A stretch of 31,838 nt of DNA from Candidatus Undinarchaeales archaeon (lineage in GTDB: Archaea > SpSt-1190 > JASMDC01), in contig JASMDC010000041.1 in assembly GCA_030753015.1 (NCBI GenBank), forward strand, positions 1-31,838, in the 5' to 3' direction. The notes below the pieces were generated by a model, which saw only the letters and a list, made by a program, of their open reading frames with translations, did no database searches and was not told the DNA's origin. Both the position numbers and the translations under genes were made by a program. Of the stretch, positions 1-31,838 are shown one piece after another (within the stretch, counting starts at the first letter, position 1; each line of letters starts with the position of its first letter).

Positions 1-1473
1 TCCCTTGAGCTCCAGTGAGATGCCGCCGTTCAGCTTGGCGAGAATGTTGTACGCGAGGGCCGATAGCATACCCATGAAGAAACCCACGAAAACGCCGCCG
101 ATGGACAGCATCGTGAGCACGAAAAGCACCTGTTGTACGACGACGGGGAGCATTGCCCGGACCGGGGCCGGTGCGTAACTCACTCCCGCGCCGATGATAC
201 CGAAGAGGAACATGACACTTGCGCACAGCTTCCCGGTCGATTTCACTCCGATACGTTTGAGCTTCCCCGACTCGACCTCAAGGCCGATACCGCCTGTCAC
301 GAACGCGACTATGTCGAACATGACGGCTCCGACCACGCCAAGGATGAACCCGGCAATGGCGAACCCGAGCGGGAACGCGACGATCCCGATGAAGCCGAGG
401 TCGGGCACGAATGCGGGCGCACCGAACGACGTACCGAGTATCCCACCGATAAGGCCGTACAATACCGCTGGCAGGATACCGAAAACACCCAGGATCACTG
501 CATACACGATCCCGAGCGGGATGATCCCCAGCCGTTTCATCTTGAAGACGTAGCGGACCGGTGCCTTCACGACCTCCTCGCCGGGACCGTGCGCGAACAC
601 GAAAGCGGCCACGGTCAGGAACAGCGCGATCGCGACACCGAGGAAGTAGATCCTGTCGAGCTCGTTTAGCCCGGAAAACCACCGCGTTAGGGGATTGGAC
701 GATGGCCGGCCTTTCCCGGTCCCCCAGATCGCCTCATCCTGCCGCGCGATGGCGTTCTCGATGACGAGGAGTGCTTCGAGACCATCCCCTGATTCATGAC
801 TCTTCCGGGCACGCTCTAAGAGCCCCTCGATCTCTTCACGCAGTTCCGGGTCAACGACCTGTGCCATCCGTCCGTCCACCTGCTTGATCTTTTTCTTCAC
901 CATGGCCTCGACAGCAGCCTCGTCCAAACCGGCGGCATCGGCACCTTTATCAGTAAGTCCATCGATATCAGCAAGCATTGCGTCGAAATCTTCCTCTGAT
1001 CCATCGCTATCCCGGGCACGTCCTAAGAGCCCCTTCATCTCTCTTTCCACCTTGGCCTCGAGGGCAGCCTTATCCACACCAATGGTATCGGCACCTTTAG
1101 CAACAAGAGTGTCGATATCGCCAAGCATCGCGTCGTAATCTTCCTCTGATCCATCGCTATTCTTGGCACGATCTAAGAGCTCCTTCATCTCTCCCAGCAC
1201 CGAGGCCTCGAGGGCATCCTTGTCCACACCGGTGGTTTCGGCACTTTTATCAACAAGTGCGTCGAGATCAGCGACAAGTGCGTCGTAATCTTCCTCTGAT
1301 CCATCGCTATCCCGGGCACGATCTAAGAGCTCCTCCATCTCGTCCTGCACAGTGGCCGCGTCAGCGTTATCGGTCGCTGCCAGGGCGAGCGGGAGAACGA
1401 CCACGAGGACCAGAAGGACTGCTGTGGCCATAGTGGTAGATCTTGGATTGCAGGAATCCTTGGTCCCTATCAT
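1..1473 (-). CDS. repeat-containing secreted/membrane protein, C-terminus cut by window edge
   Basis: I translated this frame by hand: it stays open from the ATG at 1473 to base 1 (491 codons) and continues beyond the window. Residues 1-33 form a signal peptide or first membrane segment (a second ATG at 1431 begins MATAVLLVLVV). I prefer 1473 because GGGGAGG lies 7 bases upstream. Residues 45-194 are three tandem 50-residue acidic helical repeats containing D-S-D-G-S-E-E-D. A charged helical segment follows, then from about residue 275 a polytopic region with four or five hydrophobic segments. The layout suggests an extracytoplasmic helical repeat stalk in front of a membrane domain. It is divergent from aIF5A. 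I recognise no family and can assign no function. Confidence 0.8.
   Translation of the reverse strand, partial: MIGTKDSCNPRSTTMATAVLLVLVVVLPLALAATDNADAATVQDEMEELLDRARDSDGSEEDYDALVADLDALVDKSAETTGVDKDALEASVLGEMKELLDRAKNSDGSEEDYDAMLGDIDTLVAKGADTIGVDKAALEAKVEREMKGLLGRARDSDGSEEDFDAMLADIDGLTDKGADAAGLDEAAVEAMVKKKIKQVDGRMAQVVDPELREEIEGLLERARKSHESGDGLEALLVIENAIARQDEAIWGTGKGRPSSNPLTRWFSGLNELDRIYFLGVAIALFLTVAAFVFAHGPGEEVVKAPVRYVFKMKRLGIIPLGIVYAVILGVFGILPAVLYGLIGGILGTSFGAPAFVPDLGFIGIVAFPLGFAIAGFILGVVGAVMFDIVAFVTGGIGLEVESGKLKRIGVKSTGKLCASVMFLFGIIGAGVSYAPAPVRAMLPVVVQQVLFVLTMLSIGGVFVGFFMGMLSALAYNILAKLNGGISLELKG
892..1341 (-). repeat. three tandem 150-bp coding repeats
   Basis: Units 1341-1192, 1191-1042 and 1041-892 are each exactly 150 bp and encode 50 residues starting E-M-[EK]-[EG]-L-L. 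The segment encoding SDGSEED is almost identical at DNA level in all three, while the second half of each unit has diverged. A fourth, degenerate copy of the L-L-[DE]-R-A-R start lies further on, near 820. This implies recent in-frame duplication. Confidence 0.9.
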
Positions 1474-1540
1474 AAGCCGCCTCCCCATTTCAGTATATCG
1501 GGTCGAACAATTTAAGCGTTGCCCCCCAACCCACGGACCC
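1474..1540. promoter_or_regulatory. divergent promoter of the repeat protein and aIF5A
   Basis: The 67-bp gap holds an AATTTAAGC box at about 1509-1517. Read on the plus strand it sits about 27 bases before the aIF5A ATG, giving a leaderless or nearly leaderless message. Read on the minus strand (GCTTAAATT) it would start a transcript near 1488, just ahead of the GGGGAGG ribosome site of the repeat protein. One TATA-like box could serve both directions; this is inference. Confidence 0.5.
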
Positions 1541-1933
1541 ATGGCAACGGTCACCGCGAAGGAGATCAAGAAGGGCTCCTACATCAAGGTCAATGACGTC
1601 GTATACCGCATCCTCCGCAAGGAGGTCGTCGTCTGCGGAACGCACTCGCACTCGAAGAACAAGATCATCTGCAAGCCCATACTGGGCGGCGGGGAGCGGT
1701 CGTTCAACTATGCTCACCAGGACCGTCTCGAGAAGATTGATGTCCAGCGCAAAGAGGGCCAGCTCATCTCGATCGGAGGCGGCACCTTCCAGGTCATGGA
1801 CTCGCGCTCCTACGAGATGGTGGACGCCGAGGTCCTCAACGACGATGTGGCCACCGGCATCGGCGAGGGTGACGTGATCATCTTCATGCAGGTCGAGGGC
1901 CGGAGCATCATCCTCGAGAAGAAACCGATGTGA
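1541..1933 (+). CDS. translation initiation factor 5A (aIF5A), hypusine lysine replaced
   Basis: The 130-residue product matches aIF5A in length and fold order. It has an N-terminal SH3-like domain (KEIKKGSYIKVNDVVYRIL), the hypusine loop, then a C-terminal OB-fold (QVMDSRSYEMVDAEV). aIF5A binds the ribosomal E/P sites and helps peptide bond formation. The start is the ATG of MATVTAKE; the longer open frame upstream is not coding-like, and a TATA-like box lies about 27 bases upstream. The odd point is the loop, which reads V-C-G-T-H-S-H-S-K where the family has T-G-K-H-G-[SH]-A-K. The lysine converted to hypusine is Thr here (codon ACG at about 1642). This may be a divergent paralogue rather than the only aIF5A of the cell. 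Confidence 0.93.
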   Translation: MATVTAKEIKKGSYIKVNDVVYRILRKEVVVCGTHSHSKNKIICKPILGGGERSFNYAHQDRLEKIDVQRKEGQLISIGGGTFQVMDSRSYEMVDAEVLNDDVATGIGEGDVIIFMQVEGRSIILEKKPM

Positions 1934-2256
1934 TGGGTACCAATACGGTACGATTACAGAGCACGCTCAAGGGCGTGCTCGTCGTCGTCCTCTGCGCTGC
2001 CGCGCTCACGGACCTGCTCTCGGGGGACGAGTGGGTGCCGCAAGAGGACAGGGTATTGCGCTCGTTCATGGGCTCGAACATCCAGGTGATATCTGCCTAC
2101 AGCTGCGACAGTGACTGCACGTCGGCCGCGGCCGGGATAGCTAGCAACTGCACAGAAAAAGCGATGCCTACACCGACCGCCGCATACCGCAGCAGCCGAC
2201 CCACCGGGAGCCGCTCCTGCCGCTCGTCGGGTGTGTCGATGTCATCCTCAACATAG
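1933..2256 (+). CDS. possible small secreted/membrane protein coupled to aIF5A
   Basis: An ATG at 1933 overlaps the aIF5A stop (TGATG), which is compatible with translational coupling. The N-terminal half (MGTNTVRLQSTLKGVLVVV and on) has a basic start, a hydrophobic stretch and host-like G/C-ending codons, so it looks like a signal peptide or membrane anchor. From about residue 60 the codon pattern weakens and the rest is Ser/Arg-rich, lying opposite the better-supported minus-strand gene at 2097-2276. The two cannot both be under strong coding constraint over that stretch. Either the N-terminal part is real and the tail fortuitous, or the whole ORF is spurious. Function is unknown. Confidence 0.35.
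   Translation: MGTNTVRLQSTLKGVLVVVLCAAALTDLLSGDEWVPQEDRVLRSFMGSNIQVISAYSCDSDCTSAAAGIASNCTEKAMPTPTAAYRSSRPTGSRSCRSSGVSMSSST
1959..1980 (+). other. perfect 8-bp hairpin just after aIF5A
   Basis: GAGCACGC and GCGTGCTC flank a six-base loop, 25 bases after the aIF5A stop. It could be an RNA processing or termination structure, but there is no T-run after it and it lies inside the possible coupled ORF, so a role is uncertain. Confidence 0.3.
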
Positions 2257-2276
2257 GTCCCCTGTCCCACTTTCAT
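2097..2276 (-). CDS. 59-residue single-pass membrane microprotein
   Basis: The frame from the ATG at 2276 to the TAG at 2097 encodes an acidic N-terminus (MKVGQGTYVEDDIDTPDERQ) and one hydrophobic helix (about residues 30-50, LLRYAAVGVGIAFSVQLLAI). A strong TATA box (CTTATAAA) lies about 33 bases before the ATG, so the leader is only a few bases. Composition and wobble bias fit a host gene. The topology is probably a cytoplasmic acidic tail with one membrane helix. It lies antisense to the end of the possible ORF 1933-2256. I recognise no family. Confidence 0.6.
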   Translation of the reverse strand: MKVGQGTYVEDDIDTPDERQERLPVGRLLRYAAVGVGIAFSVQLLAIPAAADVQSLSQL

Positions 2277-2303
2277 CCCCGGGAAACCTCGGCGGGAAGG
2301 TCC

Positions 2304-2315
2304 GGTTTATAAGCT
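2304..2315 (-). promoter_or_regulatory. TATA box for the 59-residue membrane protein
   Basis: On the minus strand this reads AGCTTATAAACC, a near-consensus archaeal TATA element centred about 33 bases upstream of the ATG at 2276. The predicted start of transcription is near 2283. Confidence 0.6.
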
Positions 2316-2496
2316 TCGCTCCTCCGGAATCCGGAAAACGTGCTCATTGGCACCACGTGGCACGGTCGTCGTCCTTCAATGGCCAGGATGTACGAACGGT
2401 TATTAACCTGCATGGACATCGGTAACACGGATGGGATGTCCAGGGATCGGCCACGACCGGCGGGGAGACGGCCCACATCCTATTGGTAGGAGGGAC

Positions 2497-2817
2497 GTGT
2501 GGGACCGCTCGTACCTCATCGTCGTCTCTCTCATCCTGATGAGCGCCGTCCTTTCTGGGTGCACCTTCCAACGTGCGGCGGAGCCCGAGGAGGACGTGAC
2601 CGGAGAGCCGTTCGACGATTTCTATACCCATTCAGTGGAGAAGGTGTGCTGTGGTCATTGCCTGGAATACGGTCTGTATGACAGCTCTTCAGATTGCCTT
2701 GATATCCTTCAGGAGAACGAGGGATCAAAGCAGTGTATCTTCATCCTCACCGACCATCCACACACACACTTCCAGTGCGCCCTCGTATTGCAGGACCCTA
2801 CCCCCACACCCGAGTAG
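2497..2817 (+). CDS. small cysteine-containing lipoprotein
   Basis: A GTG start gives V-W-D-R-S followed by a hydrophobic segment and the lipobox L-S-G-C, so the mature protein would start at that Cys and be lipid-anchored outside the membrane. The mature part (about 85 residues) is acidic, has a C-C-G-H-C cluster and ends in a Pro/Thr-rich tail. TAGGAGG lies immediately before the GTG, closer than usual. The alternative is an ATG at 2431 with a TATA-like TTATTAAC about 28 bases upstream, but the added 22 residues are Gly/Arg/Pro-rich and do not look coded. I recognise no family; the Cys cluster could bind metal or form disulfides. Confidence 0.6.
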   Translation: MWDRSYLIVVSLILMSAVLSGCTFQRAAEPEEDVTGEPFDDFYTHSVEKVCCGHCLEYGLYDSSSDCLDILQENEGSKQCIFILTDHPHTHFQCALVLQDPTPTPE

Positions 2818-2890
2818 ATCCCGAGCATGTAGGTCACTCTATCTTTGCACAGAAGGGTGATCCATAAAAGGGATCGCTGCCTATGAGGAC

Positions 2891-3400
2891 ATGCTCACAA
2901 TGTCTCTTGATACGGTCTACGAGGAGGACATCCCCTCGAAGTGGGTGACACGCATCCTGACGCTCGCCACCACTTTTTTCGTACTCCTGTTCATCCACCA
3001 GCTCATCGAGGGTTCCGAAGGTGACAATCCAACGGTGAGGGCAATCTTTCCCATCCTATCCCTCTTCTTCCTGGGCTTGTTACTGATCTTTCGCACACTG
3101 ACCGTACGGATGACGACCGACAACGTCACCGTCGCGTACGGTCCCATCTCGTACTCGGTCCCTCTCAAGGACATCACCGACGTCCGGGCCGATGAGACCT
3201 CCGCCCTGCGGTACGGGGGTGCGGGCATCAGGCTCGCTCCCGTCGGTGGGAAGCTTAGGCTGGTGTTCAGTGTCATCGGGGGCCAGCGCGTCATCATAGG
3301 GATGAGTGGCCGGCGGATCGGAGAGCTTGTGTTCTCCACGGATAGGCCGGACGAGATCGTGAAGCTGATCGAGGAGCGGACAGCAAAACATCGAAGGTAG
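2891..3400 (+). CDS. membrane protein with PH-like C-terminal domain
   Basis: The 169-residue protein has two hydrophobic segments (about residues 22-38 and 50-66). A beta-rich domain follows (TVRMTTDNVTVAYGPISYSV, then LVFSVIGGQRVIIGMSGRR) ending in a helix, the layout of small bacterial/archaeal PH-like membrane proteins. A TATA-like box (CCATAAAAG, 2862-2870) is 25-35 bases upstream. The true start may be the second ATG at 2900, which has GAGGAC about 10 bases before it. The stop codon overlaps a GTG just before rsgA, so the two genes are probably co-transcribed. The specific role is unknown. Confidence 0.75.
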   Translation: MLTMSLDTVYEEDIPSKWVTRILTLATTFFVLLFIHQLIEGSEGDNPTVRAIFPILSLFFLGLLLIFRTLTVRMTTDNVTVAYGPISYSVPLKDITDVRADETSALRYGGAGIRLAPVGGKLRLVFSVIGGQRVIIGMSGRRIGELVFSTDRPDEIVKLIEERTAKHRR

Positions 3401-3405
3401 TGAAC

Positions 3406-4491
3406 ATGGATCTGTCCGACCTTGGCTGGAATGATGAACGCGAGGAACAGTTCACAGAACACTACAAATGCGGTCTATTTCCGGCCAGAGTTATCGAGTC
3501 GACGCGTCTTTTTTACAAATTGTTATCCGAAAAAGGCGAGATCACGGGAAAACTATCAGGAAAGTTACGCTATACATGCAGTTCCAAGAGTGATTTCCCC
3601 ACTGTCGGCGACTGGATAGGGTATAAACCGTCCAATAACAAGGGATTTGTGCCGATTCAGGTAAGAATGGAGAGGGAAAGTGCGTTCTCAAGGAAAGTCG
3701 CAGGAAAAGTGTCGGATGAACAGGTGATCGCGGCTAATATCGACACGATCCTCATCGTGAACGGTCTTGACCAGGACTTCAGCATTCGGAGGATCGAAAG
3801 ATACGTCACCCTTGCCGGAGAAAGCGGGGCCGGGTTCGTAATCGTCCTGAACAAGGCGGACCTGTGCAAGGACCTAGAGGGTGTGCTCTCCAGCCTCAGG
3901 GAACAGTTCGAGGGTGTGCCCGTGCACGCCATAAGTGCACTGGACGAAAGCGGTCTCGAGCCGATCAGGGAGCTGTTCGTCCCGGGAAGGACGTATGTGT
4001 TCCTGGGGTCCTCGGGGGTCGGGAAATCGACCATCATCAACCGCCTGCTGGGCGAGGACAGGATACGGACGTCCTCGGTGAGCGACCATGACGGTAGGGG
4101 GCGACATACGACGACTTCGAAGAACCTCATGCTCCTTCCCAACGGCGCGATCGTCATCGACACGCCAGGTCTGCGTGAAGTGCAGCTACTTGCATCGGGT
4201 GCAGGGCTGGCGCACGCCTTTGCGGACATCGAGATGCTGGCAGAGGGATGCAGGTTCACGGACTGTACGCATACTTCGGAACCCGGCTGTGCGGTCCTGG
4301 CGGCCGTGGAGAACGGTGCCATCCCCGGGGAGAGGCTCGACAGCTATCACAAGCTGAAGAGGGAGATCGAGCACAACCTCTCCAAGTCCGAGGCGAGGTT
4401 CAAGAACAAGCGGAGCCCGTTCTGGAAGAATATCAGCAAGCAGGCACGGATGATCAAGAAGAACAACCGCAAGAACGTCCGCGACCGATAA
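3406..4491 (+). CDS. rsgA: ribosome small subunit-dependent GTPase A
   Basis: RsgA is a circularly permuted GTPase that checks the decoding centre during 30S assembly in bacteria. All hallmarks are present in permuted order: G4 NKAD (149-152), G1 GSSGVGKST (201-209), RHTTT (233-237), G3 DTPG (252-255), and the zinc site C282-x4-C-x-H-x5-C295. An N-terminal OB-fold precedes them and a basic tail follows (361 residues, normal length). The start is the ATG at 3406, six bases after the GTG that overlaps the upstream stop. The family is mainly bacterial and patchy in archaea. The first 300 bases use many A/T-ending codons unlike the neighbours, which suggests acquisition from elsewhere. Its substrate here would be the archaeal 30S subunit, an inference. 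Confidence 0.93.
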   Translation: MDLSDLGWNDEREEQFTEHYKCGLFPARVIESTRLFYKLLSEKGEITGKLSGKLRYTCSSKSDFPTVGDWIGYKPSNNKGFVPIQVRMERESAFSRKVAGKVSDEQVIAANIDTILIVNGLDQDFSIRRIERYVTLAGESGAGFVIVLNKADLCKDLEGVLSSLREQFEGVPVHAISALDESGLEPIRELFVPGRTYVFLGSSGVGKSTIINRLLGEDRIRTSSVSDHDGRGRHTTTSKNLMLLPNGAIVIDTPGLREVQLLASGAGLAHAFADIEMLAEGCRFTDCTHTSEPGCAVLAAVENGAIPGERLDSYHKLKREIEHNLSKSEARFKNKRSPFWKNISKQARMIKKNNRKNVRDR

Positions 4492-4531
4492 CGGATAGCT
4501 TCATAATCGATTAGGGCATATTCCCTTACCA

Positions 4532-4672
4532 ATGGGGATCGGACGGTTGATCAAGATACTCCTGTCCATTCTATTTCTAACAGCCTTCTGCTACTTCCTC
4601 GTAGTATACTTCCCTGACCTGTACGACGCGTTCAAGATGAAGTTCATGGACAAGACAGTTCCCGGGACGTGA
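4532..4672 (+). CDS. 46-residue single-pass membrane microprotein
   Basis: The frame begins MGIGRLIKILLSILFLTAFC, continues as a hydrophobic helix to about residue 27, and ends in a short charged tail with a TGA stop. The basic N-terminus suggests the tail faces outward. A TATA-like TTCATAATC about 29 bases upstream would give a leaderless message. It sits alone between rsgA and the DUF362 gene. No family is recognised. Support comes from the clean start, the membrane helix and the promoter spacing, so it remains a prediction. Confidence 0.55.
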   Translation: MGIGRLIKILLSILFLTAFCYFLVVYFPDLYDAFKMKFMDKTVPGT

Positions 4673-4742
4673 GGAGCGCGCGGACCGTGACCTCCTACAT
4701 GCGGCCGGTCGGAAAGACATTTAGTGCTTAGAGCCCGGAGCG

Positions 4743-5798
4743 ATGGACATGCGCAGCACCGTCTACTTCTCACCTGTGACGGGAAAGGACCACGCTGCGG
4801 TCAGTTCAGCTGCGCGGCGTCTGCTCGAGACCCTCCTCGAACAGGAGGATGTCACCCTCGAGAACAAGGTCCCGCTCAAAGTCCATTTCGGTGAGAAGGG
4901 GAACGTCACGTACATCAAGCCCCAGATGTACGATGGTATAATCGATCTACTTGAGGAGAAAGGGACAGAGTGCTGTTTCATGGAGACGAACGTGCTCTAC
5001 ACGGGGGAGAGAACGACCCGAGAGCGCCACACGAAACTGGCCCGGGAGCACGGATTCACCAGACTGCCGGTGGTCATCGCTGATGGCGAGCGGGGCGAGG
5101 ACTATACCGAGGTCGAGATCAACAAGAAGCACTTCAGGACCTGCAAGATCGCGAAGGCCTATGGCGACTACGGACAATTGTTCATTCTCGCCCACTTCAA
5201 GGGCCATATGATGGCCGGTTACGGTGGCGTCATCAAGCAGATGGCCATGGGATGCGCCTCCCGGGGCGGGAAGCTCGCACAACACCTGAACTCCAAGCCG
5301 TTCATCATCCCGTTCTGGTGCAATCAGTGCAATTCCTGCGAGGAGAAATGTCCTGCAGGGGCGATCACGATCGGCAGATGGTCGAGCATAGACCGCTCCA
5401 AGTGCATCGGGTGCGCCGCATGCACTGCCGTCTGCCAGACCAAGGCGGTCCAGATAAACCTGCTCAGCATGATCGCTAGCCTCTTAGGGAACTCTTTCAC
5501 CGAAAGGGTGGCTGAGTACGCGTACGCTGCACAGAAGGGGAAAAAGAACATCTACATGAACTTCGCGATCGATATAACGTCACAATGCGACTGTGTGGGG
5601 AGCAAGATGGACCCGATCATCGGCGACATCGGCGTGTTCGCCTCCACCGATCCCGTGGCCATCGATCAGGCCTGCTGTGACAAGCTCAAGGAGGCCGGGA
5701 AGAAGTTCACTCACAAGAGGTTGCTGGAGTATGCCCAGAAGCTGGGTCTCGGCTCCAGGGACTACGAGCTCGTCGAGGTCCGTGGGGATACAGCGTAG
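4743..5798 (+). CDS. DUF362 protein with two [4Fe-4S] ferredoxin clusters
   Basis: The N-terminal two thirds match the DUF362 layout (VYFSPVTG, LKVHFGEKGN, FILAHFKGHMMAGYGGVIK). A bacterial-type 2[4Fe-4S] ferredoxin module is inserted, with Cys193/196/199/203 followed by Pro and Cys221/224/227/231. The DUF362 fold then resumes (GDIGVFASTDPVAIDQA). The length of 351 residues is typical. Members are cytoplasmic redox proteins of unresolved biochemical role, often near anaerobic metabolism genes. An ATTTAGTG box about 25 bases before the ATG suggests a leaderless transcript; a second in-frame ATG follows at 4749. The presence of two clusters fits an anaerobic or microaerobic host. Confidence 0.85.
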   Translation: MDMRSTVYFSPVTGKDHAAVSSAARRLLETLLEQEDVTLENKVPLKVHFGEKGNVTYIKPQMYDGIIDLLEEKGTECCFMETNVLYTGERTTRERHTKLAREHGFTRLPVVIADGERGEDYTEVEINKKHFRTCKIAKAYGDYGQLFILAHFKGHMMAGYGGVIKQMAMGCASRGGKLAQHLNSKPFIIPFWCNQCNSCEEKCPAGAITIGRWSSIDRSKCIGCAACTAVCQTKAVQINLLSMIASLLGNSFTERVAEYAYAAQKGKKNIYMNFAIDITSQCDCVGSKMDPIIGDIGVFASTDPVAIDQACCDKLKEAGKKFTHKRLLEYAQKLGLGSRDYELVEVRGDTA

Positions 5799-5883
5799 CA
5801 TACTCGTGTTTACGTACCACTGCCTTTTCCATCCATTTAATAAAAATTGGTGACGGACTCTATAAAGGCTAGGAGTGAAGGTG

Positions 5884-6777
5884 ATGGAAGAACGGACCTA
5901 TACCATCCTCATCGTGGATGACGAAGTCGATATGCTGGACGCTCTCAAGCGTAAGCTGGAGCGGGCGCCGCAGTTCACATGCAAGATCGTCACGGCACAG
6001 AACCCCGAGGCAGCGATGGGCGAGCTCAAGAAGCAGCGGTTCGACATGGTGCTGTCCGACTACCAGATGCCGAAGATGAACGGCGTTGATCTCCTGGCGC
6101 TCGTCAAGGAGAACCATCCCGATACCAAACGGGTCCTCATCACCGGTCTGTCGGACATGGTCGTAGCACAGGACGCGATGAGGAAGGCCAAGGTGCATTT
6201 CTTCCTCGAGAAGCCCGTGGACAAGGACGTGCTGCGTGGCACGATCCACGAGCTGCTGAAGGCCTCCCGGGTCGAACCGACCTTGGATGATACCGGGGCG
6301 ACGCCAGCCACTGAGACACAGAGCACGATGGCGCCCGGGAACATGTACCTCATCGAGGAGAGGAAGGGCGCAAAGGCGTTCGAGGTGCTCACGGACCTGA
6401 TCGAGCGCGGTCATCAAGGGCTGGCCATCACGACACAATCCCCCGACATGATCAAGCAGCGGTACGGACTTGGGGGCACGTCCGTCAGATGGCTCAGCAA
6501 GCGCGAGGTCGACGGTGCTATGGACGCAAACAACCTCGTGGAGCTCGGCTTCCTCATCCGGGAGTTCCTCGAGCCCGCCGAGCGGGGCGTCGTGCTCCTG
6601 GACGGCTTCGACTATCTCACGAGCATCCACGGGTTCGACAAGACGATCAAGTTCCTCCAGGACCTCTCCGAATTCATCGTGTACAGCAATAAGAACGTCA
6701 TCATCCCGCTCAACCCACAGACCTTGAGTGCCCAGCAGTACGCGATCCTGGGAAGGTACCTCGAAAGCCTCGAGTGA
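5884..6777 (+). CDS. response regulator: receiver domain plus DUF835
   Basis: Residues 5-120 are a receiver domain with the acidic pair D12/D13, phospho-acceptor D59 (LSDYQMPKMNG), the switch T87 and the conserved K110 followed by Pro. Residues about 150-297 are a DUF835 domain (YLIEERKGAKAFEVLTDLI through VLLDGFDYLTSIHGFD), a family known mainly from Euryarchaeota with a RecA/KaiC-like look. There is no DNA-binding domain, so the output is probably protein-protein. I chose the ATG at 5884 because GGAGTGA lies 5 bases upstream; the frame also has a GTG at 5875. TATA-like boxes lie at 5836-5846 and 5860-5867. No histidine kinase is adjacent. Confidence 0.9.
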   Translation: MEERTYTILIVDDEVDMLDALKRKLERAPQFTCKIVTAQNPEAAMGELKKQRFDMVLSDYQMPKMNGVDLLALVKENHPDTKRVLITGLSDMVVAQDAMRKAKVHFFLEKPVDKDVLRGTIHELLKASRVEPTLDDTGATPATETQSTMAPGNMYLIEERKGAKAFEVLTDLIERGHQGLAITTQSPDMIKQRYGLGGTSVRWLSKREVDGAMDANNLVELGFLIREFLEPAERGVVLLDGFDYLTSIHGFDKTIKFLQDLSEFIVYSNKNVIIPLNPQTLSAQQYAILGRYLESLE

Positions 6778-6864
6778 CTGGACCCGATCGCGGCCGGGTT
6801 CAAAGAAGTCCTTCATCGGCCCATCCATATCTCGTCCTCAAGGATACCGGGCATGTAGGCACTT

Positions 6865-7533
6865 CTACTCCGTTGCCGTCCCGAGCTGGTACAGGACGAG
6901 GGACGAGAAGCCGATGAGTATGAAGCCCACGAAGAACGAGCCCCGGATGAAGAGCCAGATGCCCAGACCGATGCAAAGCAGCATGAACACCCGGCCGACG
7001 TTCACATTGATCTTCACGACCTTCATCTTCTTGAACGCGCTGGTGCTGCCCTCCATATCGACGTAGCAGTGGGGGACGTAGCTGCCCATGGGTGTCGTGT
7101 ATATCTTACCGAAGGAACTGTCCAGGATAAATGTCGCCCTTCTGCCCTTTACTTCTACCCATGCATGCGGTTCATGCTCGTAGTTACCGACGACGACCCG
7201 GACGCCCTTGATCCCAGCCTCTATCAGGAGGGAGGCCAGCAGGAGGGCCATATCCTCGCAGTCACCTTTCCCCGACGCAAGCGTCTCGCGCGGGTACTGC
7301 CAGTAGTCCTTCTTCCCGAAGTTGTCAAGGTCGCTCACGTAGGCGATGCGGCGGTTCACGTACATCATCGCCCGCCCGATGTCCGCCTTGAGAGATGTCC
7401 GCTCGGGAAGTGCCTCGTTTAAGATACCAGCGGTCTCGTGAGGCTTCAGGAACACCTCATAGGGGCAGTCGACACCGCCCCGGGTCGTGGTGAACGGGCT
7501 GTCCTTCGACATGGGCCCGTCAGTGTTCGACAT
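6865..7533 (-). CDS. membrane-anchored transglutaminase-like cysteine protein
   Basis: The transglutaminase-like triad is visible: C92 in GKGDCEDMALLLASLL, H123 in EPHAWVEVKG and D138 in FILDSS. Two hydrophobic segments at the C-terminus (about 182-197 and 199-216) anchor it. Such proteins act as peptidases or transpeptidases, usually outside the cell or facing it; the substrate is not known here. I chose the ATG at 7533. An AATATTA box at about 7541-7547 is correctly spaced for the second ATG at 7512, so the protein may start there (7 residues shorter). The frame upstream of 7533 is a shadow of the next gene. The gene runs convergent with the DUF835 regulator. Confidence 0.82.
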   Translation of the reverse strand: MSNTDGPMSKDSPFTTTRGGVDCPYEVFLKPHETAGILNEALPERTSLKADIGRAMMYVNRRIAYVSDLDNFGKKDYWQYPRETLASGKGDCEDMALLLASLLIEAGIKGVRVVVGNYEHEPHAWVEVKGRRATFILDSSFGKIYTTPMGSYVPHCYVDMEGSTSAFKKMKVVKINVNVGRVFMLLCIGLGIWLFIRGSFFVGFILIGFSSLVLYQLGTATE

Positions 7534-7570
7534 CAAAGGTAATATTGACGGTCGTCCCATCACCAAAGGC

Positions 7571-8065
7571 CTACTCGTAGGTGATCGTGCGCAGGCGGGT
7601 GCCGTCCTTGAGGACCTCGTCCTTGGTATACTCCTCGATCTCGGCCTTGAGGCTGATGATCCCGTGCATGACATCGCCGAAGCCCCGGAAGCTTCTGACC
7701 GGGTGCCACCAGTTGGCGATGATGGACGCGTCGGAGGGCATGCCGTAACCGTCCAGGCCAACTGACTCCACGAACTCCTTGATCTGGTCGTGGGTGCCCA
7801 TGAGATCGACCGTGTACCCGTCGGTCTCGCCCTCACCAGTGAGCCGACTCGCACCCCACTGGTGATGGTAGTGATCCACATCGATCTCGGCGCCGGACGC
7901 GGCGGCAAGGTCCTCGATGTACTCGCCGAACCCGCTCTCCTCGCTGCGCTGTGGGAAGTCCACGACCTGCCGGTAGTCGCCGTTGATCTCGCGGACGACG
8001 TGCACGATGTCGGAGTGGACGTCGTACGTGATGTGTGCGTAGTGGATCTCCTCGAGTCCTTCCAT
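7571..8065 (-). CDS. conserved-looking hypothetical protein, 164 residues
   Basis: The product is soluble and acidic, with no signal peptide or membrane segment. Notable parts are the His-rich VDHYHHQWG near residue 80 and a C-terminal segment ending in TRLRTITYE. I chose the ATG at 8065: GAGAGG lies 9 bases upstream, whereas the ATGs at 8071 and 8074 would sit on top of it. A TATA box (TTATATGCC) is at 8106-8114. It may be co-transcribed with the transglutaminase-like gene, 37 bases downstream. I do not recognise the family. The His cluster could bind metal, but nothing proves it. Confidence 0.75.
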   Translation of the reverse strand: MEGLEEIHYAHITYDVHSDIVHVVREINGDYRQVVDFPQRSEESGFGEYIEDLAAASGAEIDVDHYHHQWGASRLTGEGETDGYTVDLMGTHDQIKEFVESVGLDGYGMPSDASIIANWWHPVRSFRGFGDVMHGIISLKAEIEEYTKDEVLKDGTRLRTITYE

Positions 8066-8103
8066 GATCATCATCCTCTCTGTCGTGGCCTGGTGCGGGG
8101 GGA

Positions 8104-8117
8104 CCGGCATATAAGGA
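8104..8117 (-). promoter_or_regulatory. TATA box upstream of the gene at 7571-8065
   Basis: On the minus strand TCCTTATATGCC is centred about 46 bases before the ATG, leaving a leader of about 20 bases that holds the GAGAGG ribosome site. Confidence 0.5.
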
Positions 8118-8341
8118 TTCGCCCGCTCGCTGCAGGATTCCCTCCGGCCGTGGGACAAAATTCATCTGATCTCCTGCCAGAACATGTTTTGCCGCACAAG
8201 CGTACAGAGATTCCCGGTGTCCATTCTGTCCTCTCTTTTCGGGATGAGGTACATGGATGACGTCACCGAGCGCGTCGTCGACGAGCTTGATCGTCCCCCG
8301 AGCATCGTGGTAGCGGTCTATCCTGAGACTGTTGATGGAGA

Positions 8342-8411
8342 TGCCCGTGACACCTTGGAGGAGGTCCGGAAGGACTCTGAAGGCACAGGACCGTGAATCC
8401 GATCGGTATAC
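8342..8411 (+). repeat. decayed attC right half
   Basis: The stretch GGTCCGGAAGGACTCTGA at 8363-8380 nearly matches the core of the attC elements ending at 10540 and 11292. ACCGTGAATCCG (8390-8401) is shared with the element at 8818-8947. The terminal box is GGTATAC instead of GTTATAC (8405-8411). I cannot find the matching left box, so this site is probably dead. The region 8066-8434 otherwise holds no convincing gene. Confidence 0.5.
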
Positions 8412-8434
8412 GGAGAACGGCTGATGAAAATAGA

Positions 8435-8770
8435 TCACTCCTTGTTCTTATATCGGTATTTCTGATCGAAATAGGTTATGTCGACATATCCGGCATATAT
8501 CTTCGCTGAGTGTTTTACACCCTTTGGTATGTAATACCGGTCTCCTTTCTGATATGTCCTTTTCTTACCAGAGATCGTTAGATCGCCCTTCCCTTCCAAT
8601 ACAACACTCCATTGACCTTCGTGTGAATGCTCGGGAACTTCAACATCCTTTTCAAATTGCATGAAGATGATCTGGTGATTATCCCCTTGTGATAGATAGG
8701 CTTTGAGACCATCAAATGGGATATCGGCTTGTGGTAATGCCATGATTGGTGGTGGAAAAGGATCCGTCAT
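8435..8770 (-). CDS. small cupin-domain protein (cassette gene)
   Basis: The 111-residue product is a single conserved beta-barrel cupin. Motif 1 is P-E-H-S-H-E-G-Q with W-S-V-V-L-E-G following, and motif 2 is GDRYYIPKGVKH. The three His residues fit a metal site. Cupins of this size bind small ligands or act as simple isomerases or dioxygenases; the substrate is unknown. I chose the ATG at 8770 because the TATA box (CTTTAAAAC, about 8792-8800) is 26 bases upstream; the ATGs at 8788 and 8785 would lie too close to it. Base composition is visibly more AT-rich than the flanking host genes. It occupies the cassette between the decayed half-site and the attC at 8818-8947. Confidence 0.85.
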   Translation of the reverse strand: MTDPFPPPIMALPQADIPFDGLKAYLSQGDNHQIIFMQFEKDVEVPEHSHEGQWSVVLEGKGDLTISGKKRTYQKGDRYYIPKGVKHSAKIYAGYVDITYFDQKYRYKNKE

Positions 8771-8817
8771 GATAAAAGCTAGCATCATATTGTTTTAAAG
8801 CAATAAGGCTGTCTTTC

Positions 8818-8947
8818 GCCTAGCGGCCAAGGACTCACCAGACGCGGCCTCGCCAAGCGATTCTCAAACGACGTTAGGGTCACCAGGGTTCAGAAGATCC
8901 AGGGCCGTGTTGGTAGAGGCCCGCAACCGTGAATCCGGTCGTTAAGT
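8818..8947 (+). repeat. attC-like recombination site A
   Basis: The left box is GCCTAGC (8818-8824, one mismatch to RYYYAAC) and the right box GTTAAGT (8941-8947, a full GTTRRRY match). Inside are the family left core (GACGCGGCC) and right core (GGCCGTGTTGGTAGAG), which form an imperfect inverted repeat. It separates the cupin cassette from the membrane-protein cassette. Confidence 0.8.
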
Positions 8948-8977
8948 GACGGCCTGTGATAAGTTCGGGTCACCAAA

Positions 8978-8990
8978 AAGTATATAAACG
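8978..8990 (+). promoter_or_regulatory. TATA box of the cassette gene at 9016
   Basis: AAGTATATAAACG is a strong archaeal TATA element centred about 32 bases before the ATG at 9016. This cassette carries its own promoter. Confidence 0.65.
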
Positions 8991-9015
8991 GGATATCATG
9001 CGGGGCCATATCATA

Positions 9016-9483
9016 ATGGAAATCGACGTTGCGAGTTATGATGAGCTTCTTAGTGACTCATTCTATCAATCCCTTGAATCATCATACATGAATGCCGATA
9101 AGCGTGTAATTGTAAAACTACCATATGATGAGAGAGCTCCAGAAAAAGAACAGGAAATTATTGATACTGTTCAGGAGCATTTCAAGCAGGAATATGATGA
9201 ACTGTCTACTTTTCTTGATCAAGAAACAAAGTGGGAGGCAACAAAGAGATATCTATCGCCAGTGGTGAAGTCCCGTTATCATCAATCTCTTGGCGCAGTG
9301 TCACTCTTATCTGCACTAGCATTGCCCTTTACCACTGCACTTGCTCCAATCACTCTATTAGCGGGCGGTGCATATGCGCTCAGTTATCTTGACACATACG
9401 CTAATTGTCAGATCGAGGATAGGAAGAGGGTAAATGCACGTAATGACCTTTCGGACCTTGAAATCGAGTTCTTCTACTCATAA
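9016..9483 (+). CDS. hypothetical membrane protein (cassette gene)
   Basis: The 155-residue product has an acidic, helix-rich N-terminal part (MEIDVASYDELLSDSFYQSL), then hydrophobic segments at about residues 98-118 (LGAVSLLSALALPFTTALAP) and 119-130, and a charged tail. I chose the ATG at 9016, just after the expected transcription start set by the TATA box at 8978-8990; upstream in-frame starts lie in or before that box. Its AT-rich codons differ from the host genes. It is the only gene between attC A and attC B. I recognise no family. Confidence 0.7.
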   Translation: MEIDVASYDELLSDSFYQSLESSYMNADKRVIVKLPYDERAPEKEQEIIDTVQEHFKQEYDELSTFLDQETKWEATKRYLSPVVKSRYHQSLGAVSLLSALALPFTTALAPITLLAGGAYALSYLDTYANCQIEDRKRVNARNDLSDLEIEFFYS

Positions 9484-9503
9484 GTAATAGCTCGTAGACC
9501 GTC

Positions 9504-9637
9504 GCTTAACGCAAAAGGGCTTCCGACGTGCCTCCACAAGAGAATCTTCAGCGAAGTTCAGGCCAGCTAGGTCCCAGCTACTGGAGGCGTGTTGGTGGAG
9601 CGTTGAAGGCGCGGAGGCGGAAAGCCGGCTGTTATGT
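9504..9637 (+). repeat. attC-like recombination site B
   Basis: The left box GCTTAAC (9504-9510) is a perfect RYYYAAC match; the right box GTTATGT (9631-9637) has one mismatch. GGGCTTCCGACG near the left end pairs imperfectly with CGGAAAGCC near the right, and GCGTGTTGGTGGAG repeats the family core. It lies between the membrane-protein and TBP cassettes. Confidence 0.82.
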
Positions 9638-9701
9638 ACAGTACTCCACGGCTTTTAGTATTCGATGTAGAAGCTGAGGGAAACAGGAAACCTTTTGAAG
9701 C

Positions 9702-10286
9702 ATGCAAACAACTCCCGATACCACGGTGGAGTCATTGACCAAGATCGAGATCACTGTAGAGAACATCGTCGCCTCCATCAACCTACATTGTAGGATACCA
9801 CTTGAAAGAGTGGCGGCATTGTCTGATAACGCCGAGTACAATCCCGAGCAGTTCCCGGGTCTCGTGTTTCGGATTCAGGAACCAAAGACGGCGAACCTGC
9901 TCTTCGGCACGGGTAAAGCGGTGTGCACGGGTGGAAAGAGTCTTGATGACGTGAAAGCGGCGGTCGGGAAGGTGAAGGAGAGCCTCGCTGGATTCAACGT
10001 GAAGTTTGAGGGTGAGCCAGATATCGAGGTCGTGAACCTGGTGGCTTCTGTGAAGACTGACCTCGAGCTCAACTTGGACAGGCTCGCATACAAGATGGAA
10101 GGAGTGGAGTATGAGCCAGAGCAGTTCCCCGGAATGGTATTCCGGACGGTGAAACCTAAGGCGGCCATCCTCATCTTCAGCACAGGCCGGTTCGTGGTGG
10201 CGGGAACGAGAAACATAGAGGACGCGCGGGTAGTATTTGATATGTTACTGGAAAAACTGCGGGATATAGGCGAAATAAATCCATAA
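9702..10286 (+). CDS. tbp: TATA-binding protein (TBP) carried as a gene cassette
   Basis: TBP binds the TATA box and recruits TFB and RNA polymerase. The 194-residue product has both direct repeats of the saddle. Repeat 1 spans about 16-98 (VENIVASINLH, YNPEQFPGLVFR, LLFGTGKAVCTG) and repeat 2 about 107-190 (VVNLVASVKTDLELNL, YEPEQFPGMVFR, LIFSTGRFVVAG). The DNA-kinking Phe positions F56, F68, F147 and F159 are kept, so it should still bind TATA DNA. It has no acidic tail. The only upstream box is a weak CTTTTAGTATT at 9652-9662. It is the sole gene between attC B and attC C, which is extraordinary for a general transcription factor. It is probably an extra TBP rather than the housekeeping copy, an inference from its mobile setting. 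Confidence 0.94.
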   Translation: MQTTPDTTVESLTKIEITVENIVASINLHCRIPLERVAALSDNAEYNPEQFPGLVFRIQEPKTANLLFGTGKAVCTGGKSLDDVKAAVGKVKESLAGFNVKFEGEPDIEVVNLVASVKTDLELNLDRLAYKMEGVEYEPEQFPGMVFRTVKPKAAILIFSTGRFVVAGTRNIEDARVVFDMLLEKLRDIGEINP

Positions 10287-10390
10287 AAAGAAGATTCATC
10301 CCTTATACGTCAAAACAGGAAAAAGGAACCGATCCACCAGCATTGCCTTGAATCGACATGGTCAATGATGATCGTTGGTAGGGGCATTGC

Positions 10391-10540
10391 ATATAACGGA
10401 CAAGGCATTCCTTGATGCGGCCCCGCCTGGCGATTCTCGAGCGACGTTGGGATCACTATGGTCTCAGGATGATCGGAGCCGTGTTGGTGGAGGGCCGGAA
10501 GGGCTCTGACGGCCCGGACCCGGGAGGGCGAATGTTAGGC
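10391..10540 (+). repeat. attC-like recombination site C
   Basis: The left box ATATAAC (10391-10397) has one mismatch; the right box GTTAGGC (10534-10540) is a perfect match. It holds GATGCGGCC on the left and GCCGTGTTGGTGGAGG on the right, and an internal hairpin GGGCCG/CGGCCC around 10496-10515. It separates the TBP and AbrB/RelE cassettes and fills most of the gap 10287-10562. Confidence 0.8.
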
Positions 10541-10562
10541 GTCGTTTCACGAATGATGAGTT

Positions 10563-10811
10563 CTATTGTTCATCTTTGTGATAAAGGTCAAGGAAGATTA
10601 TCTTATCCTCGTTCTCATTATACATGTATGATAATCGATAAGGAGCGATATAGACTTCTCGCGTTCCTTTTCTTGAGAACCTCATCGGCTTTCCAATCGT
10701 GGGAGAATTCAAGATCTTCCTGATCTTCTTCTTGACCTTGGTCTTGATTAATTCATCCCTGATCCCCTTGACCTTCTTCTTGAAGAGAGGGTCATATGCT
10801 ACCGTTACCAT
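10563..10811 (-). CDS. RelE/ParE-superfamily toxin (cassette gene)
   Basis: The 82-residue basic product has the RelE-like layout: a Lys-rich helical N-terminus, the strand P-M-R-F-S-R-K-G-T-R-E-V-Y, then Y-R-L-S-Y-M and a final strand IIFLDLYHKDEQ. RelE-type toxins are ribosome-dependent mRNA endonucleases; ParE-type relatives inhibit gyrase. The ATG at 10811 overlaps the antitoxin stop by 7 bases, so translation is probably coupled. Codon use is AT-rich compared with the host. It forms a two-gene cassette with the AbrB-type antitoxin. Confidence 0.85.
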   Translation of the reverse strand: MVTVAYDPLFKKKVKGIRDELIKTKVKKKIRKILNSPTIGKPMRFSRKGTREVYIAPYRLSYMYNENEDKIIFLDLYHKDEQ

Positions 10812-11083
10812 TCTTCCAGTTCTTTCTCGAATTCTTCCTTGGTCATCTCCTTGAATTCTCCCGTCTCATATCGAGCTAGAGCTTCCTCGGTTCTCCGTGC
10901 AAATTCAAGATCCTCAGTGAACTGCTTCTCCATTTCCGAAGCTTTCTTCAGGATGAATTGAACTCCATTCTTGATAATGATCAGTTTATCTCCTTCATGC
11001 AGGTCTTCCCGCATTTCAGCGGGGATTACGACCTGTCCTTTGGAACTCATCTTCGTGATAGCAACATCCATGCGATTACCCAT
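10805..11083 (-). CDS. AbrB/SpoVT-type antitoxin (cassette gene)
   Basis: Residues about 5-50 form a swapped-hairpin AbrB domain (AITKMSSKGQVVIPAEMRED, then GDKLIIIKNGVQFIL), the DNA-binding half. The remaining acidic helix (EMEKQFTEDLEFARRTEEAL to EELEEW) should wrap the toxin. The 92-residue length is typical. The ATG at 11083 is chosen because a TATA box (ATTTATACTT) lies 22-25 bases upstream; an in-frame ATG also occurs at 11071. An inverted repeat between the TATA box and the start is a likely site for self-repression. Confidence 0.88.
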   Translation of the reverse strand: MGNRMDVAITKMSSKGQVVIPAEMREDLHEGDKLIIIKNGVQFILKKASEMEKQFTEDLEFARRTEEALARYETGEFKEMTKEEFEKELEEW

Positions 11084-11084
11084 G

Positions 11085-11110
11085 TAAGACTAATCTTACT
11101 AAGTATAAAT
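11085..11110 (-). promoter_or_regulatory. promoter and operator of the AbrB/RelE pair
   Basis: The TATA box lies at 11101-11110. Between it and the ATG, 11085-11100 is the inverted repeat GTAAGA-4-TCTTAC. A dimer bound there would cover the transcription start, as expected for an autorepressing antitoxin. Confidence 0.55.
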
Positions 11111-11144
11111 ACTTTATGGAAATCAGTCGTAATCGTGAAATGGC

Positions 11145-11292
11145 GTCTAACGGCAAAGGCCTTCTATCGCGCCTCCGTAACACGAATCTGTATCGAAGCT
11201 CAAACCAGCATAGCTCGAGGATCGACGGGGGCGTGTGGGCAGAGGGCCGGAAGGACTCTGACGGCCCGGAGCTAGAAGGTCGGGGGTTATAC
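11145..11292 (+). repeat. attC-like recombination site D
   Basis: The left box GTCTAAC (11145-11151) is perfect; the right box GTTATAC (11286-11292) has one mismatch. GGCCTTCTA near the left end pairs with TAGAAGGTC near the right end, and CGCGCCTCC with GGGGGCGTG. An internal hairpin GGGCCG/CGGCCC lies at about 11244-11267. The gap 11084-11428 holds this site, the AbrB promoter and AT-rich sequence with nothing else I can name. Confidence 0.82.
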
Positions 11293-11428
11293 GCAATAAA
11301 ATTTAGTTTTCTATCAATCCTGCAATAGCAGACCATATTGTAAGGGAATTATTTTTCATGTTTGCAGTGCTTTCGAGTTAGGTTTGCTATTATTTTATAT
11401 CAATAATTATTATTTTTAAGGTATATTA

Positions 11429-11797
11429 TTATTCGACATAGATAGTAAGCTCATCTGTTCCTACGGCACCATCATCATCTATTACTTTTAATTTAGCAGT
11501 GTATGTACCCGGTTTTTCAAATGTGTATGCATCCCTTCCACAGTTTTTACAGAATGTATCATACTTACCATCCCCATCTGCATCCCATTCATAAGAGACT
11601 ATATTGCCGTCGGGATCAGATGCTGATCCAGCAAAATTAAACTTTTCCCCGACAGATACATGAATATCTTCACCTGCAATAACATTTGGAGCTTTATTTG
11701 ATTGTACTTCCTTGCTTGTGCAACCTGTATTAAGGACCATCAAAAACGTAATAATAAGGATTCCTAAGGGGTAGTTATTTGATTTTATCTGTAACAC
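11429..11797 (-). CDS. PKD-domain lipoprotein (cassette gene)
   Basis: A hydrophobic signal ends in the lipobox L-N-T-G-C, so the mature protein is lipid-anchored outside the cell. The mature part is one PKD domain (about residues 38-120), with APNVIAGEDIHVSVGEKFNF, the signature D-P-D-G-N-I-V-S-Y-E-W-D and a final strand TDELTIYVE; a C-K-N-C pair sits in the middle. PKD domains mediate surface adhesion or ligand binding. The GTG start at 11797 is the only one that keeps the signal peptide; a TATA box (TTTATAAAC) lies at 11838-11846. It is the most AT-rich gene in the window, a clear sign of foreign origin. Confidence 0.85.
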   Translation of the reverse strand: MLQIKSNNYPLGILIITFLMVLNTGCTSKEVQSNKAPNVIAGEDIHVSVGEKFNFAGSASDPDGNIVSYEWDADGDGKYDTFCKNCGRDAYTFEKPGTYTAKLKVIDDDGAVGTDELTIYVE

Positions 11798-11894
11798 CTC
11801 ATTTAGATTATCACAGTAAAACTAATCCTAGATGATGTTTATAAAACTATCTGAAAAATGAAAAATGAGTTTTTTGAAAATTAAATTTTATGGT

Positions 11895-12030
11895 ACAGAA
11901 CGGTAGAGCCCCCCCCCGACGCGGCTCAGTATAGCGAATTTGTGCGAAGTTTAGACAATCGAGGCTCCAACAATCCTGAGCCGTGTTGGGTGACCGCGGG
12001 GGCGCGAACCCGGGAGGGTGGATGTTAGAC
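11895..12030 (+). repeat. attC-like recombination site E
   Basis: The right box GTTAGAC (12024-12030) is a perfect match. The left box ACAGAAC (11895-11901) is degraded. GCGGCTCAG on the left pairs with CTGAGCCGTGTTGG on the right. It separates the PKD and Phd/ParE cassettes and explains most of the gap 11798-12044. Confidence 0.75.
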
Positions 12031-12044
12031 GCAGTTCCAATTGA

Positions 12045-12350
12045 TCATAGTAAGAAAGAAAATTTCCTCTTTCCGTGAATGATCCTTCGGATTTCAATAA
12101 TCTGATCCTTGATCACGTAGAAGGCCAAATAATTATCAATAACAAGCATCCGATATCCGAGTAATCCGAGTCTATCATCTTTCGGGACCACTCCCAGTTC
12201 AGGGAAGGATTCCAACTTGAGAATGCTCTTGTCAATCTTGTTAACGAATTGTTCGGCCGCGGAGGGATTATCCAGGAAGATGTACTCGAAGATATTTAGA
12301 AGATCGTTCTGCGCGATAGGCAGATATTCGATCGTGAATTTCTTACGCAT
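12045..12350 (-). CDS. ParE/RelE-family toxin (cassette gene)
   Basis: The 101-residue product shows the ParE-type layout: an N-terminal strand (FTIEYLPIAQNDLLNIFEYI), paired helices (NPSAAEQFVNKIDKSILKLE), the segment FPELG, then Y-R-M-L-V-I-D-N-Y-L-A-F-Y and RRIIHGKRKF. ParE toxins target gyrase and RelE relatives cut mRNA; this sequence does not decide between them. Its ATG overlaps the antitoxin stop by 8 bases. It is AT-rich in composition and forms a two-gene cassette between attC E and attC F. Confidence 0.88.
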   Translation of the reverse strand: MRKKFTIEYLPIAQNDLLNIFEYIFLDNPSAAEQFVNKIDKSILKLESFPELGVVPKDDRLGLLGYRMLVIDNYLAFYVIKDQIIEIRRIIHGKRKFSFLL

Positions 12351-12609
12351 TCAATCTCTTCCTAAGAAGGGCCATCATTTCCTTATGAGTCTTTCTTCCT
12401 TCCTTTGAGGAGCTCTGTTCCTCAGCGATGCTGAGTTTCTGATAGAGTTCCAGTAATGCTTCATGTTCTTCATATCGAGCGAGGCTCATCACGACGAGAT
12501 CCCCCTTACCATTCTTGGTAATGTAGACGGGTTCTCCTTCTTTGTGACACAGCTCCGAGATCTCATTGAAATGATTGCGGAGATCGGATATCGGTTTGAT
12601 GATCACCAT
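12343..12609 (-). CDS. Phd/YefM-type antitoxin (cassette gene)
   Basis: The 88-residue product has the Phd/YefM DNA-binding fold at residues 1-50: I-I-K-P-I-S-D-L-R-N-H-F, EGEPVYITKNGKGDLVVMSL and A-R-Y-E. A helical C-terminus that should mask the toxin follows. It overlaps the downstream toxin gene, the usual antitoxin-first order. The ATG at 12609 has a TATA box (AGATATAAAC) about 34 bases upstream. Confidence 0.9.
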   Translation of the reverse strand: MVIIKPISDLRNHFNEISELCHKEGEPVYITKNGKGDLVVMSLARYEEHEALLELYQKLSIAEEQSSSKEGRKTHKEMMALLRKRLNA

Positions 12610-12636
12610 CTTGGATCATGTATTCTATGGAACTTG

Positions 12637-12684
12637 GAGTTTATATCTTTTATGATAATATTTTATCTCATAAATGATAATATT
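12637..12684 (-). promoter_or_regulatory. promoter and direct repeats upstream of Phd/ParE
   Basis: On the minus strand the TATA box AGATATAAAC lies at about 12639-12648. Just upstream of it, ATGATAATATT occurs twice on the plus strand (12652-12662 and 12674-12684), 22 bases apart. That is two helical turns, so the repeats could be paired operator sites for the antitoxin. Confidence 0.45.
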
Positions 12685-12701
12685 ATCGGAATTGGAATTG
12701 C

Positions 12702-12839
12702 GTCTAACTAGTGCATATCCGACATGCGGCATTACGTGTGTGCCCCTAAAGCCGAGTGATATCCGAAAGGGATGTCGTATACACCACCTCACGGGGAAGA
12801 TATTCGACATTCGGATACCATGTCGGGATGCTGTTATAT
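12702..12839 (+). repeat. attC-like recombination site F
   Basis: The left box GTCTAAC (12702-12708) is perfect; the right box GTTATAT (12833-12839) has one mismatch. GCATATCCGACATG near the left end pairs with CATGTCGGGATGC near the right, and a second inner pair is built from GATATCC/GGATACC-type stretches. It is the last recognisable site and borders the MazF gene. Confidence 0.78.
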
Positions 12840-12864
12840 CCGGAACCGACCTTTCTTCCTACCA

Positions 12865-13185
12865 TCACTGCCGTAGGACCTCGACGCACCGATCGATGAC
12901 CTTATTGACCGTCGAACGTGTGAGACGGCCTACCGTATACAGAACTGCCTTGCGATCAATGGTCATGAACTGGTTCGGGCGAACGTTGCTAGGCCTCTTG
13001 AGGGAGCCCGACTCAAAGTCCCCCTGGTCGATCTGTACGGCGTATCGGTCCCTCACAGACCGGCTCGTGACCTTGCATATGATGAGGTCGTCCCCGCCGC
13101 CGCTAGCGACTACAAGGGCTGGCCGTCGCTTACACCCAGAGAGGTCCGTGAAGATGACCGGGGCAACAATGACGTCACCCTTCAC
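12865..13185 (-). CDS. MazF/PemK-family toxin
   Basis: The 106-residue product has the MazF SH3-like barrel: M-K-G-D-V-I-V-A-P-V-I-F-T-D-L-S-G, KRRPALVVAS, LIICKVTS, GSLKRPSNVRPNQFMTID and a final helix (VNKVIDRCVEVL). MazF enzymes are sequence-specific ribonucleases. I chose the GTG at 13185, which overlaps the antitoxin TGA by 4 bases (GTGA), because it places the G-D at the family position; an in-frame GTG also lies 12 bases upstream. It is paired with the ribbon-helix-helix gene upstream. Composition is close to the host, unlike the neighbouring cassettes. Confidence 0.9.
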   Translation of the reverse strand: MKGDVIVAPVIFTDLSGCKRRPALVVASGGGDDLIICKVTSRSVRDRYAVQIDQGDFESGSLKRPSNVRPNQFMTIDRKAVLYTVGRLTRSTVNKVIDRCVEVLRQ

Positions 13186-13475
13186 AAATCCTTCCACGCC
13201 TCGTCCTCCTCCGGCCCGTACCAGACATCCGTCATAGAGGACCGGATTGCTATGGTAAGGCACAAGACCTCCATCGCCTCATCGTCCAGCCCGAACCTCC
13301 TCTTGAGCTCTTCTAAGGTGGGGATGGCATTCTTCAGGGCAGCATCGTGATTCCTTGCGATGAGCACGAGCTTGCGGACGATCTCGTCATAGCTCTCGCT
13401 CCGGTGCTCGCGGAAGGCATCGAGCTCTTTCTTCGTGTTCTTGTGGAGCTTGATGGTTGTGACGTCGGTCGGCAT
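13182..13475 (-). CDS. ribbon-helix-helix antitoxin paired with MazF
   Basis: Residues 1-45 read as a ribbon-helix-helix DNA-binding domain (TDVTTIKLHKNTKKELDAFR, then SESYDEIVRKLVLIA). The acidic C-terminal half (ALKNAIPTLEELKRRFGLDD to EEDEAWKDL) is a plausible toxin-binding region. Length is 97 residues. The ATG at 13475 follows a palindromic operator and TATA box; the longer open frame upstream overlaps that promoter and is rejected. Autoregulation through the palindrome at 13489-13506 is likely. Confidence 0.85.
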   Translation of the reverse strand: MPTDVTTIKLHKNTKKELDAFREHRSESYDEIVRKLVLIARNHDAALKNAIPTLEELKRRFGLDDEAMEVLCLTIAIRSSMTDVWYGPEEDEAWKDL

Positions 13476-13488
13476 GGTGGTACACCCG

Positions 13489-13520
13489 GGTATACCTAGG
13501 TATACCTCGGGATATAAACC
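13489..13520 (-). promoter_or_regulatory. palindromic operator and TATA box of the RHH/MazF operon
   Basis: GGTATACCTAGGTATACC (13489-13506) is a perfect 18-bp palindrome, itself made of two GGTATACC half-sites, with a third imperfect GGTGTACC copy toward the ATG. The TATA box GTTTATATCC (13510-13519, minus strand) places the transcription start at about 13489, so bound repressor would block initiation. Confidence 0.75.
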
Positions 13521-13555
13521 TTCCGCCTCGACACCCGTCCCGTACTCATCCACGC

Positions 13556-13933
13556 TCATACATCCTCCCCTCCTTCGAACCTGTCCAGCGGGCTGACGAT
13601 CCGCACCAGGTCCCGCCTCGTCACGTGAGTGTAGATCTGTGTCGTCCTGCAGCTCGCGTGGCCCAGGAGCTCCTGGATGTACCGCAGGTCCACACCGTCC
13701 TCGAGGAGGTGGGTGGCGAAGCTGTGACGCAGGCTGTGGACGGTCGCGCCCGGCCTGACCTCGGCCCTCCGCGCCGCCCGCCCGAACACGTGCTGGACGG
13801 TCCACACCCTCTCCTCCCAGAGCCACTCCCGGCCCGTCACGGTCCTGATCCTGCAGATGAGCTCTTGGTCGTAGGGTATGGACACCCCGATGGTGCCGTC
13901 CCCGCGTCCGTGCAGCCTTATCGTGCGTCCCAT
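13556..13933 (-). pseudogene. internally deleted tyrosine recombinase (IntI/Xer-like)
   Basis: The 125-residue reading frame joins two ends of an integrase. Residues 1-45 resemble the N-terminal segment of integron-type recombinases ([20 protein letters not shown], then W-T-V). The rest is the catalytic C-terminus: [13 protein letters not shown], the H-S-L-R-H box, LLGHAS, the nucleophile region I-Y-T-H-V, and S-P-L-D, a common ending in integron integrases. The core-binding domain and the part with the first catalytic Arg and the Lys are missing, about 200 residues, with the join near 13795-13806. The frame is uninterrupted, so this is an in-frame deletion. The ATG at 13933 has GGTGGTG 6 bases upstream. 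It cannot recombine alone. It reads toward the cassette array. Confidence 0.85.
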
Positions 13934-14064
13934 TGTTCGCACCACCAAGCACATACGCGGTCCGCGCCTAAATGCGCTTGCCCCTCCCCGCGGGGGGGAC
14001 CTGCGCCCGCACCCCGGCGGAGGAGTGCGTCCACCACGGCCGGTCATGCACACGTCCCGCATCG

Positions 14065-14142
14065 CTTATAAGGTCACAGCGGCTCTTAGTTCGTAAAGAG
14101 ATGGTCACCAACTACCGCAAGAGCGTGATACCATGGCGATAA
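14065..14142 (+). promoter_or_regulatory. thioredoxin promoter with a 13-codon leader ORF
   Basis: CTTATAAG (14065-14072) is a TATA box predicting a transcript start near 14095. A short ORF from the ATG at 14101 to the TAA at 14140-14142 (MVTNYRKSVIPWR) overlaps the thioredoxin start by 10 bases. GCGTGAT just before the thioredoxin ATG could serve as its ribosome site. The leader may couple or tune translation; chance cannot be excluded. Confidence 0.4.
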
Positions 14143-14462
14143 TCGATCTGACATCCAAGAACTTCGAGCAGGTTGCACTGAAGAGCGAGGTCCCGGTGCT
14201 CATCGACTTCTGGGCAGATTGGTGCAAGCCGTGCAAAATGATGCATCCCGTGTTCGAGCAGCTGTCGGCCGAGTACGGTGAGAAGGTCAAGTTCGTCCGG
14301 GTGGACATCGACGAGGAGAATCAGCTGGCCATGCAGTACGGCATCCGCAGCATCCCCACCCTCCTCGCCATGCGCGAGGGCATGGTGGTGGGACAGTTCA
14401 TCGGCTTCGGTGACAAGGACGCGGTCATGGCGAAGCTGGACGTCGTCCTCTCGATCCGATAG
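14133..14462 (+). CDS. trxA: thioredoxin
   Basis: The 109-residue product is a standard cytoplasmic thioredoxin that reduces protein disulfides. The active site W30-C31-K-P-C34 has Pro at the third place (KPC rather than the commoner GPC). The cis-Pro loop S-I-P-T-L-L follows, with the usual VDIDEENQLAMQYGIRSIPT block before it. The start is the ATG after the TATA box and leader ORF. The winged-helix gene follows after 39 bases and is probably co-transcribed. Confidence 0.95.
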   Translation: MAIIDLTSKNFEQVALKSEVPVLIDFWADWCKPCKMMHPVFEQLSAEYGEKVKFVRVDIDEENQLAMQYGIRSIPTLLAMREGMVVGQFIGFGDKDAVMAKLDVVLSIR

Positions 14463-14501
14463 GGGCTTGCACCGTCCGCAGCGGTCGAAAGGTTGAAATG
14501 G

Positions 14502-14867
14502 ATGAGGTGTCGACCCCGCCCCATAGCGACCTTCGCCTGCCGCAGCGTCTCGTTCAAGGGTATCGTTACCTGTGGGTTCGAGCTCTCAAGGACCGAGTAC
14601 ACCGTGATGATGCACCTTCTCTCCGACGCCGAGGAGCTCACGGCGAGCGAGATAGCCAAGGACCTGGCAAAGGACCGCACCACCGTCCAGCGCGCCGTGA
14701 TGTCGCTCACCGGAAAGAACATCCTACGCCGCCGACAGTCCAACAATCCCCGGGGCGGGTATACCTTCTTCTACTCCATCAAGGACAAGGACCAGCTCAA
14801 GCAGCGGATCCTCGACATCATCGAGCAGTGGACCGCAGAGATACGCCGTGAGATGACCGCTTGGTAG
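14502..14867 (+). CDS. small winged-helix transcriptional regulator
   Basis: The 121-residue product has a winged helix at about residues 30-90 (LSRTEYTVMMHLLSDAEELT, SEIAKDLAKDRTTVQRAVMS, then the wing RRRQSNNPRGGYTFFYSI). A helical C-terminus (LKQRILDIIEQWTAEIRREM) suitable for dimerisation follows. It resembles MarR/TrmB-type archaeal regulators. Three Cys in the N-terminal arm (C3, C13, C24) could be a redox or metal switch, which would suit its place behind thioredoxin; this is inference. I chose the ATG at 14502; a TTG at 14493 is also in frame. It ends 7 bases from the convergent giant gene. Confidence 0.8.
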   Translation: MRCRPRPIATFACRSVSFKGIVTCGFELSRTEYTVMMHLLSDAEELTASEIAKDLAKDRTTVQRAVMSLTGKNILRRRQSNNPRGGYTFFYSIKDKDQLKQRILDIIEQWTAEIRREMTAW

Positions 14868-14874
14868 GACGCCC

Positions 14875-17800
14875 TTACAGTGGCAGGGAGGTGCACTCGC
14901 AGGCACAGAAGCGCTTGGACATCGTGCATCGCTCCCGGTCCACCCGCAGCTCGCACCCCACCAGACAGTCTGCGCAGTAGATGCTCACGCTGCACGGGTC
15001 CTGGGACACGGTCGTGTAGATGTCCGTCCGCTCGCCCTCGGTAGCGGTCGGGTCCAGCACCCCCAGCGCCGCGTACACAAATACGTTGGACGGGACCAGG
15101 GCGTCGGTCCACACCGTCCCGTCCTGGTGCTCGGCGACCACCCACAGGCGGTAGCTCTCGCCCATGGTCGTCGGGAACATCTGGCCGGTAAGCTCGGACG
15201 TGTCGCCGCGGCCCAGGGCCACCGTGCGCCGCTCCTCGCTCCCGCCCACCACAAGGCCTTCCTTGCTTACGGCACGGACGAGCACCGTGCCCACAAAGGA
15301 CTTGGGGACCGTGTTGCGCACCGTCAGCGTGGCCCGCGCCTCGCCGGCGGTGTACATCTCGTCCAGAGGGTTGTTGGCAGCGTCGGTGAAGGCGGCTTCC
15401 GTGATCTCGAGCTCAAGGGGCCTTACCTCCAGGCTGGCGTCCGGGTAGCCTAGGCGGACCCGGGCCCGTTCGCCCTCGCACCACGTGTTCATCACACGGC
15501 CCTTGCACCGGCTGGTTGCGTACCCCTGGCCGGGGAGCACCTGGCGCTCGACCACCGCACCGTCCGCGTCGCGCACCTCCACGCCGATGGAGAACACCGC
15601 GTTGGCCATCTCTGCGCTCAGAACCAGCTCCTCGGTCGCGATCCCGAGCTCCTGTACCGGCCCGGTGACCTCGTGGACCCTGGCCGATCCCTCCACCACC
15701 CTGTTCTGCGCGTCGGCGAGGAACACCTCGACCGTCACCGGGTAGGTGTGTGCCGTCACGGCCACCGCACCTGTGACCTGCTCGCCGGTGTAGCCCTCGG
15801 AGGTCCTTTCCCCGTCGCGGAGGAAGTAGGCGTCGGCCACGGTGAGCATGTCGGGCACCACCATGAACGAGATGGGACCGCGCGCGTCGAGCACCACCTC
15901 GCCCCCGGCGCGGCGCAGGACAGCGCCCGGCTGGACCGCCGTCACCGTCAGGTCGCCGTTGAGGGCGATCTCGCCTGTGAGCGCCCGGTAGTCGGCGCCC
16001 GGTGGGAGCACGATGCTCGAGAGGGAGCCTGCGAACCGCCGGTCCTCGGTGCACGAGCACGGGCACACGAAGCCCTTGGGGCACTCCGGGCAGGAGCAGG
16101 AGGGCAGGAGATGTAGGGAGAGGTCGGCAGCACCCGCAAAGCTGCGGAACCCGGAGTTGCGCACCTCCAGCGAGAGGCGGACACGCTCGCCGTGGTAGAA
16201 GGTCCGCTGCTCGGCCAGTCCCCGGAGGATGGCCAATCGGACGTCGACGCGGGGCATGGACAGCTTGCACTCGCGCAGGCAGCTTTCGGCGTCGTCCCCG
16301 TTCAGGCACCCGCGCTGGCAGGTCACCAGGGACGGCGGCACGCTCTCGCCCGCACCGTCCTCGTCCATCCTTCCGTCGCCGTCGTTGTCCCGGCCGTCGA
16401 CGGGGTCCTCGTCGACACGGTCGTCACCGTCCTCGTCGGCGCCGTTACCGCACTTGCGCAGGCACGGTCCCGGGTCGGGGAACACGCCGCACTCCAGCTC
16501 GCAGGACACGTCCATCTCCACGCACGCACTAGTGCACGCGGACACCTGGTCGATCGCCACGAGCGCCTGGCACATCTCGTTGCACGTGCCCAGGCTTCCG
16601 CAGTCCGTGGCGTCCAGGGCGCACGAGCCTCCGCAGCATACGCCCACTGCGCTGGTGCAGGCCTCGCCGTCACCGCTCCCGGCACAGCCCACGTCGGAGC
16701 CGGTGTCGCAGCCCGAGGCGCCGGCCACGCACGAGCCGCCGCAGCACTTCCCTTCGCTGGCGCCCAACACGCAGCTATCGCCGTCCCGGTCCGCGCACCC
16801 CACTGCCGATGAGCAGGTACCCACGCACGCGATGCGTGCGTCCTCATCGCCGGGATGGACCAGAGCGCACATGGGACCGCATTCCAGAGTGCAGCTGTCA
16901 TCGGCCCGTTCCTCCGCCTCGAGCCCGCCTGGCAGGCAGCACAGGTAACCCGACTCGTCTCCGCAGATGTCGAAGGTCAGCCCCGGCACGTCCGGTCCCG
17001 AGCATGAGCCCCCCTCGCCTAGTGTAGGGGGGACCGCAGCGATGCCGCCGAGGTCGTCGAGGCAGCAGGCGATGATGCGCTTGGCGTCCTCCTCGACGAT
17101 GGGCCCGGTGCAGGAGTAGGTGGTCGTCGTCCGTGTGCCGTCCGGATTGTGGCACACGCACATGCCCAGGTGGCGCTGGCAGTGGCCCACCTCGGCGCCG
17201 CACTCCTCGCGACAGATGCGGGAGCAGCCCGCCTCCGAGCGCGACGCGTACTCGAAGCACTCCTCGGCCGAGATGAACATGTCCTCCGCCTCGATGGCGG
17301 CCAGCGCCTGGACGGCTTGCTGTTGGCGCGCGGACCACTCGTCGGTGTTGCCGTCGGTGATGTCGCCCTCTCCCGGGCCGCACCGGTCCGCGAGCATGAG
17401 CCCGGGGTATACGTGGCCTAGGGTGGACACGTCCTCGACCGTGGCCGATGTCCGCAGCATCCGGATGAGGTCGGCGAGCATGGCCTTGAACTCCTCAGCG
17501 TCGGTGTCGGTGTCAGGATCGCGGGACATCTCGATAAGGATGTCGGACAGGCGCTCCACCAGGGGGACGGCGTCGTACGGGGGCTCCTCGCCGCTGAGCG
17601 AGATCTCGGTGAGCTCGGTGTCGACCAGGGCGCTGATCGTGGTACGTAGGTCGGGGTAGGTGGCCAGGAAGTGGTCCACGAAGCTACGCAGGACCGTCAC
17701 CTTCTCTGCTACGAGCGCGGGACCGTGGGTGGCCTCGTCGCCCAGGAGCGTGCCCGAGCCGTCGAGGGTGCACACGTCCTTGACGTCGACGACGCGCTGG

Positions 17801-19371
17801 TAGGAGGTGGAGTAGTAGGTCCGCCGTTGGGCGGGGCTGGGGAGGTGGCACTCCTCGGGGACCATGGACGTCGCCACGGTCTCCTCGTCCCACGGTGCGA
17901 CATCGCAGGCATCGCTCAGGTCCACGTCCTCCAACGCGGGGTTCTGGAACGTACCCAGGGTGCCCAGGGCCACAGCACAGTGGTCCTTCTGCTGATCGAG
18001 GGCGTCCTCGAGCGCTTCCAGGTGGGCTGCGAGCACCTCGTACAGGTCGCGGAGGTTGTCGAGCGTGGTGAGCACATCGGTGCGGAAGTCGACCGTGTTG
18101 TCGAACCAGCCCTCGGGACAGGCGATCAGCCCCGTGTCGAGCACGCTCAACGGTGTCGGGTCCGTATCGGTGTGGGTCCAGTCGACCGTCGGCGAGTAGT
18201 CGTGGACCTCGCCCGCCTCGCCCTCCGCCCGCTCGCGGCAGAACCGGTCGCCGATGGCCTGACCACCGTCGTCCACCTTCACGGGTTCGGGCCGACCGCT
18301 GCCCTTCAGCAGGCCGTACACGGTGGACCGGAACGCAGGCTCGCAAAGGTTCTTCTGGAACTCTCCGGCGGCGTTGGCGGTACCGGCCTGGTCGTTGCCC
18401 GCAAGCGCCACGATGTACCGTCCGCCCTGCTCCTCGAAGGCCACGATGAAGGGCGCGTCGTACCGCAGGGCCAGCTCGCCCGCGGTGAAGTCCAGCTCCT
18501 CGCTGCCCACGTACACCTTGTTGGCGGCCTGGTCGTACCGCACCCGCATCCCGTCCTCCACGCCGTCGAGCACCGAGTTGGACGTGCTCGAGCCCAGGAG
18601 CACGAGGTTGCCGCCGGGGACCGCGCCTGTGTGCTCGACCACCGCCATACCGAGCTCGGCGCCCAGCACGAGGGCCTTGGCCCGGTCATGGCTCCCTACC
18701 CCGGAGCCGTACACGACCGTGCCATCGCCGCCTGTGCACTTCCCGTCGCTGCAGCCCTCGTAGCACGGGTAAGCGTCGCCGTTCACGACCAGCGGCACAA
18801 GACCGTCGTTGGACCTGATCGACGCGTCGTACTGGCGGACGTTGTCGGGGGAGAACAATCGGTCGTACGCGTCACAGTAGCGCTCGTGGTCGGGCTCGAT
18901 GCATCCCTCGGGGAGAGGGCCTGAGGGACCGGAGGGACCGCCGGGGCCTCCCGGACCACCGGGACCGCCCGGACCGGGTGTCGGGGTCACCGCTCCAACG
19001 GGCACGGTGACGGAGATATAGGTACGACAGCCGGGGCCCATGTCGTAGGCGCCGCAGTCGACCCGGCCCTGGCACCGCAGTGAGTAGGTGCCCTCCACGT
19101 CGTAGGTGACGTCCACGACGCTGTTCCACGCGTCGCCCCAGATGAACTGGCCCGAGGAGTAGTCATCGATGTACATGTCGATGTGGTTCTCCTGGGAGTC
19201 GGTCCCGGTGCACTTCACCGTGACGGGCGCCTCAGCGCTGGCGGCAGCGACGCTCCCGTCGTTGGAGGATGAGTGGATCTGGGCACCGTTGACGAACACG
19301 TTCACCGTGGGCCGGGCCAGCGCAAGGGCCAGCGCGAGCACGCACAGGACCGCGAGCATCCTCGACCTCAT
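14875..19371 (-). CDS. giant secreted cysteine-rich protein, third paralogue (no peptidase domain)
   Basis: About 1498 residues. The ATG at 19371 overlaps the upstream TGA (ATGA), so it is translated by coupling; an in-frame ATG at 19392 lies inside the previous gene. In order: signal peptide (1-20), a beta-rich Ig-like domain, a collagen-like Gly/Pro linker (about 131-152), and a segment (VVYGSGVGSHDRAKALVLGA, VLLGSSTSNSVLD, YIVALAGNDQAGTA) that loosely recalls archaeal S-layer sequences. Then come the helical and VCTLDGSG blocks shared with the two upstream paralogues, a Cys-dense block with a defensin-like spacing (705-740), two C-C-G-G modules, an acidic Asp-rich calcium-type stretch (DNDGDGRMDED), beta-rich repeats and the shared eight-Cys end. 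No membrane anchor follows, so it is probably secreted. Function is unknown. Confidence 0.9.
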   Translation of the reverse strand: MRSRMLAVLCVLALALALARPTVNVFVNGAQIHSSSNDGSVAAASAEAPVTVKCTGTDSQENHIDMYIDDYSSGQFIWGDAWNSVVDVTYDVEGTYSLRCQGRVDCGAYDMGPGCRTYISVTVPVGAVTPTPGPGGPGGPGGPGGPSGPSGPLPEGCIEPDHERYCDAYDRLFSPDNVRQYDASIRSNDGLVPLVVNGDAYPCYEGCSDGKCTGGDGTVVYGSGVGSHDRAKALVLGAELGMAVVEHTGAVPGGNLVLLGSSTSNSVLDGVEDGMRVRYDQAANKVYVGSEELDFTAGELALRYDAPFIVAFEEQGGRYIVALAGNDQAGTANAAGEFQKNLCEPAFRSTVYGLLKGSGRPEPVKVDDGGQAIGDRFCRERAEGEAGEVHDYSPTVDWTHTDTDPTPLSVLDTGLIACPEGWFDNTVDFRTDVLTTLDNLRDLYEVLAAHLEALEDALDQQKDHCAVALGTLGTFQNPALEDVDLSDACDVAPWDEETVATSMVPEECHLPSPAQRRTYYSTSYQRVVDVKDVCTLDGSGTLLGDEATHGPALVAEKVTVLRSFVDHFLATYPDLRTTISALVDTELTEISLSGEEPPYDAVPLVERLSDILIEMSRDPDTDTDAEEFKAMLADLIRMLRTSATVEDVSTLGHVYPGLMLADRCGPGEGDITDGNTDEWSARQQQAVQALAAIEAEDMFISAEECFEYASRSEAGCSRICREECGAEVGHCQRHLGMCVCHNPDGTRTTTTYSCTGPIVEEDAKRIIACCLDDLGGIAAVPPTLGEGGSCSGPDVPGLTFDICGDESGYLCCLPGGLEAEERADDSCTLECGPMCALVHPGDEDARIACVGTCSSAVGCADRDGDSCVLGASEGKCCGGSCVAGASGCDTGSDVGCAGSGDGEACTSAVGVCCGGSCALDATDCGSLGTCNEMCQALVAIDQVSACTSACVEMDVSCELECGVFPDPGPCLRKCGNGADEDGDDRVDEDPVDGRDNDGDGRMDEDGAGESVPPSLVTCQRGCLNGDDAESCLRECKLSMPRVDVRLAILRGLAEQRTFYHGERVRLSLEVRNSGFRSFAGAADLSLHLLPSCSCPECPKGFVCPCSCTEDRRFAGSLSSIVLPPGADYRALTGEIALNGDLTVTAVQPGAVLRRAGGEVVLDARGPISFMVVPDMLTVADAYFLRDGERTSEGYTGEQVTGAVAVTAHTYPVTVEVFLADAQNRVVEGSARVHEVTGPVQELGIATEELVLSAEMANAVFSIGVEVRDADGAVVERQVLPGQGYATSRCKGRVMNTWCEGERARVRLGYPDASLEVRPLELEITEAAFTDAANNPLDEMYTAGEARATLTVRNTVPKSFVGTVLVRAVSKEGLVVGGSEERRTVALGRGDTSELTGQMFPTTMGESYRLWVVAEHQDGTVWTDALVPSNVFVYAALGVLDPTATEGERTDIYTTVSQDPCSVSIYCADCLVGCELRVDRERCTMSKRFCACECTSLPL

Positions 19372-22300
19372 GCAATCGCCTCCAGGATGCAATCGCAGTC
19401 ACAATTATAAGGAGTGACGGTGCAGCGCCCCCGCTCGATACGCAGCTCGCAGGTCGAGAGACATTGCACGCACGCGACCCGTGCCCGGCAGCCCTCGTGG
19501 TCCATGGATGTGAACACGTCGTTGCGGGCGATGCCACCGGTAGCGCTCTGGGGGATGTTGAGCCCGGCCATGGGGAAGAGGACCGTCGGGACGACCTCGT
19601 CGAGCCATACTGCGCCGTCGCGGGCATGTGCCGTTACCCGGACCCGCAGCGTCATCCCGGGGGTCGCGTCGACGGGGGCCGACTCCGCCGTCATCGTGGA
19701 GCCCCTGTCATCGAGCCCGCGGTCGACGGCGACCTCGCGCTCCGATTCGGTGATGGCGAGACCGTCGTCGCCGATTATGGCGATCGTGACCGTGCCCGTG
19801 AACCCCGAGGACGCCTGGTTGGCCAGCTCCACGCGCACCCGCACCGTGCGGGCAGCGGACCGCCCGCCGACCACAGATCCGCCGTCGTCCACGAAGGCCG
19901 CATCGGTCACCACAAGGGCAGGCCGACGTACCTCGAGGAACGCACGCGGGTACGAGAGGCGCACACGCTCGTGGAGGCCCTCGCACCAGGTCAGGAGAGC
20001 AGGTCCCGTGCACAGGTCCGCGGCCCGTCCCTGTTCGAGGAGGATACCCTCGGCGAGAGTGGTACCGCCGCCCTCGACGCGGTAGCCGATCCGGAACAGG
20101 AGGTCGGCCTGGGTGCCGGTGATGTCGAGCGGGGCCGAGGTGAAGGTGCTCTCCTTGACGGGCCATGCGATCTCGTGTGTGCGCTCGGTACCGATTACCG
20201 GCGTACCGTCCCAACCGACGAGGTATATTGTGAGGGAGACGGGGACCAGCTGCGTGGTGAACGACACCGCACCGAACGCCTCCTCTCCCGGATGCCCGGT
20301 GGTGGCACGCTCGCGCCCGCCCACCGTGAACCACGCGTCGGCCACCGTGAGCTTGCCCGGCGCACCTATCCCGTAGAAGGGGCCGTGCGGTTCGCCGACG
20401 ATCTTGCCCGCAGCGTCTCGGACGGTGGCGACCGGGCGGACGGTCGTGCCCGCCAGGGAGGCGCCGAGCTCAACGGGGTCCGTGAGGACGCCCTGCTTCT
20501 GTCCCGGGCCGACCACGAGCTGTGTGGTGGTGAGGATGACGAGCTCTTCTACCGAGCAATCGCACGGGCAGTCGTCGCCGACGGGGCACACGGAGCACGC
20601 GCAGTCGCGGTTGATCTCAAGGACCACGTCGACCTTCCCGGTGAAGCCCGTGCCGCCCCGGTTCTCGACGGTGAGATGCAGCCGGGGGCGTTCACCGGTG
20701 TGGAACGACTCGGCCTCCTGCCCGTCGCGCACGAGGGCGAGGGACGCGTGGATCCGGGGGTGGACGGCGCGGCACATCTGGAGGCAGAGGGTGATCTCGG
20801 GCAGGTCGTCCGAGCTGGTCAGGCAGCCCAACTCGCAGTGCCGCAGTCCTTCCGGCATGGAGGGCGAGGCGACGCCCGGACAGCCCTCAAAGCACATCGA
20901 GCGTGCCCCGGACAGCGGGAACTGGTCGATGCATCGCAGCTCGCAGGCGATGTCGGCACCCTCGCAGCGCTGTCGGCATGCCTGGGCGAGGGCCGGGCGC
21001 TCGGGATAAGCGTTCTGGCACTCTGTGAGGCAGCTGGCGGCAAGGCACGGCGGCCAGCCGCGGGGCCGGTCGCACGACGAGGCGAAACGCACGCACGCGC
21101 CCGAGCCCGGGTTCAGGGCGAAGGTGACGACCTCAGGGCATGCACCGCACGACTTCCCGCCGGTCGCGCAGGAGCCGCCGCAGCAGACGCCTGTCGGTCC
21201 GTCCACCTCGCACACGCCGCCCTCGACCGTGTCCGCACAGAGCGATGGTACGTCCTCGCAACCGTTGGCGCCGGCAACGCACCCCCCTCCGCAGCATAGC
21301 CCGGACGCACCGTCGATGCTGCATTCGGCGCCGTCATCGGCGCTGACGCAGCCGTGACCGGGGCAGGCCGACCATCCGTACGGTGCATCGCACGGCGAGG
21401 GGAAGCGCACGCACTTGCCCGATAAGGGATCCTTTGCATAGGTGTCGACCTGCTCGCACGTCATGCACGAACTGGCGCCCACGGCACAATTACCGCCACA
21501 GCAGGTGCCGACACCCTGTCCGACGAGGCAGGGCAAGCCCTTCCCATCGTCACCGCACGCGGTGTCCGGGACGCACCCCGTGGCACCTACTGCACACGAG
21601 CCTCCGCAGCACTGGCCCTGGGCGCCCGCGACGGTGCAGGCGGTGCCGTCCTCCTGACCCGTGCAGCCGAAGCCGTCGCAGTCGGTCCAGCCTGCGGGGA
21701 CGTCGCACGTGGACTCGAACCGCGTGCACCCGCCCGCGTTGGGATCCCGGACCCACACCGGCGAGCGCGGGCAGGCGGTGCACTCCTCGCCGCCCGTGAG
21801 GCAGCGGCCGCCGCAGCACACACCATTCTTATTGTCAAAGGAGCAGGATGCCAGCTCGTCACGGCCCACACAGGCATCGACACGACCCGCGCACATGAGC
21901 GCGTGGACCATGCACTGGTCATCGCAGCAGAGGCCCTGTACACCGTCTACCTCGCACGCGCTCTCATCACCCTTCCCGGCGCACTGCTCGTCCTGCAGCC
22001 CGCAGGCATGCCGGCAGACGAGGCGTCTTGTGGAGTGGCGTGCATACTTGCCGTCGCACAGCTCCTCGCAGGAGAGACCGCACCCTTCCTCGGTGATGGG
22101 CAGCTCGGGCTCGAGGCCCGGTCCCCGGCAGCAGAGCTCGTCGACGGTCTCGGTGCACCAGCTCACGGATATACCCGTCGACGCCCGCGCCCCCGGGCCA
22201 AGGCGACATGCACCACCCCACCGGTCCTTGTAGGCCGGGTCGGATAACCGGGATACGGTCACGATCCCGTCGGGCTGTGAGGCATGGACGAGCGAGTCAT

Positions 22301-25262
22301 CACCAGTGAATATGCCCGCGTGGACGACTCCTTCACCATCCTCACCCCTGAGGAACACCACGTCGCCCGGGCGAAGCTTGCGCCATCCGACGCGACCGCC
22401 GCCGTTGGCCTCGCATGCTTCGTGCTGCGCTGCCGGCGTGCGGGGGAGCTCGACGGCGACCTCGCGCATGACGGCGAGCACGAGACCTGCCCCGTCGACA
22501 CCGTCACGCGATGTTCCACCGTTCACGTAGGGTACTCCGAGCCAGGTACCCGCAGCGTACGCGATGGCACCGCCGCTCCATGTGGTCCCCTCGACATCGT
22601 AGATCCGCTGGCAGCATGTGGTGAGCGAGTCGGACCCGCCGTCCGTGCCGTCCTCTCCGGGGATGGGAGCGTCCGGGCCCGGGACATCCTCTCCCGGGGG
22701 TATCTCTCCAGCCGCCCCGTCGGGCGTCGCGCCCGGTGTCGAGCCGGAGCTCGAGCCTGGTGAGGACGATCCGGGGTAGGAGTTACCGCCACCGCTGGTC
22801 GTGTCGTAGCCGAAGCACATGCCGTCGGTGAGGAACAGTCCTTCCGGATCCCACGCAGCGAGCGCCAGGAGGTTGGCGAGGCCGTCACCGGACCAGGCGT
22901 CCGTGTTGCCGTCGCTGATGGACGTTGATGTCACGGTGGCGTAGCAGCCGCCGCGCTTGCCCTGGGGCGGGCAGTCGTCGAGGTGCGAGGGCGGGCCTTG
23001 GTCGGACGTGTCATCGTCGGGCTTCTGCTCCTCCTCGGGCTCCTCAGCGTCCTCGTCCCCGGTCCCGTCCTCCTCTCCATCCTCCTCGCCCAGCTCCGTG
23101 CACTCCTCGCCCTCGAACAGGGCCGGGAAGCTCGCGTCGCAGTCCTCCGCGTTGGACCAACCCTCCGAGGACTGGACTAGGAAGGCCTGCGCCGTCGCGC
23201 TCATCCCCCCCGCCGCACCGATGTCGCCGACGTACTCCTTGAGGAAGAGGACAAGGGCCTTGAGCCCCTCCTGGGTGGGCTCTACCTTGTCGGCGTTCTT
23301 GGACATGGCGGTGAAGAGCTCGGCCTCGTGGAAAAGGAGGAATATATTGCTCGAGCCTTCCAGCACGGGCTTGGGATCGGTGGCCACGCCGTTCACCCTG
23401 ATCTCGAAGTGCAGGTGCTGGCCCGTGGAGCAACCCGTCGTCCCCATCAGTCCGATGCGCTCGCCCTGCTCGACGACCTGGCTCATGGTCACGTCGATGT
23501 GCCTGAGGTGGGCGTACCGCGTCTGGAGGCTGTTGCTGTGGTCGATGAACACCGCGTTCCCATAGCAGCCTCCCGAGGAGGCGAGGAGGATCGACGCGAC
23601 CTTGCCGGCGGCTGCAGCGACGACGGGGACCGTACCGGACTCGGCAATGTCGTACCCCTTGTGGACGTGGGGCTTGCACAGTCTGGTGTCCGCGCACAGA
23701 GCGTCCCGTTGCCCGAAGGGCGACGTCTCGTGCCCCTCGGTGGGCCAGATTATGGCGTCCTTGTCGTCCAGCTTCTTGCGCGTTTCTTCCGCCATCTTGT
23801 GGACCTCGTCGGTCAGCTCCTTGAGCGTGTGGACGAAGTCCTGCATGTCACTGATGACCACGTCGAGCCTTGCTATGACCTCGGTAGGTCCGTGCGCCCC
23901 GTCGTCGCCCAGGAAGGTCCCCGAGCCGTCGAGGGTGCACACGTCCTTGACGTCCACGGCGTCCTGCTGGCACTGCTGGAGCGCGATGCGGTCCACGTTG
24001 GCATGTTTGCCCTTCTCGGTGGCGAGGTAGGTCTTCCTGCCGTCGTCGAGGTCCTTGGGCTCGCACCCCTTGACACCGAACGGGTCCGAGGTCTCTGTCA
24101 GACCTCCGTCCTCGGGGACCGGGTAGGTGGTATCGGCGCCCCAGCCCGCGTCGGTGGTGATCTCTGTGATCGTCGGCTCCGGCCCATCGCTCTCCTCCTC
24201 ATCGTCGTCCTTCTCTCCGCAGGTGCCGCACCCGGTGCCGGTCTCGCAGTCCTCGGCCACGCACATGCTGCACGTCCTGACGGCCGCAGGGAGGTGGCCT
24301 GAGCCCTTCTTGCACTTCCAGGCCTCGTCCGCCAGGCAGGTCTCGGCGACCGCCTGGTAGCACAGTTCCGGACCGAAGCCGTCGCCGATGACAAGGGCCT
24401 CTAGCGGGTGGGCCTCCGTGACATCGGGCTCGTACACGGGCGCCGGCTCCTTTTCCTCGGGCATGAGGTCGCCCTCGATACCCTCGCTCGGCGTGTAGGG
24501 CTCCTCTTCCTCCGCGGTCGTCGTCACGGGCTCCTCCTCGGGGACCTCCTCATCACCCTCGTCCCCGGCGTCATCGCTCGGTGCGAAGGGTTCCATCTCG
24601 CACGGTACACCGTACCGTGATGCGAACCTGTTGATCCTCCCGTGGCACTTCGCCTGCTGTGCGTAGAACGAGTCGCGCAGCGCCTTCAGTTCGTCGACGA
24701 AGGGCTCGTAGAACTCGATGAGGTCATCGAACAGCGTCTCGACCTCGGTGAGGTAGTCCACGACGTTGTTGTAGTTCTCGACCTCGGGGCACTCGGGCAG
24801 CTTGCGTTGTTCTCCTGCCCCGGACGTATCGTCCTGGCCGCCGTCGGTGCTCACATCGCCGGTCCCTTCCTCGGTACCTGCACCCGTGCCCGTCCCGGTC
24901 CCTTCCTCTGCGTCCGTCACTTCCTCTTCCGTGCCGAGGGAGGTCAGGTCGAGCTCCTCCTCGCCGGTATAGAGCAGCTGGTTGCCGGCCTCGTCCGCGT
25001 CCTCGGCACCGAAGCGCTCCTGTATATAGGCCTTGCAGGGGCTCACGCTCTCCTGTCCTCCGGGGAAGCAGAACGCCATGTGATGGGTCTGGGCATCGCC
25101 TGCTGCGGGCAGGTCCATGGGCGCGGTCTCGTACTTGACGTCGGCGCAGGGATCCACGAACTCCTCGGGTCCCTCGCCCAGGACGGGCGTCAGCACCAGG
25201 AGCGCGACCGCTAATGCAATAGCTGCGGCCATCCTCCCGATGCAAAGGGACCTTCGTACCAT
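19368..25262 (-). CDS. giant secreted cysteine-rich protein, second paralogue: M23 peptidase plus inactive NlpC/P60
   Basis: 1964 residues with a signal peptide (about 1-30), acidic Gly/Thr/Glu linkers and the shared helical and VCTLDGSG blocks. An M23 (LytM-type) domain spans about 515-640, with zinc ligands H534 and D538 (HKGYD) and the H616-L-H618 motif, so it should be active. The NlpC/P60 domain (about 895-1010) keeps H981 and H993 but has G924 where the catalytic Cys belongs (VDGAG instead of VDCSG). Six C-x6-8-G-x-C-C-[GD]-x2-C modules follow, then beta-rich domains and the shared eight-Cys end. GAGAGGTC lies 8 bases before the ATG, 30 bases after the first paralogue. M23 enzymes cut peptidoglycan cross-links. 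It contains no N-glycosylation sequons that I can find, unlike the first paralogue. Confidence 0.92.
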   Translation of the reverse strand: MVRRSLCIGRMAAAIALAVALLVLTPVLGEGPEEFVDPCADVKYETAPMDLPAAGDAQTHHMAFCFPGGQESVSPCKAYIQERFGAEDADEAGNQLLYTGEEELDLTSLGTEEEVTDAEEGTGTGTGAGTEEGTGDVSTDGGQDDTSGAGEQRKLPECPEVENYNNVVDYLTEVETLFDDLIEFYEPFVDELKALRDSFYAQQAKCHGRINRFASRYGVPCEMEPFAPSDDAGDEGDEEVPEEEPVTTTAEEEEPYTPSEGIEGDLMPEEKEPAPVYEPDVTEAHPLEALVIGDGFGPELCYQAVAETCLADEAWKCKKGSGHLPAAVRTCSMCVAEDCETGTGCGTCGEKDDDEEESDGPEPTITEITTDAGWGADTTYPVPEDGGLTETSDPFGVKGCEPKDLDDGRKTYLATEKGKHANVDRIALQQCQQDAVDVKDVCTLDGSGTFLGDDGAHGPTEVIARLDVVISDMQDFVHTLKELTDEVHKMAEETRKKLDDKDAIIWPTEGHETSPFGQRDALCADTRLCKPHVHKGYDIAESGTVPVVAAAAGKVASILLASSGGCYGNAVFIDHSNSLQTRYAHLRHIDVTMSQVVEQGERIGLMGTTGCSTGQHLHFEIRVNGVATDPKPVLEGSSNIFLLFHEAELFTAMSKNADKVEPTQEGLKALVLFLKEYVGDIGAAGGMSATAQAFLVQSSEGWSNAEDCDASFPALFEGEECTELGEEDGEEDGTGDEDAEEPEEEQKPDDDTSDQGPPSHLDDCPPQGKRGGCYATVTSTSISDGNTDAWSGDGLANLLALAAWDPEGLFLTDGMCFGYDTTSGGGNSYPGSSSPGSSSGSTPGATPDGAAGEIPPGEDVPGPDAPIPGEDGTDGGSDSLTTCCQRIYDVEGTTWSGGAIAYAAGTWLGVPYVNGGTSRDGVDGAGLVLAVMREVAVELPRTPAAQHEACEANGGGRVGWRKLRPGDVVFLRGEDGEGVVHAGIFTGDDSLVHASQPDGIVTVSRLSDPAYKDRWGGACRLGPGARASTGISVSWCTETVDELCCRGPGLEPELPITEEGCGLSCEELCDGKYARHSTRRLVCRHACGLQDEQCAGKGDESACEVDGVQGLCCDDQCMVHALMCAGRVDACVGRDELASCSFDNKNGVCCGGRCLTGGEECTACPRSPVWVRDPNAGGCTRFESTCDVPAGWTDCDGFGCTGQEDGTACTVAGAQGQCCGGSCAVGATGCVPDTACGDDGKGLPCLVGQGVGTCCGGNCAVGASSCMTCEQVDTYAKDPLSGKCVRFPSPCDAPYGWSACPGHGCVSADDGAECSIDGASGLCCGGGCVAGANGCEDVPSLCADTVEGGVCEVDGPTGVCCGGSCATGGKSCGACPEVVTFALNPGSGACVRFASSCDRPRGWPPCLAASCLTECQNAYPERPALAQACRQRCEGADIACELRCIDQFPLSGARSMCFEGCPGVASPSMPEGLRHCELGCLTSSDDLPEITLCLQMCRAVHPRIHASLALVRDGQEAESFHTGERPRLHLTVENRGGTGFTGKVDVVLEINRDCACSVCPVGDDCPCDCSVEELVILTTTQLVVGPGQKQGVLTDPVELGASLAGTTVRPVATVRDAAGKIVGEPHGPFYGIGAPGKLTVADAWFTVGGRERATTGHPGEEAFGAVSFTTQLVPVSLTIYLVGWDGTPVIGTERTHEIAWPVKESTFTSAPLDITGTQADLLFRIGYRVEGGGTTLAEGILLEQGRAADLCTGPALLTWCEGLHERVRLSYPRAFLEVRRPALVVTDAAFVDDGGSVVGGRSAARTVRVRVELANQASSGFTGTVTIAIIGDDGLAITESEREVAVDRGLDDRGSTMTAESAPVDATPGMTLRVRVTAHARDGAVWLDEVVPTVLFPMAGLNIPQSATGGIARNDVFTSMDHEGCRARVACVQCLSTCELRIERGRCTVTPYNCDCDCILEAIA

Positions 25263-25292
25263 GTCTCATTGACCTCTCATATGTTCTCTGTC

Positions 25293-28200
25293 CTATATTG
25301 CTCCCATGATGCACTCGCAGTCGCACTGGTCGCGGGTGACCGTGCACCTCGTCCGGTCCACACGCAGCTCGCAGGTGGTAAGGCATTCGTCGCACCTGAT
25401 GCTGGCCTGGCATCCCTCGTGGATTATCGTTGTGAAGATCGTGTTCCGCACCAGTCCCTCGGTCGTGTCCTGGGTCACGGTCAGCTCGGCGAACGGGAAG
25501 AGCGCGGCGGGTACGATCTGGTCGAGCCAGGTCCTCCCGTCAATGTCCGTGGCCTGGACCCAGATGCGGAAGGACGCGCCCGGCTTGGGCCACACGAAAC
25601 CTGACTCTACCTCGATGGACGAGCCTGCGCCCTCCAGGCCACGGTCGACGCCCAGCGCCACGACCGACTCGGGGACCGCCATGCCGTCGGTTCCAACGAC
25701 CTTCACGACCACGGTCCCCTCGAACCCCTGCGCGGCCAGGTTGGTCAGCTCGATCTTCGCCCGGACCGAGTCGCTCCCGGATAGCCGGTTCACGGCGAAT
25801 CCATCGTTGTCGACGAATGCCGCGTCGGCCACGTCGAGCATGGGTCGCTTCACTTCCAGGTAGGCGTCAGGGTAGGAGAGCTTCACGCGCTCGTGCAGCC
25901 CCTCGCACCACGTGGTGAGGTCGCGTCCCTCGCACAGACCGGGTGGTCTGCCCTGTTCGTCTAGCGTGCCCTCGGCCAGGACCGCGCCGGATGCATCCGT
26001 CACCTTGTACCCGAGCCGGATGACGAAGTCCACGTGGGCGGTATCGACCTCGAGCTCGCCCGTGGTGAACGTCTCCATCCTCGTCGGCCAGGTAATGGTG
26101 TGGGCCCAATCGGTGCCCTCGATGGGTTCCCCGTCCCACCCGACCATGAACAGGTCGAGCGTCACGGGCACCTGGTCGGTGGAGAACACAACGAACCCAA
26201 CCGCGTCCTCACCGGGGTAGGCGGCGGTAGCGCGCTCACGGTCGTTGACCAGGAACGACGCGTCGTTCACCGCAAGCTTCTCGGCCTCACTGATACCATA
26301 GAAACTGCCCAGGGGCTTGCCTATGACCTGGTCGTAGGTATCGCTGACGATGGCGACTGGCTGGACGGTTGTGCCAGCAAGCTCGCTCTGCAGGGTGACC
26401 GGGTCGGTGAGGTACCGCGCCTTCTCGCCGGGGGCGAGCATGATGTTGTCGAGCGAGAACACCTGGCGTTCATCCTCCTCGCAGTCGCAGCTGCACATGT
26501 AGTCGTCCGGACAGGGCTCGCACTCGCAGGCGTCGAGCACCCGCAGTGAGACGTCCATGTCGCCCGCGAACCCGGCGCTGCCGCGGTTCTCCACCTCCAC
26601 CCGCATGCGCGGGCTCTCGCCGGTGAAGAACGACTCGGCCTCCTGGCCGCCGCGGAGCAGGGCGAAGGTCACGTGGACGCGCGGGTGGATGGCCCGGCAC
26701 AGCCTGAAGCACAGCAGGGTGGGCGCGGGCTCGCCATTGTTGAAGTCGATGCAGTCCTCCTCGCACCACCGGAGGCTCTCGGGCATCAGTTCGGTGATCA
26801 CACCCGGACAGCGCTCGATGCACGCAAGTCGCTCGTCGCGTCCTGCGAAGTCCATGATGCAGCGCTCCTCGCAGGATATGTCCATCGTCTCGCACAGCTC
26901 CCTGCAGTTGCGCGCCAGGGACGGGTTCTCAGGGTACTCGTTCTGGCACTCGGAGAGGCAGCTCTCCACGATGCACGGTGGCCATCCCTTTGGCACGTCG
27001 CATGGTGTCGAGTACTGCTTGCACTCCTGGGTCACCGGATTGAGGGCGAACGTGACCACCTGGGGGCAGCCACCGCAGATGGTGCCACCCAGCACGCAGT
27101 GGCCACCGCAGCACACTCCGTCCTGGTCATCGGACTCGCACGCTCCACCCTCGGCCTTCCCCTCGCAGGGAACGGTATCGAGGACACATTGCGTACCGCC
27201 GACGACGCACCCATTGCCGCAGCAGATGCCGCGGTCCTCGTCCTTGGTGCACGCGGCACCGTTGATGAGACCAGCACAACCGTACCCTTCGCAGGCGGTG
27301 AACCCGTACGGGACGTCGCAGGGGGTAGAGAACTCCTTGCACGCATCCGTTACCGGGTCCTTGGCATGGGTGATCGCCTGCACGCACTCGCCGCACCGTG
27401 TGCCGCCCACCGCGCACTTCTCGCCGCAGCACACGCCGGGCACGTCCCTGGCATAGCACGGGACGCCGTTGCCCATGCCCTGACAGGTGTCGTCGGGCAC
27501 GCAGTCCTCAGCGTTGAGTGCGCAGGTGAAACCGCAGCATACGCCCAGTTCGCCTTCTTTGGAGCACTCGTACGTCTCGTCCGCTTCGGTGTCGCACCCG
27601 AAGTTCTCGCAGTCGACCCAGCCATCGGGCACATCGCAGGTGTTGGTGAACTTATCGCAGGCACCAGTATCGGGATTCTGAGCGTAGACTGTCATGTCCT
27701 TGCAGGAGCTGCAGTCACTCTCGCCGGTGAGGCACCGGCCTCCGCAGCACACGCCGGACTCGCCGTCGAAGGAGCAGGCGTCCAGGCTCATCAAGCCCAC
27801 ACAGACCTCCACCCGGCCAGCGCACATCAGAGCATGGACCATGCACTGCTCATCGCAGCACAGGCCCTTCATCCCGTCCACCTCGCAACCGGTCTCCTCC
27901 GGCTTGCTAGCGCACTGCTCGTCACGGGCACCGCACTTGTGCCGACAGACGAGGTACTTGAACGAGTGGCGCTCGTACTTGCCCTCGCACAGCTCCTCGC
28001 ACGTGAGACCACACTCCTCCTCGGTGATCTTCTTCTCGAGCTCGAGGCCGGGGCCCTGGCAGCATAGCTCCTCGGTGTCGTCCCCGCACCAGTCGATATC
28101 GAGCGCCTCGTAGCTGGCGCCGCCCTCCACGTACCGGCACCCGCCGGTCCAGTGCTCGCGGAAGTAGGAGTTGGAGAGCTGGACGATCTTGACCACATCG

Positions 28201-31200
28201 CCCGGCTTGGGCGCGTGGATCATCCGGTCGTTGCCCGTGTAGACGCCAACATGCGAGACACCGGGCTTATAGGTGTTCTCGAAGAACACGATGTCACCCG
28301 CCTGCAGATCGCCCCAGTCGACGTACGTCCCGCCGTTGCTCTCGCAGGCGAAGTACTGCTGCGAGGCGGTCCGGGGCACGTTGATGCCGTTCTCTCTGAG
28401 CACGTTCAGGGTGAGCCCCGAGCAGTCAACGCCCGAGCGGCTGGTGCCGCCGAACACGTAGGGCACGCCCAGCCAGCTCCGTGTAGTGTCCACGATGCCT
28501 CCGCCGGCCCAGGAGGAGTCCTCTATACCGAAGATGCGCTGGCAGCACTGCACGAACGGGTCCTTCTCGCTCTCGGGGATATCCTCTCCTGGTGTGATAG
28601 TGCCGTACCATGAGCCACCACCATCGATGGCGAGCGGTACCTCACTGCTATCGCCGTCGTCGACGGCCATCCCGCCACCCTCCTCGGTGTCGTAGTTAAA
28701 GCAGTCGGCGTCGTTGATGAAGAGCTTTTCCGGATCGATTTCCTTCATGAGGTCCAGCAGACGCGTGTCCGTCCACGCATCCGGGTTGGTATCGGTCACG
28801 GTGATGAGCGCCTCGGTCGCGTTGCACCCGCCCCGCTTCTTCTTCTCCGCGCAGATGGGTACAGGACGCCTCTCGGTAACGTTGCAGTCAACGGACCCGT
28901 CGATGGTGAAACCAGTGACATTTTCCACGAGCTGGTCGAGCCCGGTCTCAGTGTCGTTGAGCGGCTCGCACGTCTCCTTGTCGAAACGGGGACGCAGGTG
29001 CGGTGAGCATTTTTGCTCGTACTCCCAGTCCTTTGACGACCGGACGATGAACGAGGTGACGTTCTCGAAGAAGTCGGTGGTGGTGACATCGTTGGTAAGG
29101 TTACCTTTAACGAAGTTGACGAGGTTCTTGAGATCGTTCTGAGTGGCATTGACCTTCTCCATCCCGTCGGTGATGGTCTTCTCGAACTCGGCCAACGTCC
29201 CGGGATCGAGCGCGCTCGAGTTCACGTCCTCTAGGCTATCGGAGTTCTGCCCCATCAGCTCCTTCGACAGAGTGGCCGAGCGCTGCATGTTCTCCACGTA
29301 CGTCTCCATGATGGCGATGAGCGAGTCGAGCTTCTCGAGCACCTCCGTGGGGCCGTGCCCCTTGTCATCGCCGATGAAGAGGCCGGAGCCATCGAGGGTA
29401 CAGACGTCCTTTAGGTCGGCAGCCTCACGCTGGCAGCCCTCGAGCTCGAGCGGTTTGGCGACCGCATTGTAGCCCTTGACCGAACGGATGATGCCCTGTG
29501 CGCCGGACCCGAGGTCCTGGTACTGGTTCTTCTTGCACTCGGCGATGCCGAACGGCTCGGTCGCGAGGGTGGTGTTCATATCCTCGGTCCACTCCTTGAT
29601 GGTAGAGCTCTTCCCCGGGAGCTCCCGCCCCTCACGGTCCAGCTCGACCCATACCATATCGAACTTCTTCACGTTGCAGTTCATGGTGTCGTAATCGTAC
29701 TCAGTGATGACACCCTCATCATTGGTCTCGTAGCCGATCAAGCACGCGCACTCGGCACTGGTGAGGAGGAAATCGTTCCGACATTTCTCTTCCATCTCCA
29801 GGCGCTCGGGCTGTGAGAACACGTCCATGCAACCAGATGTGGTGCTCTTGCACTGCCAGGCACGCACGAATGCCTTCTCCTCAAGGTCTTCGATGTAGGA
29901 CTTCTTACAACAGACATAGGTCTCCTCGCAAAGAACCCCCTGCCCGGGGATGCCCCCTGCCATGCAGGGCGGGAGCGTGAGCTTACCGTTCGCGGCGTTC
30001 CCGCAGGTGGTGCAGTTTTGTCCGTAGCAGCACGGTTCGATCGTGCACATGGGGCACGACATGATCTCGGTGACGTTCCGGGTCCCGTTAACACCAGGAT
30101 CTATGTTGCACGCCCACCCTCTATTGGCGAGGCATCGGTCGGCAACCGCCTTTCCGCATACGCTGGGATCGAAGGAATCGTCAACGATAGCAGACTCGAT
30201 AGTGGCGTTGTTCTTGTCCGTGAGCTCCTTCATCCCGCATCCGTTGGCGTACGCCTCGATGAAGTCGTTGATGTCCGCATGACAAGCGGCCTGTTGGGAC
30301 GCGACCGCGGAGCGGAGCACTTTAACGTAACCGATGAGACGGGTGTAGAAGCCGGAGAGGTCCTCCACGAGCTTGATGTACTCGTCGCCGAAATCGGCCT
30401 TGTTGTCGTAGGAGGTACGCTCCGGGCACTTGAGGGCGCCGAAGTCGAGGGGCTGCAGTACAACGTCCTGGGCCTTGGCCGCGGCGTTCTCAGCAGCATT
30501 GCCCGCTGCATTCTCTGCAGCGCTGGGATCACTTTCACCCGCATTGGCGAACTTCCACTCCTCGGAGACGGGGACGGTGGTCGCCGTCTGATCAGCACCC
30601 TCGGGGGGGGTGTCCGGTGCGGAGTAGCTAATCCGCACATCGGGGATGAATCCCTTCACTGACGGATCGAGGGACTCGATAACGTTTACATGTCCTCCCT
30701 CGCCGTAGATATCACGTCCGAGGCGCGAGGTGTAGAACATCTGCCCGGGTTCCTCATAGGTGAAGGTGAGGCGTCCCGCGTCACTCTCCGACCCGATGGC
30801 GATCTTCTTGCCCTGCCCGTCCCGTAGTCCGTGCTTCTCGATGTAATCGATGCAGGCGGCCCGGTCGTACCCGGGTGACGAGTCCGTCTGTTTATCGGTC
30901 CCGTTCTTCTGCACGACGCAGAACTCCACGTGATATCGGCGGTCGCTCCCTGCAGCAGGCTCACCGGTTACCTGCAGCTTGACATCGGCGAAGAGACAGG
31001 GATTCTCAGCAAGCTGGCCAGAGGTGAGGTCCGTGAACGCTGTCTTATCCCCGTCACCCTTGTACTGGGTGACCTCGGTGCCGTTGTGGACCTTGAGAGA
31101 GTCTTTTGAGAAGAAGCCCTGGTCCCCCTTCATAGACTTCCAGAGGACATCCATACCATTTTCGAAGGTATTGTTGATGAGATCCTGGGGGAGCTTGTTG

Positions 31201-31805
31201 TCCACCCCGCAGGTGGCACGCTTACTGATATCCAGGTCGTCGGTGATGATGGACCAGTTATCATATCCGTCCCCTTTCACCTGCCACTTTCCCTCGTGAT
31301 ACCTGTACCGCCGGTTGCCGCAGAACATGTTCCCATCGGTGTACTCGATCTCCAGGGACGTGCCCCAGAGCTCCTGACCGGTGATATTGAGGGTAGTCAT
31401 GGTCTCTGCGGGTGGTTTTGAGTAGGGTTCGGGTGTGGGCTCGGGCGTGGGTTCGGGCGTGGACGTCGGTGGAGTTTCCTCTGGCTGTTGTGCGACAACT
31501 TCCTCGCACTTCCCGTCCATGCCGCAATTGAGGCCGTCATAACACAGAGAGCCGCAGCACTCCTTGTCTTTCTCGCCGCAGTGCTGCCTGCACACGTCCT
31601 CGGTCATTTGATCGTAGATATCGTCCTTCGTGCTGTCGACGGGGTCGCACTGCTCGTTGACAACGTCCCCCACCGAGTTGACGATCTCGTACTTATCCGT
31701 GTCCTTGTTCAAGCAACAGAACACCTTGTTGTCGGCCGCCATCGCGATGAGCATGACGACGACCGCTAGCGATACTGCGAATCTGAGTCCATTTCCCCTT
31801 TCCAT
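25293..31805 (-). CDS. giant secreted cysteine-rich protein, first paralogue: active-looking NlpC/P60 peptidase
   Basis: 2170 residues. A signal peptide (about 1-24) is followed by a Cys-rich head and a Pro/Thr/Glu linker (TPEPTPEPTPEP). A long N-terminal region holds about 18 N-x-S/T sequons (residues 140-995). The NlpC/P60 domain spans about 1100-1215, with C1128 in VDCSG, H1185 in SHVGVYTG and H1197 in MIHAP. NlpC/P60 enzymes cut D-glutamyl-diamino-acid bonds of peptidoglycan stems. Next come six C-C-G/D Cys modules alternating with CDVP-x-G blocks (about 1239-1610), beta-rich domains, and a C-terminal eight-Cys signature. No membrane anchor is seen. It is the first gene of a three-gene operon whose promoter is mostly outside the window; only 33 bases precede the ATG. 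Antisense ORFs over it are composition artefacts. Confidence 0.93.
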   Translation of the reverse strand: MERGNGLRFAVSLAVVVMLIAMAADNKVFCCLNKDTDKYEIVNSVGDVVNEQCDPVDSTKDDIYDQMTEDVCRQHCGEKDKECCGSLCYDGLNCGMDGKCEEVVAQQPEETPPTSTPEPTPEPTPEPYSKPPAETMTTLNITGQELWGTSLEIEYTDGNMFCGNRRYRYHEGKWQVKGDGYDNWSIITDDLDISKRATCGVDNKLPQDLINNTFENGMDVLWKSMKGDQGFFSKDSLKVHNGTEVTQYKGDGDKTAFTDLTSGQLAENPCLFADVKLQVTGEPAAGSDRRYHVEFCVVQKNGTDKQTDSSPGYDRAACIDYIEKHGLRDGQGKKIAIGSESDAGRLTFTYEEPGQMFYTSRLGRDIYGEGGHVNVIESLDPSVKGFIPDVRISYSAPDTPPEGADQTATTVPVSEEWKFANAGESDPSAAENAAGNAAENAAAKAQDVVLQPLDFGALKCPERTSYDNKADFGDEYIKLVEDLSGFYTRLIGYVKVLRSAVASQQAACHADINDFIEAYANGCGMKELTDKNNATIESAIVDDSFDPSVCGKAVADRCLANRGWACNIDPGVNGTRNVTEIMSCPMCTIEPCCYGQNCTTCGNAANGKLTLPPCMAGGIPGQGVLCEETYVCCKKSYIEDLEEKAFVRAWQCKSTTSGCMDVFSQPERLEMEEKCRNDFLLTSAECACLIGYETNDEGVITEYDYDTMNCNVKKFDMVWVELDREGRELPGKSSTIKEWTEDMNTTLATEPFGIAECKKNQYQDLGSGAQGIIRSVKGYNAVAKPLELEGCQREAADLKDVCTLDGSGLFIGDDKGHGPTEVLEKLDSLIAIMETYVENMQRSATLSKELMGQNSDSLEDVNSSALDPGTLAEFEKTITDGMEKVNATQNDLKNLVNFVKGNLTNDVTTTDFFENVTSFIVRSSKDWEYEQKCSPHLRPRFDKETCEPLNDTETGLDQLVENVTGFTIDGSVDCNVTERRPVPICAEKKKRGGCNATEALITVTDTNPDAWTDTRLLDLMKEIDPEKLFINDADCFNYDTEEGGGMAVDDGDSSEVPLAIDGGGSWYGTITPGEDIPESEKDPFVQCCQRIFGIEDSSWAGGGIVDTTRSWLGVPYVFGGTSRSGVDCSGLTLNVLRENGINVPRTASQQYFACESNGGTYVDWGDLQAGDIVFFENTYKPGVSHVGVYTGNDRMIHAPKPGDVVKIVQLSNSYFREHWTGGCRYVEGGASYEALDIDWCGDDTEELCCQGPGLELEKKITEEECGLTCEELCEGKYERHSFKYLVCRHKCGARDEQCASKPEETGCEVDGMKGLCCDEQCMVHALMCAGRVEVCVGLMSLDACSFDGESGVCCGGRCLTGESDCSSCKDMTVYAQNPDTGACDKFTNTCDVPDGWVDCENFGCDTEADETYECSKEGELGVCCGFTCALNAEDCVPDDTCQGMGNGVPCYARDVPGVCCGEKCAVGGTRCGECVQAITHAKDPVTDACKEFSTPCDVPYGFTACEGYGCAGLINGAACTKDEDRGICCGNGCVVGGTQCVLDTVPCEGKAEGGACESDDQDGVCCGGHCVLGGTICGGCPQVVTFALNPVTQECKQYSTPCDVPKGWPPCIVESCLSECQNEYPENPSLARNCRELCETMDISCEERCIMDFAGRDERLACIERCPGVITELMPESLRWCEEDCIDFNNGEPAPTLLCFRLCRAIHPRVHVTFALLRGGQEAESFFTGESPRMRVEVENRGSAGFAGDMDVSLRVLDACECEPCPDDYMCSCDCEEDERQVFSLDNIMLAPGEKARYLTDPVTLQSELAGTTVQPVAIVSDTYDQVIGKPLGSFYGISEAEKLAVNDASFLVNDRERATAAYPGEDAVGFVVFSTDQVPVTLDLFMVGWDGEPIEGTDWAHTITWPTRMETFTTGELEVDTAHVDFVIRLGYKVTDASGAVLAEGTLDEQGRPPGLCEGRDLTTWCEGLHERVKLSYPDAYLEVKRPMLDVADAAFVDNDGFAVNRLSGSDSVRAKIELTNLAAQGFEGTVVVKVVGTDGMAVPESVVALGVDRGLEGAGSSIEVESGFVWPKPGASFRIWVQATDIDGRTWLDQIVPAALFPFAELTVTQDTTEGLVRNTIFTTIIHEGCQASIRCDECLTTCELRVDRTRCTVTRDQCDCECIMGAI

Positions 31806-31838
31806 GTGCTTTGTTGCATAACTAACCTTTTCTCGGCT

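Follow-up and report, generated by a model that had tools for sequence, protein, structure and literature searches.

What would an archaeon whose genome apparently lacks a murein pathway do with giant proteins that carry murein-hydrolase domains? The question is raised by three genes in a 31,838-nucleotide stretch of DNA (the window) from Candidatus Undinarchaeales. A1 (25293-31805) encodes 2170 aa with 135 Cys and an intact NlpC/P60 domain, A2 (19368-25262) encodes 1964 aa with 115 Cys, a peptidase M23 and a degenerate NlpC/P60 domain, and A3 (14875-19392) encodes a protein with 78 Cys and no detected enzyme domain, which measures 1505 aa with a TTG start or 1498 aa with the ATG at 19371. These genes and all their features described below lie on the minus strand. 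Open reading frames and pairwise BLAST comparisons bore out the first-pass annotation of three consecutive paralogs: A1 is 45% identical to A2 across 1403 aa (E reported as 0) and 33% identical to A3 across 749 aa (E 4e-99), and A2 and A3 share 34% identity across 666 aa (E 1e-93). The described spacing of 30 nt between A1 and A2 and the ATGA overlap of the A2 and A3 genes are both present; the balanced amounts of the three proteins that had been read from them are something that sequence cannot give, and a sigma-70-style promoter scan is not applicable to archaea. The A1 frame stays open up to the contig end, which is reached 33 nt before the ATG; this ATG is a putative start, and further genes may lie upstream.

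Per-block profile searches recovered the proposed common block order in all three proteins: H (helical, Q-Q-C), V (VCTLDGSG), W (DAW/CFxY) and B (beta-rich with an eight-Cys end) matched in identical order with E values of at most 1e-16. In A1, a signal-peptide-like core (residues ~1-24, 31734-31805; hydropathy 2.79 at residue 9) is followed by H with its Q-Q-x-x-C motif (30234-30434, 4e-21), V (29235-29444, 4e-26), W with DAW...CFNYD (28680-28832, 7e-21), Cys-rich CCGG-type repeat modules recognized by their Cys positions (26973-28088) and B (25308-26966, 5e-200). The corresponding blocks of A2 are H (24597-24794, 1e-22), V (23769-23981, 9e-29), W (22794-22952, 6e-20) and B (19386-21038, 9e-188). 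A3 comprises H (17956-18126, 2e-17), V (17605-17808, 9e-24), W (17236-17376, 7e-18), a Cys-rich block E of the type C..C...CxxxxGxCVC (17044-17226, 8e-20) and B (14890-16587, 3e-183). An AlphaFold2 model of A1 block B (pLDDT 64) is composed of Cys-rich helices, three Ig-like beta sandwiches and the eight-Cys end; fold comparison of this model returned Ig-like sandwiches, with the biofilm scaffold protein RbmA among the top matches, and the sole match of block B to PDB sequences (0.09) was an S-layer protein. For H to V, the model had a pLDDT of 45, too low to be of use. All three proteins have a signal-like hydrophobic core at the N-terminus and hydropathy analysis found no second clear membrane-like segment beyond it, in agreement with their earlier description as secreted paralogs. 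Given such export-signal-like N-termini, the prediction that the giants are exported by Sec is well supported.

Two of the hydrolase domains in the window are intact. The NlpC/P60 domain of A1 (28140-28469; Pfam 2.4e-25; 89 bits against a PF00877 gathering score of 23) keeps the catalytic Cys and His motifs in the alignment and matched NlpC/P60 chains in the PDB (best E 5.9e-21). The M23 domain of A2 (23373-23666; Pfam 2.9e-27; 95.2 bits against a PF01551 gathering score of 28.7) retains the HxxxD (HKGYD) and HLH zinc ligands and matched M23 chains (best E 2.7e-17). The NlpC/P60 domain of A2 (22209-22538; Pfam 1.4e-15; 57.6 bits) has DGAG in place of DCSG near residue 924 and is predicted to be inactive, the catalytic Cys being replaced by Gly; a Pfam search of A3 yielded zero enzyme-domain matches. 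Of the three proteins annotated with hydrolase domains, only A1 and A2 thus carry any. All four NlpC/P60 and all four M23 domains detected in the genome fall within giants of the same family, at least six of which bear hydrolase domains. The D-C-S-G Cys and downstream His are kept in the NlpC/P60 domains of A1, C46 and C20; the M23 motifs are intact in A2, C20 and C41, and a zinc ligand is altered in C21. SLT-like domains (PF01464) were scored at 21.9 bits in C21 (gathering score 21.3; Pfam 1.4e-4) and weakly in C41 (E 0.039), with no Pfam report for C20; the three are 54-62% identical to each other, and their profile had no match to solved structures in the PDB at E 0.1.

A1-A3 belong to a much larger set. 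At least 23 giants of this family, on at least 15 contigs, take up ~3.9% of the length of the 3.85-Mb genome; with at least 20 further paralogs, and with many giants of complete context located next to two other genes, X and Y, instead of a pair of fellow giants, the earlier idea of a closed three-protein system was dropped. The giants are Cys-rich, span 1.0-3.1 kaa and keep the core block order, each with a hydrophobic core at its N-terminus and mostly no comparable segment further on. Other members bear SLT-like, C-type lectin (a Lectin_C match of 1.7e-29 in one giant), FG-GAP (in C117) or Kazal domains. The position of the SLT-like domain varies, since it sits at the N-terminus of C20, separates H from V in C41 and lies inside B in C21, and the inserted domains can be more alike than the proteins around them: 54% identity vs 34% for the scaffolds in the case of NlpC of A1 and C46, 50% vs 24% for M23 of A2 and C20, and 54% vs 29% for SLT of C20 and C21. 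Murein cutting is not the general function of the family, since most giants carry no hydrolase domain. As to relatives elsewhere, a profile matched none of 393 + 371 other archaea (the set of 371 without a positive control), and one pattern-based scan each of genome_contigs and viral_contigs confirmed nothing; within the scope of these scans, which are insensitive to distant relatives, family giants were seen in this genome only.

That the contig is archaeal, as assumed from the start, follows from the TATA-binding protein encoded on it (9702-10286, plus strand; PF00352, 1.6e-53), which is not part of the system and rules out a bacterial contig. A search with this protein gave a single relative (43%), in a Pacearchaeota bin. 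No Mur ligase was detected in the genome by a search that was positive in 12 of 14 control genomes, which makes remodeling of an own wall unlikely and bacteria the likeliest target; the prediction that the hydrolases are directed at foreign murein is well supported. The first-pass annotation had left a weapon, scavenging or a changed specificity side by side as plausible; the bacterial target has gained from this result and changed specificity is now rated as a rival. NlpC/P60 domains are also missing from the class relatives (0 of 9), so that no basic self-role is indicated.

The gene neighborhood of other giants offers a further clue. On seven contigs, X (~930 aa), Y and one or more giants are adjacent and co-directional, an eighth X-Y-giant cassette was found at C22, and in C39 the Y domain is fused into a 2640-aa giant (6e-113). 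Judged by its sequence, Y is a candidate type IV pilin-type protein, with a short basic N-terminus, a (K/R)-G-Q site and a hydrophobic helix; RGQ and the hydrophobic stretch occur in six of seven aligned copies, and the seventh has RAQ. Y is homologous to a Y family of other archaea (380 columns, probability 99.6, E 3.8e-24). In other small-genome archaea, the gene of this family usually adjoins, and then precedes, that of an unrelated giant secreted protein, and the Y-giant set of G195 includes an SLT and M15 protein. The giants of other archaea had no homology to the present scaffold by hhalign, and none was found between X and a ~1.1-kaa family of these organisms. X and Y are absent downstream of the window triad, whose own partner is out of view with the contig ending upstream of A1; they are also absent in the stretch read around giants C46, C25, C27, C20 and C34.

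Several known systems resemble parts of this picture. Secreted archaeal peptidoglycan hydrolases (PGHs) kill bacteria, and those of the type of Woldo from Halogranum salarium likewise combine an export signal with murein-hydrolase domains, M23 being shared with the giants, in cells without murein and show modular domain shuffling (PMC12352652). Modular archaeal PGHs pair the hydrolase with a known peptidoglycan-binding domain. The Pfam matches of A1-A3 include no such domain, although the blocks of new type may bind murein, and the giants are built on Cys-rich scaffolds of no known family. Only 12% of the PGH-bearing archaea surveyed had more than one PGH (PMC12352652), in contrast to the hydrolase-bearing members counted here in one genome together with a pilin-type partner. 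PilY1 acts with minor pilins in a type IV pilus tip complex; like the giants, PilY1 proteins are large, secreted and encoded in operons with pilin-type proteins, and exist in several paralogous versions that keep the C-terminal part constant and vary the N-terminal domains (PMC9109919). A likeness in sequence did not emerge: A1-A3 have no Pfam match to PilY1, a family marked by a conserved C-terminal domain, and the B block is Ig-like in the model (pLDDT 64). The giants contain enzyme domains, and neither X nor Y belongs to a known family of minor pilins. SPEARE proteins of Nanohaloarchaeota are also very long archaeal surface proteins with adhesion and enzyme domains that make up a few per cent of the genome, but they are anchored by a transmembrane segment and include a serine protease as well as a restriction-enzyme domain in the cytoplasm (PMC6642349), none of which was found in A1-A3; with neither a Pfam restriction domain nor a membrane-like segment after the N-terminus, these are not assigned to the SPEAREs. 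Lytic murein transglycosylases of Woesearchaeota share the murein-cutting domain, the small-genome archaeal host and a proposed predation on bacteria, but are single genes for which no scaffold or pilin-type partner has been described (PMC9723730).

We favor, at about even chances, the explanation that the giants are modular surface proteins of a PilY1-like kind, associated with a pilin, and that bacteria are the target of their murein hydrolases. A1-A3 would be extracellular members of a lineage-specific family in which a constant scaffold of H, V, W, usually E, and Ig-like B holds exchangeable plug-ins (NlpC/P60, M23, SLT-like lytic transglycosylase, C-type lectins, FG-GAP repeats, Kazal). 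The giants may work with X and with Y, whose N-terminus is class III-like, and for this reason the probable place of their display is a type IV pilus-like structure or its vicinity, in the way that minor pilins display PilY1. Lectin and propeller members would grip neighboring cells and hydrolase members, such as A1 and A2, would cut bacterial murein, for killing or predation, feeding or stable attachment. A bolder version, tentative and clearly less probable, is a pilin-anchored combinatorial apparatus for attack and grip, in which X, Y and at least 23 interchangeable giant tips with different murein hydrolases and lectins serve to prey on bacteria; small-genome archaea would long have used the Y-giant pair as a surface machine. 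The host would then be an archaeon with a free-living-sized genome.

Somewhat less probable again is that the giants form a disulfide-linked extracellular coat or biofilm scaffold, whose hydrolase domains mainly bind murein or other glycans and keep bacterial partners in a stable consortium instead of killing them; the Cys-less NlpC/P60 of A2 might, at the same low level of confidence, be one such binder. The modeled Ig-like fold of block B with RbmA among its best matches, the lectin, FG-GAP and Kazal members, the altered A2 NlpC and C21 M23 and the absence of an enzyme domain from most giants all fit this reading, which has to contend with catalytic motifs that are intact in all but one of the four NlpC domains and all but one of the four M23 domains, and with several murein-directed activities together in one family. 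Digestion of the murein of dead bacteria as food, with no killing involved, is unlikely: hydrolases that are secreted and complement each other in specificity, from a cell that apparently makes no murein, would suit it, but surface scaffolds tied to lectins and a pilin-type protein suggest contact over free digestion.

We regard it as equally improbable that the NlpC/P60, M23 and SLT-like domains have surface proteins of the archaeon itself, or other archaea, as their targets and serve, for instance, to process or crosslink the S-layer or pili. NlpC/P60 relatives with other acyl-transfer activities are known, and the C25 giant has an archaeal S-layer gene (PF05124, 1.9e-18) nearby; against this, A1 NlpC and A2 M23 closely resemble bacterial murein endopeptidases. 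Least credible by far is a binning or assembly artefact, with a bacterial or chimeric contig and contaminant hydrolases. The genome is a draft with 5% contamination and large for its class (3.85 Mb vs 0.6-1.1 Mb in relatives), and GC is uneven along the contig, but the TATA-binding protein gene is on the same contig, the many contigs with the scaffold include the one with the S-layer gene, and Y is homologous to an archaeal family. A bacterial SSU rRNA model had zero matches in the genome.

Very little is known of the ways in which archaea combat bacteria, feed on them or hold on to them. The present genome provides a large family open to test, in which giant proteins of the surface swap domains for wall cutting and for gripping, in an organism apparently without a murein pathway, and gene order and a fusion tie these giants to a pilin-type protein common to many other archaea. 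If the favored explanation is true, archaeal anti-bacterial enzymes would be linked to a surface delivery structure, and the common, unnamed gene pair of Y and a giant in small-genome archaea would gain a function.

Three minus-strand ORFs, A1 (25293-31805), A2 (19368-25262) and A3 (14875-19392), encoding 2170, 1964 and about 1498 residues, occupy positions 14875-31805; the frame of A1 is open up to the contig end, 33 nt ahead of its ATG. The first-pass annotation had described them as paralogs with a common block order on one transcript. Paralogy is borne out by identities of 45% over 1403 aa (A1/A2) and 33% (A1/A3, E 4e-99), and the helical Q-Q-C block (H), the VCTLDGSG block (V), the DAW/CFxY block (W) and the beta-rich block with an eight-Cys end (B) follow in this order in all three. 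The 30-nt spacing between A1 and A2 and the ATGA overlap joining A2 to A3 make an operon a reasonable reading. A tree of block B places A1 next to A2 with full support and attaches A3 to this pair at moderate support, and therefore the triad was probably born by tandem duplication. Modeled block B (pLDDT 64) consists of helices and then three Ig-like sandwiches; its closest folds include transglutaminase beta domains and RbmA, which scores Z 11.3 against one domain (105 aligned at 2.4 A). This fold is common, and the model indicates only an extracellular, adhesion-type build.

The NlpC/P60 and M23 domains initially ascribed to the triad were recovered in A1 and A2; A3 gave no match in Pfam or NCBIfam. 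The NlpC/P60 domain of A1 has its catalytic motif and matches solved NlpC/P60 peptidase structures (down to 5.9e-21). A2 combines an M23 domain with kept zinc ligands, matching solved M23 peptidase structures (down to 2.7e-17), and an NlpC/P60 domain with Gly in place of Cys. Residues 160-410 of A3 (18163-18915, minus strand), which lack a Pfam match, look archaeal S-layer-like by eye only.

Related Cys-rich giants were found on more than 15 contigs of the genome by a block B profile search. The 24 candidate ORFs gathered total 50,046 aa (3.9% of the genome), and all of them, A1-A3 included, start with a hydrophobic signal-like core, in agreement with the signal peptides proposed earlier. Blocks H and B are both present in 23 of the 24; the candidate on contig C51 shows none of the blocks in the 1248 aa within the stretch, where its ORF is incomplete. 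The NlpC/P60 and M23 matches in the genome, four of each, all fall within the family, other members of which carry C-type lectin and Kazal domains or FG-GAP repeats. An SLT-like domain, reaching the cut-off in one copy only (C21, 1.4e-4), is 54-62% identical among three giants and sits at three different scaffold positions. Plug-in domains of distant giants can outdo their scaffolds in similarity, a pattern that points to domains having moved or to the enzymes being under stronger constraint. A Cys-rich 2066-aa protein with a laminin-G domain (L012, 7793-13993) lies near the C46 giant, and an S-layer gene (PF05124; L013, 1617-4466) near that of C25. When occurrence in other archaea was checked, a profile search gave no match in 393 of them, nor did one run without a positive control on 371 genomes from a different archaeal phylum.

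Many giants are flanked by two gene families, X (about 900-1000 aa) and Y (about 600-700 aa), the latter starting with RGQ and a hydrophobic segment typical of pilin-type signals. X, Y and one or more giants adjoin co-directionally at C41, C39, C117, C29, C30, C21 and C36 (the stretch read cuts X short at C36, and Y at C117), with spacings from short overlaps up to a few tens of nt. At C22 a giant is grouped with Y and X, close to another giant and a Y-like gene, and one C39 giant contains a Y-like domain (6e-113). Neither X nor Y was seen beside the giants at C46, C25, C27, C20, C34 and in the window, within the stretch read. The proposed Y-giant link is drawn from gene order and the one fusion. 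Further X and Y genes occur at C76 and C26 (L095, L096), near long Cys-rich ORFs without a match to the scaffold profiles.

The N-terminal part of Y is present in 24 of 296 other archaeal genomes, many of them small, although several matches are weak; an hhalign alignment of the complete Y families spans 380 columns at a probability of 99.6. In most of the loci examined in these archaea, a secreted protein of 1.0-2.5 kaa directly follows Y, with no homology to the present scaffold detectable by hhalign. The proteins after Y-like genes (L082-L094) form at least two families, one with an fn3-like start and another of about 1.1 kaa. In the small-genome archaeon G195 (its contig C36; L078, 5012-15388), one run comprises Y, the gene for a secreted protein of 1777 aa and a third gene, whose Cys-rich product of 1019 aa has SLT (2.9e-9) and peptidase M15 (2e-12) domains.

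A bacterial origin of the contig, which would have undone the archaeal reading, is countered by its TATA-binding protein gene (1.6e-53). The genome (3.85 Mb, 117 contigs, completeness 98.9%, contamination 5%; the window is one entire contig, C53) is unusually large, since the same-class relatives compared have only 0.6-1.1 Mb. The contig also carries an RsgA-type GTPase gene (3400-4491, plus strand, 7.1e-49); RsgA is normally a ribosome factor of bacteria. A DUF835 domain is fused to a response regulator at 5875-6777 (plus strand), and 13556-14062 holds an integrase fragment (PF00589). There and at 10001-12000 the G+C content falls to 0.44, compared with 0.65-0.70 across the genes for the giants.

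That the archaeon has a murein or pseudomurein wall of its own is unlikely, because a search for Mur ligase domains came up empty in its genome but succeeded in 12 of 14 controls, M. jannaschii and H. volcanii among them. NlpC/P60 is absent from the nine class relatives searched. Bacteria-killing murein hydrolases secreted by archaea have been described (PMC12352652), and predation has been proposed for small-genome archaea with murein-cutting enzymes (PMC9723730). The anatomy is secure; the proposed mechanism has moderate support: A1 and A2 would cut bacterial murein, perhaps to kill bacteria, to feed on them or to attach to them, and the giants may act as the variable tips, or as partners, of a pilus-like structure that contains Y, an arrangement comparable to PilY1 and the minor pilins (PMC9109919).
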